A stretch of DNA of 64,000 nt, taken from positions 1,302,001 to 1,366,000 of the forward strand of contig NZ_CP151636.1 of the NCBI RefSeq assembly GCF_038397745.1, given 5' to 3'. A program made the position numbers and the translations under genes. Every line of letters starts with the position of its first letter. Within the stretch, counting starts at the first letter, position 1. Source of the DNA: Microbacterium sp. LWH11-1.2 (GTDB lineage Bacteria; Actinomycetota; Actinomycetes; Actinomycetales; Microbacteriaceae). Positions 1-64,000 of the stretch are shown here, piece after piece. Below the pieces are notes generated by a model that saw only the letters and a list, made by a program, of their open reading frames with translations, was not told where the DNA came from and searched no databases.

Positions 1-1
1 G

Positions 2-1654
2 AAGCTCAGCATCGAACGCGAGTTCGGCGCGCAGCTCGGCCGGTTCCTTCTCGACCTGCCGCTCGGGCAGTCATGGCTGATCACCACGATCTTCGGCGCG
101 GTCATCACGGTGCTCGCGTTCGCCTGGCGCACCTGGACGCCGACGCTCATCACGGCGCTCCTCGCCGCGGCATCCTTCCTGCCGCTCGCGACGCAGGGCC
201 ACGCGGGAGATCTCGCCGGCCACAACGTCGCGGTGAACTCGATCCTGCTGCACATGATCGCGGCGGCGGTCTGGCTCGGCGGGCTGCTGCTGCTCGTGCT
301 GCTGCGCGGCCGCACCGACGTCGACACCCCGCGGCTGGTGGCGCGGTACTCCTCGCTCGCGATCGCCGCGTTCGCCGTCGTCGCCGTGTCGGGTGTCACC
401 CGCTCGATCGTCGCCGTCGGCAGCTGGGACGCCCTGTGGGCCACTCCCTACGGCGCGATCGTGCTCGCGAAGGTCGCGCTGCTCGTCGGCATGGGGCTGC
501 TCGGCGCCTGGTATCGCACGCGCCTCATCCCGAAGCTCGAGGGGGAGCGCGCCACGCGCTGGTTCTGGATGCTGGTGCTCGGCGAGGTCGCGCTGATGGG
601 GCTGGCCTCCGGTGCCGCAGCCGCGCTCGCGCGCACGCCGCCGCCGACCGGGGAGACCGCCGCGTTCGCCCAGACGCCGGCCGAGATCCTGACAGGCGCC
701 AAGCTCCCGCCGGAGCTCACCCTCGAGCGCTGGTTCACCGCGTGGAACATCGACGTGCTCTGGCTGGTCGCCGCCGGATTCGGCCTGTTCCTCTACCTCG
801 CGGGTGTGATCCGCCTGCACCGCCGCGGCGATCGCTGGCCGATCTACCGGACCGTGTTCTGGGTGCTCGGCATGCTGATGCTCGTCTGGGTCACGGGCGG
901 ACCGATCAACGCCTACCAGGAGTACCTCTTCAGCGTGCACATGCTCGGGCACATGATGCTGTCGATGGCGATCCCCCTGCTGCTCGTCTCCGGCGCCCCG
1001 ATCACGCTGGCGCTGCGTGCCGTGCGCAAGCGCGACGACGGCACCCGCGGCGGCCGCGAGTGGATCATGTGGGCCGTGCATTCGCCCTTCGCCCGGGTGG
1101 TCACCCATCCGTTCGTCGCGGCGGCGATCTTCATCCTGTCGCTGTGGGCGTTCTACTTCACCGACCTCGTGCGCTGGTCGATGTACGAGCATCTGGGACA
1201 CGAGTGGATGGTCATCCACTTCCTCCTGTCCGGCTACCTCTTCGTGATGAGCCTGATCGGCGCCGATCCCGTGCCGTACCGGCTGCCGTATCCCGGACGC
1301 CTCATCACGCTCATCGCCGTCATGGCCATGCACGCGTTCTTCGGCATCGCGATCATGATGCAGGAGGGGCTCATGGTCGCGGACTGGTTCGGTTCGATGG
1401 GCCGCGACTGGGGGGTCGACCCGCTGGCCGATCAGTACGTCGGCGGCGGCATCGCCTGGTCCATCGGCGAGATCCCCACGCTGATCCTCGCCATCACGGT
1501 CGCGATCCAGTGGAGCCGCAGCGACACGAAGCTGCAGCGCCGGAACGATCGGCATGCCGACCGCACCGGCGACGCCGAGCTCGAGGAGTACAACGCCAAG
1601 CTCGCCGCCCTCGCCGAGCGCGACCTGCGGGACGCGGAGCGAGAGCGCCGCTAG
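2..1654 (+). CDS. CopD / CtaG-like copper membrane protein (5' truncated)
   Basis: The frame is open from the first bases of the window, so the start lies upstream; 550 residues are visible. It is a polytopic membrane protein. The first part resembles a CopD copper-resistance domain (HMIAAAVWLGG helix). The second part resembles the CtaG/caa3 cytochrome oxidase assembly domain (SVHMLGHMMLSMAIPLLLVSG and a long run of helices with conserved His and Met). The C-terminus is a charged cytoplasmic tail. Such CopD-CtaG fusions are common in Actinobacteria and are thought to move copper across the membrane for oxidase assembly. The assignment rests on these motifs; the missing N-terminus leaves the full domain count open. 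It converges on the next gene with a gap of only 6 bases. Confidence 0.85.
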   Translation, partial: KLSIEREFGAQLGRFLLDLPLGQSWLITTIFGAVITVLAFAWRTWTPTLITALLAAASFLPLATQGHAGDLAGHNVAVNSILLHMIAAAVWLGGLLLLVLLRGRTDVDTPRLVARYSSLAIAAFAVVAVSGVTRSIVAVGSWDALWATPYGAIVLAKVALLVGMGLLGAWYRTRLIPKLEGERATRWFWMLVLGEVALMGLASGAAAALARTPPPTGETAAFAQTPAEILTGAKLPPELTLERWFTAWNIDVLWLVAAGFGLFLYLAGVIRLHRRGDRWPIYRTVFWVLGMLMLVWVTGGPINAYQEYLFSVHMLGHMMLSMAIPLLLVSGAPITLALRAVRKRDDGTRGGREWIMWAVHSPFARVVTHPFVAAAIFILSLWAFYFTDLVRWSMYEHLGHEWMVIHFLLSGYLFVMSLIGADPVPYRLPYPGRLITLIAVMAMHAFFGIAIMMQEGLMVADWFGSMGRDWGVDPLADQYVGGGIAWSIGEIPTLILAITVAIQWSRSDTKLQRRNDRHADRTGDAELEEYNAKLAALAERDLRDAERERR

Positions 1655-1660
1655 GCCCGC

Positions 1661-2731
1661 TCAGTCGGCGATGGGTTCGCCCGGGGAGCCGACCCGGATC
1701 GACGCGGACCCGTCCGGCAGGATCGTGATCGTGCCGTTGACCTGGAAGGGCACGTCCTCGGACACCGGCTCGATCGAGCCGTCGAACAGCGACTGGATCT
1801 CGACCTCGACGTGAGCCACGGCATCCGTCGTCGGGATCTGCCAGTTGCCGCCGTCCGGTGCGACCGTGACCTGCGGCTGGGCGCTGATCGACCACTGCGG
1901 CGGGGAGGCGATGCGGTCGCGGACCTCCAGGCCGAACGGGCACGCGGCCGGCATCAGCACCTGCTGCGTCGTGCACTGTGTCAGGAACTCCTCGACGCGC
2001 TGCTGCACGACGCCGACGAACTCCTCGGTCGGCGTCGTCTGCACGTCGAGCGGCGTGATCGCCAGAGGCGTGTCGGCCAGCACCCCGGTGCCGGAGGCCT
2101 GCGCGATGGGGGTGTCGACCGTGACCGAGTACAGGCCGGGCGTGAATACCAGGAGGGGCAGCGGGTCGATCGCGGTCGCGTCCGCTCCGGCGGCCGACAC
2201 CTGACGGCGATCGACCTCGAAGCCGTTCACCGCGAAGCGGTCGGCTCCCAGGACCGTGAGGTCCACGACAGCCAGCGGGCTGGTGGTGAAGCGCCAGTCG
2301 GGGGTGACTCCTGCCCAGCCGTCCTGCTCGACGAGGAACGTGGTGGTGCCCGCATGGCCGCCGGCCTTGTAGCTGACGGTCACGGCCGTCTTGCCGTCGG
2401 CGGGCTCCTCCGACTCGATCTCGACATCGGTCAGCGGTGCGAGCGCGGCATGACGGAGCATCGCCTCGGATGCCGCGGCGTCGATGCCCGCCGCATCGAG
2501 CGTCTCGCGGTCGACGGCGACGCCGGGGATGCGCAGGGCGTCCGCGGCGCGACCGGCGGCGAGGAGGTCGAGGTAGCGGGTCACGAACGCCGAGGGGCCG
2601 TAGAACTGCTGGTAGAGCGTCGCGCCGCCGGCGCCGAGGGCGGCGAGGAGAAGCACGCCGACGAGCGCGAGCATCGTCAGATCGGCACCGAGACGGGCGC
2701 GCCGGGGCACCGCGGTGTCGACCTGCTGCAT
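1661..2731 (-). CDS. Membrane-anchored hypothetical protein
   Basis: This 356-residue protein has a short basic N-terminus (PRRARLG), one clear membrane helix at about residues 17-40 (LALVGVLLLAALGAG) and a large extracytoplasmic remainder rich in beta-type Asp/Thr/Val sequence. There are only two Cys, about 10 residues apart near position 260 (QCTTQQVLMPAAC), possibly a disulfide. I recognise no catalytic motif. The type II single-anchor layout suggests a surface or periplasm-side protein of Actinobacteria. It is transcribed divergently from the helicase gene to its right, separated by about 115 bases. Function is unknown. Confidence 0.75.
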   Translation of the reverse strand: MQQVDTAVPRRARLGADLTMLALVGVLLLAALGAGGATLYQQFYGPSAFVTRYLDLLAAGRAADALRIPGVAVDRETLDAAGIDAAASEAMLRHAALAPLTDVEIESEEPADGKTAVTVSYKAGGHAGTTTFLVEQDGWAGVTPDWRFTTSPLAVVDLTVLGADRFAVNGFEVDRRQVSAAGADATAIDPLPLLVFTPGLYSVTVDTPIAQASGTGVLADTPLAITPLDVQTTPTEEFVGVVQQRVEEFLTQCTTQQVLMPAACPFGLEVRDRIASPPQWSISAQPQVTVAPDGGNWQIPTTDAVAHVEVEIQSLFDGSIEPVSEDVPFQVNGTITILPDGSASIRVGSPGEPIAD

Positions 2732-2846
2732 GGCGTCAGTCTAGAAGGGCGTCCTGGGACGACGCCGAGCGTCGGCGACTCCGGGCGGATGCCGGGACGT
2801 AGCATGGGTGGGCGCCCCGTGTCCGTCCGCTGCCCCTGTGAGAACC

Positions 2847-4268
2847 GTGTCCCTTCCCGCCCTGTCCGAGGAGCAGCAAGAGCTGTTCCGGCTCATCGAG
2901 GACACCGGCGAGCACGTCTTCATCACCGGCCGCGCCGGCACCGGGAAGTCGACGCTCCTGCAGCACTTCGCCTGGAACACGAAGAAGCAGATCGCGATCT
3001 GCGCCCCGACCGGCGTCGCCGCGCTGAACGTGGAGGGGCAGACGATCCACTCCCTCTTCCGCCTGCCGATCGGGCTCATCGGCGACGCCGACATCGACCA
3101 GAACGATGCCACGCGCCGCATCCTCAACGCCATCGAGACCCTGGTGATCGATGAGATCTCGATGGTCAACGCCGATCTGATGGATGCGATCGACCGTTCG
3201 CTGCGTCAGGCGCGGGGTCGGCGCGGCGAGCCCTTCGGCGGCGTGCAGGTGGTGATGTTCGGCGACCCGTACCAGCTGGCTCCGGTGCCGCCCCGCGGTG
3301 ACGAGGCCCGCTACGTGCAGGATCACTACCGTTCGTTCTGGTTCTTCGACGCGAAGGTCTGGGCGGGGCCGTGGACCGCTTCGGGCACGCGGGCCGAGGC
3401 GCACGGCTACGGTTCGTCGGACCAGGCCGGCCTGTTCGAGGTCGACACCAGAGCCGAGCTGCACGTGCGCGAGCTGGTGCAGATCCATCGGCAGTCCGAT
3501 GACGGATTCAAGGCGATGCTCAACGCGGTGCGGTACGGGCGGGTGACGGCCGAGATCGCCGGAGTGCTCAACGCCCAGGGGGCCCGCACACCGCCGGATC
3601 CCGAGCCCGGCGAGGTGCCGATGATCACGCTCGCGACCCGCAACGACATCGTGAACAAGATCAACAGTCAGCACCTGAACGCCCTGCCCGGGAAGGAGCA
3701 GACGGCGCGCGCCGAGGTCAGCGGCGACTTCGGCCGGGGCGAGGCCTCGCTGCCGGCGGAGTCGGAGCTGAAGCTCAAGGTCGGCGCGCAGGTGATGTTC
3801 CTCCGCAACGACACGGCGATGTCCGGCGAGCCCCCGCGGTGGGTGAACGGCACGATCGGCACGGTGATCCGCATCCTCGGCGGTGCCGTGCGCGTCGACA
3901 TCGACGGCGAGGAGGTCGACGTCGAGCCCGCGGTCTGGGAGCGATTCCGCTACGCGTACGACCAGAGCACCAAGAAGCTGTCCCGCGACGTGGTGGCCGA
4001 GTTCACGCAGTTCCCGCTGCGCCTCGCGTGGGCCGTCACGATCCACAAGTCGCAGGGGAAGACCTACGAGCGCGCGATCATCGACCTGGGTTCCGGGGCG
4101 TTCGCACCCGGCCAGACCTATGTCGCGCTCAGTCGTCTGACGTCGCTGGACGGCCTGTACCTTTCGCGGGCGCTGCGCCCCACCGACATCCGGGTCGACG
4201 AGGACGTGCGGCGGTTCATGCGCGAGGCATGGCTCGCGAAGTCGACGCCGGAGCTGCCGACGGCCTGA
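2847..4268 (+). CDS. PIF1/RecD-like ATP-dependent DNA helicase
   Basis: A 473-residue superfamily 1B helicase. A Walker A motif (GRAGTGKST, residues 28-36) is followed by the PIF1-type CAPTGVAALN segment, a Walker B motif (IDEISMV, about 101-107), a QLAPVPP segment typical of PIF1 motif III, and C-terminal UvrD-like motifs (TIHKSQGKTYERAIIDLG and YVALSRLTSLDGL). GTG at 2847 is chosen because the helicase core begins at once (SLPALSEEQ). In-frame upstream starts at 2804 and 2808 would add a short Pro/Cys-rich stretch unlike the family. The enzyme probably unwinds DNA 5' to 3' in replication or repair. It ends 2 bases from the convergent heme oxygenase gene. Confidence 0.9.
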   Translation: MSLPALSEEQQELFRLIEDTGEHVFITGRAGTGKSTLLQHFAWNTKKQIAICAPTGVAALNVEGQTIHSLFRLPIGLIGDADIDQNDATRRILNAIETLVIDEISMVNADLMDAIDRSLRQARGRRGEPFGGVQVVMFGDPYQLAPVPPRGDEARYVQDHYRSFWFFDAKVWAGPWTASGTRAEAHGYGSSDQAGLFEVDTRAELHVRELVQIHRQSDDGFKAMLNAVRYGRVTAEIAGVLNAQGARTPPDPEPGEVPMITLATRNDIVNKINSQHLNALPGKEQTARAEVSGDFGRGEASLPAESELKLKVGAQVMFLRNDTAMSGEPPRWVNGTIGTVIRILGGAVRVDIDGEEVDVEPAVWERFRYAYDQSTKKLSRDVVAEFTQFPLRLAWAVTIHKSQGKTYERAIIDLGSGAFAPGQTYVALSRLTSLDGLYLSRALRPTDIRVDEDVRRFMREAWLAKSTPELPTA

Positions 4269-4270
4269 CC

Positions 4271-4918
4271 TCAGGCGGCGACGCGCGCGCGGTCGAGGTC
4301 TTCGAACAGCTCGGTGTTGAAGCGGTAGGCGAGCAGGACCTCGTCGATCACGCGCTCCCGCTCGGCGTCATCCCAGGGGGCGGCATCGAGCTGCTCGCGG
4401 TAGACGTCCTTGAAGGCAGCCGGGTCGGCGATGTCGTCGAACAGGTAGAAGCCGATGCCGTTCGTCTCGAACCCGAAGCGCCGCGCCATCACGCGGCCGA
4501 TGAAGATGCCGCCGGAGAGATCGCCGAGGTAGCGCGTGTAGTGGTGGGCGACGAATCCGCCGGCCCAGGTCGCGCCGACCTGACGGATGCGCTCGACGTA
4601 GCGCTCGGTGGTGGGAAGCGGCGTGATGCGCTCGCGCCAGTCGGCCCCGAGCAGGAACTCGAGATCGGCCTCGAGCGCGGGCAGGCGGGTCAGCTTGTCG
4701 CTGAGGAAGACGGATGCCACGGGGTCCTGCCGCATCCGCTCGCCGGCGCCCTCGAGCGCCTCGTAGATGAAGTAGTGCTGCGAGACCAGCGAGATGTAGT
4801 CCTCGCGCGAGCCCTCGCCCTTCAGCAGGTCGGACATGAAGCCGGCGCCCTCGCTGCGGGAATGCGACCCGGAGGATCGTTCGCGCAAGGCGGCGGAGAA
4901 GGAGAGGATCTCGGACAT
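4271..4918 (-). CDS. hmuO: Heme oxygenase (biliverdin-forming)
   Basis: A 215-residue protein closely resembling corynebacterial HmuO. The proximal heme ligand is His19 (SGSHSRSE). FMSDLLKG follows. The distal helix carries the hallmark AHHYTRYLGDLSGG. The enzyme opens heme with O2 and electrons to give biliverdin, CO and Fe2+, so it supplies iron from host or environmental heme in the cytoplasm. The length is normal for bacterial heme oxygenases. A DtxR/IdeR-type iron box lies directly upstream (4924-4942), so expression is expected under iron starvation. The next leftward-transcribed gene upstream encodes a DUF2470 protein, a domain often linked to heme use. Confidence 0.95.
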   Translation of the reverse strand: MSEILSFSAALRERSSGSHSRSEGAGFMSDLLKGEGSREDYISLVSQHYFIYEALEGAGERMRQDPVASVFLSDKLTRLPALEADLEFLLGADWRERITPLPTTERYVERIRQVGATWAGGFVAHHYTRYLGDLSGGIFIGRVMARRFGFETNGIGFYLFDDIADPAAFKDVYREQLDAAPWDDAERERVIDEVLLAYRFNTELFEDLDRARVAA

Positions 4919-4923
4919 GGGAT

Positions 4924-4942
4924 CAGTGTAAGGCTTACCTAA
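4924..4942. promoter_or_regulatory. DtxR/IdeR iron box upstream of hmuO
   Basis: The 19-bp sequence CAGTGTAAGGCTTACCTAA matches the DtxR/IdeR consensus TTAGGTTAGGCTAACCTAA at 13 of 19 positions by my count; the right half is nearly perfect. It lies 5 bases upstream of the hmuO ATG, so the bound Fe-DtxR repressor would overlap the promoter or translation start. Inference: iron-repressed heme oxygenase. Confidence 0.75.
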
Positions 4943-4969
4943 CCTCCTGTGGAAGTCAGATATGCGGCA

Positions 4970-5290
4970 TCAGGCGTGCGGACGCGGCTCGACCCCGAGG
5001 CGTGCGCACGCGGCGTCGTAGAGTGCGACGACCTCGCGGCGCACGGCGGGCCGGTCATCGATCGGGCCGCCCGGCCACGGCACGCGGAGCTCGGACACCG
5101 CGGCGTCACGGGTGATCTCCCACACCCCGCCGTCTCCGTCGAAGCCGACCATCACGGCATCCGTGATCGTCGCATCGGCCGGTTCGGCGAACGCGCGGGC
5201 GATGAGGAGATTGTCGTCGGTGTGGTCTCCGTTCATGTGTCGGAGGACGGCGGAGATCACATCGGCATCGAAGGCATGGGGCACATTCAC
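4970..5290 (-). CDS. DUF2470 domain protein (heme-utilisation associated)
   Basis: A small cytoplasmic protein of about 105 residues with the DUF2470 pattern: an N-terminal HMNGDHTDDN segment, a central VGFDGDGGVWEI strand pair and RVPWPGGPIDDR near the C-terminus. In HugZ-like heme-degrading proteins this fold is the C-terminal partner of a PNPOx barrel; here it stands alone. The start is ambiguous. GTG at 5290 and GTG at 5284 are in frame, and the AAGG Shine-Dalgarno is better spaced for 5284. It sits just upstream of hmuO on the same strand, about 50 bases away, suggesting a shared role in heme iron use. Confidence 0.8.
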   Translation of the reverse strand: MNVPHAFDADVISAVLRHMNGDHTDDNLLIARAFAEPADATITDAVMVGFDGDGGVWEITRDAAVSELRVPWPGGPIDDRPAVRREVVALYDAACARLGVEPRPHA

Positions 5291-5380
5291 ACCTTAGGAC
5301 GCCCGCCGGAGGGGCCGCCGGTGCAGAATTTCAGCATCCGCGTTCTAGACTCGGGAGACACGTCTTCGGGGGTACTTTCC

Positions 5381-6664
5381 ATGCAGCATCTCTCGTCGCG
5401 CCGGTGGCGCGCCGTCGCGGCCACTGCGGCCGTGCTCGGTCTTGTCCTCACCGGCTGTTCCTCCGGTGAGACCTTCACCTACACGCCACCCGCGCAGGTC
5501 GACGGCGCACTGCCCGACGACACGGTCGCCGCGATGCAGGAAGCGGTCGACAGCGCGATCGCGGCCTCGGGCGCCTCCGGCGCCATCGTCGGGGTGTGGG
5601 CGCCCTGGAGCGGCAGCTGGGTCACGGCGAGCGGCACGCAGGAGCGCAGCGGTGAGACGCCGCTCGATACCGAGATGTCCTTCCGCATCGCCGACGTGAC
5701 GCGGCTGATGACCTGCGACGTGCTCTACGCCCTCGCCGACGAGGGGACGGTCAAGCTCGACGCGAAGGTCCCGAAGTATGTGTCGGGCGTCGCCGACATG
5801 CAGGACATCACCCTGCTCGACCTCTGCAACGGCACCAGCGGCGCCGGATCGTCCGAGGCCACCGTGAAGAACGCCTGGCTGAACACCCCCGACCGCGTCT
5901 GGGCTCCCCTGGAGCTCGCCGGGTTCGGGCTGGGGCGTCCGCGAGTCGCTGCGCACACCACCTACCGCGACTCGGACTCGGGCTACCTGCTGCTCGGCCT
6001 GGCGCTCGAACGCGCCTCGGGCATGACGGCATCCGAGCTGATCGCCGAGTACGTCACCGAGCCCCTCGGCCTCCCGAACACGTCGCTTCCCGGCCCCACC
6101 GCCGCTCCGCCGTCCGCGGGGCCGTCGATGAACGGGCACTTCATCAACGTCGTCGAAGGCGGATACGGCTGCGCCGCACCGGTCGACATCACCGAGCTCT
6201 CGTCGAGCTCGGGCTTCACCGACTCCGGTGTCGTCTCGACGATCACCGACCTCGGCCGCTACGCACAGGCGGAAGCGGCTCAGGTGCTCCGCACGAAGGA
6301 CAAGCCGGCGCGCTTCGGTGCACCGCTCCCGGTCGCTGCCGACGCCCCCTCCTGGTACCAGGCGACGGGGGGTGCCTATCTCGTCGGCTCGCTGGTCGGC
6401 CAGCACGGCTGGACCCCGGGTTACGCGACGGCGGCGTACTCCGACCCGGCGACCGGCTTCACGGTGGCGGTCGTGCTCAACGACTCCACGGCGGGCCCGC
6501 TCTTCGCGCAGTACCTCTCGTGGGAGCTCGCGGCGATCGCGTCCAAGGCGCCGGCGGCCTCCGGGGAGACCGCTCCGGAGTTCGGCCTGCCGTTCACGGC
6601 CGGTCAGTACCACCAGGCCATCATCGACGCCGCGCTCGTCTGCGTCGACCCGCCCGTGGAGTGA
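5381..6664 (+). CDS. Beta-lactamase/PBP-fold lipoprotein lacking catalytic residues
   Basis: A 427-residue lipoprotein. A signal peptide ends in the lipobox LTGC, with Cys26 as the lipid anchor, which fixes ATG 5381 as start. The rest follows the serine beta-lactamase class C / D-peptidase (S12) fold. The active sites are altered. Where the family has FRIGSVTK (SxxK), this protein has FRIADVTR (Asp105, Arg108). The YSN motif region reads RDSDSGYLLLG (about 196-206), so Tyr and Asn are both replaced by Asp. The third motif region reads QHGWTPGY. Inference: a cell-surface pseudoenzyme, perhaps binding peptidoglycan or a penicillin-like ligand without hydrolysis. Its strand runs into corA with only 40 bases between. 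Confidence 0.85.
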   Translation: MQHLSSRRWRAVAATAAVLGLVLTGCSSGETFTYTPPAQVDGALPDDTVAAMQEAVDSAIAASGASGAIVGVWAPWSGSWVTASGTQERSGETPLDTEMSFRIADVTRLMTCDVLYALADEGTVKLDAKVPKYVSGVADMQDITLLDLCNGTSGAGSSEATVKNAWLNTPDRVWAPLELAGFGLGRPRVAAHTTYRDSDSGYLLLGLALERASGMTASELIAEYVTEPLGLPNTSLPGPTAAPPSAGPSMNGHFINVVEGGYGCAAPVDITELSSSSGFTDSGVVSTITDLGRYAQAEAAQVLRTKDKPARFGAPLPVAADAPSWYQATGGAYLVGSLVGQHGWTPGYATAAYSDPATGFTVAVVLNDSTAGPLFAQYLSWELAAIASKAPAASGETAPEFGLPFTAGQYHQAIIDAALVCVDPPVE

Positions 6665-6704
6665 TCCGCGGCGCATCCGGCAGAGCGAGCGAGGGGCGGC
6701 GACG

Positions 6705-7721
6705 ATGGCGATCATCGACAACGCGATCTATGTGAACGGCGTCCGCACCGAGAATCCGCAGAGCCTCAGCGAGACGTTCGAGCGCATGCGCGAGCGCGGC
6801 GGGATGAGCTGGATCGGACTGTACCGTCCCAGCGAGGAGGAGATCCGCGAGGTCGCCGACGAGTTCGGCATCCATGCCCTCGTGGTCGAGGACGCGCTCG
6901 CGGGCCATCAGCGCTCGAAGCTGGAGCGCTACGGTGACGTGCTGTTCATGGTGCTGCGACCGGCGCGCTATCTCGATGCCTCGGAGGAGGTCGAGTTCGG
7001 CGAGGTGCACGTGCTCGTCGGCCCTGATTTCGTGGTGACCATCCGGCACGCCGAGTCGCCCGATCTCGGGAGGGTGCGCAGGCGCCTGGAGAGCGATCCG
7101 ACGCTACTCGGCCACGGGCCCGAGGCGGTGCTCTACGCCATCCTCGACGAGGTCGTCGACGAGTACACGCCGGTGCTGGCGGGGCTCGAGAACGACATCG
7201 ACGAGATCGAGAGTCAGCTGTTCGAGGAGGATGTCGACGCGACCCAGCGCATCTACGACCTCGGCAGGGAGGTCATCGACTTCCAGCGTGCGACGCAGCC
7301 GCTGTCGGGGATGCTGGAGGCGCTGCTGCGCGGATCCGACAAGTACCGGGTGAGCGAGGAGCTCCAGAAGTACCTGCGTGACGTCCTCGACCACACGCTG
7401 CGCGTCACGGATCGCGCGACCACGTTCCGCACGGTGCTGGACAACGCGCTCACGGTCGAGTCGACCATCGTCGCACGCCGGCAGAACGAGGAGATGCGGC
7501 GGATGACCGAGCTGAGCATCCGTCAGAACGACGAGGTCAAGAAGATCTCCGGATGGGCAGCGATCCTGTTCGCGCCGACGCTGGTCGGCACGATCTACGG
7601 CATGAACTTCGACCACATTCCCGAGCTGCACTGGGTGCTCGGCTATCCGATGGCGATCGGCCTGATGCTCGCCATGGGGATCGGGCTGTACGCGGCCTTC
7701 AAGCGCAAGGGGTGGCTCTAG
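6705..7721 (+). CDS. corA: CorA-type magnesium/divalent metal transporter
   Basis: A 338-residue protein with the CorA plan: a long acidic cytoplasmic N-terminal domain, an extended coiled-coil helix (about 150-270, rich in Glu/Arg and Leu), then two C-terminal membrane helices. The first helix ends in the signature YGMNF (about 298-302) and the protein closes with the basic tail FKRKGWL. CorA forms a pentameric channel for Mg2+ (also Co2+ or Ni2+). ATG 6705 follows a GAGGGG ribosome-binding site and matches the family start. The stop overlaps the last 4 bases of the convergent MarR-like gene. Confidence 0.93.
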   Translation: MAIIDNAIYVNGVRTENPQSLSETFERMRERGGMSWIGLYRPSEEEIREVADEFGIHALVVEDALAGHQRSKLERYGDVLFMVLRPARYLDASEEVEFGEVHVLVGPDFVVTIRHAESPDLGRVRRRLESDPTLLGHGPEAVLYAILDEVVDEYTPVLAGLENDIDEIESQLFEEDVDATQRIYDLGREVIDFQRATQPLSGMLEALLRGSDKYRVSEELQKYLRDVLDHTLRVTDRATTFRTVLDNALTVESTIVARRQNEEMRRMTELSIRQNDEVKKISGWAAILFAPTLVGTIYGMNFDHIPELHWVLGYPMAIGLMLAMGIGLYAAFKRKGWL

Positions 7722-8113
7722 CCGCGCAGGAGCACCGTCGTCTGCGCCAGCACACTGCGGAGTGCTCGCGCGGCGGCCTCGGCATCGGCCGCGTCGATGC
7801 CCGCCCAGATCGGCTCGGTCAGGGCTCTGATCTCGCGGCCGATCTCGTCGACCAGGTCCGCTCCGGCGACGCTGAGCGCGTCGTCGACGATCAGGCCGCG
7901 CCTCTCGAGGCCCGACAGGAGGTCGGCCGCGTCCGCGAACTGCCCTCTGTCCCTGATCGTCTCGGCAAGAGCGTCAGGTCCGTCGAACTGCGAGGTGAGG
8001 CGCAGGGCGACCCACTCGCGCTCGGAGAGCTGCCGGTCGACCAGCACCGTTCGCAGGAGGGCGTTCAGGGCCTTCTCCGTCTGTCCGATGAGCTGTGAGC
8101 CGAAAGGAAGCAT
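7718..8113 (-). CDS. MarR-fold small regulator-like protein
   Basis: A 131-residue protein whose helices fit a MarR-like winged helix: an N-terminal dimer helix (ALNALLRTVL), a recognition region (LSEREWVALRLTSQF), DAADLLSGLERRGLI before a short wing, and a C-terminal helix (AAARALRSVLAQ). No DNA-binding signature is strong enough to name a subfamily. A perfect AGGAGG ribosome-binding site precedes ATG 8113. It is divergent from a second MarR gene at 8184, and the short gap holds two copies of a palindromic element, so both genes are probably under one control. It could instead be a stand-alone sensor without DNA binding. Confidence 0.7.
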   Translation of the reverse strand: MLPFGSQLIGQTEKALNALLRTVLVDRQLSEREWVALRLTSQFDGPDALAETIRDRGQFADAADLLSGLERRGLIVDDALSVAGADLVDEIGREIRALTEPIWAGIDAADAEAAARALRSVLAQTTVLLRG

Positions 8114-8127
8114 GATTCCTCCTAATA

Positions 8128-8170
8128 GTTGGTGACGCCAACGATATCAGATCGTAGGTGGGGCCAACGA
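8128..8170. promoter_or_regulatory. Tandem MarR-type operators between divergent genes
   Basis: Two 17-bp elements, GTTGGTGACGCCAACGA (8128-8144) and GTAGGTGGGGCCAACGA (8154-8170), agree at 14 of 17 bases, face the same way and are 26 bp apart. The first contains the inverted repeat GTTGG-N5-CCAAC. They fill the gap between the two divergent MarR-like genes. Inference: binding sites for the MarR protein at 8184, giving autoregulation and control of the leftward gene. Confidence 0.6.
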
Positions 8171-8183
8171 GTAGGGTGGTGGC

Positions 8184-8615
8184 ATGGGACGTCTCGACGG
8201 TCGGGCGACGTGGCAGGTGAGCCGCGCGCACCTTCGTGCACACTCCCTTCTGCAGGAGCTGTTCGCCGATGCGGGAGCGCGCGCGTATCACTACCGCCTG
8301 CTCGCAGCGCTCGAAGAGGCAGGCGCCGTGAGCCAAGCCGAGCTCGGGCGCGTGACCGGTCTCGATCGCAGCGATGTCTCGGTCGCGTTGAGTGCGCTGG
8401 AAGAGGGCGCGCTCATCGTGCGCGCCGCGCACCCCACCGACCGGCGCCGGAATCTCGTCTCCCTCACCGCGCGAGGGCGCGACGAGCTCGCGCGGCTCGA
8501 CGCCGTCGTCGAACGGGCGCAGGCCCTGTTCCTGGCGCCACTGGCCGAGGAGGAGCGCGACGCGTTCCTCGACATGATCACCCGTCTCGGGCGTGAGCCC
8601 GGTACCGGGGTCTGA
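8184..8615 (+). CDS. MarR family transcriptional regulator
   Basis: A 143-residue winged-helix protein. The order is dimer helix (about 15-30), helix-turn-helix (VSQAELGRVTGLDRSDVS, about 49-66), the wing with its diagnostic DRRRN pattern (HPTDRRRNLVSLT, about 86-98), and a C-terminal dimerisation helix with ARGRDELARL and PLAEEERDAFLDMI. MarR dimers normally repress a divergent or adjacent gene and release DNA on binding a phenolic ligand or on oxidation. Tandem palindromes lie directly upstream. The isochorismatase-like gene follows 81 bases downstream and may be a target. Confidence 0.9.
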   Translation: MGRLDGRATWQVSRAHLRAHSLLQELFADAGARAYHYRLLAALEEAGAVSQAELGRVTGLDRSDVSVALSALEEGALIVRAAHPTDRRRNLVSLTARGRDELARLDAVVERAQALFLAPLAEEERDAFLDMITRLGREPGTGV

Positions 8616-8696
8616 GCGCGAGGACTGGCGGGATCCCTCCCTTCGTTGACCGTTCCGCGTCTTGCCGGATGCGGCGGGCGGACCGAGGCTGAACGG

Positions 8697-9275
8697 ATGA
8701 CCGCATCCTCCGACACCGCCCTTCTCGTCATCGACGCCCAGGAGTCCTTCCGCCAGAGAGCCGACGATTGGGCGGCCACCGCGAACCCGGCGGTGCTCGA
8801 CAACATCGCCCACCTCGTCGAGCACGCCAGGACCGTCGGCGACCCGGTCGTGTGGATCACCCACTCCGAACCAGGGACCGGGGGAGTCTTCGATCCCGCG
8901 CTCGGGTTCGTGCGCGTGATCTCGGAGCTCGGCCCGAGACACGAGGAGGCAGCGGTCACGAAGACCACGATCAATGCCTTCACGTCGACCGATCTCCAGG
9001 AGCGGCTCGAGGGCACCGGCATCCGTCGGGTCGTGATCTGCGGCATCCGCACCGAGCAGTGCTGCGAGACGACGGCGCGCGTGGCCGCCGACCTCGGATT
9101 CGACGTCGAGTTCGTCACCGACGCGACGACGACCTCGGCCATCCCGAGCCGGGGTGCGCTCGCCGCAGTGTCGGGCGACGACATCATGCGCCGCACCGAG
9201 AGCATCCTCTCGGCCCGCGGATTCGCCACGATCACCGACACGAAGACGAGGATCGGAGCGAGCCCCGTCGCCTGA
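8697..9275 (+). CDS. Isochorismatase-family cysteine hydrolase
   Basis: A 192-residue protein of the isochorismatase/nicotinamidase fold with its catalytic triad visible: Asp13 (LLVIDAQ), Lys89 (VTKTTINAF) and nucleophile Cys122 (GIRTEQCCETTA). A second Cys follows at once, and the usual cis-peptide region precedes it (VVICGIRTE). Family members hydrolyse amides or imides in the cytoplasm; the substrate cannot be read from the sequence. ATG 8697 is chosen because the conserved first strand starts 9 residues later. An in-frame GTG/TTG region from 8646 lacks a ribosome-binding site. It ends 10 bases from the next convergent gene. Confidence 0.85.
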   Translation: MTASSDTALLVIDAQESFRQRADDWAATANPAVLDNIAHLVEHARTVGDPVVWITHSEPGTGGVFDPALGFVRVISELGPRHEEAAVTKTTINAFTSTDLQERLEGTGIRRVVICGIRTEQCCETTARVAADLGFDVEFVTDATTTSAIPSRGALAAVSGDDIMRRTESILSARGFATITDTKTRIGASPVA

Positions 9276-9285
9276 GCGGAGCGGC

Positions 9286-9501
9286 TCAGTCCCCCTCGTC
9301 GCCGGTCTCGACGCCCGGTCCGGGACCAGGTCGTACCGGGGCATCCGGGGCGATGTCGATCCGGGTGTTCCCGTCGTGCTCGCTCACCTCGATGCGCGGC
9401 GCAGCATCGGCCTCGGTGGCATCGGGCGCCGCGGTCAGCTGGTCGTGGCGCTTCTCCTCGAACGTCTCGTCGTCTGCGGATGGGTGATCAGGCGTGCTCA
9501 T
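9286..9501 (-). CDS. Small acidic hypothetical protein
   Basis: A 71-residue, very acidic and probably disordered protein with Pro/Gly-rich ends (PVRPGPGPGVETGDEGD) and a charged centre (ETFEEKRHDQL). There is no signal peptide, membrane helix or Cys. ATG 9501 has a good GAGGAG ribosome-binding site, which together with coding-like composition argues it is real. Similar short acidic proteins are common as lone genes in Microbacteriaceae. I do not recognise a function. Confidence 0.6.
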   Translation of the reverse strand: MSTPDHPSADDETFEEKRHDQLTAAPDATEADAAPRIEVSEHDGNTRIDIAPDAPVRPGPGPGVETGDEGD

Positions 9502-9736
9502 GGCTCTCCTCGGTCGTCATCGTCGAAAGCTATGTTCCGACCGTGCCCCGCGGCGATGGGGTTGACAGCGGGGGTCCGGATGCGCACTCAGGATTCTCAC
9601 AGAAACACCGCGCGGCGCGGTCATCCGTTCGCCCGGCACCGATATATTGTCGTCGCACGAAGGACGGTCCGCCGGCCTCCGGCAGGGGCGATCGAGGGGA
9701 TCGCTTCACGACCTGACACAAGAAACGGGTTCTCTC

Positions 9737-10384
9737 ATGACCGGTACCGCACGGAAGGCGCTCGCCGAAGGGCTCGCGACCTTCCTCTTCGTCCTCGCCA
9801 TCATCGCCGCGGTGAACAGCGAAAGCCCGCTGACGCCGCTCGCGATCGGCTTCACCCTCATGGTCCTCGTCTACTCGACGGGCCACATCTCGGGCGCGCA
9901 CCTGAACCCGGCCGTCTCGGTCGGTGTCTTCCTGCGCGGCGGCCTGAGCGTCGTGGACTTCATCGCCTACCTCATCGCTCAGTTCATCGGCGGCGCGCTG
10001 GCCGCACTGGCCAGCCTCGCGGTCTGGCCCGCGGGCGGAAAGGCCGTGGTCATCGAGATCGGCCCCGCCTTCCTCGTCGAGGCGCTGTTCACGCTGATCC
10101 TCGTCTGGGTGGTCCTCAACACCGCCACCGCGAAGGGCACCGAGGGTAACTCCTTCTACGGCCTCGCGATCGGTGCCACGGTGTTCGTCGGTGCCGCGAC
10201 CGTCGGCTCGATCTCGGGCGGCGGCTTCAACCCGGCCGTGGCCCTCGGTCTCTCGGTGGGCGGCTACTTCGCCTGGAGCTCGCTGTGGCTCTACATCGTC
10301 GCCCCGGTCGTCGGCGCCGTGATCGCCGCGATCCTGTTCCGCGTGCTCAACGCGGACGACGCCAAGAAGATCGCCGGCGAGTAA
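9737..10384 (+). CDS. MIP-family aquaporin-like channel without the filter arginine
   Basis: A 215-residue six-helix membrane protein with two half-helix NPA boxes: HLNPAVS (NPA 57-59) and FNPAVALG (NPA 165-167). The internal repeat and length fit the aquaporin branch rather than glycerol facilitators, which are longer and carry Asp after the second NPA. The residue after the second NPA, normally Arg of the aromatic/Arg filter, is Val168, as in some plant TIP channels. That suggests a wider or less polar pore (urea, ammonia or peroxide are possible). A TATATT box at 9643 could be its -10 element. A strong terminator follows the stop. Confidence 0.88.
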   Translation: MTGTARKALAEGLATFLFVLAIIAAVNSESPLTPLAIGFTLMVLVYSTGHISGAHLNPAVSVGVFLRGGLSVVDFIAYLIAQFIGGALAALASLAVWPAGGKAVVIEIGPAFLVEALFTLILVWVVLNTATAKGTEGNSFYGLAIGATVFVGAATVGSISGGGFNPAVALGLSVGGYFAWSSLWLYIVAPVVGAVIAAILFRVLNADDAKKIAGE

Positions 10385-10395
10385 CCCGCTGCCAC

Positions 10396-10430
10396 GAAGC
10401 GCCGCGTCCTCTGCGAGGGCGCGGCGCTTC
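10396..10430 (+). terminator. Stem-loop terminator after the aquaporin gene
   Basis: A perfect 11-bp inverted repeat, GAAGCGCCGCG (10396-10406) and CGCGGCGCTTC (10420-10430), with a 13-base loop. It starts 11 bases past the aquaporin stop. No U-run follows, as is usual in high-GC Actinobacteria. Confidence 0.7.
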
Positions 10431-10508
10431 TGCGTGCGGGCCTCTCCGTCGAGCGATGTCCGCCACGCGGGGGATGCGGGCACCGACGCGGCGACGTACC
10501 GTGAAGCC

Positions 10509-11180
10509 ATGCTGATCGTCGAGGAGCTCCATCTGCTGCTCACCCGGCCTGACGGCCGAGTCGAGAGCGCAGCGAGCGTGCACCGTCTGTTCGGCGCGAT
10601 CGCCGCCGTCATCGTCGATCTCTCCCTCCACGACCGCGTCGTGGTGACGGAGGAGAAGAACCCGGCCGTGCAGGTCGTCTCCGCCGATCCGATCGGCGAC
10701 CCGGTCCTCGACACGGCGCTCGCGCGCCTCGCTCCCCTGAGCGGCAAGCGCCTGCAGTCGCTCCTCATGCGCTCGAGGCTCGATCCGCTGGACCAGGTCG
10801 TCGAATCGCTCGTCGCACAGGGCGTTCTCGTGCGTGGAGAGCGGGGCTTCTTCGGGTGGGGCTCGCTGCGCACACCCGAGTCGGATCCCGGACCGGAGAT
10901 GCTGATCCGCTCCCGCCTCGCGGCCGTGCTGTCGGGATCGGCCGCGCCCACCCTGGCCGACGTGACGATCCTCGCCATCCTGCAGGGGATGAACGCGGCG
11001 CATCCGATCCTCAAGAACGAGGCGGCCGGGGCATCGGCGGGTCAGCTCAAGAAGCGGATCGAGCAGCTGGTCGCGGGCTCGGCGGCCGGTGATGCCGTCA
11101 CGAAGGCCGTGAACACGGCGATCGCCGCGGCGCTGATGGCCGCGATGACACCGGTCATCGTGGCGACCACGACCGGCTGA
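10509..11180 (+). CDS. GPP34 (GOLPH3/VPS74-like) family protein
   Basis: A 223-residue, mostly helical protein with the GPP34 layout: the N-terminal LIVEELHLLLTRPDGR, then an AAVIVDLSLHDRV helix, the PLDQVVESLVAQGVLVRGERGFFGWG segment (the hairpin region of GOLPH3), and a C-terminal tail of Ala-rich helices. Eukaryotic relatives bind phosphatidylinositol-4-phosphate at the Golgi. The bacterial role is unknown; actinobacterial copies are frequent. ATG 10509 begins the first strand directly. It converges with the MFS gene 11 bases away. No operon partner. Confidence 0.8.
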   Translation: MLIVEELHLLLTRPDGRVESAASVHRLFGAIAAVIVDLSLHDRVVVTEEKNPAVQVVSADPIGDPVLDTALARLAPLSGKRLQSLLMRSRLDPLDQVVESLVAQGVLVRGERGFFGWGSLRTPESDPGPEMLIRSRLAAVLSGSAAPTLADVTILAILQGMNAAHPILKNEAAGASAGQLKKRIEQLVAGSAAGDAVTKAVNTAIAAALMAAMTPVIVATTTG

Positions 11181-11191
11181 TCACCGCGGCG

Positions 11192-12382
11192 TCAGGACGC
11201 CACGGCGGCGGCCGTCGCGTGCCGGTCGGACTCCGCGGGGACGCGAGTGCGCGCGGCGGCGATCAGCATGACCACCAGCGCGACCGCGGTGATGATCGCG
11301 CCCAGCCAGATCGGCGAGGTGTATCCGAGGCCGGCGGAGATGCCCACGCCCCCTGCCCAGGCTCCGAGGGCGTTGCCGACGTTGAACGCGCCGATGTTGG
11401 CGCCGGAGGCGAGCGTGGGCGCGCCGCCCGCGTATTGCATCACCCTGCTCTGCAGGCCGGGCACGGTGCCGAATCCGAATCCGCCCATCAGGAAGAGCGC
11501 GACGATCGTCGCGATCCCGGACGATGCGAAGAGCGCGAACAGAGCGAGCACCGCGACCAGCGCGGCGATGAAGACGATCAGGGTGCGGTCGATGGCGCGG
11601 TCGGCGAGACGGCCGCCGAGCCAGTTGCCGAGCACGAGTCCGCCGCCGAACAGCACCAGCAGCCACGGCACGGCCGAGGACGCGAAGCCGCTGACTTCCG
11701 TGAGCGTGTACGCGATGTACGTGAACGCCCCGAACATCCCGCCGAAGGCGAGGATCGTGACGGTCAGCGAGAACCACACCTGGCCGGATCGGAAAGCTCG
11801 CAGCTCCTGGCGGAGGCTGATGCTCTGGTCGGGCCGCGGGAGGGCAGGCACGAGTGCGGCGATGCCGATGAAGGCCAGCACGCCGATCGCGGAGATCGTC
11901 CAGAACGTCGAGCGCCAACCGAACTCCTGGCCGAGGAACGTGCCGAACGGCACGCCGAAGACGTTCGCGGCGGTGAGGCCCGTGAACATGATCGCGATGG
12001 CTCCGGCCTTCTTCTCCGGGGCGACCAGGCCCGCCGCGACGACGGAGCCGATGCCGAAGAACGCTCCGTGGCAGAGGGCGGCGATGATCCGGCCGATCAT
12101 GGCGGTGCCGTAGTCGGGAGCGAGAGCCGTGAGCGCGTTGCCCAGGATGAAGAGCACGAGGAGGCCGAGCAGCACGGGCTTGCGGGGCAGGCGCGTCGTC
12201 GCGGCGGTCAGCAGCAGGGCGCCGACGACGACGGCCAGCGCGTACCCGGAGATGAGCCAGCCGGCCGCGGATTCGGTGACGCCGTATTCGGTCGCGACCT
12301 CCGGCAGCAAGCCCATGATGACGAACTCGGTGAGTCCGATGCCGAACGCCCCGATGGCGAGGGCGATCAGTCCTACTGGCAT
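11192..12382 (-). CDS. MFS efflux transporter (DHA1, AraJ/Cmr-like)
   Basis: A 396-residue, 12-helix major facilitator. Helix 1 carries IGLTEFVIMGLLPEVA, a mark of the AraJ/Ydh DHA1 drug-proton antiporters. A LPRKPVLL loop stands in the position of motif A between helices 2 and 3, and GVPFGTFLGQEFGWRSTF resembles antiporter motif C. ATG 12382 is preceded by AGGAG and begins the first helix; more upstream in-frame starts lack this and run into the operator region. The substrate is probably a drug-like compound or sugar and cannot be read. The gene is divergent from a MarR regulator, the classic arrangement for a MarR-controlled pump. Confidence 0.88.
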   Translation of the reverse strand: MPVGLIALAIGAFGIGLTEFVIMGLLPEVATEYGVTESAAGWLISGYALAVVVGALLLTAATTRLPRKPVLLGLLVLFILGNALTALAPDYGTAMIGRIIAALCHGAFFGIGSVVAAGLVAPEKKAGAIAIMFTGLTAANVFGVPFGTFLGQEFGWRSTFWTISAIGVLAFIGIAALVPALPRPDQSISLRQELRAFRSGQVWFSLTVTILAFGGMFGAFTYIAYTLTEVSGFASSAVPWLLVLFGGGLVLGNWLGGRLADRAIDRTLIVFIAALVAVLALFALFASSGIATIVALFLMGGFGFGTVPGLQSRVMQYAGGAPTLASGANIGAFNVGNALGAWAGGVGISAGLGYTSPIWLGAIITAVALVVMLIAAARTRVPAESDRHATAAAVAS

Positions 12383-12444
12383 GACGATTCTCCTGATAAA
12401 GTAATTTGATTGCAGACGCCGGATATTGCGCGTCGAAACACAAT

Positions 12445-12479
12445 GCTTGCACACGCAACTATAAAGCGCAAGCAACTAT
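12445..12479. promoter_or_regulatory. Operator/promoter region between MFS and marR genes
   Basis: The AT-rich 110-bp gap holds nested repeats: inverted arms GCTTGC (12445-12450) and GCAAGC (12468-12473), a short palindrome TTGC-ACAC-GCAA (12447-12458) and a direct repeat GCAACTAT (12455-12462 and 12472-12479). Such nested elements fit MarR dimer sites controlling both divergent genes. The exact half-sites are inferred. Confidence 0.55.
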
Positions 12480-12492
12480 CTGAGGAGTGCGG

Positions 12493-12954
12493 ATGGGAAT
12501 CGCAGACGACGCCGTCGAAGTGCGCGCCCAGGGGTGGCGGACGCTGGCTGCGCTGCACGGCCTGATCGAAGCAGAACTCGAGCGCGCCCTCGCCGACGCG
12601 GTCGGCCTGTCGGTCGTGGAGTACACCGTGCTCGACGCGCTCGAGCGTCAGGACGGCTGGCACATGCGCATGCAGCAGCTGGCCAGGGCGACCGCCCTGA
12701 GCCCCAGTGCCACGACGCGGCTCGTGAACCGTCTCGAGGACCGCGCGCTGCTCACGCGTGTGCTGTGCGCCGACGACCGTCGTGGCATCTACACCGAGCT
12801 GACGGCATCCGGTCGGGAGCTCTACGAGCGTGCCCACCCGATCCACGACGCCACGCTCCGCCGCGCTCTGGACGATGCGGCTGCTCAGCCGGAGCTCGCT
12901 CCCGTGGTCGAGGCTCTGAACGGCGTCGCGCTCCCCGCGCTCGTCACCCGCTGA
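12493..12954 (+). CDS. MarR family transcriptional regulator
   Basis: A 153-residue MarR protein: dimer helices (about 8-35), helix-turn-helix (MRMQQLARATALSPSATTRLVNRLE, about 55-80), wing with DDRRGIYTELT (about 95-105) and a C-terminal helix. ATG 12493 sits 6 bases after GAGGAG and is preferred over GTG 12487, which overlaps that ribosome-binding site. It most likely represses the divergent MFS gene and itself. Its 3' end is overlapped by 70 bases by the oppositely oriented oxidoreductase gene, an unusually long convergent overlap. Confidence 0.9.
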   Translation: MGIADDAVEVRAQGWRTLAALHGLIEAELERALADAVGLSVVEYTVLDALERQDGWHMRMQQLARATALSPSATTRLVNRLEDRALLTRVLCADDRRGIYTELTASGRELYERAHPIHDATLRRALDDAAAQPELAPVVEALNGVALPALVTR

Positions 12955-13937
12955 GGCGCCGCGAACTCACCGGTCGGGGTGATCCCGACGCTCGGCGTCA
13001 GGGAGATCACGATCTTGCCGGAGGCGTGTCCGGCGATCGATCGCGCATACGCGAGACGCACGTCTTCGAGCGGATGCACCGAGTCGATCGGCAGCTCGAC
13101 GCTGCCGTCGGCGATCAGCCGAGCGACCATCGTGAGCTCCCGCGCGCCGGCCTTCGCCCCGCCGATGCCGCGGACCGGATGCCGAGAGCGCGCCTCGTAG
13201 TCGGCCACGGTGTTGATGCGATCCGCGGGCACACCCATGGCCAGAGCGAGGTCGACCGTGCCGTGACCGACGGTGTCGAGCACCGCAGTGATCCCGCCGG
13301 GCGCCGCCGCCCGCACCGCGTCGGCGAGGTCGTCGCCGTAGGCGAGCGGATGGACGCCGAGGCGCCGCAGCAGCGCGTGGTTGCGCGGACCGGCCGTCCC
13401 GATGACCCGGGCACCCCGAAGGACGCAGAGCTGCGCCGTGAGGATGCCGACGCCACCGGCTGCGCCGCTCACCAGGACCACGTCGCCCGCGCCGATCCGC
13501 TGGGATCCGACGCTCGCCACGGCCGTGCGGCCGACGACGTTGAGCGCTCCCGCGACGACGAGCGGGAGCCCCTCCGGCAGGCGGACGAGCAGCGCGGGGT
13601 CGATCACGAGGTGGTCGGCCTGCGCGTGGTACCGGAGCCCGCCGAACACCTCTTCGCCCGTGCGCCATCCGGTGACGTCGTCTCCGACAGCTTCGATGGT
13701 GCCCGAGAAGTCGTACCCGTTGCCGGATGGCAGGCTCCGCTCGTACGGATCGTGCATCGGCTCGCCGCTGAACAGCTTCCAGTCGACGGGGTTCACACCG
13801 GCCGCGGCCACCCGCACCAGAACCTCACCCGCGGCGGGACGGGGGACCGCCCGATGCTCGATCTCGAGCACCTCGGGGCCCCCGAACCGGTGGAACACGA
13901 CGCGTCTCGACGCGGCATCCGTCGGTGCGAGGGTCAT
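12885..13937 (-). CDS. NADPH-dependent quinone oxidoreductase-like MDR enzyme
   Basis: A 350-residue medium-chain reductase of the zinc-free quinone-reductase type. It has the N-terminal GroES-like domain (GVNPVDWKLFSG, GYDFSGTIEAVG), then a Rossmann domain with the nucleotide loop SGAAGGVGI and LDTVGHGTVDLAL. No zinc ligands are present at the usual Cys/His places. The expected family end is GHASGKIVISL; here about 35 extra low-complexity residues rich in Ser, Thr, Ala and Gly follow. They are read from the DNA antisense to the marR 3' end. An ancestral stop may have been lost. Likely role: reduction of quinones or enones in the cytoplasm. Confidence 0.85.
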   Translation of the reverse strand: MTLAPTDAASRRVVFHRFGGPEVLEIEHRAVPRPAAGEVLVRVAAAGVNPVDWKLFSGEPMHDPYERSLPSGNGYDFSGTIEAVGDDVTGWRTGEEVFGGLRYHAQADHLVIDPALLVRLPEGLPLVVAGALNVVGRTAVASVGSQRIGAGDVVLVSGAAGGVGILTAQLCVLRGARVIGTAGPRNHALLRRLGVHPLAYGDDLADAVRAAAPGGITAVLDTVGHGTVDLALAMGVPADRINTVADYEARSRHPVRGIGGAKAGARELTMVARLIADGSVELPIDSVHPLEDVRLAYARSIAGHASGKIVISLTPSVGITPTGEFAAPQRVTSAGSATPFRASTTGASSG

Positions 13938-13963
13938 GGGGACAGCCTAGGAGGATCCCCTGC

Positions 13964-15700
13964 TCACCCGGCGCTGACGGCGAGCAGGAACCAGGCCGAG
14001 TGCGGGATCCACTGCTCCGCCCATCGCCAGGAGTCGGGGCCCTCGGCGGTGTCCGATGTCAGGAAGGCGATGCCCTGCTCGTCGTCGGGGTGGCTGGTGA
14101 TGCCGTTCACGATGCCGCCGGGCAGGTTCGGGAAGTCCGGGGTGTACTCGACGTTGTTCCGGCCGCGCCCCTGGAGCATGCAGGCGTCGAAGGGGTTCCG
14201 GCCGAGCACCCAGTGCACCTGATCGGCGGCGAAGCGACGCAGTCGCGCCGCAAGATCGGCATCGCACTCCGGGAGATCTGCGACGATCGCGGCTGCGAAC
14301 GAGAGCGAGGCGAGGTTCGCGTTCTCGCCCTGCCACCAGTAGCCGGTGTCGTTGTCGTGAGGGAAGAAGAACGCGTCCTTCGGCACACCACCGCGCGGCT
14401 GCACGCGCTGCCGGGGGTAGCCGAACGGATTGGCGACGGCGTCCGTCCGATCCAACAGATCCTTCGCGAGCTGCACGGCGAGGGCGCGCGCCCGCCCGAC
14501 GTGGGCGCCGGCCGGCACGAGCGCCGCGTAGCGGAGCAGGGCGATCGCCGGGAATCCGGCCTCGACCGCCGAGAAGTACGGGCGTCCGTCGTGCCAGGCC
14601 TCGAACCATCCTGCCGCGCCGTCGGCTCCGGCGCGATAGCGCTCGATCAGCGAGAGGGCGCGGCGGTCCGCCGCGGCGGCGAATCGCGTGCGCTCATCGG
14701 GTCCGACAGCCGCCACGAGCTCGGATGCCGCGAGCAGCGCGCAGTGGTCGTCGACGATCGACTCCGCACTCTCGGTCAGCTCCCCGGTCTCGAGATCGAG
14801 CCCGAACAGGTAGTCGTCGTTGTGCATCTCGAGGTCGTCGAAGGCCCCGACGGCAGCGGCCAGGTATTCCGCAGACGTGAAGTCGCCGTGCGCGCTCTCC
14901 CGCGACGCCCGCGCCAGCGCGGCGATCGCGAGCCCGCCGCCGCCGCGGTACGACGCCCGGTACCGGTCGGTGCGCACGCATTCCGGCAGCGGCGCGTTGA
15001 TCACCCGCTCGTCGAGCTGCTTGGTCAGGGCGTCGAAGATGCCGCTGTAGAACGCGCCTTCCGGGGTGCGGAAGCGCACCAGGAAGTCGGCGCCGAACAG
15101 GGCCTCGTCACGCAGCCGCGCTCCGAGTGCCCGATGGAACCGCGGATGCCGTGTCGCCAGCTGGTCGCGCGCCTCGAGGAACGCCCACGTGCACAGGGGG
15201 ATCTGCTGCGGGCTCATGGTCGGCGAGTACGTCAGGTGGCTGAGGAACTTGCTCGTGTCGCCGCTCGCGTCGAGCCACCCGCCGCGGGCATCCACCGTGC
15301 AGCCGGAGTCGTCGCCGTACCGCAGGGCGGCGGCATCCTTCCGTTCGATCTCACCGCTGGAGCGCCCTGCCTTGAAGGCGAAGAGGATGTCGGAGAGCGT
15401 GCCGGCGGCGAGCCGCTCCTCGCCGATCGTGAACGGCTCCGACGAGACGGCCTCGTCATCGACCGCCGCCGCGAGGACGTAGCGTCCGGGTGTATCGACG
15501 GCGTCGAAGTCCACGCGCGAGTATGCGCCCGTCCGCCAGGCGTCCACCGCCGCCACCGGTGTCGCCTCCAGCCGGATGCGGGAGCCGTCGTCGAGGGACA
15601 GCAGCTCCACGTGCGGCGTCGACCCGAGCTCGGCGAGCTCGATGAGTGCGGACTTGGGTGCCCCGGTGTCGTAGCCGAGGTGATCGATGAGGATGCGCAT
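13964..15700 (-). CDS. Glycoside hydrolase family 9-type enzyme, intracellular
   Basis: A 578-residue protein. An N-terminal Ig-like domain (about 1-95, starting LIDHLGYDTGAPKSAL) is typical of GH9 enzymes. An alpha/alpha barrel follows, with GGWLDASGDTSKFLSH in place of the GH9 GGWYDAGDYGKY segment, HNDDYLFGLDLETGEL, and a late VHWVLGRNPFDACML stretch that matches GH9 GxNP. There is no signal peptide, so it acts in the cytoplasm, probably on imported beta-linked oligosaccharides. It is the last gene of a leftward operon, starting 2 bases after the stop of the second permease. Substrate assignment (cello- or xyloglucan-type oligosaccharide) is inference. Confidence 0.8.
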   Translation of the reverse strand: MRILIDHLGYDTGAPKSALIELAELGSTPHVELLSLDDGSRIRLEATPVAAVDAWRTGAYSRVDFDAVDTPGRYVLAAAVDDEAVSSEPFTIGEERLAAGTLSDILFAFKAGRSSGEIERKDAAALRYGDDSGCTVDARGGWLDASGDTSKFLSHLTYSPTMSPQQIPLCTWAFLEARDQLATRHPRFHRALGARLRDEALFGADFLVRFRTPEGAFYSGIFDALTKQLDERVINAPLPECVRTDRYRASYRGGGGLAIAALARASRESAHGDFTSAEYLAAAVGAFDDLEMHNDDYLFGLDLETGELTESAESIVDDHCALLAASELVAAVGPDERTRFAAAADRRALSLIERYRAGADGAAGWFEAWHDGRPYFSAVEAGFPAIALLRYAALVPAGAHVGRARALAVQLAKDLLDRTDAVANPFGYPRQRVQPRGGVPKDAFFFPHDNDTGYWWQGENANLASLSFAAAIVADLPECDADLAARLRRFAADQVHWVLGRNPFDACMLQGRGRNNVEYTPDFPNLPGGIVNGITSHPDDEQGIAFLTSDTAEGPDSWRWAEQWIPHSAWFLLAVSAG

Positions 15701-15701
15701 G

Positions 15702-16622
15702 TCAGCCCTTGAGTGCTCCGGCGAGGACCGCGTTCTCCATCTTCTCGGCGAACACCGCGTAGACGAGGTAGGCGGGGATCAGGGTGATGAGGATGCCGGC
15801 GGCAAGAACACCGTACTGCGCGGCGTTCGCGATCGAGAGTGTGGGCAGCGCCACCTGCGCGGTGCGCAGCGTCGCCTCCGGCCCGATGATCACGAGCGAG
15901 AAGAAGTACTCGTTCCAGAAGGAGAGGAAGTTGAGGATCGCGACGACGGTGAGAGTCGGCACGGCGAGCGGGACGTAGACCGACCACAGCACCCGCAGGG
16001 GACCGGCGCCGTCGAGCACGGCCGACTCCTCGAGCTCGGCAGGCACCGCGCGCATCGCCTGCGTCAGCAGGATCACCGTCAACGGCATCGCCGACGCGGG
16101 GAGGAAGAGGATGAGGAACTCGCGGGTGTGGAACAGATGCATCGCGATCGACAGCAGCACGGTCGGCACGAGCGCCGCGAAACCGGGGATGAGGAATCCG
16201 AGCGCGAAGATCCGCTCCACCATCTGTCCGAGCGAGCCCTTCGCGCGCGCCAGCGCGAACGCCGCCGGCACTGCGAGGGCGAGCGTCAGGACCTCCGCAC
16301 CGATCGTGATGTACGCCGAGTTCAGCAGGGCCGTGCCGAGCGACGCCTGCGAGAACGCCAGCCCGAAGTTGTCGAGCGTCAGCGGGGTGAAAGGCGAGAA
16401 CGGCTGGTTGAAGATGTCGGTGTTGCGCTTGAACGCCGAGATCAGCAGGTAGTAGAGCGGAGCGGCGAGCAGGATCACGTACAGCCAGACGCCGGCGTGC
16501 GCGAAGTACTTCGAGGGACCGGTGCGGGCCAGAGCGCCGCCGCGCGTGCGACGACGCGGGGTGGAGCGAGGGGCGGATGCCGTGGTGCGGGAGGGAGCGG
16601 GGGCTTCGAGTGTGGTGGTCAT
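15702..16622 (-). CDS. Carbohydrate ABC transporter permease (MalG/CUT1 type)
   Basis: A 306-residue protein with a charged Pro/Arg N-terminal tail, then six membrane helices beginning at about residue 45. The cytoplasmic EAA loop that contacts the ATPase reads ELEESAVLDGAGPLRVLWSVYVPLA-like, with the conserved DGAG core. ATG 16622 has an AAGGGA ribosome-binding site. With the upstream permease and binding protein it forms a CUT1 importer. No dedicated ATPase is encoded in this operon, so it probably uses a shared MsiK-type ATPase encoded elsewhere, as is known in Streptomyces. It is followed at once by the GH9 gene. Confidence 0.92.
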   Translation of the reverse strand: MTTTLEAPAPSRTTASAPRSTPRRRTRGGALARTGPSKYFAHAGVWLYVILLAAPLYYLLISAFKRNTDIFNQPFSPFTPLTLDNFGLAFSQASLGTALLNSAYITIGAEVLTLALAVPAAFALARAKGSLGQMVERIFALGFLIPGFAALVPTVLLSIAMHLFHTREFLILFLPASAMPLTVILLTQAMRAVPAELEESAVLDGAGPLRVLWSVYVPLAVPTLTVVAILNFLSFWNEYFFSLVIIGPEATLRTAQVALPTLSIANAAQYGVLAAGILITLIPAYLVYAVFAEKMENAVLAGALKG

Positions 16623-16636
16623 GGCGTCGGATCCCT

Positions 16637-17551
16637 TCAGTACTTCTGCCGGAACGCGCGGCGGATCACGAGGATGCCGACGACGCCGACGACGAACAGC
16701 ACCACGGCGACGGCCTGGCTGTATCCGACCTTCGACTGGTTGAAGGCGAAGTCGTAGACGAGGAACGACAGGGTGGCGGTGGCGTTGCCGGGGCCGCCCT
16801 TGGTGAGCAGCAGCACGACGGCGGCGGAGGAGAACAGTGTCCAGAGGAACTGCAGCATCGTGACGACGCCGACGAACTCCCGGCACATCGGCCAGGCGAT
16901 GCTCCACATGCGGCGGAAGTGGCCGCACCCGTCGATCTCGGCGGCTTCGAAGACCGAGGCGTCGATGGAGTTGAGTCGCGCGGCGAGCATGATCGCGGAC
17001 ACCGACATGCTGCACCAGATGGTGACGATGATGATCGACAGCATCGCGCTGTCGCCGTTCGCGAGCCACGGGCGGGCTAACTGCTCGAGACCGAGGATCT
17101 CGAGGAAGCCGTTGATCATGCCCTTCGGCGCGAAGACGCCGATGAACACCATGGCGAGGGCGGATGCCGAGAGCAGCACGGGCGTGAACATGAGGGCGCG
17201 GACGAACCGGTGGCCGCGGGGCTTCAGGTTCAGGTAGTACGCGATCATGAACGCACCCACGACCACGATCGGCAGGGTGACGACGAGCTGGAGGATCGTG
17301 TTGCCGGTCGCCAGCCACACGACCGGGTCGCCGGCCAGGCGGACGAAGTTCTCGAATCCGGCGGGGGTGCGCGGGGCGATGAGCCCTCGCCAGTTCACGG
17401 TGGAGAAGTAGAAGAGGCTGACGAGGGGGCCGATCGTGAAGACGAGGAACCACAGCAGCGCGGGGAGCGTTGCCGACAGCTGCAGCATCTCGCTCCGTCG
17501 GCGGGATCTGCGGCGCCGAAGCGCGACGACGTCGGGGGACAGGGCGGTCAT
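16637..17551 (-). CDS. Carbohydrate ABC transporter permease (MalF/CUT1 type)
   Basis: A 304-residue permease with six predicted helices. The cytoplasmic N-terminus is very basic (RRRRSRRR), helix 1 is TLPALLWFLVFTIGPLVSLFYF, and the EAA loop reads FEAAEIDGCGHFRRMWSIAWP. The start at ATG 17551 is chosen because the membrane part follows directly and a stem-loop lies just upstream. It pairs with the MalG-type permease 14 bases downstream to form the channel of a sugar importer. Confidence 0.92.
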   Translation of the reverse strand: MTALSPDVVALRRRRSRRRSEMLQLSATLPALLWFLVFTIGPLVSLFYFSTVNWRGLIAPRTPAGFENFVRLAGDPVVWLATGNTILQLVVTLPIVVVGAFMIAYYLNLKPRGHRFVRALMFTPVLLSASALAMVFIGVFAPKGMINGFLEILGLEQLARPWLANGDSAMLSIIIVTIWCSMSVSAIMLAARLNSIDASVFEAAEIDGCGHFRRMWSIAWPMCREFVGVVTMLQFLWTLFSSAAVVLLLTKGGPGNATATLSFLVYDFAFNQSKVGYSQAVAVVLFVVGVVGILVIRRAFRQKY

Positions 17552-17571
17552 GGATGCTCCAGCAGTCGGGA

Positions 17572-17601
17572 GGGCGGTCCGGCGGATGCGCCGGACCGCC
17601 C
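17572..17601 (-). promoter_or_regulatory. Intercistronic stem-loop after the CUT1 binding-protein gene
   Basis: A perfect 13-bp inverted repeat, GGGCGGTCCGGCG (17572-17584) and CGCCGGACCGCCC (17589-17601), with a 4-base loop. It lies between the binding-protein stop and the first permease start. It probably stabilises the upstream mRNA or attenuates read-through, giving excess binding protein. Similar hairpins follow the other two binding-protein genes of the window. Confidence 0.75.
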
Positions 17602-17609
17602 CGGCGGTC

Positions 17610-18893
17610 TTACTTCGCGGCGGCGTAGATGTCGTCGACGGTCTGGCAGATCGTCGCGGCATCCGTGCCGGGGGTGAAGGCGACCGAGGTCGCGCGGTAC
17701 ATCGGGTTGGAGACGTCGGCCGGCACGTAGATGTCGGGCATCACGGGGAAGTCCACGGCCTCGGGCAGCTCGGTCAGCGACTGGGCGAGCAGCGGAGAGG
17801 TGACGCCGGACGTGTCGCCGCCGAAGTCGGCCACCGGGATCACGCCGCCCTCGTCGAGGATGCCCTTGAGCACGTCGTTGCCGTACATGTAGGTGATGAG
17901 CTGCTCGACCGCGTCGATCTTCTCCTCGCCGTTGGGGCTGATCCACCACCCGGCGGACGTCGAGCCGCGGTAGGCGAGGGGCTTGTCGAACGGCGCGCCG
18001 TCGGCGACCGGGAGTCCGCCGAGCACCGTGGCAGCGGCGAGCTCGTCCGAGGCGGACGGATACGCCCACGACCCGATCGGAGCGATGGCGGCCTGTCCGT
18101 CCATGTACGCGGCCTGCGCCTGGTCTGCCGTGTATCCCTCGACGCCGTCGACGAAGACGCCTGCGTCGCGGAGCTCGACGAGCAGTTCGATGCCCTTCAT
18201 GGCCTCGGGGTTGTCACACGTACCGCCCTCCGCGTAGACCTGCTTGGCCTCGTCGGTCGACATGTACATCTCGAGGAACTGCAGGAAGATCTTCTGCCCT
18301 GACCAGTCGATACCGCCCAGCGCGACCGGGGCGATGCCGGCGGCGCGCAGCTTCTTCGTCGCGTCGATGAGCTCGTCGGTCGTGGTGGGGACGCTTTCGA
18401 CACCGGCGTGAGTCAGCAGGTCGGTGTTGTACCACCACGGCCACGTGAACCCGGAGTACGGGAAGGCGCGGACGTTGTCCTCGGCATCCGTCCAGTCCAC
18501 GAGCGCGTCCTCGGGGATCCGGTCGGCGATGCCCCATTCCTCGATGTAGTCGTTCACGGGCACCACGGCGCCGTTGATCGCCCAGTCGAGCTGCTTCTCG
18601 AGGAGCCCGACCAGCAGCACGTCGGCCTCTTCGCCGGCGAGAAGCGAGGTCTCGTAGACCTGGTTCAGGTTGTCGCCGGATTCGAGCACCTTGACCTCGA
18701 TGCCGGTCTCCTCGGTGAACGCCTCGAAGGCGGCGAACAGCGGCTTGTTCTGCGCCTGGCTCGCCGTCCAGTTCGTCTGGACGACGATCTGGTTCGGGTC
18801 GCTGGCGGGCTGGCTGCTCGCGCAGGCCCCGAGGCTCACGGCGAGCACGACGGCACTGGCTCCGGCCAGGGGGATGGACACGCGCTTCTGCAC
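17610..18893 (-). CDS. Sugar ABC transporter substrate-binding lipoprotein (family 1)
   Basis: A 427-residue lipoprotein. The signal peptide ends in the lipobox LGAC (Cys24) and a Ser/Pro linker follows. The mature part is a two-lobed family 1 binding protein with aromatic-rich stretches (GFTWPWWYNTDLL, GSWAYPS, SAGWWISPNGEE) that can stack on sugar rings. It captures an oligosaccharide outside the membrane and hands it to the two permeases downstream. The promoter region carries a GntR-type direct repeat (18961-18977). The C-terminus (CQTVDDIYAAAK) is normal for the family. Confidence 0.92.
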   Translation of the reverse strand: MQKRVSIPLAGASAVVLAVSLGACASSQPASDPNQIVVQTNWTASQAQNKPLFAAFEAFTEETGIEVKVLESGDNLNQVYETSLLAGEEADVLLVGLLEKQLDWAINGAVVPVNDYIEEWGIADRIPEDALVDWTDAEDNVRAFPYSGFTWPWWYNTDLLTHAGVESVPTTTDELIDATKKLRAAGIAPVALGGIDWSGQKIFLQFLEMYMSTDEAKQVYAEGGTCDNPEAMKGIELLVELRDAGVFVDGVEGYTADQAQAAYMDGQAAIAPIGSWAYPSASDELAAATVLGGLPVADGAPFDKPLAYRGSTSAGWWISPNGEEKIDAVEQLITYMYGNDVLKGILDEGGVIPVADFGGDTSGVTSPLLAQSLTELPEAVDFPVMPDIYVPADVSNPMYRATSVAFTPGTDAATICQTVDDIYAAAK

Positions 18894-18960
18894 GAGAGAC
18901 CTCCTTGTCGGCCGGTCGGATACCGGCGATTCCCTGAATGGTACTGTCTCGGACTCTAAG

Positions 18961-18977
18961 TGGTCAATACTGGTATG
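18961..18977. promoter_or_regulatory. Putative GntR operator upstream of the CUT1 operon
   Basis: TGGTCAATACTGGTATG contains two TGGT half-sites exactly 10 bp apart and matches the site before the GntR gene (31094-31110) at 15 of 17 bases. On the leftward strand it overlaps a TTGACC -35 candidate that is followed 18 bp later by TACCAT. Bound regulator would block RNA polymerase at the binding-protein promoter. Confidence 0.65.
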
Positions 18978-18987
18978 TAAAAGACCT

Positions 18988-19932
18988 CTAACTAAATACG
19001 ACGACGCCCTTCACGAAGTCGGCAGGACGCTCCTCCATCAGCTCATACGCCCGATCCACGTCTTCGAGGGCGAAGGTGTGGGTGATGAGCGGCAGGTAGC
19101 TGAAGCGGCCGTCGGCGATCATCGCGAGGCCCTCGCGCATCGCACGGACCGTGCGCGGGCGCTCGGGGGAGAAGCCGTTCACGAGCGTCGCGCCCTTGTA
19201 CCAGAGCTCCATGTCCATCGGCGCGTCGCCGGCGTGGTGGTACCCGACGATGCACACGGTGCCGTACGGGCGCACGAGCGAGGACGTGGTCCGCAGCGCG
19301 GCGGTCACCCCCGTGGCCTCGACGACGACGTCCATGCGCTGCTCGCGCCGGCCGGATGATGAGACGAACTCACCCGGCAGGTCATCGGGGTGATAGGCCT
19401 CATGCGCGCCGAGCGCCAGGGCGCGTGCGCGCGCGGCCGGATTCGGGTCGACGGCCACCAGCAGTCCCGGCAGGCGGGTCGCGGCCAGCTGGACGAGGCC
19501 GAGACCCATGAAGCCGAGCCCCACGACCGCGACGCGATCACCCGGACGGATGCGGCTGCGGGACAGCGCCTCCTCGAGGTCGGCGAGTGGCTCTCCGATC
19601 ACATGCTGCGGCGCGAACCCCGCCGGCACGCGCAGGATCGAATCGGCGTCGAGCGCGACCCGGGTGGCGAAGCCGTCGCCGCCGAGACCGGTCACGACCT
19701 CGCCCACCTGCCAGCGTCCGGCGGGGTCGCCGACCGCGCTGATCCGGCCGACGGTCTCGTGGCCGAGCCGTACCGGCTTCTCCGGCGTTCCGTGCTCGCG
19801 CCATGGCGTGCGATCGGACGTGCAGACGCCGCATGCCAGCACGTCGATCACCACCTGGGAGGGCGTCGGGATCGGATCGGGCGCCTCGACGATCTCGGAC
19901 CGGCGCGGACCGACTACCTGGCTGATGAGCAT
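18988..19932 (-). CDS. Zinc-type medium-chain alcohol/polyol dehydrogenase
   Basis: A 314-residue MDR enzyme. The catalytic zinc site is visible: Cys in ACGVCTSD (about residue 35) and GHE (about residue 58). The Rossmann motif is VAVVGLGFMGLGLVQLA. The four-Cys structural zinc lobe found in classical members is missing, which explains the short length. It probably oxidises or reduces a sugar, polyol or sugar alcohol with NAD(P). ATG 19932 follows AGGAG. The gene lies between the CUT1 operon downstream and a divergent Gfo/Idh operon, so it probably belongs to the same catabolic island. Confidence 0.85.
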   Translation of the reverse strand: MLISQVVGPRRSEIVEAPDPIPTPSQVVIDVLACGVCTSDRTPWREHGTPEKPVRLGHETVGRISAVGDPAGRWQVGEVVTGLGGDGFATRVALDADSILRVPAGFAPQHVIGEPLADLEEALSRSRIRPGDRVAVVGLGFMGLGLVQLAATRLPGLLVAVDPNPAARARALALGAHEAYHPDDLPGEFVSSSGRREQRMDVVVEATGVTAALRTTSSLVRPYGTVCIVGYHHAGDAPMDMELWYKGATLVNGFSPERPRTVRAMREGLAMIADGRFSYLPLITHTFALEDVDRAYELMEERPADFVKGVVVFS

Positions 19933-20033
19933 GGAATTCTCCTCCGGCGGGTGACTGCGGACCACTCACCGGCTTGTCTCAATTGGACAGCAAGTGGTTG
20001 CACTCATCATAGAAGCGTATTAGCTTGGCCCTC

Positions 20034-20051
20034 AGTGGTATTTCAATGGAC
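20034..20051. promoter_or_regulatory. Weak GntR-like repeat in the 18988/20113 divergent promoter
   Basis: AGTGGTATTTCAATGGAC has TGGTAT followed 11 bp later by TGGAC. A related AGTGGTTG lies at 19993-20000. These resemble the half-sites of the stronger operators elsewhere but not the full 17-mer. They sit in the AT-rich gap between two divergent sugar genes and may be a lower-affinity site. Confidence 0.35.
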
Positions 20052-20112
20052 TACTACAAACGCTCGAAGGAGAGGCCATAGTGTACCAGTTCCCCCTGAC
20101 GGACGGGCCGCG

Positions 20113-21183
20113 ATGACGGCGGCCCTCACCGCTGCCGTTCTCGGCGCGGGTGCGCAGGGAGCAGTTCACGCCTTCGGCCTCTCCCGCATCCCCGGGATGC
20201 GCATCGTCGCGATCAGCGACGTCGATCCGGATGCCGCCGCGTCTCTCGCGGCCCGCCACGACGCCCGGGCGTACACCGATCTCGAAGCCCTGCTGGCCGA
20301 CCACCGCGTGGACCTGCTGAGCATCTGCGCGCCGGCTGCCGTGCACCGCGCCGTCGTCGACGCCGCGATCGCGCACGGGGTGCGCGCGATCCACTGCGAG
20401 AAGCCGATGGCCCTCACGTACGGCGACGCACGCCATCTGGTCGCGGCGACCGCGGACGCGGGCGTCGCCCTGACCGTCAATCACCAGCGACGCTTCGACC
20501 GCATGCACCGCGAGGTGCGGGAACTCGTGCAGGACGGCGTGATCGGAGCGCTCACCGGCGCGCAGGGCTACTGCGCGAACCTCTTCGACTGGGGATCCCA
20601 CACGCTCGACCTGATCCGGCTGCACCTCGGGGACCCGCGGGCGGTCTCGGTGCTCGCGCAGATCGACGTCGCCGCCCGCAAGCGCGTCTACGGGGCGCTG
20701 ACCGAGACGGCCGGCATCGTCAAGGTGCGCTTCGACAGCGGCACCGATGCGATCATCGCGACCGGACGCGATGAGCGCCTGCACGCGCTCGGCGACAACG
20801 GGATCGTGCTGCAGGGCACGCGGGGACGCGTCGACATCTTCGGCGGGCGCGCGCTCGTGCACGCCGACGGCCGCGAGCCCCGCGAGATCGCGGAATCCGT
20901 CGACCCCGCCTTCGCGATCGAGCTCGGCGGCGTCGACGCCACGATCATCGAGCAGACCGCCCTCGCTCTCGCCGACCTCGCCCGCTGTCTGACGACGGGC
21001 GAAGAGCCCGTGCTGCACGCCCACCACGGACTCGCTGCTGCGGAGATCATCTTCGCCGCCTACGAGTCGAGCGTGCGCCGCGGCACCGTGCGGCTGCCGC
21101 TGGACGTGTTCGACAACCCGCTCCAGCGCGGGCTCGACCAGGGGCTCTGGACGCCCGCCGGCGAGATCGTTTCGACCTACTGA
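20113..21183 (+). CDS. Gfo/Idh/MocA-family sugar oxidoreductase
   Basis: A 356-residue NAD(P)-dependent oxidoreductase. The N-terminal Rossmann domain opens with AAVLGAGAQGAVHA and contains the family signature HCEKPMAL (catalytic Lys in EKP). The C-terminal alpha/beta substrate domain carries the NLFDWGSHTLDLIRLHLGD segment, whose Asp and His usually form the active site. Members oxidise hydroxyls of sugars, inositols or glycosides, often at C3. It is the first gene of a rightward operon with a DppBCDF-type importer 36 bases downstream. The start ATG 20113 begins the Rossmann fold. Confidence 0.88.
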   Translation: MTAALTAAVLGAGAQGAVHAFGLSRIPGMRIVAISDVDPDAAASLAARHDARAYTDLEALLADHRVDLLSICAPAAVHRAVVDAAIAHGVRAIHCEKPMALTYGDARHLVAATADAGVALTVNHQRRFDRMHREVRELVQDGVIGALTGAQGYCANLFDWGSHTLDLIRLHLGDPRAVSVLAQIDVAARKRVYGALTETAGIVKVRFDSGTDAIIATGRDERLHALGDNGIVLQGTRGRVDIFGGRALVHADGREPREIAESVDPAFAIELGGVDATIIEQTALALADLARCLTTGEEPVLHAHHGLAAAEIIFAAYESSVRRGTVRLPLDVFDNPLQRGLDQGLWTPAGEIVSTY

Positions 21184-21219
21184 CGTGAGAGAGATGGAAG
21201 CGATGAGAGAGGCCGTGGC

Positions 21220-22203
21220 ATGAGAGTGCTCCTGCGGCGAGGACTGTTCTATCTGATCACCGCCTTCGCGGCGATCACGATCAACTTCTTCCTCCCCCGA
21301 ATGATGCCGGGCGACCCGATCGAGCGGATGCTCACGCGGTTCCAGGGAAAGCTGAGCCCCGAGGCGGTGTACGCGCTCCGGCAGCTGTTCGGCCAGGGGG
21401 ACGCCAACCTGTGGAACCAGTACTGGGAGTACTGGGGCAACATCTTCACCGGCAACCTCGGGGTGTCGATCAGCGCGTACCCCGCGCCCGTGTCGACGAT
21501 GATCCTGCAGGGGCTGCCCTGGACGCTGTCGCTCATCGGCATCTGCACCGTGCTGAGCTTCGTGATCGGCGTCGGGCTCGGCATGCTCGTCGGCTGGCGC
21601 CGCGGCTCGTGGATGGACGGTCTCGTGCCGGCCACCACCTTCATCTCGTCGATCCCCTACTTCTGGTTCGGGCTGATCATGGTCTACGTCTTCGCCGTGC
21701 TGCTGCGATGGTTCCCGCTGTCGGGCGGATATGAGCCAGGGCTGATGCCGGGGTTCAACCTGGAGTTCATCGGGAGCGTCATCTCCTACGGGATGCTGCC
21801 GGCGATCACGATCATCGTGTCGTCGATCGGCGGCTGGCTCCTCGGGATGCGCAACATGATGGTCACCACCCTCAGCGAGGACTACGTGCTCCTCGCGCAG
21901 GCCAAGGGTCTCAAGACCCGGCGGGTGATGAGCACCTACGCCGGACGCAACGCGGTGCTGCCCTCGCTCGCGAGCTTCGCGATGTCGCTCGGCTTCCTCG
22001 TCGGCGGATCGATCGTCACCGAGGTCGTCTTCAACTACCCGGGACTCGGCTACACGCTGTTCCAGGCGGTCCAGCAGCAGGACTACCCGCTGATGCAGGG
22101 CATCTTCCTCGTGATCACCATCACCGTACTGGTGGCGAACCTCGTCGCGGACTTCGCCTACGTGATGCTCGATCCCCGCACCCGTCAGGAGGCCCGCCGA
22201 TGA
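21220..22203 (+). CDS. ABC transporter permease, DppB/OppB type
   Basis: A 327-residue permease with six helices. The N-terminal region FFLPRMMPGDPIERML is characteristic of DppB, the large outside loop follows helix 1, and the EAA-like loop reads EDYVLLAQAKGLKTRRVM. In this family the substrate may be peptide or oligosaccharide; the surrounding sugar-modifying genes favour an oligosaccharide or glycoside. It overlaps the next gene by 4 bases (ATGA), indicating translational coupling. Confidence 0.92.
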   Translation: MRVLLRRGLFYLITAFAAITINFFLPRMMPGDPIERMLTRFQGKLSPEAVYALRQLFGQGDANLWNQYWEYWGNIFTGNLGVSISAYPAPVSTMILQGLPWTLSLIGICTVLSFVIGVGLGMLVGWRRGSWMDGLVPATTFISSIPYFWFGLIMVYVFAVLLRWFPLSGGYEPGLMPGFNLEFIGSVISYGMLPAITIIVSSIGGWLLGMRNMMVTTLSEDYVLLAQAKGLKTRRVMSTYAGRNAVLPSLASFAMSLGFLVGGSIVTEVVFNYPGLGYTLFQAVQQQDYPLMQGIFLVITITVLVANLVADFAYVMLDPRTRQEARR

Positions 22204-24079
22204 CGACCCCGCTCACCGCCACCCTCGCCGCGCCTCAGCCCGCTCCCAAGAAGGGGCGCAACCTCGACTGGCTGCACGGACTCCGCTCCGCCAAGATCAT
22301 CGTCGGCGGCACCGTCTTCCTGCTTTTCGTGCTCGTCGCGATCTTCGGGCCGATGGTCGTCACGACCGACCCGAGCGCCGTCAGCACCGAGGTGCTGCTG
22401 CCGCCGTCGCCCGAGCACTGGCTCGGCACGACGCACACCGGTCAGGATCTGTTCGCGCAGATGGTCTACGGCACCCGCATCTCGATGTTCGTCGGTGTGG
22501 TCTCCGCCTTCTTCGCCACGGCGCTGTCGCTCATCGTCGGCCTCACAGCGGGGTACGTGGGCGGGCTCGGCGACGAGCTGCTCTCGGTGCTCTCGAACAT
22601 CTTCCTCGTGATCCCGGGCCTGCCGCTGGTGGTCATCCTCGCCGGATATCTGCCGAGCACGGGCTCGATCGGCATCATCATCGTGATCTCGATCACCGGC
22701 TGGGCCTGGGGTGCCCGCGTGCTGCGGGCGCAGACGCTGTCGCTCCGCAACCGTGACTTCGTCGAGGCCGCGCGCGTCGCCGGCGACCGCACCTTCCGCA
22801 TCATCTGGAGCGAGATCCTTCCGAACATGCTCGCGATCGTGGCGTCGTCGTTCCTCGCGACCGTGACCGGCGGCATCCTGACCCAGGCGGGTCTCGCCTT
22901 CCTCGGCATGACGGACGTGACCGAATGGTCGTGGGGCGGCATCCTCTACTGGGCGCAGAACAGCTCGGCGCTCCTGTTCGGCGCGTGGTGGTGGTTCGTG
23001 CCCCCGGGGCTCGCGATCGCCGTCGTCGGAACCGCTCTCGCCCTGGTGAACTTCGGCATCGATGAGTTCGTCAACCCGCGTCTGCGGGCGGCGGGCCTCG
23101 GCACGAAGGCCGGAACCAAGACGCAGTTCAAGCGTCCCCGTCAGCCGCTGCTGAACCTCCGCAAGCCGCGTCGCGACCTCGACGAGGACACCGCCTTCGT
23201 CGCGGGCGAAGCCGTGCTGCAGATCTCCCATCTGTCGGTCGAGTACCAGACGCGCGACGGGGCCTTCCGTGCCGTCGACGACGTCAGCCTGACCCTGCAC
23301 CGCGGCGAGATCGTCGGTCTCGCGGGCGAGTCGGGATCGGGCAAGACGACCCTCGCCTACGCCGTGACACGTCTGCTGCGCCCGCCGGCCGTCATCGCGG
23401 GCGGCGAGATCATGTACACCGGCCGCGACGGCGAGCAGATCGACGTGCTCGGTCTCGACGACCGGGAGCTGAAGGCGTTCCGGTGGTCCGAGATCGCGAT
23501 GGTGCTGCAGTCCGCGATGAACGCGCTCAACCCGGTCATCTCGGTCGGCGACCAGATCGAGGACATCTTCATCGACCACGATCTGGGCCTGAGCCGGGAG
23601 GAGCGCCGCCGGCGCGCGGGCGATCTGCTGCGCACGGTCGGCATCGACCCGATCCGGCTCGCCAGCTATCCGCATCAGCTCAGCGGCGGCATGCGGCAGC
23701 GCGTGATGATCGCGATGGCACTCTCACTCAAGCCGCGCGTCATCATCATGGACGAGCCCACGACGGCGCTCGACGTGATCGTGCAGCGCAGCATCATCGA
23801 CGAGATCGCGCGCCTGCGCCACGATTTCGGCTTCGCGGTGCTGTTCATCACGCACGACCTGGGCCTGCTGCTCGAGATCAGCGACCGCGTCGGCGTGATG
23901 CGCAAGGGGCGTCTGGTCGAGGAGAACACTCCCGAGGAGCTGCTCGCGAACGCCGAGCACGACTACACCCGACACCTGCTGCGGTCGTTCCCCAGCCTCC
24001 GCGGCGACGCGCCGCTGTCGGGAGGCGGTCGTTACATCGCGGAGGACGGCGAGACCGCCTCCGAGGAAGTGGGAGCACG

Positions 24080-24083
<4 letters not shown>
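22200..24083 (+). CDS. Fused ABC permease (DppC) and ATPase (DppD)
   Basis: A 627-residue fusion. Residues about 1-300 are a DppC permease (GTTHTGQDLFAQMVYGTRIS, EAARVAGDRTFRIIWSEILPN, GLAFLGMTDVTEWSWG). A basic linker (FKRPRQPLLNLRKPRR, about 308-324) leads to a DppD-type ATPase from about 340. Walker A is GESGSGKTT, the signature LSGGMRQR, Walker B VIIMDEPTTALD, and FITHDLGLLLEISDRV carries the switch His. The fusion ties one nucleotide-binding domain to one permease. It overlaps both neighbours by 4 bases. The usual DppD iron-sulfur Cys motif at the C-terminus is absent. Confidence 0.92.
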
Positions 24084-25039
<956 letters not shown>

Positions 25040-25106
25040 CGAGCACCTCCGCAGTTCCTTCATGTCCCCCGCAGTGTCCTCGCAGTCTCAATGAAAGGAA
25101 GTCGGC

Positions 25107-26753
25107 ATGCCCATGCGCACGTCGAAACGAGCGGCCATCGCCACCCTGGCGGTCGCCGCCCTCATCACCGGCCTCGCCGCCTGCGCCCCCAGCGGCGCAT
25201 CGAACTCCGGGGGAGGCGACACGATCCTCACGGTCGGCCGCTCGTCCGCCTCCGTGCAGCAGGTCTTCAACCCCTACCTGCCCACCACCGCGTACCAGCT
25301 CGGTTCCGAGGGCATGATCTACGAGCCCCTCGTGCAGGTCAACACCACCAAGGCCGGTGACTTCAAGCCGTGGCTGGCGACCGAGTGGGAGTGGAACACC
25401 GAGGGCACCGAGCTCTCGCTCCAGCTCCGCGACGGCGTGAAATGGACAGACGGCGAGGACTTCACGAGTGAGGATGTGGTCTACAGCTACCAGCTCATCA
25501 AGGACCACCCGGAGCTGAACCTCACCGGCATCCAGTTCGACACGATCACCGCGCCCGATGAGCACTCCGTCGTGCTGACGTTCGCCACCCCGTCGGCGAA
25601 CTTCTTCGACAAGATCATCTACCTGAGCATCGTGCCCGAGCACGTGTACGGCGAGGTCGACGACGTCGCCGGGTACGCCGACGACAAGCCGGTCGGCACG
25701 GGTCCGTTCATGCTCGACACGTTCACGCCGGAGAGCTACACGCTCACGAAGAACCCCGACTACTGGCAGAAGGGCAAGCCCGCGATCGACGGCCTGCGCT
25801 TCGTCCCGTACAAGGACAACACGGCGGTCTCGCAGGCCATGGTGCAGGGCGACGTCGACTGGTGCAGCTGCTACATGGCGAACGTCGAGGAGACGTTCCT
25901 CTCCCGCAGCGACGACTTCCACATCCTGTGGTCGGTCGTCGGCGCCGACGGTCTCATCACGAACAACCAGAGCTTCCCGTTCAACGAGCGCGAGATCCGC
26001 GAGGCCGCCAGCCTTGCGATCGACCGCCAGCAGGTGGCCGACGTCGCCAACCGACCGGCGGCGACCTGGAAGGGCGGCCTCCCGCTGCCCGTGTTCGAGG
26101 ATGCCATCGCGCCCGGCCTCGAGGACGAGGTGTACGAGTACGACGTCGACGGTGCGAAGAAGATCCTCGAGGGGCTCGGCTTCACGATGGGCTCCGACGG
26201 GTACTACGAGCGCGACGGCCAGCAGCTGGCCTTCGAGATCACGATCCCGCAGGCGTTCACCGAGCAGGTCGCGGCCGCCCAGATCATCCAGTCGAACCTC
26301 AAGGAGGCCGGCTTCAAGGTCGACGTCAACGGCGTCGCCGTCGAGGCGATCAACGGCATCACCAGCAAGGGCGAGTTCCAGGCCACGATCGGCTACCCGA
26401 TCGCGACGCAGATCCTCGCGGTGAACCTGTACGACTCGTGGATGAACCCCGCCTACTCGCTGCCGATCGGCGAGGCCATCCCGACGTACCAGAACATCCA
26501 GCGCACCGAGGACCCGGAGATCGCGCAGTACTTCGCCGACTACTTCGCCGCGACCACCGACGACGAGCGCACCGCCGCCGTCACGGGTCTGGAGGAGCAG
26601 TTCATCGAGGAGATGCCATGGCTCGTCCTCTCGTACTACCAGGCCTACGCCGGGTGGAGCGAGAAGAAAGCCACCGGCTGGCCCGAGGAGAACGACCCGT
26701 ACTGGGGCGCTTTCGTCAACCCGGTCGTCGCGCTGGAGCTCCAGCCCAAGTGA
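25107..26753 (+). CDS. Family 5 solute-binding lipoprotein of the Dpp-type importer
   Basis: A 548-residue lipoprotein. Its signal peptide ends in the lipobox LAAC (Cys26). Mature sequence shows family 5 marks: MIYEPLVQVNTTK near the N-terminus, LRDGVKWTDGEDFTSEDVVYS (about 110-130) and GTGPFMLDTFTPESYTLTKNPDYW (about 200). Such proteins bind peptides or, in many soil and plant-associated bacteria, beta-glucosides and other oligosaccharides. Its position inside a sugar-modifying operon supports a glycoside. A long stem-loop follows the stop. Confidence 0.92.
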   Translation: MPMRTSKRAAIATLAVAALITGLAACAPSGASNSGGGDTILTVGRSSASVQQVFNPYLPTTAYQLGSEGMIYEPLVQVNTTKAGDFKPWLATEWEWNTEGTELSLQLRDGVKWTDGEDFTSEDVVYSYQLIKDHPELNLTGIQFDTITAPDEHSVVLTFATPSANFFDKIIYLSIVPEHVYGEVDDVAGYADDKPVGTGPFMLDTFTPESYTLTKNPDYWQKGKPAIDGLRFVPYKDNTAVSQAMVQGDVDWCSCYMANVEETFLSRSDDFHILWSVVGADGLITNNQSFPFNEREIREAASLAIDRQQVADVANRPAATWKGGLPLPVFEDAIAPGLEDEVYEYDVDGAKKILEGLGFTMGSDGYYERDGQQLAFEITIPQAFTEQVAAAQIIQSNLKEAGFKVDVNGVAVEAINGITSKGEFQATIGYPIATQILAVNLYDSWMNPAYSLPIGEAIPTYQNIQRTEDPEIAQYFADYFAATTDDERTAAVTGLEEQFIEEMPWLVLSYYQAYAGWSEKKATGWPEENDPYWGAFVNPVVALELQPK

Positions 26754-26764
26754 CCGAGTAGACC

Positions 26765-26805
26765 TTCGACGGGCTCAGGACCGCACGGTTCCTGAGCCCG
26801 TCGAA
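26765..26805 (+). promoter_or_regulatory. Intercistronic stem-loop after the family 5 binding-protein gene
   Basis: A perfect 16-bp inverted repeat with arms TTCGACGGGCTCAGGA (26765-26780) and TCCTGAGCCCGTCGAA (26790-26805), around a 9-base loop. It lies between the binding protein and the ThuA-like gene. The core resembles palindromes often scattered between genes of Microbacteriaceae, though I saw only this copy here. It would slow read-through or protect upstream mRNA. Confidence 0.75.
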
Positions 26806-26834
26806 CGGCCCACTCACCAACCCGAGGAGAACCC

Positions 26835-27482
26835 ATGTCCACCCGCGCCCTCGTCGTCGTCGGCGGCGACGACACCCACCACGACCTCCTGGGCGCTGCC
26901 GACGTCCTCACCCGCATCGGTGCCGGAGCCGGGTTCGCCACGGCACCGGCTGTCGGCATGCAGCGTTTCGCGAACGCCCGGCCCGAGACGGCGGATGCCG
27001 ACGTCTACGTGCTCTACGACTCCGGCGCCTCGTTCCCCGGCGCGCAGCAGGCCGCGCTCGCCGCGGCGGTCGCGGCGGGCAAGGGACTCGTCGCCCTGCA
27101 CATGTCGAACGTGATGAGCGACCCGCAGGGTACCGATCGGGCGTTCTTCGAGCTGCTCGGCAACCACTACCTGTCGCACGGCCCCGGACACCACGAGGGC
27201 CGGCATCGGATCGAGATCGTGGCGCAGCATCCGATCACGGACGGCGTCGAGGACTTCGAGCTCTTCGACGAGTACTACGAGTTCGCGTTCGCCGATGAGG
27301 ATCATCTCGTGCTCGCCGAGCGCACCAGGGAGGACGGGGTGCGGATCCCCGTCCTGTACGTGCGGGAGGTCGGCGAAGGGCGCGTGGTCTATCTCGCCCT
27401 CGGGCACGACATGCGCGCGTGGGGTGAGCCGCCGTTCCGCCGGCTCGTCACTCAGGCGATCCGCTGGGCGGGACGCGCATGA
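26835..27482 (+). CDS. ThuA-like (trehalose-utilisation) domain protein
   Basis: A 215-residue protein with the flavodoxin-like/class I amidotransferase-like fold of ThuA. Marks are VVVGGDDTHHDLLGA at the N-terminus, a LVALHMSNVMSDPQ segment, a GHHEGRHRIEIVAQHPITDGVEDFELFDEYYEF-like centre (short pieces quoted) and VYLALGHDMRAW near the C-terminus. In rhizobia ThuA works with the Gfo/Idh enzyme ThuB in conversion of 3-keto-disaccharides. Here two Gfo/Idh enzymes sit in the same transcription unit, which supports a similar keto-sugar role. It overlaps the next gene by 4 bases. Confidence 0.82.
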   Translation: MSTRALVVVGGDDTHHDLLGAADVLTRIGAGAGFATAPAVGMQRFANARPETADADVYVLYDSGASFPGAQQAALAAAVAAGKGLVALHMSNVMSDPQGTDRAFFELLGNHYLSHGPGHHEGRHRIEIVAQHPITDGVEDFELFDEYYEFAFADEDHLVLAERTREDGVRIPVLYVREVGEGRVVYLALGHDMRAWGEPPFRRLVTQAIRWAGRA

Positions 27483-28249
27483 GCGCCGCACTGCCCGGCG
27501 CCGCCGTCATGCTGTACACCGTCGACGCACTGCTCGACGACGACTTCGAGGGCGTGCTCGAGCGCATCGCCGCCCTCGGCTATCAGGGCGTCGAGACCTA
27601 CGGCCTGCATGGTCGCTCGGCCGCAGACGTGAAGCGGATGCTGGATCGCACGGGTCTCGCCGTCGTGAGCTCGCACGCGCCGTTCCCCTTCGGGCCGGAA
27701 GCCCCGCGCATCCTCGACGAATACGCCGAGCTGGGTGCCCCCAACCTCGCCTGGAGCATGGAGGCCGAGGAGTTCGACAGCCTCGACCTCATCGAGCGGG
27801 GCCTCGAACGCGTCAACGGCGGCGTCGAGTCGGCGAGGGCCTACGGCATGACCGTCGCGTATCACAATCATCACGCCGAGTTCCGGAACGTGATCGACGG
27901 CCGGAGCGCCTACGACCTGCTGCTCGAACACCTGCATCCCGACGCCCGGGTCGAGTTCGACATGTACTGGGCGGCGGTCGGCGGGGCGTCGCCGGCGGAG
28001 GTCGTGCGGTCGATCGGCCCCCGATTGAGATACGTGCACGTCAAGGACGGCCCGGCCCTGACCTACGGCGGCGACACGCTCGTGCCGATCGGGCAGGGAA
28101 CGGTCGACGTGCTGGGCGCGCTGCGCGAGCCGTCGACGCTCGAGTGGCACATCGTCGAGCTGGAGAAGCTCGACCTCGACCCGTTCGACGCCCTGGCCGA
28201 GTCGTATCGCTACCTCACCGGGCACGGCGTGACGGCGGGTGCCCGATGA
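27479..28249 (+). CDS. Xylose-isomerase-like TIM barrel (sugar isomerase/epimerase)
   Basis: A 256-residue AP-endonuclease-2/xylose isomerase-like barrel. Metal and substrate residues are visible in GYQGVETYGLHG, VSSHAPFPFG, VAYHNHHAEF (about 123-132), VEFDMYWAAVGG (about 157-168) and LRYVHVKDG. The final IVELEKLDLDPF supplies a Glu typical of the metal site. Such proteins act as isomerases, epimerases, dehydratases or keto-glycoside lyases. It is one of two related barrels in this operon (the other starts at 29231). Coupled at both ends by 4-base overlaps. Confidence 0.87.
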   Translation: MSAALPGAAVMLYTVDALLDDDFEGVLERIAALGYQGVETYGLHGRSAADVKRMLDRTGLAVVSSHAPFPFGPEAPRILDEYAELGAPNLAWSMEAEEFDSLDLIERGLERVNGGVESARAYGMTVAYHNHHAEFRNVIDGRSAYDLLLEHLHPDARVEFDMYWAAVGGASPAEVVRSIGPRLRYVHVKDGPALTYGGDTLVPIGQGTVDVLGALREPSTLEWHIVELEKLDLDPFDALAESYRYLTGHGVTAGAR

Positions 28250-29229
28250 GCGCCCTGCGTGTGCTGTTCCTTGGCGGCGCCGGCATGATCGGCTCCGCGG
28301 TCGCGCGCGAGGCGGTGCAGCAGGGGATCGATCTCACGGTCGTGACCCGCGGCGAGCACCGGCGCGCGCTGCCCCCGGAGGTGCGCGGCATCCGCGCCGA
28401 CGTTCGTGATGCGGCGGCACTCGACGATGCGCTCGGCGACGCCGAGTACGACGTCGTCGTGAACTGGGTCGGCTTCGCGCCGGCGGACGTGCTGCCCGAC
28501 GTCGACCGTTTCGCCGGCCGCACCGGCCAGTACGTGTTCGTCAGCACCTGCTCCGTCTTCGGACGCCCGGTGCCCCAGCTGCCGATCACGGAATCCAGCC
28601 CGCGCCGGCATCCGGTCTTCGGATACGCCCGCGAGAAGCTGGCCTCAGAGCTCGCCCTCGAAGACGCCTACCGCGAGCGCGGTCTGCCGTTGACGATCGT
28701 GCGGCCCATGCACACCTACGACGAGACGACCATGATCTTCCCTGTCAGCTGGACGGCGATCGAGCGGATGCGGCGGGGCGAGGCGTCGGTCGTGCACGGC
28801 GACGGCACCTCGCTCTGGACGCTCACGCACTCGAGCGACGTCGCGCGCGCACTCGTACCGCTGCTCGGCAACGATCATGCGATCGGGGAGAGCGTGAACC
28901 TGGTGAGCGGCGACGTCCTCACCTGGGACCAGATCCACACGGCGCTCGCCCGGGCCGCCGGTGTCCGCGATCCGCGGCTCGCGCACTTCTCCAGCGAATC
29001 GATCGGCCGGGAGATCCCCGGCTGGGCAGAGGTGCTCCAGGAGGACTTCCGGCACTCGATCCTCTTCGACACCACCAAGTTGCGGCGCCTCGTGCCCGGG
29101 TACCACCCGCAGGTCTCGTTCTCGGAAGGCGCTCGCCGCATCGTCGCCTGGCATGAGGCGGATGCCGCGCGGCGGGCCTTCGACGACGACCTCTCAGCCG
29201 CGTTCGACCGCCTGATCCGGAACGGATGA
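28246..29229 (+). CDS. NAD-dependent epimerase/dehydratase (extended SDR)
   Basis: A 327-residue extended short-chain dehydrogenase. The nucleotide loop is FLGGAGMIGSA. FVSTCSVFG stands where the catalytic Ser/Thr lies, and the Tyr/Lys pair is FGYAREKLA (YxxxK). LTHSSDVARALVPLLG and INLVSGD-type segments match isoflavone-reductase/epimerase-like members. It is likely to epimerise or oxidise a sugar derivative in the pathway. ATG 28246 overlaps the upstream stop; the next gene starts 1 base after its stop. Confidence 0.87.
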   Translation: MSALRVLFLGGAGMIGSAVAREAVQQGIDLTVVTRGEHRRALPPEVRGIRADVRDAAALDDALGDAEYDVVVNWVGFAPADVLPDVDRFAGRTGQYVFVSTCSVFGRPVPQLPITESSPRRHPVFGYAREKLASELALEDAYRERGLPLTIVRPMHTYDETTMIFPVSWTAIERMRRGEASVVHGDGTSLWTLTHSSDVARALVPLLGNDHAIGESVNLVSGDVLTWDQIHTALARAAGVRDPRLAHFSSESIGREIPGWAEVLQEDFRHSILFDTTKLRRLVPGYHPQVSFSEGARRIVAWHEADAARRAFDDDLSAAFDRLIRNG

Positions 29230-29230
29230 C

Positions 29231-29971
29231 ATGACAGACACGATGCTCTCGATCCAGCTGTACAGCGTCCGTACGGAGCTCGGGCAGAAGCGGCCCGCGA
29301 CCCTGCGGCGGCTCGCGGAGCTCGGCTACAGGCGGGTCGAACCCTACGACATCCTCAGCGACCCGGAGAAATTGGCGCGCGACCTCGCCGCCGCGGGTCT
29401 CGAGGCGCCGACCGCGCACGTGAAGCTGCTCGATGCACCGATCGACGAGGCGCTCGCCGCGGCGAAGACCGTGGGCGTCGAGACGCTGATCGTGCCCTGG
29501 GCCGATCCTGCGCTGTTCGCGGACCGGGCGGGCGTCGAATCGCTCGCCGCGCGGATCAACGCCGCCGCCGAGAGTGCCGCGGCCGAAGGGCGGCGCGTCG
29601 GGTACCACAACCACGACTTCGAGTTCTCTACGCTGATCGACGGACGGGCCGCGTGGGAGATCCTCGTGGAGCTGCTCGACGAGCGCGTCGTCCTCCAGGT
29701 CGACAGCTACTGGGCGAGCGTCGGTGGAGCCGATGTGTTCGAGCTGCTTCCCCGCCTGGCCTCCCGCATCCGGTTCGTGCATGTGAACGACGAGGAGCCG
29801 GAGCCCGACGACCCGCCCACGCTCGGCGTCCCGGTCGTGGGACGGATGAGCGAGGTCACGGTCCTCGCCGCGCGCAGCGTCGAGCTCGTGGTGGTCGAGG
29901 TCGTCGTCGACGGCGACCCGCTCCCCGCGGTGGAGCGCAACACCCGCGTCTTCCAGGGGGCGCTCGCGTGA
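29231..29971 (+). CDS. Second xylose-isomerase-like TIM barrel
   Basis: A 246-residue sugar phosphate isomerase/epimerase-like protein. It has LSIQLYSVRTELG at the start (a common opening of IolE/YcjR-type barrels), RVEPYDILSDP, VGYHNHDFEF (about 118-127), LQVDSYWASVGG (about 156-167) and IRFVHVNDEEPEPDD. The HNH and D.YW elements are shared with the barrel at 27479, so the two probably descend from a duplication or act on successive forms of one sugar. The substrate cannot be read directly. Confidence 0.87.
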   Translation: MTDTMLSIQLYSVRTELGQKRPATLRRLAELGYRRVEPYDILSDPEKLARDLAAAGLEAPTAHVKLLDAPIDEALAAAKTVGVETLIVPWADPALFADRAGVESLAARINAAAESAAAEGRRVGYHNHDFEFSTLIDGRAAWEILVELLDERVVLQVDSYWASVGGADVFELLPRLASRIRFVHVNDEEPEPDDPPTLGVPVVGRMSEVTVLAARSVELVVVEVVVDGDPLPAVERNTRVFQGALA

Positions 29972-31071
29972 CCGGCAGGCCGGTCCGCGTCGGCGTCATC
30001 GGGGCGGGCAACATCTCGGACGAATACCTCACCACCCTCACCGCCGCTCCCGGCGTCGAGGTGATCGGGGTCGCCGATCTCGACGAGGAGCGCGCTGCCG
30101 CGCAGGCGGCGAAGTACAGTGTGCCCTTCTCCGGCAGCACCGCCGGACTCCTCGCCCTGCCGGAACTCGAGCTCGTCGTGAACCTGACCATCCCCGCGGT
30201 GCACGCGCAGGTCGCCCTCGCGGCGATCGCGGCGGGCAAGCACGTGTGGGGCGAGAAGCCGCTCACGCTCGATCGCGCCTCCGCCCGGACCGTGCTCGAT
30301 GCCGCCGCGGCGGCGGGGGTGCGCGTCGGCAATGCGCCGGACACCGTGCTCGGACGCGGCATCCAGCACTCGCAGCAGCTGATCGCCGAGGGCCGGATCG
30401 GCACACCCCAGACCGTGCTCACTCTCATGCAGGGGCCGGGTCCCGACGCGTGGCATCCGCGCCCGGACTTCCTGTTCGCGCGGGGAGCAGGCCCCTTGTT
30501 CGACATCGGCCCGTACTACCTCACGACGCTCGCGCTGCTGTTCGGTCCGATCGATACCGTGCAGGCGATGGGCCACCGGGCTTTCGACGTGCGCACCGTG
30601 CCGTACGGCGAACGCGCGGGCAACCGCATCCCGGTCGAGGTCTGGACGCACGTGAGCGTGCTCACCCGATTCCGGTCGGGCGTGGTCGGCACCTCGATCT
30701 ACAGCTTCGATTCGCCCGTGCGGCGGCAGCTGTTCGAGGTCACCGGCTCCGGCGGAACTCTGACCGTGCCGGTGAGCGGATTCGACGGGCCGAGCGTTCT
30801 CGTGCCGGCGGGGCAGCCGCGGCCGGAGTCGGTCGAGCTCGTGCCCTCGGGTGCCGACCGGGCGCGCGGCATCGGCGTCGTCGAGATGGCGGAGGCGATC
30901 CGCGCCGGGCGGGATCCGCGCGCGAGCGGGCCCCTGGGGTTCCACGTGCTCGACGCGCTGCTGGCCATCGAGGAGTCCATCGACGCGGGCGGGCCGATCG
31001 CGGTGGCCAGCGACTTCGACCCCGTGGACGCCCTGGATCCGCAGTGGGGCGCAGGCGCGCCGCCTCTTTGA
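29968..31071 (+). CDS. Gfo/Idh/MocA-family oxidoreductase (second of the operon)
   Basis: A 367-residue NAD(P)-dependent oxidoreductase starting at GTG 29968, which overlaps the previous stop (GTGA). The Rossmann loop is VGVIGAGNISDEYL and the signature is VWGEKPLTL (EKP). The substrate domain has GAGPLFDIGPYYLTTLALLFG, where a typical Asp and Tyr replace the more usual DxGxH. With the first Gfo/Idh enzyme at 20113 it could form an oxidation-reduction pair around a keto-sugar intermediate, as in myo-inositol or 3-keto-glycoside pathways. Confidence 0.88.
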   Translation: MTGRPVRVGVIGAGNISDEYLTTLTAAPGVEVIGVADLDEERAAAQAAKYSVPFSGSTAGLLALPELELVVNLTIPAVHAQVALAAIAAGKHVWGEKPLTLDRASARTVLDAAAAAGVRVGNAPDTVLGRGIQHSQQLIAEGRIGTPQTVLTLMQGPGPDAWHPRPDFLFARGAGPLFDIGPYYLTTLALLFGPIDTVQAMGHRAFDVRTVPYGERAGNRIPVEVWTHVSVLTRFRSGVVGTSIYSFDSPVRRQLFEVTGSGGTLTVPVSGFDGPSVLVPAGQPRPESVELVPSGADRARGIGVVEMAEAIRAGRDPRASGPLGFHVLDALLAIEESIDAGGPIAVASDFDPVDALDPQWGAGAPPL

Positions 31072-31093
31072 CGGTAACGCTGAGGACTTAGAA

Positions 31094-31110
31094 TGGTCGT
31101 TACTGGTATG
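31094..31110. promoter_or_regulatory. Putative GntR autoregulatory operator
   Basis: TGGTCGTTACTGGTATG holds two TGGT half-sites 10 bp apart and matches the site at 18961-18977 at 15 of 17 bases. A candidate promoter TTGACG (31068) and TAGAAT (31089) directly precedes it, so the operator covers the likely transcription start of the GntR gene. Confidence 0.65.
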
Positions 31111-31180
31111 GTGCACAGGCGCGCTGTACGGCTCGGAACTGTACCGTGCTGAGTGGAACGACACCTCCGAGGGGGCAGGG

Positions 31181-31945
31181 ATGACGAGCATCAGTGAATC
31201 GCCGATCCGCGCGGACTATCCTGAGCCGCTGTGGATCCAGGCCGTGAATCTCATCAAGGTCGAGATCTCGTCCGGCCGACTCGCGGAAGGATCGCGGCTG
31301 CCTCCTGAGCGCGAACTCTGCACCCAGCTGGGCATCAGTCGGGTGACCCTGCGCAAGGCCCTGCTGCAGCTGGTCGACGAGGGCGTGCTGAGCTCTTCGC
31401 ACGGCCGCGGCTGGTACGTGGCTTCGGCGCCCGTCGCCAAGGAATGGCCGAACAGCCTCGAGTCCTTCAGCGAGACCGCACGGCGGATGGGCCTCGAGTC
31501 GACGTCGATCGTGCTCCGCGCCGAGACCGGGCATGCGAGCCTCGACGAGGCCGAGGCCATCGGAGTCGCGCCGGGAACGCCGATCTTCCGCCTCGACCGC
31601 ATCCGTCTGCTCGACGCCGTGCCGATCGCCCTCGACGCCTCCGTCGTGCCCGCGGCTCTGCTGCCCGATGTCTCGAAGACCGACTTCGCCGTCGACTCGC
31701 TGTACGACCTGCTCGACGAGTCCGGCGCCGGACCCCAGCGCGCCGACAGCACCGTCGAGGCACGAGAAGCCGATGCTCAGGCCGCCGAGGCTCTCGGCGT
31801 CCCGGTCGGCAGCCCCCTGCTCGTGATGCGTCAGGTCGCGCACGGCCTCGACGGCCGCGTCGTCGCACTGTCGACCATCCGCTACGTGGGCGAGCGCTAC
31901 CGGCTGCGCACGGTCTTCACTCGCGGCACCGGCCCCGCGCGCTGA
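31181..31945 (+). CDS. GntR-family regulator with UTRA ligand domain
   Basis: A 254-residue HutC-subfamily regulator. The winged helix (about 15-80) contains GSRLPPERELCTQLGISRVTLRKAL-type sequence, and GRGWYVA closes the wing. The UTRA domain follows from about 95, with IVLRAETGHA, FRLDRIRL and a late STIRYVGERYRLR segment where the ligand-contacting Arg/Tyr lie. UTRA domains bind sugars or sugar phosphates. Paired direct-repeat sites lie before this gene and before the CUT1 operon at 18.9 kb, so it probably controls the island. The ligand is unknown. Confidence 0.9.
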   Translation: MTSISESPIRADYPEPLWIQAVNLIKVEISSGRLAEGSRLPPERELCTQLGISRVTLRKALLQLVDEGVLSSSHGRGWYVASAPVAKEWPNSLESFSETARRMGLESTSIVLRAETGHASLDEAEAIGVAPGTPIFRLDRIRLLDAVPIALDASVVPAALLPDVSKTDFAVDSLYDLLDESGAGPQRADSTVEAREADAQAAEALGVPVGSPLLVMRQVAHGLDGRVVALSTIRYVGERYRLRTVFTRGTGPAR

Positions 31946-31981
31946 CGATCCACCGCCGCGCGCAGGGTCGGGAGGCCGATG

Positions 31982-32941
31982 TCAGGGCCGAGCGCCGTCG
32001 TGCCGCTTCAGCCACTCCAGGATCGCGCGGGTGGTCTCCTCGGGCCGCTCCTGCTGGATCCAGTGGCCGCTGTCGAAGGTGATCTCCTCGACGTTCGGCA
32101 CGAACTCGGCGAGATTCGGCGACGGCGCCACCGTATCGCGTGCGCCGGACAGCATCAGTGTCGGCTGGTGGATGATCGGATCGACCTCGCCGAGCAGGTG
32201 CCAATCCCGGTCGAAGTTGCGGTACCAGTTGATGCCGCCGGTGAAGCCGGTCTTCTCGAAGGTGGCGACGTAGACGGCGAGCTCGTCGGCGCTCAACAGA
32301 GGCTCTCCGTGAGGGTCGTCGGACAGCGCGAGCTCGATCATCGCGTTGCCGGGCTGCGGCGCCCGGAGCGGCTCGTCTCTGCGATACAGGTTGCGGATGA
32401 ACCGCTCGGCATTCGCATCCAGGACCGCATCGGCGACGCCGGGCTGCCGATTGAAGTGCACGAAATAGTAATCGCTGCCGAGCACCTCCTCCATGAACTC
32501 GAGCCACGGACGCTCGCCGCGCGCGGGGTAGGGCAGGCTCAGGCAGATCACCTTGTTCACCCTGGTCGGATGCAGCTGGGTGAGGCTCCACACGACCATC
32601 GCGCCCCAGTCGTGACCGACGAAGGTCGCGTCCGCGTATCCGTAGTGGTCGAGGAGCGCGACGAGATCGCCGGACAGCTGCGCGACGTCGTAGGCGGTGA
32701 CCTCGGCTGGGCGTGAGGAGTTGCCGAAGCCGCGCTGGTTGGGGGCGATCACGTGGTAGCCCGCGGCGACCAGAGCGGGCACCTGATGACGCCAGGTGTA
32801 GGCGAGATCCGGCCAGCCGTGGCAGAGCACGATAGGTCGCCCGGCGTTCTCCCGGCCGGCTTCGAAGACCTCGAGCGTCACTCCGTCGACGGCGATCATG
32901 GTCGGCTCGGGAAAGGGGATGGGGTGTGTCAGTGTGTTCAT
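31982..32941 (-). CDS. Alpha/beta hydrolase, epoxide hydrolase-like
   Basis: A 319-residue alpha/beta hydrolase of the soluble epoxide hydrolase type. The oxyanion motif is CHGWPD (HGxP), the nucleophile elbow is VGHDWGAMV with Asp rather than Ser, and the catalytic His is in SGHWIQQERPEE. FNRQPG and a cap domain follow the elbow. The Asp nucleophile supports epoxide or haloalkane hydrolysis over ester hydrolysis. ATG 32941 is favoured; an in-frame GTG at 32950 is possible. It is divergent from a WYL regulator and shares its operator region. Confidence 0.88.
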   Translation of the reverse strand: MNTLTHPIPFPEPTMIAVDGVTLEVFEAGRENAGRPIVLCHGWPDLAYTWRHQVPALVAAGYHVIAPNQRGFGNSSRPAEVTAYDVAQLSGDLVALLDHYGYADATFVGHDWGAMVVWSLTQLHPTRVNKVICLSLPYPARGERPWLEFMEEVLGSDYYFVHFNRQPGVADAVLDANAERFIRNLYRRDEPLRAPQPGNAMIELALSDDPHGEPLLSADELAVYVATFEKTGFTGGINWYRNFDRDWHLLGEVDPIIHQPTLMLSGARDTVAPSPNLAEFVPNVEEITFDSGHWIQQERPEETTRAILEWLKRHDGARP

Positions 32942-32963
32942 GCTCTTCACGGTAGGGAGGTAT

Positions 32964-32984
32964 ACCGGTCACCTGATGACCGGT
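32964..32984. promoter_or_regulatory. Palindromic operator between epoxide hydrolase and WYL genes
   Basis: ACCGGTCA (32964-32971) and TGACCGGT (32977-32984) form a perfect 8-bp inverted repeat with a 5-base spacer, centred in the 63-bp gap between divergent genes. It is the natural binding site for the adjacent WYL regulator. A T-run follows on the plus strand, but no gene ends here. Confidence 0.6.
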
Positions 32985-33004
32985 TTTTCTGCGAATGTTG
33001 TCCT

Positions 33005-33964
33005 ATGCGCAGTGATCGCCTCGTCGCCATCCTCCTCATGCTGCAGCGCCGCGAGCAGGTGACCGCCGCCGAGGTCGCCGCCGAGCTCGAGGTGTCGGAG
33101 CGCACCGCGCGGCGCGACCTCGATGCGCTGGCCCAGAGCGGCGTCCCGGTCTACTCGATCCAGGGCAGAGCCGGCGGCTGGCGGCTGCTCGGCGGCGGCC
33201 GCACCGACCTGTCGGGGCTGACCGCGAGCGAGACCCGCGCTCTGTTCCTCGTCGCGGGTCCGGCGTCGACCGCGACTCCGGCCGTGAGATCCGCGCTCCG
33301 CAAGCTCGTGCGCGCGCTCCCCGAGCCGTTCCGCGACGAGGCCGAGGCCGCGGCGACATCACTGATCCTCGACCCGCGGAACTGGGGCTCGTCCCGAGCG
33401 GTCGAGCCGCCCCGTTTTCTCGACGCCCTTCAGGATGCCGTGATCCAGGGCGCGCAGGTGCGCCTCGGGTACGTCGACAGCGAGGGCGCCGAGTCCGAGC
33501 GGATCGTCCACCCGCTGGGCATCGTCGCCAAAGGGCCGTCCTGGTATCTCGTCGCCTACACCGAGAGCGGCCGGCGCACCTTCCGGGTCGACCGGGTCCT
33601 GTCCGCCGCCCCGACCGATGAACCCGTCGCTCTCCCGGGTGCGGTCGATCTCTCGGAGAGCTGGCGGGAGATATCCGACGACATCGACCGACGGCGCACG
33701 AAACCCGTCGAGATCCACGGGACCTGCGCACCCGAGGGCCTCGACCACCTCCGGATCGCGGTCGGCGAGAACCTCGAGACCGGGGGCGTCACCGCCGACG
33801 GACGCATCTCCATCGTGATCCGCGGTCCCAGCGAGTATGGGCTCGCGGGACTCCTCTCGGGGCTCGTCGAGTGGCTCGACATCACGGAGCCCGTCGGCGT
33901 GCGAAACCACCTCGCGGCCATCGGCGCGGCCCTCACCGCACGGTACGGGGCTCCCGGCGCCTGA
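33005..33964 (+). CDS. WYL-domain (YafY-type) transcriptional regulator
   Basis: A 319-residue regulator. An HTH_11-type DNA-binding domain comes first (SDRLVAILLMLQRREQVTAAEVA, VSERTARRDLDALA, YSIQGRAGGWRLL). The WYL domain lies at about 150-225, with GPSWYLVAYTESGRRTFRVDRV containing the namesake W-Y-L triplet, and a C-terminal WCX extension follows. WYL domains sense nucleic acids or small ligands; this YafY subgroup usually controls a neighbouring enzyme. The divergent epoxide hydrolase is the likely target. Confidence 0.92.
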   Translation: MRSDRLVAILLMLQRREQVTAAEVAAELEVSERTARRDLDALAQSGVPVYSIQGRAGGWRLLGGGRTDLSGLTASETRALFLVAGPASTATPAVRSALRKLVRALPEPFRDEAEAAATSLILDPRNWGSSRAVEPPRFLDALQDAVIQGAQVRLGYVDSEGAESERIVHPLGIVAKGPSWYLVAYTESGRRTFRVDRVLSAAPTDEPVALPGAVDLSESWREISDDIDRRRTKPVEIHGTCAPEGLDHLRIAVGENLETGGVTADGRISIVIRGPSEYGLAGLLSGLVEWLDITEPVGVRNHLAAIGAALTARYGAPGA

Positions 33965-33978
33965 GCGATTCGACGTGC

Positions 33979-34893
33979 CTACAGTCGGTTCGCGAGGAAC
34001 CACGCGCCGGCGACCGGCGGCTGGTCCAGGAGCACGAATCGCAGATCCGGATGCCGTTCGGCGAGCAGTTCGCGCACGCCGTCCGCGAGTCTCGGCTGCG
34101 CGGTGATCACGCCTCCCGCAGCGACGACGGCGTCACCCACGGCGCCGCGCCGGCGCAGCTGATCGATCAGGCGCACGAGGTGCGCCGCACCCGCACGGAT
34201 CACCTCGGCGGCGAGAGCAGAGCCCCGGTCGGCCGCGCGGAACACCGCGGCGGCGTGCGGTGCCCAGTTCGCCATGGTCGGGTCGTCGTTCACGGCGCGG
34301 GCGAGACGCTCGGCATCCGCGACGCCGAAGTCCGCCAGCAGAGCCTGGAGGAGTCCGTCGTCGGGCTCGCCGTCATCGTGCGCGAGCAGCGCGGCCTTCG
34401 TGGCCTCACGGACGAGCCCGGCGGCGCCCGCTTCGTCGCCGATGACCCAGCCCCAGCCGCCGGTGACGAAGGAGCGTTCTGCCGCATCCGTCCCCGTGCC
34501 GATCGCTCCTGTGCCGGCGATGAGGCCGAGTCCCTGATCGAGTCCGGCGGCAGGCACGAGCAGCGCCGCATCGTTCACGCAGCGCACCTGATGATGCCCC
34601 CGCTGCACCAGAGCCTGCTCGAGGTCACGCGCGACGTCGGGATTGTCCAAACCCTGTGCGCCGACCACCAGGGCGCCGATCGTCGACCCGGTCGGCAGGG
34701 CGCGGAGCAGCACATCGGCGAGCCAGGCCGCCGCGGCATCCGCCGGTTCGGCATCCCACTCGGCCGAGCTCATCACGACGTCGGCGACACGCACGCCGTC
34801 GCGTGTCGTCGCACGCACGGCCGCCTTCGTCCCGCCCACGTCCATGCCCACGATGAGCCCCTCGTGCGGGAAGGAGTCATCGGGTGGAGTCAC
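33979..34893 (-). CDS. BadF/NAGK-type sugar (amino-sugar) kinase
   Basis: A 304-residue ASKHA kinase resembling N-acetylglucosamine/glucosamine kinases. The ATP loop is VGMDVGGTKA, VNDAALL follows, the second phosphate loop is GLIAGTGAIG, and GGWGWVIGDEAGAAG is a hallmark of NAGK/BadF proteins. AAGGVI near the C-terminus is the adenosine motif. It would phosphorylate an imported sugar or amino sugar in the cytoplasm. It overlaps the upstream SIS gene by 4 bases, so the two products are coupled: the kinase makes the phosphate that an SIS enzyme acts on. Confidence 0.85.
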   Translation of the reverse strand: MTPPDDSFPHEGLIVGMDVGGTKAAVRATTRDGVRVADVVMSSAEWDAEPADAAAAWLADVLLRALPTGSTIGALVVGAQGLDNPDVARDLEQALVQRGHHQVRCVNDAALLVPAAGLDQGLGLIAGTGAIGTGTDAAERSFVTGGWGWVIGDEAGAAGLVREATKAALLAHDDGEPDDGLLQALLADFGVADAERLARAVNDDPTMANWAPHAAAVFRAADRGSALAAEVIRAGAAHLVRLIDQLRRRGAVGDAVVAAGGVITAQPRLADGVRELLAERHPDLRFVLLDQPPVAGAWFLANRL

Positions 34894-35906
34894 TGCGCCG
34901 CTCCGGATTCCACCTTGATGTCGTCGTTGTGGAACACGAACTCCTCGATCGCCACTCCTCGGGCGTCCGCGACCCGTGCCACGAGGCCCTGCAGGAACAG
35001 CGCCTCGAGCACGGCGAGGGCGTTCGACGAGGCCTGCGGCAGACGCACGACCTCGAGGTGGTCAGAGCTCTCCACGTCGTCGGTCGTGACCAGCACGACC
35101 CGGTGACCGGCTTCGCTCAATGTGTGCGCGACCCGGCTCTCTCGTTCACCGCCGAACAGCACGTGCGCGCCCTCGCCGGCCGATTCCATGGCGCCGTGCA
35201 GGTACCGCCGCGTGCCCATGGCACTGGCGGGGATGCGGGCGACCTCGCGGAACAGCAGCGCGCCGGCCTCGGCCGAACCCGTCGAGGGCCCGGCGCCGAC
35301 GAAGTCGAGACTCGGCGCGGTGGCGATGAGCTCGGCGGCACGGTCGATCTGCGGGGCGAGCATGGTCTCAGTCTCGCGGAAGAGCGCCGCGAAGTCATGC
35401 CACGCCGGGTCGATCTTCCCGCCGGCCCACGCTTCCGAGAGCATGCTCACGGCGACCACCGTCGCGGTGTAGCCGATGGTCGAGGCGTAGCTGTCGGGGA
35501 TCGACCCCAACCCCACCAGGTGGTTCGCGATGTCGGCGATGGGAGAGGGCGCGGTGTTGACGACGCCGTAGCGGAGCGACGCGGGAATGGTGTCCAGTGC
35601 GGCGATGGTCTCGCTGCTGCGACCGCTCTGCGACACGGCGATGACCGGGTGGTCGCCCGTGGCGAGCGGCAGCGGCGTGTCACCGGCATCCAGGCGCCAG
35701 GCGGTGATCCCGCGTTCGCGCAGATGCCAGACCGCTGGCGCGGCGGCGGCGAGGCTGGCGCCGATGCCCAGGAAGAGCGGGCCGACCTCACCGAGTGCGC
35801 CCTCCGCGGCGAGAGCCTCGACCTGGCTCTCGATGTGCGGGATCGCCGCCGCGAGGGCGTCGGCCTGACCTGCGGTGGCCTCCGCGTAGCTGATGTAACC
35901 GTTCAT
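34890..35906 (-). CDS. SIS-domain sugar-phosphate isomerase/deaminase or deglycase
   Basis: A 338-residue protein with two SIS domains, like the isomerase half of GlmS, NagB-II deaminases or FrlB deglycases. Sugar-phosphate loops are SQSGRSSET (about 92-100) and GAGPSTGSAEA (about 204-214). Catalytic residues of the family are kept: Glu221 (REVAR), His237 (YLHGAME) and a C-terminal Lys331 in DIKVE. No glutaminase domain is present. With the coupled kinase it could deaminate an amino-sugar 6-phosphate, or cleave a phosphorylated glycated amine (Amadori product) to sugar phosphate plus free amine. The latter would feed the amine oxidase encoded 22 bases upstream. Confidence 0.85.
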   Translation of the reverse strand: MNGYISYAEATAGQADALAAAIPHIESQVEALAAEGALGEVGPLFLGIGASLAAAAPAVWHLRERGITAWRLDAGDTPLPLATGDHPVIAVSQSGRSSETIAALDTIPASLRYGVVNTAPSPIADIANHLVGLGSIPDSYASTIGYTATVVAVSMLSEAWAGGKIDPAWHDFAALFRETETMLAPQIDRAAELIATAPSLDFVGAGPSTGSAEAGALLFREVARIPASAMGTRRYLHGAMESAGEGAHVLFGGERESRVAHTLSEAGHRVVLVTTDDVESSDHLEVVRLPQASSNALAVLEALFLQGLVARVADARGVAIEEFVFHNDDIKVESGAAQ

Positions 35907-35928
35907 GTCGTTCCTCGTGCTCGTCCGG

Positions 35929-37869
35929 TCAGTGTCCGGCGTGGTGGTCGTGGTGGCCCGGCGCGCAGTGGTCTGCGGCGGCGGGGATGTCGAGAGCGGG
36001 GTTGCGGCCGAAGAAGCCGTGCGGCTTGAGCACGAATCCGCACGTGTCGACCGACATGATCGGCCAGTCCTCGACGCGGGGGAAGTGCGTGAGACCGAAC
36101 GTGTGCCAGAGCACGATGTCGGTGCCGTCGACCGGCCGGTCCGCGACCACCCACTGCGGGAGGCCCGCGCCGCCGGGGTGCAGGTTGACGAAGTCACCCG
36201 CGGGATAGATCTGGTCGGGCTCGTAGGCGGTGACCCAGAGGTGCTTGGTCGTGAAGGTCGCGCGCTTGTGGATGTCAGACTCGCTGTCGGCGAGCAGCAG
36301 CGGCTTGCCCTCGGGGTAGAGCACCCAGCCCACGGGCTCGCCGAGGCGGTTCTGCACCTCGGTGTTGCCGATGAACCAGACGCGCCCGGTGAGATTGTCG
36401 GCGATGCGCTGCGCCTCCGACTCGGTGCGCAGGCGCGTGACGCTCTGCGTGAAGCCGGTGCCGTGCGGGTTCTGCTCACCGCGCGGAACAGCCACCGCCT
36501 CGATCTCGTCGACCGCGTTCGCGAGTCCGTCGACGGCCACGTCGAGTCGCGCGCTGAACAGGTGCTGGTGGTTCGGGGCGCCGAGGCCCGGCGCGACCTC
36601 GGTCGCGAACGGATAGCCCTTCCCGGGGTGCGCCGAGGTGAAGACGATCCCGGTGGCCTTCACCTCGAACTCGATCGTGCCGTCGAGGCCGAAGTACCAG
36701 TAGAAGCCGTAGTCGTAGTTGCCGACCGTCATGAAGAAGCTGACCACGAGGCGGCGGTTGCGACGCGTCTCGGACGAGCCGTTCCAATTGTCGGAGTGCT
36801 TCCAGAGCACTCCGGCGTCCTCCTCGTGGATGCAGATGGCCTGACGCACGATGCGCGCGTCGCCGTCGTTGCCCGCGACCACCGCGTCGAGGTAGGTGAT
36901 GTCGCCGACACAGTCGCAGCCGAGCTCGAGCGAGTTCGCGAACCCGCCGAACAGGTACTCGCCGCCGTCGAAGAAGTTCTGGAACCAGCGCTGCGGGCTC
37001 GGGTCGCCGTAGGGCACGACCATCTCGGCGATCGACGCACGATAGAGCACCGAGCGCTGCGCCTCGCCGTCGGCGATCGAGACGTCATGCAGCACGAGGC
37101 CCTCGCGCTGGTCGAAGCCGACCTGCAGGCGCCATCCCGCCCAGTCGAGCACGCCGTTCTCGTCGATCGTGAAGCTCGGTCCCTCCGGCTGCGAGATCTC
37201 GATCGGCTTCAGACCGGCGCGATCCGGGCCGCGCCACGAGGCCAGGTGGTAGTTCCCGTCCTCCTGCGGCACCGGGAGGTCGACGTAGTCGATCACGTCG
37301 AGCACCTCGCCGGTGACGACGTCGACCATGACGGTCACGCCGTCGACGGGGTGCGCCCAGCCGAGATCGTCCGGCGTGTTCTGCACGAAGGTGAAGCAGC
37401 GCTGGATGCGGCGGCCGCGCTCGCCGTCCGCGAGGACGCCGCCCGACAGCGGGTTCACGCGCAGCTTCGAGACGTCGGTCAGACCGCGCTTCGCCATCGC
37501 GGCGAGCCACCGCTCGTCCTGATGCACGACCTCTTCGACGTAGCCGAACTCGCGGATCACCACCGGGACCGCACCGTCGACCTCGGGGTCGAGCTCGCGC
37601 TCCGAGACGACGGCGCCTGCGGCGGGGTCGACGACGACGTCGTGCGAGCGCCCCGTGACCATGTCGATCAGGAAGCTGCGCACCTGACGCGGCAGACTCT
37701 CACCAGCCAGCAGTCGGCGTTTGTCCGGCGCCGTCAGTCCGACGTAGGAGTAGTGCGTGTTCGGGTTCGCGATACCCGCCGCCTCGAGGACCGCGCGGTT
37801 GGCGACGATCTCCTCGGCGGTCAGCGTCGCGAGCAGCGCGTGCGCACCGGCGGGCAGTGTGTTCGTCAT
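35929..37869 (-). CDS. Copper-containing primary-amine oxidase
   Basis: A 646-residue enzyme closely resembling Arthrobacter phenylethylamine oxidase (AGAO). The topaquinone precursor is Tyr385 in GNYDYGFYWYF. The catalytic base is Asp301 (FFDGGEY). The copper ligands are His434 and His436 (NHQHLFSARLD) and His595 (GLTHFPRVEDWP). All sit at the AGAO position plus 3, as I recall that numbering. The C-terminal tail is His-rich (HHDHHAGH). It oxidises R-CH2-NH2 to the aldehyde with release of NH3 and H2O2, normally on arylalkyl amines. There is no signal peptide, so it is cytoplasmic. It sits in a sugar operon, which is unusual. Confidence 0.95.
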   Translation of the reverse strand: MTNTLPAGAHALLATLTAEEIVANRAVLEAAGIANPNTHYSYVGLTAPDKRRLLAGESLPRQVRSFLIDMVTGRSHDVVVDPAAGAVVSERELDPEVDGAVPVVIREFGYVEEVVHQDERWLAAMAKRGLTDVSKLRVNPLSGGVLADGERGRRIQRCFTFVQNTPDDLGWAHPVDGVTVMVDVVTGEVLDVIDYVDLPVPQEDGNYHLASWRGPDRAGLKPIEISQPEGPSFTIDENGVLDWAGWRLQVGFDQREGLVLHDVSIADGEAQRSVLYRASIAEMVVPYGDPSPQRWFQNFFDGGEYLFGGFANSLELGCDCVGDITYLDAVVAGNDGDARIVRQAICIHEEDAGVLWKHSDNWNGSSETRRNRRLVVSFFMTVGNYDYGFYWYFGLDGTIEFEVKATGIVFTSAHPGKGYPFATEVAPGLGAPNHQHLFSARLDVAVDGLANAVDEIEAVAVPRGEQNPHGTGFTQSVTRLRTESEAQRIADNLTGRVWFIGNTEVQNRLGEPVGWVLYPEGKPLLLADSESDIHKRATFTTKHLWVTAYEPDQIYPAGDFVNLHPGGAGLPQWVVADRPVDGTDIVLWHTFGLTHFPRVEDWPIMSVDTCGFVLKPHGFFGRNPALDIPAAADHCAPGHHDHHAGH

Positions 37870-37912
37870 TCTCGGGTGTCTCCCTGTCTGGTCTGGTCTG
37901 GTCGGTCGGTGC

Positions 37913-38950
37913 TCAGCGCTCGAGGAGCACCGGCTCCCAGGTGCCGGAGCGCATGGCGCGGTAGCAGGCGTCGAGGATGCAGTTCACGATCCAGCCGTCC
38001 TCGAAGGTCTCCATGGGCACGGTGCCCGCGGCATAGTGATCGATGAAGTGGCGCATCTGCTGCGAGAACCCGTAGGCGCGCGTCTCCTCCGGGACGGGGT
38101 GCACCCAGCCGGTCTCGGCATCCGCCTTCTCGACGAGGTAGCCGACCGGATTTCCGATGAAGCCCCAGACCGGTGTGACGGAGGTGTCGGTGACCAGGCG
38201 CCCGGCCGTGCCGGTGAACTCATGGCGCAGCTGCATGCCGCCCTTCTCCGCCCACGACGACTCGATGATCGCCAGCTGGCCGCCGGCGAACTTGAGGAGC
38301 GCGACCGCGGTGTCCTCTCCGGTGGTCTTGTCGGAGTGGACCAGGGTCGACCCCCACGCGAAGACCTCGGTGACCGCGTTGTCCTTGCCGAAGAAGTGCC
38401 GGGCCGATTCGACCGTGTGGCAGCCCATGTCGAGCAGGGCGCCGCCTCCGGCGGTCTCGGCGTCCCAGAAGTGCGCGGCGTGCGGGCCGGAGTGCGCCTC
38501 GCGGGCGCGCATCGTGAGCAGGTCGCCGATGCCGCCTGCCTGGGCCATCTCGTGCGCCTTCTGCACATTGGGGGAGAAGACCGAGCTCTCGGCGTAGCCG
38601 TGCCAGACGCCGGCCTCCTCGACGATCCGGAGGATCTCGGCGGCCTCGGCGCCGGTGCGGGCCAGCGGCTTGGTGCAGATGATGCCCTTGCCCGCCGCGG
38701 CCGCGATGCGCACGGCCTCGACGTGGGCCTCGTTCGGCAGTGCCACGACGACGACGTCGATCTCGGGATTCGCGCACAGCTCGGCGATGTCGGTGTAGCT
38801 GCTCGGGCTGCTCCATCGGGCGGCGAAGTCCGCTGCACGCTCGGGGTTGCGCGAGAAGTTGGCGACGAGGATGCCGTCGCGGACGTCGAGCAGGGAATCG
38901 GCGTACGAGTCTGCGATGAACCCGGAGCCGAGGATGCCGACACGAATCAC
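37913..38950 (-). CDS. Gfo/Idh/MocA-family oxidoreductase of the amine oxidase operon
   Basis: A 345-residue NAD(P)-dependent oxidoreductase starting at GTG 38950, which follows a perfect AAGGAGG. The Rossmann loop is VGILGSGFIADSY and the signature is IICTKPLART (TKP in place of EKP, keeping the Lys). The substrate domain has GGGALLDMGCHTVES with the usual DxGxH-type Asp and His. It is the first gene of the leftward operon: dehydrogenase, amine oxidase, SIS protein, kinase. It probably oxidises or reduces the sugar part of the imported compound. Confidence 0.88.
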   Translation of the reverse strand: MIRVGILGSGFIADSYADSLLDVRDGILVANFSRNPERAADFAARWSSPSSYTDIAELCANPEIDVVVVALPNEAHVEAVRIAAAAGKGIICTKPLARTGAEAAEILRIVEEAGVWHGYAESSVFSPNVQKAHEMAQAGGIGDLLTMRAREAHSGPHAAHFWDAETAGGGALLDMGCHTVESARHFFGKDNAVTEVFAWGSTLVHSDKTTGEDTAVALLKFAGGQLAIIESSWAEKGGMQLRHEFTGTAGRLVTDTSVTPVWGFIGNPVGYLVEKADAETGWVHPVPEETRAYGFSQQMRHFIDHYAAGTVPMETFEDGWIVNCILDACYRAMRSGTWEPVLLER

Positions 38951-38980
38951 TGGGAGACCTCCTTCAAGGGCTGTTGTCCA

Positions 38981-39029
38981 CAAGATACCACTTGTCTTGA
39001 ATCTGTCTACTATTTTTCCATACCTCTTG
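38981..39029. promoter_or_regulatory. Operator-like repeats in the divergent promoter of the amine oxidase locus
   Basis: The AT-rich 177-bp gap holds CAAGA-N9-TCTTG (38981-38999) and a direct repeat ATACCACTTG (38985-38994) / ATACCTCTTG (39020-39029), 9 of 10 identical. The complement, CAAGTGGTAT, resembles one half of the GntR operator found at 18961 and 31094. Control by that GntR protein or a similar one is possible but only half the site matches. Confidence 0.45.
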
Positions 39030-39127
39030 CTACCGCATACAGACCTATATATGCTGACCAGCACCACGCGCCGCCGCAAAGGTGTGGCAGGTCCCCGAAG
39101 ACCGCGCGTCACTTCAGAGAGAAGGTC

Positions 39128-40408
39128 ATGATGCGCTCAGCCACTGCACCGCTCGCCGCCCTCGCTGTCACCACGCTCGTCCTCGGCCTCGCCGGGTGTG
39201 CGACCGGAAGTGGCGGCGAAGACGGGGATTCCGTCACGCTCACCCTCGGCACGTGGCGCACCGAGGACGCCACGATGTGGGAGAACGACATCATCCCCGC
39301 GTTCGAGGAGAGCCACCCCGGCATCAAGGTCGAGTACGCCCCGATCGACACGAACGACTACAACGCCGCGATCCAGTCGCAGATCGACGGCGGCACCGGA
39401 CCCGACGTCATCATGTGCCGTCCGTTCGACGTGAACCGCTCGTGGATCGAGAAGGGATACTTCGAACCGCTCGACGGTCTCGACGCGATCGGCTCCTTCC
39501 CGGAGTCGGCGCTCGCCGCATGGGAGGGCGACGACGGAAACCCGTACTGCGTGCCCGTGGCATCCGTCCTCGCCGGCTTCTACTACAACACCGCGATCTT
39601 CGACGAGCTGGGACTCGAGGTGCCGAAGACGCAGGACGAGTTCCTCGAGGTGCTCGACGCGATCAAGGAGGACGGCACCTACGCGCCGCTCGCGCTGGGC
39701 AGCGCCGACGGCTGGCAGCTGGCCTACAACATGCTCTACCAGGTCGGCCCGAACGCCTGGAAGGGCGAGGAGGGGCGCCTCGGACTCATCGACGGGTCGA
39801 AGAAGCTCACCGACCCCGAGTTCGTCGAGGGCTTCCGCGTGTTCGACGCGTTCAAGGACTACCTCCCCAGCGGCTACGAGGCCATCTCCTACGAGGACAT
39901 GACCCAGCTGTTCACGCTCGGTCAGGCGGCGATCCTGCCCGACGGCTCCTGGCAGATCTCGCAGGTCACCTCGACCGGGTTGGACGTCGGCGTCTTCGGC
40001 GCTCCGCCTGCCGAGGAGGGCGGCCAGCGCTACCAGCAGGAGATGGCCGACATGGCCTTCGGCCTGAACGCCTCCGGCAAGAACAAGGAGGCCGCGACCG
40101 AGTTCGTCGAGTGGCTCGGCACGAGCGAGTTCCAGCAGCTCTACGTGAACAAGCTGCCGGGCTTCTTCTCGATGGGATCCGAGCCGGTGAAGTACGACAA
40201 CGCCCTGGCGCAGGACTTCGCCGACCTGAAGGAGGGAGCCGAGCTCACCTCGCGCCTCGCCCTCGACCGTCTGAGCGCCGGCCAGCCGCCGCTGGACGAC
40301 GAGATCTGGCGGGTCGCCCAGCTCATGTACAACAGCGGGCTCTCGCCTGAGGAGGCCACGGCCGAACTCCAGAAGAGCCTCGAGTCCTGGTACACGCCCA
40401 CTCCGTGA
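39128..40408 (+). CDS. ABC transporter substrate-binding lipoprotein (family 1)
   Basis: A 426-residue lipoprotein. The lipobox is LAGC (about Cys24), followed by a Gly/Asp linker and TLTLGTWRTEDATMW. The body is a two-lobed CUT1 binding protein with aromatic patches (GSWQISQV, PGFFSMG, LESWYTPTP end). It captures the substrate for the two permeases that follow. ATG 39128 is used; the adjacent ATG at 39131 is equally possible. The gene is divergent from the dehydrogenase/amine oxidase operon. A perfect stem-loop lies directly after the stop. Confidence 0.92.
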   Translation: MMRSATAPLAALAVTTLVLGLAGCATGSGGEDGDSVTLTLGTWRTEDATMWENDIIPAFEESHPGIKVEYAPIDTNDYNAAIQSQIDGGTGPDVIMCRPFDVNRSWIEKGYFEPLDGLDAIGSFPESALAAWEGDDGNPYCVPVASVLAGFYYNTAIFDELGLEVPKTQDEFLEVLDAIKEDGTYAPLALGSADGWQLAYNMLYQVGPNAWKGEEGRLGLIDGSKKLTDPEFVEGFRVFDAFKDYLPSGYEAISYEDMTQLFTLGQAAILPDGSWQISQVTSTGLDVGVFGAPPAEEGGQRYQQEMADMAFGLNASGKNKEAATEFVEWLGTSEFQQLYVNKLPGFFSMGSEPVKYDNALAQDFADLKEGAELTSRLALDRLSAGQPPLDDEIWRVAQLMYNSGLSPEEATAELQKSLESWYTPTP

Positions 40409-40413
40409 GGCCC

Positions 40414-40442
40414 TGCCGGGGGTGGAGCCTCCACCCCCGGCA
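40414..40442 (+). promoter_or_regulatory. Intercistronic stem-loop after the second CUT1 binding-protein gene
   Basis: A perfect 13-bp inverted repeat, TGCCGGGGGTGGA (40414-40426) and TCCACCCCCGGCA (40430-40442), with a 3-base loop, starting 6 bases after the stop. It sits before the permease start at 40474 and matches in place the hairpins at 17572 and 26765. Confidence 0.75.
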
Positions 40443-40473
40443 TCCCCTGTTCCGTCGACGGAAAGCACCCCGA

Positions 40474-41358
40474 ATGATCCGCACACCCGCCCGCTATCGC
40501 CTGCTGGCGATGTTCGTGCTGCCGGCCCTCGTGGTCTACGTGGCCTTCGCGGTCTACCCCCTGCTGAGCTCGGTCTTCCTGAGCTTCTTCGAGTCCAGCG
40601 GGCAGACGAGCGCGTTCGTGGGCGTCGCCAACTATGTCGACCTGTTCACGAACCCGACCACCAGCGCCCGGTTCTGGAACGCCCTCGGCAACAACGTCGA
40701 GTTCTTCCTCATCCACCTGCTCGTCGAGCTGCCCGTCGGCCTGCTCATGGCGGCGCTCCTCACGTCGGGCAGGATCCGGCGCTCGGTCGGGGTCTACCGC
40801 ACATTGCTGTTCGTGCCCGCGACGCTCTCGGTCGTGATCGTCGGCTTCATCTGGCGGCTCATCATCAACCCGCTCTGGGGTGTCGTCGAGGTCCCGCTGC
40901 TCGGGCTCGAGGCCACCGCGCTGCCGACGATCTCGCTGATGTCGGTCTGGCAGTACATCGGCATCCCGATGATCTTCCTCTACACCGCTCTCCTCGCCAT
41001 CCCCGACGACGTGATCGAGGCATCGCGGATCGACGGCGCGGGCGCCTGGACGGCGTTCTGGCGGATCAAGTTCCCGCTGATCGCGCCGCAGTTCGGACTG
41101 ATCGTGATCCTCACCTACATCTGGACGTTCAACGGGTTCGACATCGTCTACGCCCTGAACGGGTCCGCCCCCGGGCCGAACTACTCGACCGACATCCTCG
41201 GCACCTTCTTCTACCGCTCGTTCTTCGGATCCAGCGGCCAGGTCGCCGACCTCGACCTCGGCGCGACCGTCGCGTCGGTGATCTTCGTACTCATCCTCGC
41301 GACCACGGCCCTCTACTTCTGGGCCGTGCAGCGCCGGCTGAAGTCCTACGAGCTCTAG
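40474..41358 (+). CDS. Sugar ABC transporter permease (MalF/CUT1 type)
   Basis: A 294-residue permease with six helices beginning at about residue 10 (LLAMFVLPALVVYVAFAVYPLL). The EAA loop that docks to the ATPase reads IEASRIDGAGAWTAFWRIKFP. It works with the following permease and the binding protein upstream. No ATPase gene is present in the operon, so it probably shares a general sugar ATPase from elsewhere. ATG 40474 follows GGAAAG. Confidence 0.92.
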   Translation: MIRTPARYRLLAMFVLPALVVYVAFAVYPLLSSVFLSFFESSGQTSAFVGVANYVDLFTNPTTSARFWNALGNNVEFFLIHLLVELPVGLLMAALLTSGRIRRSVGVYRTLLFVPATLSVVIVGFIWRLIINPLWGVVEVPLLGLEATALPTISLMSVWQYIGIPMIFLYTALLAIPDDVIEASRIDGAGAWTAFWRIKFPLIAPQFGLIVILTYIWTFNGFDIVYALNGSAPGPNYSTDILGTFFYRSFFGSSGQVADLDLGATVASVIFVLILATTALYFWAVQRRLKSYEL

Positions 41359-41367
41359 GAGCGCAAG

Positions 41368-42270
41368 ATGGCCACCGACACTCTCACCGCCCCTCCGGCC
41401 GCCTCCGAGCCGGCGCCCGTCGTCGCGCGCAGGCGGCCGCGCCGCGCCGCCGACGTGTTCGCCGGGGGAGGGGTGCACCTGCTGCTGATCGTGATGGCGA
41501 TCTTCTCGATCGTGCCGATCCTCATCGTGCTGATGAACTCGTTCAAGACGACGCAGGGCATCTTCGGCTCGCCGTTCGCCCTGCCGGATGCCGAGACGTT
41601 CAACCTGCAGGGCTACATCAACGTGTTCACCCGCGGGAACTTCCTGCTCAACTACCAGAACAGCCTGATCGTCACGATCGCCACCATCGTGCTGACCATC
41701 GTGCTGGGCACCCTGGCCGCCTGGGCGCTCGTGGAGTACAAGGTGCCCATCACCCCGGTCCTCGCCGGATTCTTCGTGGTCGGCATCATGCTGCCGATCC
41801 GCCTGGGCACCGTGCCGCTGATCAAGATCATGACGTCGTGGGCGCTGATGGACACGCTCACCGCCCTGATCCTCGTCTACACGGCTATGCAGCTGCCGCT
41901 CGCGATCGCACTGATGACCACCTATTTCCGCGCCGTGCCGACCGAGCTCAAGGAGGCGGCTCGCATCGACGGGGCGGGCGAGTGGCGCACGCTCTCGATC
42001 ACGCTGCCGATCGTCCGGGTGGGCATCGCCGCCGTCGCATCCATCACGATGCTGCCGGTCTGGAACGACCTGTGGTTCCCGCTGATCCTCGCGCCGAGCA
42101 AGGAGAACCAGACCGTGACGCTCGGGGTGCAGCAGTTCGTCGGGCAGTTCCAGAACGACTACCCGGCTCTGCTCGCCTCGCTGACGCTCGGCGCCGTGCC
42201 GCTCGTCATCCTCTTCGCCGTCTTCTCCCGGCAGTACATCGCCGGCCTGACCAAGGGCTACGGCAAGTGA
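41368..42270 (+). CDS. Sugar ABC transporter permease (MalG/CUT1 type)
   Basis: A 300-residue permease. After an Ala/Pro- and Arg-rich cytoplasmic tail (about 1-30) come six helices, with the EAA loop LKEAARIDGAGEWRTLSITLP. IVPILIVLMNSFKTTQGIF near helix 1 is typical of the MalG group. It starts 9 bases after the MalF-type gene, and the aldehyde dehydrogenase gene follows 31 bases later, so all four genes are probably one transcript. Confidence 0.92.
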   Translation: MATDTLTAPPAASEPAPVVARRRPRRAADVFAGGGVHLLLIVMAIFSIVPILIVLMNSFKTTQGIFGSPFALPDAETFNLQGYINVFTRGNFLLNYQNSLIVTIATIVLTIVLGTLAAWALVEYKVPITPVLAGFFVVGIMLPIRLGTVPLIKIMTSWALMDTLTALILVYTAMQLPLAIALMTTYFRAVPTELKEAARIDGAGEWRTLSITLPIVRVGIAAVASITMLPVWNDLWFPLILAPSKENQTVTLGVQQFVGQFQNDYPALLASLTLGAVPLVILFAVFSRQYIAGLTKGYGK

Positions 42271-42301
42271 GCCGTCCCGTCCGACCTGAAGGAGTCTCAC
42301 C

Positions 42302-43678
42302 ATGACCATCGCGACCATCGACCCGAGCACCGGCGAGCTGGTGCAGGAGTTCCCGGCGCACACCGCGGCGCAGGTGGAGGAGATCCTGTCGAGGGCGGAT
42401 GCCGCGAACGCGCTCATGGCGCGCTTGACCTTCGCCGAGCGCGCGGAGTGGATGCGACGTGCCGCAGATCTGCTCGACGCCGACCTGGAGCACGCCGCGG
42501 GCCTCGCGGTCCTCGAGATGGGCAAGACCCTCGGCACGGCGAAGTACGAGGTGACCAAGTCGGCGAACGGCATGCGCTGGTACGCCGACCACGCGGAGGA
42601 GTACCTCGCCGCGGAGGAGCCCGTGCCCGCGGCATCCGTCGGGGCGTCGGCGGCGCGCGTCGAGTTCCAGCCGCTGGGCACCGTGCTCGCGGTGATGCCG
42701 TGGAACTATCCCTTCTGGCAGGTCATCCGCTTCGCCGCCCCGGCGCTGATGGCCGGCAACACCGGGCTGCTCAAGCACGCGTCGAGCGTGCCGCAGACCG
42801 CGCTGTACCTGGGTGAGCTGTTCGCGCGGGCGGGATTCCCGGCCGGAGCCTTCCAGACGCTGCTGATCGAGGGGGCTGCGGCATCCGCTCTGCTCGACGA
42901 TCGTCGCATCCGTGCGGTGACGCTGACGGGGTCGGTCGGCGCCGGTGCGGCAGTGGCCGCGGCCGCGGGACGCAACATCAAGAAGAGCGTGCTGGAGCTC
43001 GGCGGGACGGATGCCTTCGTCGTCATGCCGTCGGCCGACATCGCGCGCTCCGCCAGGATGGGCGCGGCCTCGCGCACGCAGAACAGCGGGCAGTCGTGCA
43101 TCTGCGCCAAGCGGTTCTTCGTGCACGCCGACGTCTACGACGAGTGGCTCGAGGCGTTCGTGGGCGAGATGAGCGCGACGACCTTCGGCGACCCGCGGGA
43201 GGAGGGCACCGGCTTCGGCCCGATGGCGACCGCGCAGGTGCGGGCCGATGCGCACGAGCTGGTGGCGGATGCCGTCGCCCAGGGTGTGACGGTCCGGACG
43301 GGCGGTGAGCTGCCCGAGGGCCCCGGCTGGTTCTATCCGGCGACCGTGCTGACCGAGGTGACGCCCGAGATGCGCATCTTCCGCGAGGAGTGCTTCGGCC
43401 CCGTGGCCTGCGTGTACAAGGTGGCTTCGATCGATGAGGCGATCACTGCGGCGAACGACTCCGACTTCGGGCTGGCGGCCGGTGTCTGGTCGGCAGACGC
43501 CGATGAGATCGCCCGACTGCAGCGCGAGCTGGAGTTCGGCAGTGTCTTCGCCAACGGCAACTCCGCCTCGTTCTTCGGCCTGCCGTTCGGCGGTGTGAAG
43601 GACTCGGGGTACGGACGCGAGCTCGGCTCGTTCGGCATCCGCGAGTTCGTGAACGCGAAGACGGTGTGGACGGCCTGA
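42302..43678 (+). CDS. NAD(P)-dependent aldehyde dehydrogenase (succinate-semialdehyde type)
   Basis: A 458-residue ALDH of the short GabD1-like group. The cofactor site is VMPWNYPFWQ, the general base is Glu232 (LELGGTDAF), the nucleophile is Cys266 (NSGQSCICAKRF), and EECFGPVACVY carries the late conserved Glu-Phe-Gly-Pro. It oxidises an aldehyde to the acid. Its place as fourth gene of the importer operon, divergent from a copper amine oxidase operon, suggests it removes the aldehyde that the oxidase makes. The exact aldehyde is unknown; succinate semialdehyde is only the family default. Confidence 0.9.
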   Translation: MTIATIDPSTGELVQEFPAHTAAQVEEILSRADAANALMARLTFAERAEWMRRAADLLDADLEHAAGLAVLEMGKTLGTAKYEVTKSANGMRWYADHAEEYLAAEEPVPAASVGASAARVEFQPLGTVLAVMPWNYPFWQVIRFAAPALMAGNTGLLKHASSVPQTALYLGELFARAGFPAGAFQTLLIEGAAASALLDDRRIRAVTLTGSVGAGAAVAAAAGRNIKKSVLELGGTDAFVVMPSADIARSARMGAASRTQNSGQSCICAKRFFVHADVYDEWLEAFVGEMSATTFGDPREEGTGFGPMATAQVRADAHELVADAVAQGVTVRTGGELPEGPGWFYPATVLTEVTPEMRIFREECFGPVACVYKVASIDEAITAANDSDFGLAAGVWSADADEIARLQRELEFGSVFANGNSASFFGLPFGGVKDSGYGRELGSFGIREFVNAKTVWTA

Positions 43679-44163
43679 CGCTGACGGCGTCCGCGGCGGC
43701 GTCCGTCGGTGCGTCTTCGCGCACCGGCGCCGTCCGGCATCTGGCGGCCGGGGCGGGGATGCTCGCCCTGATGGCACCCGCGCTGCTGCTCGGTCACGCC
43801 TCGCTGGCAGGCATCGGTGTGACGCTCGCGTTCTTCGCGTGGGCGACGGTCGCCGCCGTCCACGCTCGTCGCCGGAATCGGGTGGGGCCATGCGGAGGGG
43901 CGGTCGGGGACCCGTTCGCGATGGGGCTGATGATGGCCGTCCCGTACCTCGCACTCGGCTTCGGCGGGCACGCGCACGGTACGGGTGCCGACGTCGGCTC
44001 GACCGGGACCGTGGCGGTGGCGGTCATCGGCCTGTTCATCGTCGCCGGCTGGACGGCGCTGCGCGCGGGTGCGGCGAGGGCGGACCGCGCGGGGCGGTTC
44101 GGCTTCTGGTCGTGCCTCCTGATGATGCTCGGGATGCTGGCCGCCATGAGCATCCCGTCGTGA
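43666..44163 (+). CDS. Small four-helix membrane protein
   Basis: A 165-residue protein with four hydrophobic stretches (LAAGAGMLALMAPALLL, GVTLAFFAWATVA, MGLMMAVPYLALGF, VAVAVIGLFIVAGWTAL, plus a short C-terminal CLLMMLGMLAAM). A His/Gly loop (FGGHAHGTGADVG) and RRRNRVGPCGG lie between helices. GTG 43666 overlaps the end of the aldehyde dehydrogenase gene by 13 bases. Composition is coding-like but no family is recognised. It may be translationally coupled to the upstream gene or independent of the pathway. Confidence 0.55.
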   Translation: MDGLTLTASAAASVGASSRTGAVRHLAAGAGMLALMAPALLLGHASLAGIGVTLAFFAWATVAAVHARRRNRVGPCGGAVGDPFAMGLMMAVPYLALGFGGHAHGTGADVGSTGTVAVAVIGLFIVAGWTALRAGAARADRAGRFGFWSCLLMMLGMLAAMSIPS

Positions 44164-44172
44164 TGGCGTGAG

Positions 44173-45051
44173 TCATTCCGCCCTCTCCTCTCCGAGCACC
44201 TCGAACAGGCTCGAGAAGCCCTGATCGCCGTGGCCGTCGGCGATGCGCCGATCCATCAGCCGCTTGACCTCCCGCATCCGCACGGCGTCGACGCCGAGGG
44301 AGTCGCGATGGCTGATCAGATCGTCCATCAGGGCGGCCTGCACGTCGAGCGAGCCGAGGTCCGGTCCGTACTCGCCGCTCGCGACCGCGGCGCCGAAGGC
44401 ATTCACGAGCGGTGCGTAGCCGCCGATCGAGCCGGCGACTCTCTCCGCGAAGGCGGCGACGTCGACGCCTTCCGCTCGCACGAGGTCGAAGGTGTGCAGG
44501 AGCCCGATGAGGAACTCGTAGCCGACCGCCACCTGTGCCATGAACTCCACCCCGGCGAGCCCCGGGTCCTCGCCGTAGTAGGCGACGGTGCCGAGCTGCT
44601 CCAGCATCGGTCGGTGCGCCTCCCAGGCGTCGCGGTCGCCGCTGAACGAGAGCAACATGGTCGGGGTGCCGATGTACGGCGGGTCGCCCATGAGCCCGCC
44701 GTCGACGTACGTCGCGCCCTGTCCGTGCGCCCACTCCGCGATGCTGCGCGCCTGAGCGGGCGAGCCGCTGGTGACGTTCACGAGCACGCGCCCTGCGACG
44801 GCGCCCGCGATCGTCTCCCGCACCGCATCGACGGCGGTGCTGTCGAGCAGGCACAAGATGACGAGCGGGCTCGCTGCGACGGCATCCGACGCGGTCTTCG
44901 CCACCGCGGCACCCGCCGCGGCCAGGGGGTCGGCCCTGCTCGCCGTGCGGTTCCAGACCGTCGTGCGGTACCCGCGATCGAGGAGGGTCTTCGCGATCGC
45001 GGACCCCATGTTCCCGAGACCGATCACCGTGACCTGGCTGTTCGTCGTCAT
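44173..45051 (-). CDS. NAD(P)-dependent beta-hydroxyacid dehydrogenase/imine reductase-like protein
   Basis: A 292-residue protein of the 6-phosphogluconate dehydrogenase-like fold. The N-terminal dinucleotide motif is VIGLGNMGSAIAKTL and VWNRTASRADPL is the NADPH-contacting region. VNVTSGSPAQARSIAEWA stands where hydroxyacid dehydrogenases have the substrate Ser/Gly loop. The usual catalytic Lys position is not obvious (AQVAVGYEFLIG), as in imine reductases, where Asp or Tyr takes its place. It overlaps the MFS gene by 4 bases, so the two are coupled in a SoxR-controlled operon, perhaps reducing and exporting a redox-active compound. Confidence 0.85.
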   Translation of the reverse strand: MTTNSQVTVIGLGNMGSAIAKTLLDRGYRTTVWNRTASRADPLAAAGAAVAKTASDAVAASPLVILCLLDSTAVDAVRETIAGAVAGRVLVNVTSGSPAQARSIAEWAHGQGATYVDGGLMGDPPYIGTPTMLLSFSGDRDAWEAHRPMLEQLGTVAYYGEDPGLAGVEFMAQVAVGYEFLIGLLHTFDLVRAEGVDVAAFAERVAGSIGGYAPLVNAFGAAVASGEYGPDLGSLDVQAALMDDLISHRDSLGVDAVRMREVKRLMDRRIADGHGDQGFSSLFEVLGEERAE

Positions 45052-46505
45052 GATGTCGTTCTCCCTCCGTTCGTGGTCGCGTCGGTCGACTGCTCGTCGT
45101 CGGACCTCAGCCCGATGCCCCAGCTCGCGCCGCGAGCGATGAAGACCCCGATCACGGTGACGCCGGCGAACGCCAGCATGAGCAGCCGCGCCGATCCGAC
45201 GATGTCGGGCATGGCGAGGTTGACGAGCACTCCGGCCATCGCCGCGCTGAACGCGCTCGCGATGATGAACACGGTGTTCACCGCGGCCGCCGCCTTGGCG
45301 CCCTCCTCCTCGCCCGACGTGCTGCCGAGCGCTGCGACCGTCAGATGCGGGAAGCCCAGACCGATTCCGGCGCCCGCGACGAACAGCGTCAGGAACCACA
45401 GCACGATGACGAGGGTCGACGGTCCCTCGTGCTGGAGCAGACCGTAGGCCGCGAGGCCGATCGCGACCACCGGCGGGCCGAGGACGATGAGCGCGCGCCG
45501 GGATCGGATGCCGGACGCGTTGGACGTGAAGATCTGCGTGATCGACCAGCCGAGCGAGAGAGCCGCTCCCAGGAAGCCGGCGACGAACGGCGCCAGCCCG
45601 CCGATCTCCTGGCCGAACAGCGGGATGAACGCCTCGGTGCCGATCGCGAAGGCCAGCACGGCGACGGTGAGGTAGACCCAGCCGAGCGAGGAGCCGTGGG
45701 CGAACGTCACGCGGGGGAGGATGCCGCGGCTGCCGCGCTTCTCGTGACGCAGGAACCACAGGCCGAGGACCACACCGACGACGAGGGCGGCTGCCGTGGC
45801 GAGACCGGCCGGGACCACGCTCGCGATCCCGACGGCGGCGACCCCGCCGGACAGGAGGACGAGCGAGAGCCAGGGGATCGACTCGCTGGAGCGGGCCCGC
45901 GCCGTCCTCGGCAGTGCACGGACCACGACGATCCCGATGAGTGCGGCGACGACGGCGAGCCCGATGAAGGTGACGCGCCAGGCATCCAGCTGCGCGAAGA
46001 CGCCCCCGACCACCGGGCCGACGATGTTGCCGACGCCCCACATCGCCGACACCAGTGCGGCCCCCCGTGCCCACAGGCGCTCGGGCAGTGCCCGCTGGAT
46101 GAGGGCATAGCCGAGGCCGGCCAGCAGTCCGCCGCCGAGACCCTGCACCGCGCGACCGAAGAGCAGCGCCGACATCCACGGGCTCGCCGCGCACAGCAGC
46201 GAACCGAGCGCGAACAGTCCCAGCGCCAGCAGGTAGGCCCGTACGGCGCCCTGCTGTGTGAGGATCCTGCTCACCAGCATCGAGCTGACCACCGAGGCCA
46301 GCAGGAAGGTCATCATGGTCCACGCGTAGAACTCGGCTCCGCCGATGTCGCCGACGATCGTGGGGAGGAGGCTCGTCGTGAGGTACACGTTGCTCGCCTC
46401 GAGCAGCACTCCACCGGCGAGCACGGAGGCGACGGGGGCGTAGCGGCTGCCGAGCAGCTCGCGCCAGGTGCCGCCGGCCGCGGTCTTGTCTGAGGTCTGC
46501 GTCAT
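45048..46505 (-). CDS. MFS drug efflux transporter, probably SoxR-controlled
   Basis: A 485-residue protein of the major facilitator superfamily with about 14 predicted helices (DHA2-like). It has MLVSRILTQQGAVRAYLLAL in the motif A area and GNIVGPVVGGVFAQLDAWRVTF as antiporter motif C. A charged C-terminal tail (LRSDDEQSTDATTNGG) is cytoplasmic. The promoter on this strand has TTGACC and TACGGT separated by 19 bases, with the sox box between them (46584-46605), the layout of MerR-family activated promoters. In Streptomyces, SoxR drives export and reduction of redox-active antibiotics, which fits here. Confidence 0.88.
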   Translation of the reverse strand: MTQTSDKTAAGGTWRELLGSRYAPVASVLAGGVLLEASNVYLTTSLLPTIVGDIGGAEFYAWTMMTFLLASVVSSMLVSRILTQQGAVRAYLLALGLFALGSLLCAASPWMSALLFGRAVQGLGGGLLAGLGYALIQRALPERLWARGAALVSAMWGVGNIVGPVVGGVFAQLDAWRVTFIGLAVVAALIGIVVVRALPRTARARSSESIPWLSLVLLSGGVAAVGIASVVPAGLATAAALVVGVVLGLWFLRHEKRGSRGILPRVTFAHGSSLGWVYLTVAVLAFAIGTEAFIPLFGQEIGGLAPFVAGFLGAALSLGWSITQIFTSNASGIRSRRALIVLGPPVVAIGLAAYGLLQHEGPSTLVIVLWFLTLFVAGAGIGLGFPHLTVAALGSTSGEEEGAKAAAAVNTVFIIASAFSAAMAGVLVNLAMPDIVGSARLLMLAFAGVTVIGVFIARGASWGIGLRSDDEQSTDATTNGGRTTS

Positions 46506-46583
46506 CGATCGTTCCTTCTCGGCGTCGGAGGGAGGCGATGGGCCTCCGCGGCGCCGATTGCCGGCGACCTTTCGTCACCGTAT

Positions 46584-46605
46584 GACCTCAAGTAAGGTTG
46601 AGGTC
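46584..46605. promoter_or_regulatory. SoxR box in the soxR/MFS divergent promoter
   Basis: GACCTCAA-GTAAGG-TTGAGGTC is a 22-bp element with perfect 8-bp arms and matches the enterobacterial sox box core CCTCAAGTTAACTTGAGG closely. On the leftward strand it fills the 19-bp spacer between TTGACC (46607-46602) and TACGGT (46582-46577). This long spacer is typical of promoters that MerR-family activators twist open. Confidence 0.85.
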
Positions 46606-46619
46606 AAGGGAAGGTCGAG

Positions 46620-47060
46620 ATGTCTCTGGAACCCGATGATCTGCTCGCCATCGGCGAGGTCACGCAGCGCACCGGCGTGCCGGCATCCGCTCTGCACTTC
46701 TACGAGCAGCTCGGCCTCATCGCCTCGACGCGCACCCCGGGGAATCAGCGCCGGTATCGCCGCCACATGCTGCGGCGCGTCTCTCTGATCGTCGTGGCGA
46801 AGCGGCTCGGCATCCCGTTGAGCGATGTGCAGGACGTCTTCGAGAGCCTGCCGCTCGACGACCCGCCCTCGCAGCGCGACTGGCAGCGGGTCGCGAAGCT
46901 CTGGCGCACGCAGCTCGAGCTGCGGCGCACGCAGCTCGACCATCTGCAGCGCGAGCTCACCGGCTGCATCGGGTGCGGGTGCCTCTCGCTCAAGGCGTGC
47001 CGGCTGCTCAACCCGGAGGACGCGCTCGGCGTCGACGGGCCGGGGCCGCGTCGCATCTGA
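46620..47060 (+). CDS. soxR: Redox-sensitive MerR-type activator SoxR
   Basis: A 146-residue MerR-family regulator. The DNA-binding domain opens LAIGEVTQRTGVPASALHFYEQLGL and is followed by the dimer helix. The 2Fe-2S cluster site is CIGCGCLSLKAC: Cys116, Cys119, Cys121 and Cys127, the exact SoxR CX2CXCX5C spacing. Oxidation of the cluster by redox-cycling compounds activates transcription. The sox box lies 15 bases upstream, so it controls the divergent MFS/oxidoreductase operon and possibly itself. Confidence 0.96.
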   Translation: MSLEPDDLLAIGEVTQRTGVPASALHFYEQLGLIASTRTPGNQRRYRRHMLRRVSLIVVAKRLGIPLSDVQDVFESLPLDDPPSQRDWQRVAKLWRTQLELRRTQLDHLQRELTGCIGCGCLSLKACRLLNPEDALGVDGPGPRRI

Positions 47061-47088
47061 CGCGGGCCCGGCCTGGGGATGCCGGCGT

Positions 47089-48516
47089 CTAGGCCTGGAC
47101 GGAGTGGGCCGCCGCGTGCGTGGACACCCGCGGCCTTCTCATCGCCATGGCCGTGACCACGGCTCCGATCACGGCGAGGAGCGCCGCGCCGATGAAGGCG
47201 GCGGAGTACCCCTGGGTCAGTTCCACGCGAGACGGATCTGTGCCGGAGGCACCGGAGACGACGGCCGTGAGGACGGCGAGTCCGAGTGCGGAACCGATCT
47301 GGTAGTTGGTGCTCACGAGCCCGGAAGCCACGCCCGTCTCCGCCGGCGGTGCGGCGTTGATGGCGGTGCCGAGCGAGGGGACGAAGGCCAGCGACATGCC
47401 GAGAGCGGCCACGAGCGAGGCGGGCAGCACGTCGACCGCGTAGGTGCCGTCCGGACGGACGAAGGCGAGCCATGCGAGCCCCGCCGCCAGGAGGAGGAGG
47501 CCGCTGACGATCAGCGCCTTCGCGCCGAACCTCTCCTGCAGCCGTGGTGCGAGCGCGACCATCGCAAGGACGACCAGGCCGGTCATCGGCAGGAGCGCGG
47601 CGCCGGCGGCGAAGGCGCTCGCGCCGAGCACCTGCTGCAGGTACAGGTTCAGGAAGAACCACATCGAGACCCAGGCCGCGCCCAGCAGCAGCTGTGCGCC
47701 GTTGGCTGCTCCGAGCATCGGAGCGCGCAGCAGGCCGAGTCGAAGGAGCGGGTTTCTGCTCCGGACCTGGATGAGGAAGAAGATCGCCAGCAGCACGATG
47801 CCTCCTGTCAGAAGGCCCAGCGTGGACCAGGTGAGCCAGCCGACCTCCGGCGCGTTGACCACGGCGTAGACGACGGCGGCGAGCCCGCCGGTCACGGTGA
47901 GCGCGCCGACGATGTCGATCGATCCCGACGGCTTGCGGACGGTCCGGGGGAGCGAGGTCGCCGTGAACGCGAGCACGAACAGCGCTATCGGGACGGTGAC
48001 GTAGAACACCCACGGCCAGCTCACGTATTCGGTGAGAACGCCGCCGAGGAAGACCCCGGCCGTTCCGCCGATCGGGGCCGCAGCGCCGTACACGGCGAAC
48101 GCCTTGGGCAGGTCGGGGGTGCCGCCGAAGAGCATCATCAGCAGGGTCAGCGCGGCGGGGGCGATGAGTGCGGAACCGGCCCCCTGGATGGCGCGACCGG
48201 TGATCTCGAGCCCGATGGTCCCGGCGGCTCCCGCGAGGATCGACCCGGCGATCAGGACGATCCAGCCGAGCACGAAGATCTTGCGGGCGCCGAAGACGTC
48301 GGCGAGACGACCGCCGAGGAGGAGCAGGCCGCCGAAGGCGACCACGTAGGCGTTGAAGACCCACGAGAGCGACTCCGGGGTGAAGCCGAGCTCGCGTTGG
48401 ATGTCGGGAAGGGCGACGCCGATGATCGAGGTGTCCATGATGACGACGAACTGCGCCGTGGCTATCAGCACCAGGCCGAGCCAGCGCTTCGCCGGTGCGA
48501 GGGGCGGATGGGACAT
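47089..48516 (-). CDS. MFS drug transporter, DHA2/EmrB-QacA type
   Basis: A 475-residue, 14-helix transporter. Helix 1 reads LVLIATAQFVVIMDTSIIGVALPDIQ, the DHA2 motif D1 with its Asp. Motif A is GGRLADVFGARKIFVLG, and motif C is GGTAGVFLGGVLTEYVSWPWVF. It exports drugs or other toxic compounds using the proton gradient. ATG 48516 has an AGGAGG ribosome-binding site. It is divergent from the copZ-copA operon, and the shared 152-bp gap carries three CsoR-type boxes. Copper control of this pump is therefore possible, though its substrate need not be copper. Confidence 0.92.
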   Translation of the reverse strand: MSHPPLAPAKRWLGLVLIATAQFVVIMDTSIIGVALPDIQRELGFTPESLSWVFNAYVVAFGGLLLLGGRLADVFGARKIFVLGWIVLIAGSILAGAAGTIGLEITGRAIQGAGSALIAPAALTLLMMLFGGTPDLPKAFAVYGAAAPIGGTAGVFLGGVLTEYVSWPWVFYVTVPIALFVLAFTATSLPRTVRKPSGSIDIVGALTVTGGLAAVVYAVVNAPEVGWLTWSTLGLLTGGIVLLAIFFLIQVRSRNPLLRLGLLRAPMLGAANGAQLLLGAAWVSMWFFLNLYLQQVLGASAFAAGAALLPMTGLVVLAMVALAPRLQERFGAKALIVSGLLLLAAGLAWLAFVRPDGTYAVDVLPASLVAALGMSLAFVPSLGTAINAAPPAETGVASGLVSTNYQIGSALGLAVLTAVVSGASGTDPSRVELTQGYSAAFIGAALLAVIGAVVTAMAMRRPRVSTHAAAHSVQA

Positions 48517-48564
48517 GTGATTCCTCCTGACGGGTGAGCCCGGTGGTCGGGCGAGAGGTAGCAT

Positions 48565-48581
48565 ATACCCCCGTGGGGTAT
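48565..48581. promoter_or_regulatory. CsoR-type copper operator, box 1
   Basis: ATACCC-CCGTG-GGGTAT, a 17-bp inverted repeat (7-bp perfect arms ATACCCC/GGGGTAT). It matches the known pattern of CsoR operators. It is the box nearest to the MFS gene start. Confidence 0.75.
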
Positions 48582-48599
48582 TCGAGTCGAACTGGCGGA

Positions 48600-48616
48600 A
48601 TACCCAGGTGGGGTAT
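48600..48616. promoter_or_regulatory. CsoR-type copper operator, box 2
   Basis: ATACCC-AGGTG-GGGTAT, the same 17-bp format, 35 bp from box 1. Confidence 0.75.
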
Positions 48617-48629
48617 ACGGTTGAGACAG

Positions 48630-48646
48630 ATACCCAGCCCGGGTAT
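48630..48646. promoter_or_regulatory. CsoR-type copper operator, box 3
   Basis: ATACCC-AGCCC-GGGTAT, 30 bp from box 2 and 22 bases upstream of the copZ start. Together the three boxes cover the whole divergent promoter region. Confidence 0.75.
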
Positions 48647-48668
48647 CCACGGAGATGAGGATGAGGAC

Positions 48669-48881
48669 ATGGCGACGAACGAGTACCAGGTGACGGGCAT
48701 GACGTGCGGGCACTGCGAGATGTCGGTGCGCGAAGAGGTCGGACAGATCGCCGGCGTCGAGGGCATCCAGGTGAGCGCGAAGACCGGGTTGCTGGAGGTC
48801 ACCGCCTCGGACGCGATCGACGACGCGCAGATCCTCGCGGCGGTCAAGGAGGCCGGCTACTCGGCGGTACGGGCGTCATGA
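48669..48881 (+). CDS. copZ: CopZ-like copper chaperone (HMA domain)
   Basis: A 70-residue single HMA domain. The copper motif is GMTCGHCE (MxCxxC, Cys14 and Cys17) and the fold ends in AAVKEAGYSAV, as in CopZ/Atx1. It binds Cu(I) in the cytoplasm and passes it to CopA or to the CsoR sensor. ATG 48669 follows GAGGAC. It overlaps the next gene by 4 bases and is the first gene of the copper operon below the three CsoR boxes. Confidence 0.93.
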   Translation: MATNEYQVTGMTCGHCEMSVREEVGQIAGVEGIQVSAKTGLLEVTASDAIDDAQILAAVKEAGYSAVRAS

Positions 48882-49816
48882 AGACCGGCGCACGTCTCGC
48901 CCTGTACGGGCTCGGACTGATCGCCGCCTTCGGCGGTGCCTTCGGCATCGCCGCAGCGGTGGTTCCCGACGACGTGGTCGCCGGATGGCAGAAGGGAAGC
49001 GAGATGAACGGGCATGACGAGGGACACGAGTCCGGGGAGACGGCATCGACGGCCGTCGCCACGGCTCTGAAGGGCCTCGCGCTCAGCATCGACGGCTACG
49101 TGCTGTCGCCGATCGAAGCGCCGACGGTCGTCGGCGAGGCCGGGGAGCTGAGCTTCTGGATCCAGGATGCCGCCGGCGAACCCGTGACGGCGTACACGAC
49201 CGCGCACGACAAGGACCTGCACCTGATCGTCGCCCGATCGGACGGCAGCGGGTTCCAGCATGTGCACCCGGTGCTCGACGAGGCCACGGGCACGTGGTCG
49301 CTCCCGTGGGAGTGGGCGGCCGCAGGAACCTATCGCGTGTTCGCCGACTTCACGCCGGGCGGCGCGGACGCAGCGAACCTCACACTCTCGCGCACCGTCC
49401 AGGTGGCGGGCGAGTTCGTTCCCGTCGAGACGCAGCCGAGCCTGGTCTCCGAGGTCGACGGCTTCACCGTCTCCCTCGAAGGAGACGTGGTCGCAGGGTC
49501 CGCGAGCGAACTGACCATCACCATCGCGCGTGACGGCGAGCCCGTCACGACCTTGGAGCCGTATCTGGGAGCGTTCGGCCACCTCGTCGCCCTGCGCGAG
49601 GGCGACCTCGCCTTCCTGCACGTGCACGCCGAGGGCGACGAGCCCGCGGCCGGCGACACCGCGGGACCTGCGATCGTGTTCTTCGCCGAGGCCCCGACCG
49701 CGGGACGCTATCTGCTGTACCTGGACTTCCAGGTCGACGGTGTCGTCCGCACGGCCGAGTTCGTCGTCGACGCGGCGCACGGCGATGGCGAGTCCCACAC
49801 CGGCGACTCGCACTGA
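48878..49816 (+). CDS. Exported His/Met-containing copper-operon protein
   Basis: A 312-residue protein with an N-terminal membrane helix or uncleaved signal ([22 protein letters not shown], about 7-28). A His-rich stretch follows ([10 protein letters not shown], about 43-52), then Ig-like beta domains ([33 protein letters not shown]). His clusters [14 protein letters not shown] and the C-terminal [11 protein letters not shown] could bind copper outside the cell. Similar proteins sit between copZ and copA in other Actinobacteria. Inference: periplasm-side copper binding or transfer. Its coupling to copZ by an ATGA overlap supports a joint role. Confidence 0.8.
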
Positions 49817-49863
49817 CGTCGCACCCGCATCAGCATCCGTATCGAGAAGAAGGAAAGAGCACG

Positions 49864-52125
49864 ATGAGCACCTCAGTGCCCCAGGCGGCCGGATCCGGCG
49901 TCGAGCTGGAGATCGGCGGGATGACGTGCGCCTCCTGCGCGATGCGGATCGAGAAGAAGCTCAACAAGCTCGACGGCGTCACGGCGACCGTGAACTACGC
50001 GACCGAGAAGGCGAAGGTCACGGTGCCGGAGGGGTACGACCCCGCCGCCCTGATCGCCGAGGTCGAGAAGACCGGCTACACGGCCGTCCTGCCCGCGCCC
50101 AAGGGTGAGAGGAAGACGGTCGGCGACGTCGATGACTCGGATCCGGAGCTGCGCTCGCTGCGCAACCGACTGATCGGGTCGATCGTGCTGACGGTGCCGG
50201 TCATCGCGATGGCGATGATCCCCGCTCTGCAGTTCACCTACTGGCAGTGGGCGTCGCTCGCGCTCGCCGCACCGGTGATCGTCTGGGCGGCATGGCCGTT
50301 CCACCGCGCCGCATGGATGAACCTGCGCCATGGCGCGGCGACGATGGACACGCTCATCTCGATGGGCACCTCGGCCGCGTTCCTCTGGTCGCTGTACGCG
50401 CTGTTCTTCGGCACGGCGGGAACCCCGGGGATGACGCACCCGTTCGAGTTCGCGCTGGCGCCATCGGACGGCGCCGCGAACATCTACCTCGAGGTCGGCG
50501 CGGGCGTGACGATGTTCATCCTCGCCGGGCGCTACTTCGAGAAGCGCTCGAAGAAGCAGGCGGGGGCCGCGCTGCGCGCGCTGCTCGAGCTCGGCGCCAA
50601 GGACGTCTCGATCGTGCGCGACGGAATCGAGGGCAGGATCCCCGTCGAGGACCTCCGCGTCGGCGATGAGTTCATCGTGCGTCCCGGCGAGAAGATCGCC
50701 ACCGACGGCGTCGTGGTGTCCGGCACCTCGGCTGTCGACGCCTCCATGCTCACCGGGGAGTCCGTTCCCGTCGAGGTCGCGTCGGGGGACGCGGTCACCG
50801 GTGCCACCACGAACGTCGGGGGACGGCTCGTGGTGCGGGCGACACGGATCGGGTCCGACACGCAGCTGGCGCAGATGGCCCGGCTCGTCGAAGACGCGCA
50901 GACCGGCAAGGCCGAGGTGCAGCGCCTCGCCGACCGGATCTCCGGGATCTTCGTGCCGATCGTGATCGTCATCGCGGTCGCGGCACTCGGGGGCTGGTTG
51001 GGAGCCGGCTTCCCGGTGACGGCGGCGTTCACCGCAGCGGTCGCCGTGCTCGTGATCGCGTGCCCGTGCGCCCTGGGGCTGGCGACGCCGACGGCGCTGC
51101 TGGTCGGAACCGGTCGCGGCGCGCAGATGGGCATCCTCATCAAGGGCCCGGAGGTTCTGGAATCCACTCGCATGGTCGACACCGTCGTGCTCGACAAGAC
51201 GGGGACCGTCACCAGCGGGAAGATGACGATGGTCGATGTCGTCGTCGAGACGGGCGTGGACCGCGCTGAGCTGCTGCGGTTGGCCGGCGCCCTGGAGGAT
51301 GCCTCGGAGCACCCCATCGCGCAGGCCATCGCCAAGGCCGCGACCCAGGAGGTCGGGGCGCTGGCAGCACCCGAGGACTTCGCGAACATCGAGGGCAAGG
51401 GTGTGCAGGGAGTCGTCGACGGGCACGCGGTGCTCGTGGGGAGGGCGTCCCTGCTGGCGGAGTGGTCGCAGCACCTGAGCCCGGAGATCGCGCAGGCGAA
51501 GGCGGATGCCGAGAGCCAGGGCAAGACCGTCGTGGCCGTGGGGTGGGACGGCCAGGCTCGCGGCATCCTCGTCGTTGCCGACACCGTGAAGCCGACCAGT
51601 GCCGAGGCGATCGCGAGGTTCAAGGAACTGGGTCTGACCCCGGTCCTGCTCACCGGAGACAACGAGGCGGTCGCGCGGCAGATCGCCACCGAGGTGGGCA
51701 TCGACGAGGTCATCGCCGAGGTGCTCCCTGCCGACAAGGTCGACGTCGTCCGCCGCCTTCAGAGCGAGGGCAAGGTCGTCGCGATGATCGGCGACGGTGT
51801 CAATGACGCCCCCGCCCTCGCGCAGGCCGACCTCGGCCTGGCGATGGGAACCGGGGCGGATGTCGCGATCGAGGCATCCGACATCACGCTCGTGCGGGGT
51901 GACCTGCGCAGCGCCGTCGACGCGATCCGCCTGTCCCGGAAGACGCTCGGAACCATCAAGACGAACCTGTTCTGGGCGTTCGCGTACAACGTCGCGGCGA
52001 TCCCCGTCGCGGCCCTCGGGATGCTGAACCCGATGCTCGCGGGCGCGGCGATGGCGCTCTCCAGTGTCTTCGTCGTCGGAAACAGCCTGCGCCTGCGCGG
52101 GTTCAGGAGCGTCGCGCGGAGCTGA
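49864..52125 (+). CDS. copA: Copper-exporting P1B-1 ATPase CopA
   Basis: A 753-residue P-type ATPase. One N-terminal HMA domain carries GMTCASC (Cys22, Cys25). Eight helices are expected. The helix 6 metal motif is [22 protein letters not shown] (CPC), the TGES actuator is MLTGESVPV, the phosphorylated Asp is in VLDKTGTVT, the nucleotide domain has SEHPIAQAI (HP motif), and [16 protein letters not shown] is the hinge. [17 protein letters not shown] and [19 protein letters not shown] hold the helix 7/8 Tyr, Asn, Met and Ser residues of Cu(I) pumps. It exports Cu(I) from the cytoplasm; copZ and a CsoR-boxed promoter lie upstream. Confidence 0.96.
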
Positions 52126-52144
52126 GCGAGCTTCGATGCTGTTG

Positions 52145-52897
52145 TCAGCGTTGGAGGTGGACCGATTTTTCCTCGGCGATGTGGTCAAGCGCAGTTCGTA
52201 CGAGTGCATCGTCCAGGAGCGTGTCGATCTCGGTCCACCGTCTTAGCCACTGCTCGAGGTCCGCATCGAGATAGCTCGCGAACGTTCTCGCATCCTCCAA
52301 CACCAGATGCGGGGCGCGTCGTAGTTGCACGCCGGGAGTGCCAAGTCCTGGTTGGGGGAAACCGAAGATAACCGGTTCGCAGTGATTGATGCGGTTTCGG
52401 GCCCAGTTCAGGCTCATCGCGGCGCGGTGTAGCGTCTTGCGCTCGATGCCATCGAACGCAGCCTGGAGAGCCGGCTCCCAGATGCTGGTTTGGAATCTCG
52501 CCTTGGTCCCGTCGTCCTTTCGATCTCCGCGACCCAGCAGCGATACCCAGGTGCCGAGCATCAACTGCGCCACTACCTTTCCCGCCGGAGCGCTTTCGCC
52601 GACCTTCTCCAGAGCTTCGTCGACCTTCTCGCAGAGATCTTCGTCGAAGCGGTGACGCTGAGAAGCGAACCAGCGTTCGTCGAACGCTGAGGTCATTGCG
52701 CGGTGGAGGTGCTCTCGGAGAGCCACCTCCACCAGCCGAAGCGTCGCGTGCAGATGTGAGGCGATCTGCGAGTCCAGAAGGTAGAGCGCGACCGCAGCGC
52801 GATCACCGTTCGTGGCGGCCCTGAACCGTCGAAGCCGTTGGGGCGCGAGACTCCGAATGAGCGCTTGTTGCTCGTCCAACGTGGGTTGAGGGATCAC
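52145..52897 (-). CDS. Abi-like HEPN-fold protein (phage abortive infection type)
   Basis: A 250-residue protein of the Abi_2 (AbiD/AbiF-like) group. The helix-rich N-terminus contains AVALYLLDSQIASHLHATLRLVEVALRE-like helices, and RNRINHCEP (about 167-175) gives the RX4H motif of HEPN ribonucleases. GTG 52897 is preferred. A longer frame to 52981 would run through a strongly structured sequence and lacks a ribosome-binding site. Base composition is visibly lower in GC than the flanking copper genes, suggesting transfer. Known relatives stop phage growth by RNA cleavage or halting translation. A candidate structured RNA lies beside it. Confidence 0.78.
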   Translation of the reverse strand: MIPQPTLDEQQALIRSLAPQRLRRFRAATNGDRAAVALYLLDSQIASHLHATLRLVEVALREHLHRAMTSAFDERWFASQRHRFDEDLCEKVDEALEKVGESAPAGKVVAQLMLGTWVSLLGRGDRKDDGTKARFQTSIWEPALQAAFDGIERKTLHRAAMSLNWARNRINHCEPVIFGFPQPGLGTPGVQLRRAPHLVLEDARTFASYLDADLEQWLRRWTEIDTLLDDALVRTALDHIAEEKSVHLQR

Positions 52898-52924
52898 AGG
52901 CAGAACGCTACACTGGAGGCATAT

Positions 52925-53006
52925 TCCCCCAACCTTCGGGTTGAGTATGGGTTTCGGAAGCCGCCGTAGTTCGTCGAACACGGCGGCTTCACCCGTTTCG
53001 AGGGGA
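52925..53006 (+). ncRNA. Candidate structured RNA next to the Abi-like gene
   Basis: An 82-base stretch folds into a closed two-hairpin structure with Watson-Crick pairs throughout. A closing helix pairs TCCCC (52925-52929) with GGGGA (53002-53006). Hairpin A is CAACC-TTCG-GGTTG (52930-52943), a UUCG tetraloop when read on the plus strand. Hairpin B pairs GGGT (52949-52952) and GAAGCCGCCGT (52957-52967) with ACGGCGGCTTC-ACCC (52980-52994), leaving a 4-base bulge. Strand is uncertain; the UUCG loop favours plus. Structured RNAs called abiF RNAs have been reported beside AbiF-type genes. No promoter is assigned. Confidence 0.5.
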
Positions 53007-53052
53007 GTGCGCGCTTAGGCGAGCCGTCACACCGTCGCGCTACTCTGTGCGG

Positions 53053-53514
53053 ATGATCACCGACGGCCGGGCGACCCTTTCGATCTACAGCACCGAGATG
53101 ACTGCGGTGGAGATCACCACAGCTCTCGGGATCGTCCCCAGCAAGACGTATGAACAGGGCGATCTGACGCCGTCGGGGCGTGCGGGGCGCCTGCTCAAGC
53201 CGCAGTATCTGACGTACCAACAGGCGGGATGGCATCTCGATGCGCCGGATTCCGTCGACGATCCCGATGCGTTCCGGTCGCTCAGGGCGCTGGTCCGCTC
53301 GATCGAGCGCAAGGCAGAGGTTCTACGCACTCTCCGGCCGGCGTGCGACACGGTGATCCGGTGGTACGGATCCTCCGACAGTTCGCAGGGTGGTTTCGTG
53401 ATGGACGCCGAGCTCCTCGTCGGGCTCGCAGCTCTCGGGTGCGACCTGGTGGGCACCGCGTACCTATCCAGCGCGGAGCCCGAACTCGAATCAGACCGTG
53501 AAAGTCAGGTCTAG
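53053..53514 (+). CDS. DUF4279-like hypothetical protein
   Basis: A 153-residue cytoplasmic protein that looks like a DUF4279 member: RATLSIYSTEMTAVEITTALGI at the start (strand then helix), GWHLDAP in the middle, IRWYGSSDSSQGGFVMDAELLVGLAALGCDL near the end (short pieces of one stretch). ATG 53053 is chosen over GTG 53047. Proteins of this family occur near toxin and defence genes and are sometimes proposed as immunity proteins; the function is not settled. Its stop overlaps the stop of the convergent secreted peptide gene by 4 bases. Confidence 0.65.
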   Translation: MITDGRATLSIYSTEMTAVEITTALGIVPSKTYEQGDLTPSGRAGRLLKPQYLTYQQAGWHLDAPDSVDDPDAFRSLRALVRSIERKAEVLRTLRPACDTVIRWYGSSDSSQGGFVMDAELLVGLAALGCDLVGTAYLSSAEPELESDRESQV

Positions 53515-53732
53515 TACGGCACCTGACTGGTCAGGTGGAAGGTCATTCCCATCCATCTGTCCATGTAGGCGTTCTGGGAGCCGTTGCTGTACTTGAAGCA
53601 GCCCGCGCCGCAGGAGCCCTGGTAGACGTAGCTGTTCGCCGCGTTGGCGGCTCCGGCGGGCACGAGGAGGAGCGCGGCGGCGAGTGCGACGACGGCGCCA
53701 GCGCCCGCGGCACGCTTCTTGATGTTCTTCAT
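53511..53732 (-). CDS. Small secreted peptide with a Cys pair
   Basis: A 73-residue precursor. A Sec signal peptide (KNIKKRAAG, then a 16-residue hydrophobic core and AGAANA) gives a mature peptide of about 41 residues. It is Tyr/Gly/Ser-rich with one CGAGC pair (Cys41, Cys45) and ends HLTSQVPY. No family is recognised. The size, secretion and position beside a DUF4279-like gene allow a bacteriocin-like or signalling role, but an inert cell-wall peptide is as likely. A GAGAGG ribosome-binding site precedes ATG 53732. Confidence 0.65.
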   Translation of the reverse strand: MKNIKKRAAGAGAVVALAAALLLVPAGAANAANSYVYQGSCGAGCFKYSNGSQNAYMDRWMGMTFHLTSQVPY

Positions 53733-53880
53733 GGTCTGTTCCTCTCGGTCATGCCCTCCGCGCGCGTGCGAGGAGGGGTCCGGCCGTCAGTCTTCCCCGA
53801 CCGGGAAGCGCGCACATCGGTGGAACTACGGAGCCGCGTCGGCCGCTCTCGTCCTGACGATGGTGTGACAGATTGAGTTC

Positions 53881-54711
53881 GTGACCTCTCCCGCCATGCT
53901 CGCGCCTCCCCGCCGCACTCTCCTCGTCGGCTTCGGCAAGCTCGGTCGGCGTCTCGCGCTCCGGCTCGTCGCCGACGGCGGTGAGGTGATCGCGCTGCGA
54001 CGCAGCGAAGGCGAGCTGCCGGAGGGCGTGTCCGGCATCCGGGCGGACCTCTCCGCGCCCCTGACCGAGCCGCTGCCGACGGTCGACGCGATGGTCATCA
54101 CCCTCCCGCCGGGTGGCAGCGTCGACAGCTACCGAAGAGCCCTGAGCCATCTCCGCGCCGCGCTGCCCGCCGTTCCCGCACGCACCGTCTTCGTATCGTC
54201 GACAGGGGTCTTCGAGGCGACGGCATCCGAGCACCCGATCACCGAGCAGGACGAGCCCGTGCCGGCATCCGATCGCTCCCGCGGGCTGTATGACGGGGAG
54301 CGCGCGGCGATCGAGCTGTTCTCGGCTGTCGTCGTGCGGCCGAGCGGGATCTACGGTCCGGGCCGAGGCTTCCTGCTCCGGCAGGTGCGCGAGCACAAGC
54401 CCGTGAACCACCGCCGCCGCACGAACCGCATCCACGAGGTGGATCTGGTGCGCGCGCTCGACCTGCTCGTGCGGATGCCGGAGCCTCCGGCGCTCGTGCA
54501 CGCTGTCGATCAGGCTCCGGCGCCGCTGGGAGACGTCGTCGCTCACATCGCGCTCCGGCTCGGAGTCGACGCTCCGCCGGACGACCCGTCCGCAGAGCCG
54601 ACCGGCCTGGTGCATGACGGCTCGCTGCTCCTCTCCGTGCTCGGCAGCCTCGACTACCCGACGTACGTCGAGGGGTACGACGAGATGATCGCAGCCGAGC
54701 CGACCTCCTGA
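53881..54711 (+). CDS. NAD(P)-dependent SDR-like protein (YeeZ-like)
   Basis: A 276-residue atypical short-chain dehydrogenase. The dinucleotide loop is LLVGFGKLGRRLALRL (GxGxxG) and FVSSTGVFE follows at the catalytic Ser position. The YxxxK pair is replaced (LYDGERAAIE keeps Tyr, but Lys is replaced by Arg or Glu), typical of the YeeZ/YbjT-like group. VVRPSGIYGPGR is the usual downstream substrate loop. Function unknown, probably NADP-dependent. GTG 53881 is used as start. It is followed 56 bases later by the aminotransferase-fold gene. Confidence 0.78.
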   Translation: MTSPAMLAPPRRTLLVGFGKLGRRLALRLVADGGEVIALRRSEGELPEGVSGIRADLSAPLTEPLPTVDAMVITLPPGGSVDSYRRALSHLRAALPAVPARTVFVSSTGVFEATASEHPITEQDEPVPASDRSRGLYDGERAAIELFSAVVVRPSGIYGPGRGFLLRQVREHKPVNHRRRTNRIHEVDLVRALDLLVRMPEPPALVHAVDQAPAPLGDVVAHIALRLGVDAPPDDPSAEPTGLVHDGSLLLSVLGSLDYPTYVEGYDEMIAAEPTS

Positions 54712-54767
54712 GAACCGGGCGAAGATGGAGGGACCCCCCTCTGCGACCGCGACCACAAGGAGCCTGC

Positions 54768-55934
54768 ATGTCCCTCGCCTCCACCTTCGACTCCATCGAG
54801 GTCGAGCACCTTCGACGCATCGGCGGGCTCAAGTGGTCGATGTTCCCCGACGCGGTCGGCGCCTTCGTCGCCGAGATGGACTTCGGCGTCGCTCCGGGCA
54901 TCTCCCGTGCGCTGCACGCGGCTGTCGATCAGGGCCTGTTCGGCTACCTGCCGGCCTCCCTCTCCGATGAGATGTCGGCGGCCGCGTCGGATTGGCTGCG
55001 TGACATGTACGGCTGGGCCGTGCCGGCATCCGACGTCCACCCGATCGCCGACGTGATCCAGGGCCTCGAGCTCGCGATGGAGCACTTCTCGCGCCCCGGC
55101 TCTCCGGTGATCGTTCCGACGCCGGCCTACATGCCGTTCCTCTCTGTGCCGCCGGCGGCCGGACGCGAGGTGATCCAGGTGCCGATGACGGTGACCGACG
55201 GCCGCTACACGCTCGATCTCGACGGCATCGACGCGGCGTTCCGCGCCGGAGCGAATCTGCTCGTCCTCTGCAATCCCTACAACCCGGTCGGTCGGGTGTT
55301 CGACCGTGAGGAGCTGCTCGCCGTCAGCGAGGTCGTCGAGCGTCACGGCGGACGGGTGTTCTCCGACGAGATCCATGCGCCGCTCGTCTACGCCCCGGCG
55401 GCGCACACCCCGTATGCGTCGATCTCGGATGCCGCTGCGGCGCACACCGTCACCGCGACATCCGCGTCCAAGGCCTGGAACCTTCCGGGGCTCAAGACCG
55501 CGCAGATCATCCTCACCAACGACGAGGACCGCGCGATCTGGGAGCCGATCGGGATGATGGCCTCGCACGGCGCGAGCAACCTGGGCGTCATCGCGAACAC
55601 GGCCGCGTATCGCGACGATCGCGCCTGGCTCGCCGACGTCACGACCTACCTCGACGGAAACCGGCGGTTCCTCGGGGAGGCGCTCGCCGCGCGGATCCCT
55701 GAGATCGCCTACCGCGAGCCCGAGGGCACGTACATCGGGTGGCTCGACGCGAGAGCACTCGATCTCGGTGCGCAGCCCGCGGAGTTCTTCCGCGAGAACG
55801 CGGGCGTCGCCCTCACCGACGGCTCCGCCACGGGTGCCGCCGGCGTCGGCTTCATGCGCTTCGTCTTCGCCACCCCGCGTCCGATCATCGAGCAGGCCGT
55901 CGATCGCATGGCCGACGCGCTGGCGAGGCGCTGA
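54768..55934 (+). CDS. PLP-dependent C-S lyase, MalY/PatB type
   Basis: A 388-residue fold type I PLP enzyme. The PLP Lys is Lys235 in SASKAWNLPGLK, the pattern of MalY/PatB cystathionine beta-lyases. The Asp binding the pyridine N is in VFSDEIHAPL, and NPYNPVGRVF is the conserved Asn-Pro loop. The C-terminal Arg for the carboxylate is in VGFMRFVFATP. It cleaves cystathionine or Cys-S conjugates to pyruvate, ammonia and a thiol. The length is typical. Aminotransferase activity of other family members cannot be excluded. Confidence 0.9.
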   Translation: MSLASTFDSIEVEHLRRIGGLKWSMFPDAVGAFVAEMDFGVAPGISRALHAAVDQGLFGYLPASLSDEMSAAASDWLRDMYGWAVPASDVHPIADVIQGLELAMEHFSRPGSPVIVPTPAYMPFLSVPPAAGREVIQVPMTVTDGRYTLDLDGIDAAFRAGANLLVLCNPYNPVGRVFDREELLAVSEVVERHGGRVFSDEIHAPLVYAPAAHTPYASISDAAAAHTVTATSASKAWNLPGLKTAQIILTNDEDRAIWEPIGMMASHGASNLGVIANTAAYRDDRAWLADVTTYLDGNRRFLGEALAARIPEIAYREPEGTYIGWLDARALDLGAQPAEFFRENAGVALTDGSATGAAGVGFMRFVFATPRPIIEQAVDRMADALARR

Positions 55935-55978
55935 GACTGGAATAGTGGACTCGTATCCTTCCCCCAGAAAGCAGGACG

Positions 55979-56980
55979 ATGACGTACACCGCTGAGCCGA
56001 CCAGGTACGACTCGATCACGACGGCGCGATCCGGGCGGAGCGGTCTGATCCTGCCGCGCGTGTCGCTGGGCCTGTGGAACAACTTCGGCGAGGACCGCAC
56101 GTTCGAGACGCAGCGCGCGATCCTGCGCCGCGCCTTCGATCTGGGCGTGTTCCACTTCGACCTGGCCAACAACTACGGCCCGCCGGCGGGGAGCGCGGAG
56201 CAGAACTACGGCCGCATCCACCAGCTCGACTTCCGGCCCTACCGCGATGAGCTCATCATCTCGACGAAGGCCGGCTACCAGATGTGGGACGGGCCGTTCG
56301 GCGAGTGGGGCTCGCGCAAGACCATGGTCGCGTCACTGGATCAGTCCCTGCAGCGACTCGGACTCGACTACGTCGACATCTACTACTCCCACCGGCCCGA
56401 TCCCGAGACGCCGATCGAGGAGACCATGGGCGCGCTCGCGACCGCGGTGCGTCAGGGCAAGGCGCTGTATGCCGGCATCTCGAACTACTACACGCCGGAG
56501 GAGACCAGAGCGGCCGCCGCAGCACTTCGCGCCGAGGGTGTGCCGTTGACGATCCACCAGCCGCGGTACAACATGTTCGACCGCCGCATCGAGGAGCTGG
56601 GTCTGCTCGACACCCTGACCGAACTGGGTGCCGGTGCGATCGCGTTCTCGCCGCTGGATCAGGGGCTGCTCACGGATCGCTACCTGAAGGGCATCCCGAG
56701 CGACTCGCGCGCGGCGACGGGACGATGGATGACCGAGTCGAACATCTCGGAGGCGTACCTCGATCGGGCGAAGGCCCTGAACGAGATCGCCGTCTCGCGC
56801 GGTCAGACGCTCGCCCAGCTCGCGATCCAGTGGGTGCTGCGCGACCCGGCCGTGACGAGCGCCCTCATCGGGGCCTCGAGCGTCCGCCAGCTGGAGGATT
56901 CGCTCCGCGCGCTCGACGGCGCCCCGCTCACCGACGAAGAGATCGCCCGCCTCGAGCCGCTGGCCGCGAAGCCGGCCTGA
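55979..56980 (+). CDS. Aldo/keto reductase (AKR14/YghZ type)
   Basis: A 333-residue NADPH-dependent reductase. The tetrad is visible as Asp/Tyr in FDLANNYGPPAG, Lys in IISTKAG and His in YYSHRPDP. GSAEQNYGRI and the MFDRRIEE, AFSPLDQGLLTDRYL segments match YghZ, which reduces L-glyceraldehyde 3-phosphate and methylglyoxal. The C-terminal NADPH loop is IGASSVRQLEDSLRAL. A detoxification role is likely. It follows the lyase gene by 44 bases and a small membrane gene comes next. Confidence 0.92.
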   Translation: MTYTAEPTRYDSITTARSGRSGLILPRVSLGLWNNFGEDRTFETQRAILRRAFDLGVFHFDLANNYGPPAGSAEQNYGRIHQLDFRPYRDELIISTKAGYQMWDGPFGEWGSRKTMVASLDQSLQRLGLDYVDIYYSHRPDPETPIEETMGALATAVRQGKALYAGISNYYTPEETRAAAAALRAEGVPLTIHQPRYNMFDRRIEELGLLDTLTELGAGAIAFSPLDQGLLTDRYLKGIPSDSRAATGRWMTESNISEAYLDRAKALNEIAVSRGQTLAQLAIQWVLRDPAVTSALIGASSVRQLEDSLRALDGAPLTDEEIARLEPLAAKPA

Positions 56981-56999
56981 TCGTGGAGTAGGAGGGGCC

Positions 57000-57374
57000 G
57001 TGCGGATCGTCGGCACTGTCCTTCTCGCGATCGCAGCGACGCTTGTCGGACTCTTCGGCGATTTCATGCTCGGGCTCTCCGGCCTCACCTTGGCAGGTCC
57101 AGGCCTCTCGGTCATCGAGTACTCCGATGCGGACGACGCCGAGCGGTCGATCGGTATCGGGATGGGCGTCGTCTCGCTCCTGGTGTGGCTCGTTCTCCTG
57201 CTGTCCGCCGCGCTTGTGGGGCTGGGTGGCGACCGCCCGACGCGCGCCCGGCGTGCCACGGTGTGGGTCGTCGTCGGGCTGAGTGCGGTCCTCGTGCTGG
57301 GGCTGCTGGCCGCAGTGCTGGCCACGCCGCCGCCTGTCAGCGAGTACCCGTTGCCGGAGTGGGACCGGGCGTAG
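57000..57374 (+). CDS. Small three-helix membrane protein
   Basis: A 124-residue protein with hydrophobic helices at about 4-32, 52-75 and 86-108 and a Pro-rich C-terminus (PPPVSEYPLPEWDRA). A charged loop (SDADDAERS) separates helices 1 and 2. GTG 57000 is the start. No family is recognised. It is the last rightward gene before a strong terminator shared with the leftward DUF305 gene. Confidence 0.6.
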   Translation: MRIVGTVLLAIAATLVGLFGDFMLGLSGLTLAGPGLSVIEYSDADDAERSIGIGMGVVSLLVWLVLLLSAALVGLGGDRPTRARRATVWVVVGLSAVLVLGLLAAVLATPPPVSEYPLPEWDRA

Positions 57375-57429
57375 CTCGGACTCGAAGGCGTCTTCAGGCC
57401 GATGGCAGGTCGTGTCGCGCAACAGGCCG

Positions 57430-57466
57430 AGGAGGTGGGGTGCGGGGGTCCCGCACCCCACCTCCT
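57430..57466. terminator. Bidirectional stem-loop terminator
   Basis: A perfect 17-bp inverted repeat with arms 57430-57446 and 57450-57466 (core GGAGGTGGGGTGCGGG and its complement), with a 3-base loop. It lies between convergent genes, 55 bases after one stop and 4 bases before the other, so it can end both transcripts. Confidence 0.85.
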
Positions 57467-57469
57467 GGA

Positions 57470-58069
57470 TCACAGAGTGGCGAGGATCTCCTTCATCGTC
57501 GTGATCTCCGTGGTCTGCGACTCGATGATCGTCTCGGCGAGTGCGACGGCGTCACTGTTCTGACCGTTGTCGACTTCGTCCTGCGCCATGTCGACAGCAC
57601 CTTCGTGGTGCTGGATCATCTGCTCGAGGAACAGGCGGCCGGCCTCAGCGCCCGTCGCATCCTCGAGGGCCTGCATGTCCTCGTCCGACATCATGCCGTT
57701 GCCATGATCCATGCCGCCCATGTTGTCCACGTCGGCGCCCCAGTCGTCGAGCCACTGGTCCATCTTGCGGATCTCAGGCTCCTGAGCGGCCTTGATCTCT
57801 TCGGCGAGGGAGAGGACGCGGTCGTCGACGCCGTCCTTGCTGAGAAGGATGTCGGACATCTCGATGGCCTGAGCGTGGTGCTCCTTCATCATGCTGGCGA
57901 ACATGATGTCGGCGTCGTTCGCGTCGGCTGCGTCTGCGGATGCAGAGGGGTTGCTGCCGTGGTCCATGCCCGGCATGCCGTCGCCGGAGCCGGCGGTGCC
58001 GGCGCAACCGGTGAGGGCGAGGAGGGCCGTGAGGGTGAGTGCGGCGATCGCCGTGTGTCGGGTGTTCAT
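57470..58069 (-). CDS. DUF305 lipoprotein (copper-operon associated)
   Basis: A 199-residue lipoprotein. The lipobox is LTGC (Cys22 region) after a short signal peptide. Two DUF305 repeats carry paired His: EHHAQAIEM and QHHEGAVDM, each within a four-helix bundle, with Met-rich links (GMPGMDHG, MGGMDHGNGMM). The His/Met pattern suggests metal binding on the outer face. DUF305 proteins occur widely in copper and silver resistance operons. It is the third leftward gene after copB and a DUF6153-like gene. ATG 58069 begins the signal peptide. Confidence 0.9.
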   Translation of the reverse strand: MNTRHTAIAALTLTALLALTGCAGTAGSGDGMPGMDHGSNPSASADAADANDADIMFASMMKEHHAQAIEMSDILLSKDGVDDRVLSLAEEIKAAQEPEIRKMDQWLDDWGADVDNMGGMDHGNGMMSDEDMQALEDATGAEAGRLFLEQMIQHHEGAVDMAQDEVDNGQNSDAVALAETIIESQTTEITTMKEILATL

Positions 58070-58154
58070 GAGTGTTCTCCAAGGGTCGGTGATGAGGCCC
58101 GGCTGGTGCCGGTGCCAGGGAGTGCGTTGCCCGCGAGAGCGGAGCAAGGCGTCA

Positions 58155-58616
58155 TCACGTGCGACTGATGCAGAGAACGGTGAGAGAGGGCGGTGGCGGG
58201 AGGGCGTGAGCGCGGGCGGGCCAGCGTGTCGTCACGGACGCGAGAATCGCGACCAACGGAGTGTGCCGCCAGCCGAGCCCGCTCCGTCCGAGAAGGATGG
58301 TGGCGACCAGGAGTGCGAGCACGCACGCCATCCAGGTCATCGAGTCCCCGCTTTCACACGTCGCGCATCCCGCATCCGATGTCGGCGTGCCCGGCAGCTG
58401 GGCGGCTGTGGACGTGTCGTGGTGACGTTCGGACACTCCCGCATCGGTGCTGACGGCGACGGTGTCGTGGTGGCCGACAGTCGTCGCGTGCGAGTTGAAG
58501 GAGTGCATCGCCAGCAGTCCGGCGATGATCCCCACGGCGACCGCGAGGACGGCCAGGACGGTGTGTGTCAGCGTGCGCTGTCCCCGCACTCGTTGCCCTG
58601 CGTCGATCAGAGACAT
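58155..58616 (-). CDS. DUF6153-like small membrane protein
   Basis: A 153-residue protein. An N-terminal helix (LAVLAVAVGIIAGLLAMHSF, about 23-42) and a second helix (MACVLALLVATILL, about 96-110) flank a His-rich loop (VGHHDTVA, SERHHDTS) with a CATC pair. The C-terminus is Pro-rich. This matches my memory of DUF6153 proteins of Microbacteriaceae. It lies between copB and the DUF305 gene, and the exposed His and Cys residues fit a metal-linked role. ATG 58616 is 3 bases after GGGAGGTG. Confidence 0.7.
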   Translation of the reverse strand: MSLIDAGQRVRGQRTLTHTVLAVLAVAVGIIAGLLAMHSFNSHATTVGHHDTVAVSTDAGVSERHHDTSTAAQLPGTPTSDAGCATCESGDSMTWMACVLALLVATILLGRSGLGWRHTPLVAILASVTTRWPARAHALPPPPSLTVLCISRT

Positions 58617-58667
58617 GCCCACCTCCCGTTCGTCTCAGCCTACGTCTCGTGTCTGACAGGTCTTCTG

Positions 58668-60800
58668 CTACCTGCCCGCGATGGCGTCCGGCCGCAGATC
58701 CAGGCGGCGCAGCAGCTGCGCGTTGAGCGCGACGACGATGGTCGACAGCGACATCAGCACCGCGCCCACAGACATCGGCAGTACGAACCCGATGGGGGCG
58801 AGCGCTCCGGCCGCGAGCGGGACGGAGAGCAGGTTGTAGCCGGCGGCCCACCAGAGGTTCTGCTTCATCTTCCGGTAGCTGGCCCGTGACAGTTCGATCA
58901 CCGACAGCACCGATCGGGGGTCGTCGCTGGCGAGGATGACGCCCGCGGAGGCGATCGCGACATCCGTTCCCGCCCCGATCGCGATACCGACGTCGGCCTG
59001 CGCGAGCGCAGGGGCGTCGTTGACACCGTCTCCGACCATCGCGACCTTGCGCCCTTCGCCCTGAAGCGCCTTCACCTTCGATACCTTGTCCTCCGGTCGC
59101 ACCCCGGCGAAGTATCGGTCGATGCCGAGCGCGCCCGCGACGGAGGCGGCTACCGCGTCGGCGTCACCGGTGATCATGACCACCTGCACGCCGCGTTCAT
59201 GGAGGGCTTCGACCGCGTGACGCGACTCGGAACGGATCTCATCCGCCAAGCGCAGCGCGCCCGCGACCTGACCGTCGACGAGCACGTGGAGGATGATCGC
59301 ACCCTGACCACGCCACTCGTCGGCAACCGCGAGCTCGGAGGCGTGCCCCTGTTCGAGCATGGAGGGGCCACCGACCTGCACGACGCGTCCATCCACCCGT
59401 GCACGGACCCCCACCGCGGGGGAGGATTCGAAGTCGGACGAGGCAGGGAGAGCGAGAGACCTCTCCTTCGCCGCGCTCACGATCGCGCGAGCGAGCGGGT
59501 GCTCGGAGTCGGCTTCCGCGGCCGCGGCCCAGGCCAGCAGCTGGTCGGAATCGGTCCCGGAGGCGGGGCTGATCGCCGTCACGGCAGGGGTGCCCTTGGT
59601 GAGGGTGCCGGTCTTGTCGAACAGGACGGTATCGACGGTGCGCATGCTCTCCAACGCGAGGCGGTCCTTGATCAGCACGCCACCACGGGCGGCACGCTCT
59701 GTCGCGATCGACACGACGAGCGGGATCGCCAGGCCGAGAGCGTGCGGGCAGGCGATCACCAGCACGGTGATCGTGCGGATCACCGCGGCGTCCGGCAGCC
59801 CGACGACCGTCCAGACGATCGCGGTGATCGCGGCAGCGCCGAGCGCGAACCAGAACAACCACCCCGCGGCCTTGTCCGCGAGGCGCTGCGCGCGCGAAGA
59901 CGAGCTCTGCGCCTCGGTCACCAGCTTCCGGATCCCCGCGAGAGCGGTGTCCTCACCGATCGCGGTGATCTCGACCCGCACGCCCGAGTCGGTCGCGACG
60001 GTCCCGGCGATGACCGGGTCGCCGTCACTCCGGCGCACGGGCCGGGACTCTCCGGTGATCATCGACTCGTCCATGCTGGCCGATCCCTGCACAATCCGCC
60101 CATCCGCAGGCACCCGCCCACCGGGGCGTACCACCACCACGTCACCCACCTGCAGATCAGACGGGGTTACCGTGACGGTCGTGTCCCCCTCGATCCTCTC
60201 GGCCTCGTCGGGCAGCAACGCAGCCAGGGAATCCAACGCTGAGGTCGTCTGGGCGAGGGAGCGCATCTCGATCCAGTGACCGAGCAGCATGATCACGATC
60301 AGCAGCGCCAGCTCCCACCAGAAGTCCAGCTCATGATGGAGCACCCCGAGGCTCGCGCCCCAGGACGCGAGGAACGCGACCGTGATCGCGAGGGTGATCA
60401 GCAACATCATTCCGGGCTTGCGCGCCCGAAGCTCACTCACCGCGCCGGTGAGGAACGGGGCCCCGCCCCACACGTACATGACGGTCCCGAGAACCGGGGA
60501 CACCCAGCCGATCCACGCGGCCTCCGGCAAGGTGTACCCGAGCAGCATCGAGAACATCGTCGAGAACCCGACAACGGGTACCGCGATGACCAGCATGATC
60601 CAGAACAACCGCCGGAACCGGCCCACGTGTTCACCGTGGCCACCGTGGCCACCGTGGCCCTCGTGATCGCCGTGGCCGGCGTGATCGTGACGAGCGTCGC
60701 CGCTGTCGTGGCTCACCGCCGCGTGGTCATGATGCGCCGTCGGCGCGGTGCGGTGATCTTCGTGTGTCGTGTGATGGATGTGCTCATCGTGCTGGCTCAT
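58668..60800 (-). CDS. copB: CopB-type P1B-3 copper ATPase
   Basis: A 710-residue P-type ATPase. The first 60 residues are very His-rich (HDEHIHHTTHEDH, GHGDHEGHGGHGG), replacing HMA domains. The metal motif is VIACPHALGLAIPLVV (CPH), typical of the P1B-3 group that moves Cu(II) or Cu(I)/Ag. TGES is SMITGESRPV, the phosphorylated Asp is in LFDKTGTLT, SEHPLARAI and [16 protein letters not shown] follow. ATG 60800 is chosen; a longer frame to 60968 would put the CsoR box inside the coding region. It pumps copper out and pairs functionally with CopA at 49864. Confidence 0.94.
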   Translation of the reverse strand: MSQHDEHIHHTTHEDHRTAPTAHHDHAAVSHDSGDARHDHAGHGDHEGHGGHGGHGEHVGRFRRLFWIMLVIAVPVVGFSTMFSMLLGYTLPEAAWIGWVSPVLGTVMYVWGGAPFLTGAVSELRARKPGMMLLITLAITVAFLASWGASLGVLHHELDFWWELALLIVIMLLGHWIEMRSLAQTTSALDSLAALLPDEAERIEGDTTVTVTPSDLQVGDVVVVRPGGRVPADGRIVQGSASMDESMITGESRPVRRSDGDPVIAGTVATDSGVRVEITAIGEDTALAGIRKLVTEAQSSSSRAQRLADKAAGWLFWFALGAAAITAIVWTVVGLPDAAVIRTITVLVIACPHALGLAIPLVVSIATERAARGGVLIKDRLALESMRTVDTVLFDKTGTLTKGTPAVTAISPASGTDSDQLLAWAAAAEADSEHPLARAIVSAAKERSLALPASSDFESSPAVGVRARVDGRVVQVGGPSMLEQGHASELAVADEWRGQGAIILHVLVDGQVAGALRLADEIRSESRHAVEALHERGVQVVMITGDADAVAASVAGALGIDRYFAGVRPEDKVSKVKALQGEGRKVAMVGDGVNDAPALAQADVGIAIGAGTDVAIASAGVILASDDPRSVLSVIELSRASYRKMKQNLWWAAGYNLLSVPLAAGALAPIGFVLPMSVGAVLMSLSTIVVALNAQLLRRLDLRPDAIAGR

Positions 60801-60898
60801 CGGAAACCCCTGCTCGGATGCGCCCGGGTCGAGCCGGGCTGGGACGGACGGTGGGTCAGGCCCGGCTGTTCGTCGACGTACTCGTTCGTGCCGGAAGA

Positions 60899-60915
60899 AT
60901 ACCCCCCTAGGGTAT
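60899..60915. promoter_or_regulatory. CsoR-type copper operator upstream of copB
   Basis: ATACCC-CCCTA-GGGTAT, the same 17-bp format as the three boxes at 48565-48646, about 100 bases upstream of the copB start. A lone GGGTAT half-site lies at 60934-60939. The site implies a common copper regulator for both operons. Confidence 0.72.
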
Positions 60916-61084
60916 CCAACACAATCGCACTCAGGGTATTCCCCGGTCGAGGCCTCGGAGTCGACCACCTGCCGGACCGATCGTGCTCTGTGAGGTCGTC
61001 GACGTCACCGACGAGGTGCACGACACTCCCTCGCGGGACGCACCTGGAAGAATGACGGCATCCCCCACAGAAAGCAGGTCCGTC

Positions 61085-63550
61085 GTGCCTCTGGTCTCCT
61101 CCCTCACTCACGGATGGACGCTCCGCGCCGTCGCCCCGGATGCCGGCACCCCCGCGGCCGCGCTGCCGGATTCGATCCCCGCGACCGTCCCCGGAACCGT
61201 GCACACCGACCTCCTCGCGGCCGGACTGATCGACGATCCGTACCTCGACCTGAACGAGCTGAAGGACGAGTGGATCGGTCACACACGCTGGGCGTACCGC
61301 ACGACCATCGAGTGGGCGGATGCCGGTGAGGAGCGCACCGAGCTGGTCTTCGACGGCCTCGACACCGTCGCGACCGTGACGCTGAACGGCGAAGAGGTCG
61401 GGCGCACGTTCAACCAGCACCGCACCTACCGCTTCGACGTCACTGATCGACTGCACGCGGGAGCGAACGAGCTCGAAGTCGTCTTCGATTCCGCGTGGGA
61501 GTATGCGGAGGGCGTGATCGCCGAGCTCGGCGACCTGCCGAATGCGTACCCGACGCCGTTCGGGTTCATCCGCAAGATGGCCGCGAACTTCGGGTGGGAC
61601 TGGGGACCCCAACTCGTCACGGCCGGCATCTGGAAGGACGCGCGGCTCGAGTCGTGGTCGGGCGCGCGGCTCGCCGAGGTGCGCCCCGTGCTCACCCTCG
61701 ACGGCGACGAGGGCGTCGTGCGCGTGACCGCGCTGCTGGAGACGACGGATGCCGACGCCACGGGTCGCGTGATCACGGTCTCGATCGGCGGTCAGCAGGT
61801 CGAGGTGCCCGTCAGCGGTGAATCCGTCGACGCCGAGGTGCGCGTGCCGGATGCCGCCGTCTGGTGGCCGCGCGGCATGGGCGAGCAGCCGTTGTACGAG
61901 CTCGAGGTGTCGCTGCACGACGGCGAGACCGCCCGTGACTCCTGGACCCGCCGGGTCGGCTTCCGCACGGTCGAGCTCGACACGTCGGACGACGAGTCGG
62001 GCTCCAAGTTCACCTTCATCATCAACGGCATCCCGCTGTTCATCCGCGGCGCCAACTGGATCCCCGACGACTGCTTCCCCTCGCGTCTGACCGAGGAGCG
62101 CTATCGCGCCCGCATCGACCAGGCCATCGGCGCCAATCTCAACCTGCTGCGCGTGTGGGGCGGCGGCATCTATGAACGCGACGAGTTCTTCGACATCTGC
62201 GACGAGCTCGGGGTGCTGACCTGGCAGGATTTCCTCTTCGCGTGCGCCGCGTACCCCGAGGAGGAGCCGATCCGCAGCGAGGTCGTCGCCGAGGCGCACG
62301 ACAACGTGCTGCGCCTCTCGACGCACCCGAGCCTGGTGCTCTGGAACGGCTGCAACGAGAACATCTGGGGCTGGTTCGACTGGAACTGGCAGGACGAGGT
62401 CGGCGACCGCACCTGGGGCCTCGGCTACTACACCGAGATCCTTCCCCCGATCGTCGCCGAGCTCGCCCCGATGACGCCCTACTGGCCGGGCAGCCCGTTC
62501 TCGGGGTCGATGGAGTTCCACCCGAACGACTTCGACCGCGGCAACGTGCACATCTGGGACGTCTGGAACCGCGTCGACTACACGACCTACGCCGACTACG
62601 AGCCGCGCTTCGTCTCGGAGTTCGGCTTCCAGGGGCCGCCGACGTGGTCGACGCTCACGCGCTCGATTCACGACCAGCCCCTCACGCCGGAGTCGCCCGG
62701 GATGCTGCTGCACCAGAAGGCTGCGGACGGCAACGAGAAGCTCGCCCGCGGCATGGAGCCGCACCTGCCCGAGCCGCAGTCGATGGAGGACTGGCACTAC
62801 CTCACGCAGCTGAACCAGACGCGCGCCATCGTCTTCGCGATCGAGCGCTACCGCTCGCAGCGTCCGCACTGCATGGGCACGATCGTCTGGCAGCTCAACG
62901 ACTGCTGGCCCGTGACGTCCTGGGCCGCGGTCGACGGCGACGGGCGCCGCAAGCCGCTCTGGCACGGCCTGCGCCGGTCGAACGCCGAGCGCATCGTCAC
63001 CGTGCAGCCGATGCCCGACGGGACCCTGATGCTGGTCGCGGTCAACGACTCGATCGAGGACTGGACGGTGGCGGGCAGCATCCGTCGCCTCGCGTTCGAC
63101 GGCACCGTGCTCGCCGAGCAGGCGGTCTCGCTCACGGTTCCCGCGCTGGACAGCGTGGGGGAGCCGCTCGATGCCGATGTGGCCACGCCCGACGACCCGC
63201 GACGCGAGGTCGTGCGCGTCGAGGTCTCGGGTGCGCGAGCGACGAGCCACGTGTTCGTCGAGGACAAGGAGCTCGCGCTGCAGGACGCGGTCCTTCGCGT
63301 CGAGGTCGGAGAATGGCGTGACGGTCAGCAGACGGTCGACATCGCGGCGGGGGAGTTCGTCCGCGGTCTCTGCCTGTTCCCCGATCGGCTGGTGGCCGAG
63401 GCGTGGACCGACGACGCCGACATCGACGTGATCCCCGGAGAGCCGATCCGGATCACCATCACCTCGCCGAAGCCGCTCGATGCGGAGGCGCTGGGGTCGT
63501 CCCCGGTGCTGCGCACCGTGAACGAGGTGGTGGCGGCGACCGCTCTCTGA
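61085..63550 (+). CDS. Beta-mannosidase (GH2)
   Basis: An 821-residue GH2 enzyme. The N-terminal sandwich domain (HGWTLRAV, PATVPGTVHTDLLAAGLIDDPY) is of the beta-mannosidase type. The TIM barrel has acid/base Glu425 in WNGCNENIW and nucleophile Glu512 in FVSEFGFQ, with ANFGWDWGPQ and FIRGANWIPDD between. It hydrolyses terminal beta-mannosides of mannan or N-glycan fragments. There is no signal peptide, so it acts on imported oligosaccharides. GTG 61085 is preferred, because an in-frame ATG at 61052 has a badly spaced ribosome-binding site. It ends 1 base before the convergent hydrolase gene. Confidence 0.93.
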   Translation: MPLVSSLTHGWTLRAVAPDAGTPAAALPDSIPATVPGTVHTDLLAAGLIDDPYLDLNELKDEWIGHTRWAYRTTIEWADAGEERTELVFDGLDTVATVTLNGEEVGRTFNQHRTYRFDVTDRLHAGANELEVVFDSAWEYAEGVIAELGDLPNAYPTPFGFIRKMAANFGWDWGPQLVTAGIWKDARLESWSGARLAEVRPVLTLDGDEGVVRVTALLETTDADATGRVITVSIGGQQVEVPVSGESVDAEVRVPDAAVWWPRGMGEQPLYELEVSLHDGETARDSWTRRVGFRTVELDTSDDESGSKFTFIINGIPLFIRGANWIPDDCFPSRLTEERYRARIDQAIGANLNLLRVWGGGIYERDEFFDICDELGVLTWQDFLFACAAYPEEEPIRSEVVAEAHDNVLRLSTHPSLVLWNGCNENIWGWFDWNWQDEVGDRTWGLGYYTEILPPIVAELAPMTPYWPGSPFSGSMEFHPNDFDRGNVHIWDVWNRVDYTTYADYEPRFVSEFGFQGPPTWSTLTRSIHDQPLTPESPGMLLHQKAADGNEKLARGMEPHLPEPQSMEDWHYLTQLNQTRAIVFAIERYRSQRPHCMGTIVWQLNDCWPVTSWAAVDGDGRRKPLWHGLRRSNAERIVTVQPMPDGTLMLVAVNDSIEDWTVAGSIRRLAFDGTVLAEQAVSLTVPALDSVGEPLDADVATPDDPRREVVRVEVSGARATSHVFVEDKELALQDAVLRVEVGEWRDGQQTVDIAAGEFVRGLCLFPDRLVAEAWTDDADIDVIPGEPIRITITSPKPLDAEALGSSPVLRTVNEVVAATAL

Positions 63551-64000
63551 TCAGAGCGGCGGATCGAGCTTCTCCAGGGCGGCATCCATCTGCTCGGCCA
63601 GGTGGGCATACCCGACGTCGGACGGATGCAGCCCGTCGGACGCCATCCAGCTGTCCTCGGACCCGGCGTGGTGTCCGTCGAGCCAGTGGCTCGCGCCCGG
63701 GATCCGGTCGGCGTCGATGGCTGCGGCCGCTGCCTCGACCCAGCCGATGATGGTCTCGAGGGACTCGGGGCGCTCCTCGGTGTACCAGAACGGCTCGACG
63801 ACCACGATCCGCGCCTCCGGCAGAGCATCGCGGATGCGGGTGAGGTCGTCGGTGATGGTGTCGCGGATCAGGTCGGCGCGCCGATCGAAGCTGAAGGTGT
63901 CGTTCAGGCCCATCGTCACGAAGACGATGTCGGGCTGCGCTTCGATGACGAGTTCGGGGAGGTCGTCCTCGTCGAAGTCCAGGCGGTGGTTGACGAAGCC
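63551..64000 (-). CDS. SGNH/GDSL-type hydrolase (5' truncated)
   Basis: The leftward frame is open to the window edge; 149 residues of the C-terminal part are seen. SGNH block III is visible in FVTMGLNDTFSF (GxND) and block V in SDGLHPSDVGYAHLA (DxxH, with the catalytic Asp and His). The nucleophile Ser of block I lies outside the window. Such esterases remove acetyl or other acyl groups from carbohydrates, which fits its position next to a beta-mannosidase. Confidence 0.88.
   Translation of the reverse strand, partial: GFVNHRLDFDEDDLPELVIEAQPDIVFVTMGLNDTFSFDRRADLIRDTITDDLTRIRDALPEARIVVVEPFWYTEERPESLETIIGWVEAAAAAIDADRIPGASHWLDGHHAGSEDSWMASDGLHPSDVGYAHLAEQMDAALEKLDPPL

Follow-up and report, generated by a model that had tools for sequence, protein, structure and literature searches.

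Organisation of the locus

The window, a stretch of 64,000 nucleotides from Microbacterium sp. LWH11-1.2, contains eight divergently arranged genes at 33979-43678. The minus strand encodes a BadF/NAGK-type sugar or amino-sugar kinase (33979..34893), whose gene overlaps by 4 bp that of a two-domain, GlmS/glucosamine-6-phosphate-deaminase-like SIS protein (34890..35906; assigned by Pfam, curated models, and sequence and fold comparison), a copper amine oxidase (CuAO, 35929..37869; Pfam, NCBIfam and tree), and the Gfo/Idh/MocA oxidoreductase GFO1 (37913..38950; Pfam and relatives), which is a well conserved core member. The plus strand encodes SBP1, a carbohydrate-type solute-binding lipoprotein (39128..40408), two ABC permeases (40474..41358 and 41368..42270), and an aldehyde dehydrogenase (ALDH, 42302..43678) that is AldH/SSADH-like and scores under both curated cut-offs. 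The positions that a sequence-only reading had given for the eight ORFs are borne out in the window, each product belongs to the named family by Pfam, and the divergent intergenic region (38951..39127) is 177 bp long, as claimed. The borders at 33979 and 43678 do not hold, since the unit is larger and covers 13.9-44.2 kb. A small membrane protein containing Met/His (43666..44163, plus strand) recurs beside ALDH or the kinase in relatives and perhaps, speculatively, serves copper delivery.

The larger unit adds genes on both strands. On the minus strand, a GH9 glycosidase of the exo-beta-glucosaminidase/glucosidase type (13964..15700) matches 6gdt with 393 bits over its length and, as judged by eye, has no signal peptide. 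Beside it lies a second carbohydrate-type ABC importer (15702..18893) with permeases at 15702-16622 and 16637-17488 and a solute-binding protein at 17610-18893, which is the component that was compared with the library; the importer is syntenic with GH9 in four relatives (L053, L055-L057). The plus strand carries a Gfo/Idh/MocA oxidoreductase (GFO0, 20197..21183), an Opp/Dpp-type ABC transporter with a permease, a fused permease-ATPase and an ATPase (21226..25039; read from the sequence, with homologues in relatives), a family 5 solute-binding protein (SBP5, 25107..26753; 242 bits), a ThuA-family protein (26835..27482), two xylose-isomerase-like TIM barrels (TIM1, 27479..28249; TIM2, 29231..29971) on either side of an NAD-dependent epimerase/dehydratase (28246..29229), and the Gfo/Idh/MocA oxidoreductase GFO2 (29968..31071), which is found immediately before SIS in L035, L040 and other relatives. 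A GntR/UTRA protein (31181..31945, plus strand), whose cluster is present in 69/80 loci, is the likely regulator of the regulon.

The motif ATACCWST occurs at five sites in the window, all of them intergenic, at the promoters of the GH9-ABC unit, the Opp unit, the GntR gene and GFO1/SBP1. The operator-like site ATACCAGT precedes the GH9-ABC unit (18969..18976, minus strand) and the GntR gene (31102..31109, minus strand), ATACCACT precedes the Opp unit (20034..20041, minus strand), and the 177-bp GFO1/SBP1 promoter region contains ATACCACT at 38985 and ATACCTCTTGCTACC at 39020. The 4.22-Mb genome has 12 copies of ATACCWSTNNNNNCC, four of which fall within the 20-kb stretch of the cluster, and no copy of the reversed control pattern. 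In the 80 relatives, 88 of 113 ATACCWST matches are intergenic, as judged by a codon-usage gene caller of our own that overlooks some genes of the rhizobial loci, and 40 of these 88 belong to the promoter type from which the motif was first seen. The intergenic matches precede GFO1/SBP1, the GH9-ABC unit, SIS, GH9/ThuA and CuAO among others; a few precede unrelated genes, in counts taken from related loci. The genes of the locus lie near what looks like one shared control site.

Copper amine oxidase and its association with the SIS protein

The co-occurrence of amine oxidase and SIS protein that the sequence-only reading had proposed to look for is found, and the neighbourhood turns up repeatedly among actinobacteria and Rhizobiales. 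CuAO lies at most 20 kb from SIS in 63 of the 79 genomes behind the 80 relatives. These comprise 36 of 41 genomes that were hand-picked after viewing neighbourhood maps (fragment rows of G310, G333 and G338 merged or left out) and 27 of 38 included subsequently, the count thus covering the full 79; the respective chance expectations are 0.47 and 0.29 genomes. The association is real. A fortuitous neighbourhood in one strain has its mixed family content in its favour and nothing else, and with 63 genomes observed against fewer than one expected, and with gene runs and motif recurring, chance is ruled out for practical purposes and this explanation keeps a vanishingly small probability. In genomes with a single CuAO, that enzyme is the one near SIS in 42/45 cases (20/21 and 22/24). 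In six genomes (G324, G334, G369, G370, G372 and G373) a CuAO is present but lies away from SIS; the SIS contigs of the last four are 5.5-16.2 kb long. SIS occurs without any CuAO in 10/79. Among 299 genomes of the family, 10 contain a SIS orthologue (at least 53% identity), 10 a locus-type CuAO (at least 72%) and 8 both (Fisher p 1.4e-12). A flavin amine oxidase-like gene beside L115 was considered as a CuAO substitute, which is weakened by a second SIS copy beside CuAO in that genome. The family of this gene was read by eye, and its library matches are only general flavoprotein.

The core persists in loci that bear the names Devosia, Rhizobium or Rhizobiales, with 69-75% identity to the window in GFO1 and 64-76% in the permeases. 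The identity to the window CuAO is 41-45% in the nine of these loci whose stretch reaches CuAO, and to the window ALDH just 42-45%. The rhizobial-locus enzymes fall in another clade of the CuAO tree, which comprises 78 distinct sequences (at least 200 bits and at least 450 aligned residues) and AGAO, the Arthrobacter phenylethylamine oxidase. Divergent CuAO lineages accompany one conserved core, so amine oxidation seems needed rather than merely inherited.

The window CuAO scores 814.8 bits against NF008559, the model for AGAO-type copper amine oxidases (curated cut-off 651), and shares 341 of 613 aligned residues (56%) with AGAO. Tyr385 and Asp301 align with AGAO Tyr382 and Asp298, which we take to be the cofactor Tyr (TPQ) and the catalytic Asp, and His434, His436 and His595 align with its presumed copper ligands. 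AGAO Tyr296, Ala135 and Leu358, presumably gate and channel residues, are replaced by Phe299, Asn139 and Asn361. The enzymes of the locus form their own clade, with Phe at the Tyr296 position in 48/48, Asn or Gln at Ala135 in 48/48 and Asn at Leu358 in 34/48. In this comparison, the CuAOs of L139 and L140, which lie close to SIS without belonging to the main clade, are counted with the 14 others, and that of L132, a paralogue from actinobacteria placed next to the rhizobial clade, was assigned to neither group. Because these channel residues are more polar than those of the phenylethylamine oxidase, the aromatic amines of the tyramine/phenylethylamine type put forward by the sequence-only reading find no support as substrate. 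L165 and L166 carry locus-type CuAO and ALDH genes without SIS or kinase, next to ethanolamine-permease-like and amino-acid-permease-like genes, which suggests that CuAO acts on a free amine. Even for the E. coli enzyme, the exact role of copper amine oxidase is called unknown (abstract of PMC4640556).

SIS protein, kinase and GH9 compared with known systems

The catalytic residues claimed for the SIS protein, like those claimed for CuAO, are present. Glu221, His237 and Lys331 are invariant in an alignment of nine SIS sequences, covering all but one of the ten family orthologues, and in a further alignment of 24 sequences (the window protein plus those of 23 loci out of the 80); the SIS of L040/L128, split between frames in the assembly, was excluded from the former. 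Its fold is GlmS-like with two SIS domains, and Glu and His are in place, as in the glucosamine-6-phosphate deaminase NagB-II. Its structural model most resembles GlmS and several glucosamine-6-phosphate deaminases; the resemblance to FrlB and FraB appears smaller. It may be a deaminase-type enzyme that acts on a 2-amino-sugar 6-phosphate. Compared with the Shewanella-type NagK/NagB-II pair (SO3507/SO3506), which to our knowledge has no amine oxidase arm, both proteins score far under the curated cut-offs: 34.7 bits for SIS against NagB-II model NF046059 (cut-off 430) and 56.1 bits for the kinase against NagK model NF046058 (cut-off 370).

Like FrlB, the SIS protein lacks GlmS Lys485. Its distant relatives adjoin NagA- or NanE-like genes, as read from the sequences, and the NagA-adjacent ones also lack this residue; hence the loss of Lys485 does not point to deglycases, and a residue-based choice between deaminase and deglycase was dropped as not decisive. 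A plain FrlB-type Amadori operon was likewise rejected. With SIS, the TIM barrels and the kinase set against FrlB, FrlC and FrlD of E. coli, the best matches were E 0.03 for FrlB, E 0.03 for FrlC (TIM1), and E 0.15 (TIM2) and E 1.7 (kinase) for FrlD; GlmS entered this comparison without its start, which lies beyond a stretch boundary. No FrlD-type kinase partner for SIS was found, the BadF/NAGK-type kinase giving nothing better than that E 1.7.

The Vibrio pair VC0614/VC0615, of which VC0614 is presumably a BadF-family protein, resembles the locus in a GH9 of the same exo type and a glucosamine-type kinase; it comes without CuAO, ALDH, GFO1, SIS and GntR. VC0614 is a glucosamine-specific kinase (excerpt of PMC12282291) and VC0615 a GH9 exo-glucosaminidase. 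GH9 is homologous to VC0615 over its length. In an alignment of 14 sequences, the catalytic residues Asp140, Asp144 and Glu546 of VC0615 are kept in 14/14, and its C2-near residues Tyr148, Trp220 and Tyr232 all differ, being Phe, Leu and Pro in 14/14; both residue sets are taken from an excerpt of PMC6096475 and placed by alignment to VC0615. With catalytic residues kept and C2 contacts changed, GH9 is a candidate glucosaminidase.

A candidate regulon for an amino-sugar conjugate

Our best reading, held tentatively at somewhat less than an even chance, is a catabolic regulon under GntR/UTRA control whose substrate would be an amino-sugar conjugate with a primary amine that is either part of it or set free from it. 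Kinase and SIS would serve the sugar half, and CuAO and ALDH the primary amine. The computations show gene content, conservation, the CuAO-SIS association, the common operator-like motif, active-site residues and fold class; each reaction, the target of the regulator and the use of both arms for one molecule are inferred. In favour of an amino-sugar arm are the likeness of the SIS model to GlmS, the NagA- or NanE-like neighbours of distant SIS relatives and the homology of GH9 to VC0615. Import of the conjugate would rely on the SBP1-containing carbohydrate ABC importer, joined in some species by the Opp-type importer. GFO1 would split the sugar from its partner, in some species with assistance either from GFO2, the TIM barrels and ThuA or from the GH9 glycosidase. 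The NAGK-type kinase would phosphorylate the amino sugar at O6, and SIS would turn the 2-amino-sugar 6-phosphate into fructose 6-phosphate, in the course of which NH3 or the bound amine would be lost. CuAO may then oxidise the freed primary amine to aldehyde, NH3 and H2O2, and ALDH may convert the aldehyde to the acid.

The two arms could also serve two co-regulated nutrients with no shared molecule, with kinase, SIS and GH9 acting on an amino-sugar oligosaccharide and CuAO and ALDH on a co-occurring free amine. We regard this as possible but rather improbable. The arms are separable, as L165/L166 and the ten genomes with SIS and no CuAO illustrate, and L062, L079, L102, L106 and L165 have next to them a gene that resembles ethanolamine permeases, along with a glutamine-synthetase-like set; CuAO nevertheless often stands in one gene run with SIS and GFO1, Rhizobiales have an other-lineage CuAO near SIS instead of none, and the importers common to most loci are of the carbohydrate or Opp type. 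A free amine of this kind might be present, for instance, where fungal or plant material decays. The adjoining set (permease, GS-like, PuuD-like, ALDH and SDR; L079 in part) resembles the gamma-glutamyl ethanolamine pathway of Streptomyces with GlnA4 (excerpt of PMC9397018), is absent from the window and would be a separate route for an amine.

The sequence-only reading, which is supported in part overall, had favoured deglycation, in which the kinase would act on a glycated amine of the Amadori or Heyns type, SIS would split the product to sugar phosphate and amine, and CuAO would oxidise the amine. Its strength is a chemistry that unites both arms, and the E. coli frl operon for fructoselysine likewise combines a SIS enzyme with an epimerase, a kinase and a regulator; FrlC is of the TIM-barrel fold, and FrlR belongs to the GntR type. 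The shared absence of Lys485 is offset by the NagA-adjacent relatives. The frl kinase, however, is of another family, with no FrlD match for the locus kinase; SIS appears nearer to GlmS than to FrlB or FraB in sequence and fold; the annotation of frl includes no CuAO, ALDH or GFO enzyme, and the known scheme has no place for GFO1 or GH9. Deglycation in this form is unlikely. A narrower proposal, which we consider slightly less likely still, starts from a Heyns-type N-substituted glucosamine 6-phosphate. The GlmS-built SIS protein would split it, giving fructose 6-phosphate together with a primary amine that is small and polar, for instance ethanolamine, and the dedicated-clade CuAO and ALDH would burn this amine. 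The polarity of the CuAO channel fits, as does the gene set of ethanolamine type that adjoins several loci. The polar channel residues would also suit a diamino-sugar or aminoglycoside-like substrate, with CuAO acting on an aminomethyl group of the sugar, GFO1 on a sugar carbon, and kinase and SIS on the glucosamine unit. The best two solved relatives of GFO1 are 6nor (106.4 bits) and 6jw6 (105.5 bits), which we take to be GenD2 and KanD2 of aminoglycoside biosynthesis, but their PDB names say just 'dehydrogenase', and what they share with GFO1 does not go beyond general Gfo/Idh/MocA similarity. So many species are unlikely to feed on a rare antibiotic, and L165/L166 suggest a free amine, making this substrate quite improbable.

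In line with the earlier remark that no pathway with this set is described, none combining CuAO, SIS and kinase is found among the titles of the matches listed in the PMC literature. The cluster points to an undescribed way to use a sugar-linked amine. It forms a widespread catabolic regulon of actinobacteria and Rhizobiales with two visible enzyme arms, for which those matches hold no description, and it provides a genomic setting for one clade of copper amine oxidases. The regulon could reveal an overlooked nutrient.

Gene content and extent of the locus

All eight genes assigned to the divergent unit at 33979–43678 by the sequence-only reading are present, with identical coordinates and the families described. 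Against the NCBIfam primary-amine oxidase subfamily, the copper amine oxidase (CuAO) reaches 814.8, above the cut-off of 651. The catalytic residues claimed for it are likewise found: Tyr385, Asp301 and His434/436/595 match the cofactor, base and copper ligands of the Arthrobacter phenylethylamine oxidase (AGAO). The two-domain SIS protein and the BadF/NAGK-type kinase belong to known superfamilies, yet both fall under every NCBIfam cut-off listed for such proteins. The genome, a single contig of 4.22 Mb, carries a second CuAO outside the window (C1:3862688-3864571), which is 51% identical and whose gate residue is the usual Tyr. The proteins encoded by locus L052 of Microbacterium sp. TPD7012 are 98–100% identical to those of the window.

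Relatives were collected in one scan of genome contigs with an alignment of nine SIS sequences, and 80 of 101 confirmed loci were kept. These loci occur in Microbacterium, Agromyces, Leifsonia, Naasia, Herbiconiux, Mycetocola, Herbidospora, Asanoa, Kutzneria, Streptomyces, Actinacidiphila and others, and the same scan found them in Devosia and Rhizobium. A CuAO gene lies within 20 kb of the SIS gene in 63 of 79 whole genomes, compared with a summed chance expectation of 0.75. Among 299 genomes of the window's family, the SIS orthologue and a locus-type CuAO occur together in eight and each alone in two. In two Mycetocola loci (L094, L096), the SIS and kinase genes accompany two GH9 glycosidases, an amidohydrolase-family protein, a weakly BhcC-like protein and, by eye, a RidA-like gene; CuAO is absent from their genomes (G318, G363).

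The functional unit is real and extends beyond 33979–43678. To its left lie a GH9 glycosidase with a carbohydrate-type ABC importer (13964–18893), an alcohol-dehydrogenase-like gene read by eye (18988–19965), a Gfo/Idh/MocA oxidoreductase (GFO) with an Opp-type importer (20197–26753), and ThuA, TIM-barrel, epimerase, TIM-barrel and second GFO genes in that order (26835–31071). A GntR/UTRA regulator follows (31181–31945), and an alpha/beta hydrolase and a WYL regulator, assigned by Pfam, separate it from the kinase (31982–33964). In relatives, the left-flank genes are mixed in with CuAO, SIS and kinase. The row in L040 reads ThuA, TIM1, epimerase, CuAO, TIM2, GFO2, SIS, kinase and aldehyde dehydrogenase (ALDH), where the labels ThuA, TIM1 and epimerase come from similarity to the window's genes, as they do for L128 from the same genome. 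In the assembly, the CuAO gene of L035 and both the CuAO and SIS genes of L040 and L128 are divided between reading frames; they were left uncorrected.

The importer recurs in two versions, a carbohydrate-type binding lipoprotein (SBP1) with two permeases or an Opp-type system with a family 5 binding protein (SBP5). Leifsonia has both, in different genomes; Opp/SBP5 genes occur in Streptomyces, Kutzneria and Actinacidiphila loci, and SBP1 genes in Herbidospora and Rhizobiales loci. A set comprising a Gfo/Idh/MocA enzyme, a DUF993 protein and a TIM barrel recurs near the locus in L065 (where families were checked), L095, L122 and L128, and partially in L055-L058, L060, L070, L097 and L166.

ALDH or the kinase is followed by a small hydrophobic protein (43666–44163 in the window) that has a D-L/F-W-A-M motif and Met and His at recurrent positions. 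Similar proteins, chosen by length, hydropathy and distance, occur in L058-L065, L070, L072, L074, L079, L083, L088, L095, L097, L102, L106 and L128. This protein could possibly supply copper to CuAO. A Devosia protein between CuAO and ALDH (L114:2039-2530) scores 19.6 bits for the PpoB2 copper-chaperone family (cut-off 28.7).

An operator-like motif

ATACCWST occurs five times in the window, always in intergenic sequence within the cluster; shuffled intergenic sequence averages 0.28 and reaches five in none of 500 trials. Because the motif was first spotted by eye in these promoters, independent evidence is confined to counts from other promoters and other genomes. Across the 80 loci its intergenic density is 17 times the genic density, against 0.8–5.6 times for seven permuted patterns. 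TACCTCT or its complement is present in 37 of 46 GFO1/SBP1 intergenic regions (45 loci and the window). The 80 loci contain 41 copies of the 15-mer ATACCTCTTGCTACC with up to two mismatches; none lies in a called gene, and three precede SIS. Two counts weigh against the motif: with up to three mismatches in the whole genome the 15-mer is rarer than its reversed control (4 vs 35), with one exact copy, and ATACCWCTTG with one mismatch shows no clear enrichment in the window. ATACCWSTNNNNNCC has 12 genome-wide matches, four at this cluster; the three that end in ACC are all among these four. L166, which lacks SIS and kinase, has three motif matches: one within CuAO and one on each side of the GntR gene, the second of which precedes CuAO-ALDH. 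We infer that the GntR protein reads this motif.

The amine arm

In L165 and L166, CuAO and ALDH occur with neither kinase nor SIS in the fetched stretch; their neighbours are an ethanolamine-permease-like gene (348 bits against a cut-off of 382) and a gene resembling amino-acid permeases. This gene content suggests a free amine as the substrate of CuAO. Ethanolamine-permease-like, glutamine-synthetase-like and PuuD-like genes, then ALDH and an SDR, adjoin the locus in L062, L102, L106 and L165; in L079 the first three are present, and the stretch breaks off in the beginning of another gene. NCBIfam was run on this set for L106 and L165. In these five loci the set resembles the gamma-glutamyl ethanolamine route (PMC9397018). 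L088 has the ethanolamine-permease-like gene alone. Importer genes of one cluster adjoin CuAO in L107, L116 and L117, and the binding protein of L107 resembles PotD (182 bits against a cut-off of 582). The ethanolamine-type set and the PotD-like importer are at most hints of small polar amines. The outline of the sequence-only reading, two arms in one unit, stands; its details, Amadori deglycation and aromatic amines, are doubtful.

Descent of the amine oxidase

In a FastTree phylogeny of 78 distinct CuAOs and AGAO, the 48 enzymes from actinobacterial loci group together (support 0.999), and 16 rhizobial enzymes make up a separate clade (support 1.0). In all 48 members of the locus clade, AGAO Tyr296 is replaced by Phe and Ala135 by Asn or Gln; 14 other CuAOs, including AGAO and the second enzyme of the window's genome, all retain Tyr296, and none has Asn/Gln at 135. 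In Microbispora and Rugosimonospora, the CuAO 5.7 and 12.0 kb from SIS belongs to a third lineage, the sister group of the locus clade. Because GFO1 is 69–75% identical between the window and the Devosia/Rhizobium loci and CuAO 41–45%, CuAO seems to have been swapped while the core persisted. This retention of an amine oxidase despite differing descent is the best indication that the pathway includes its reaction.
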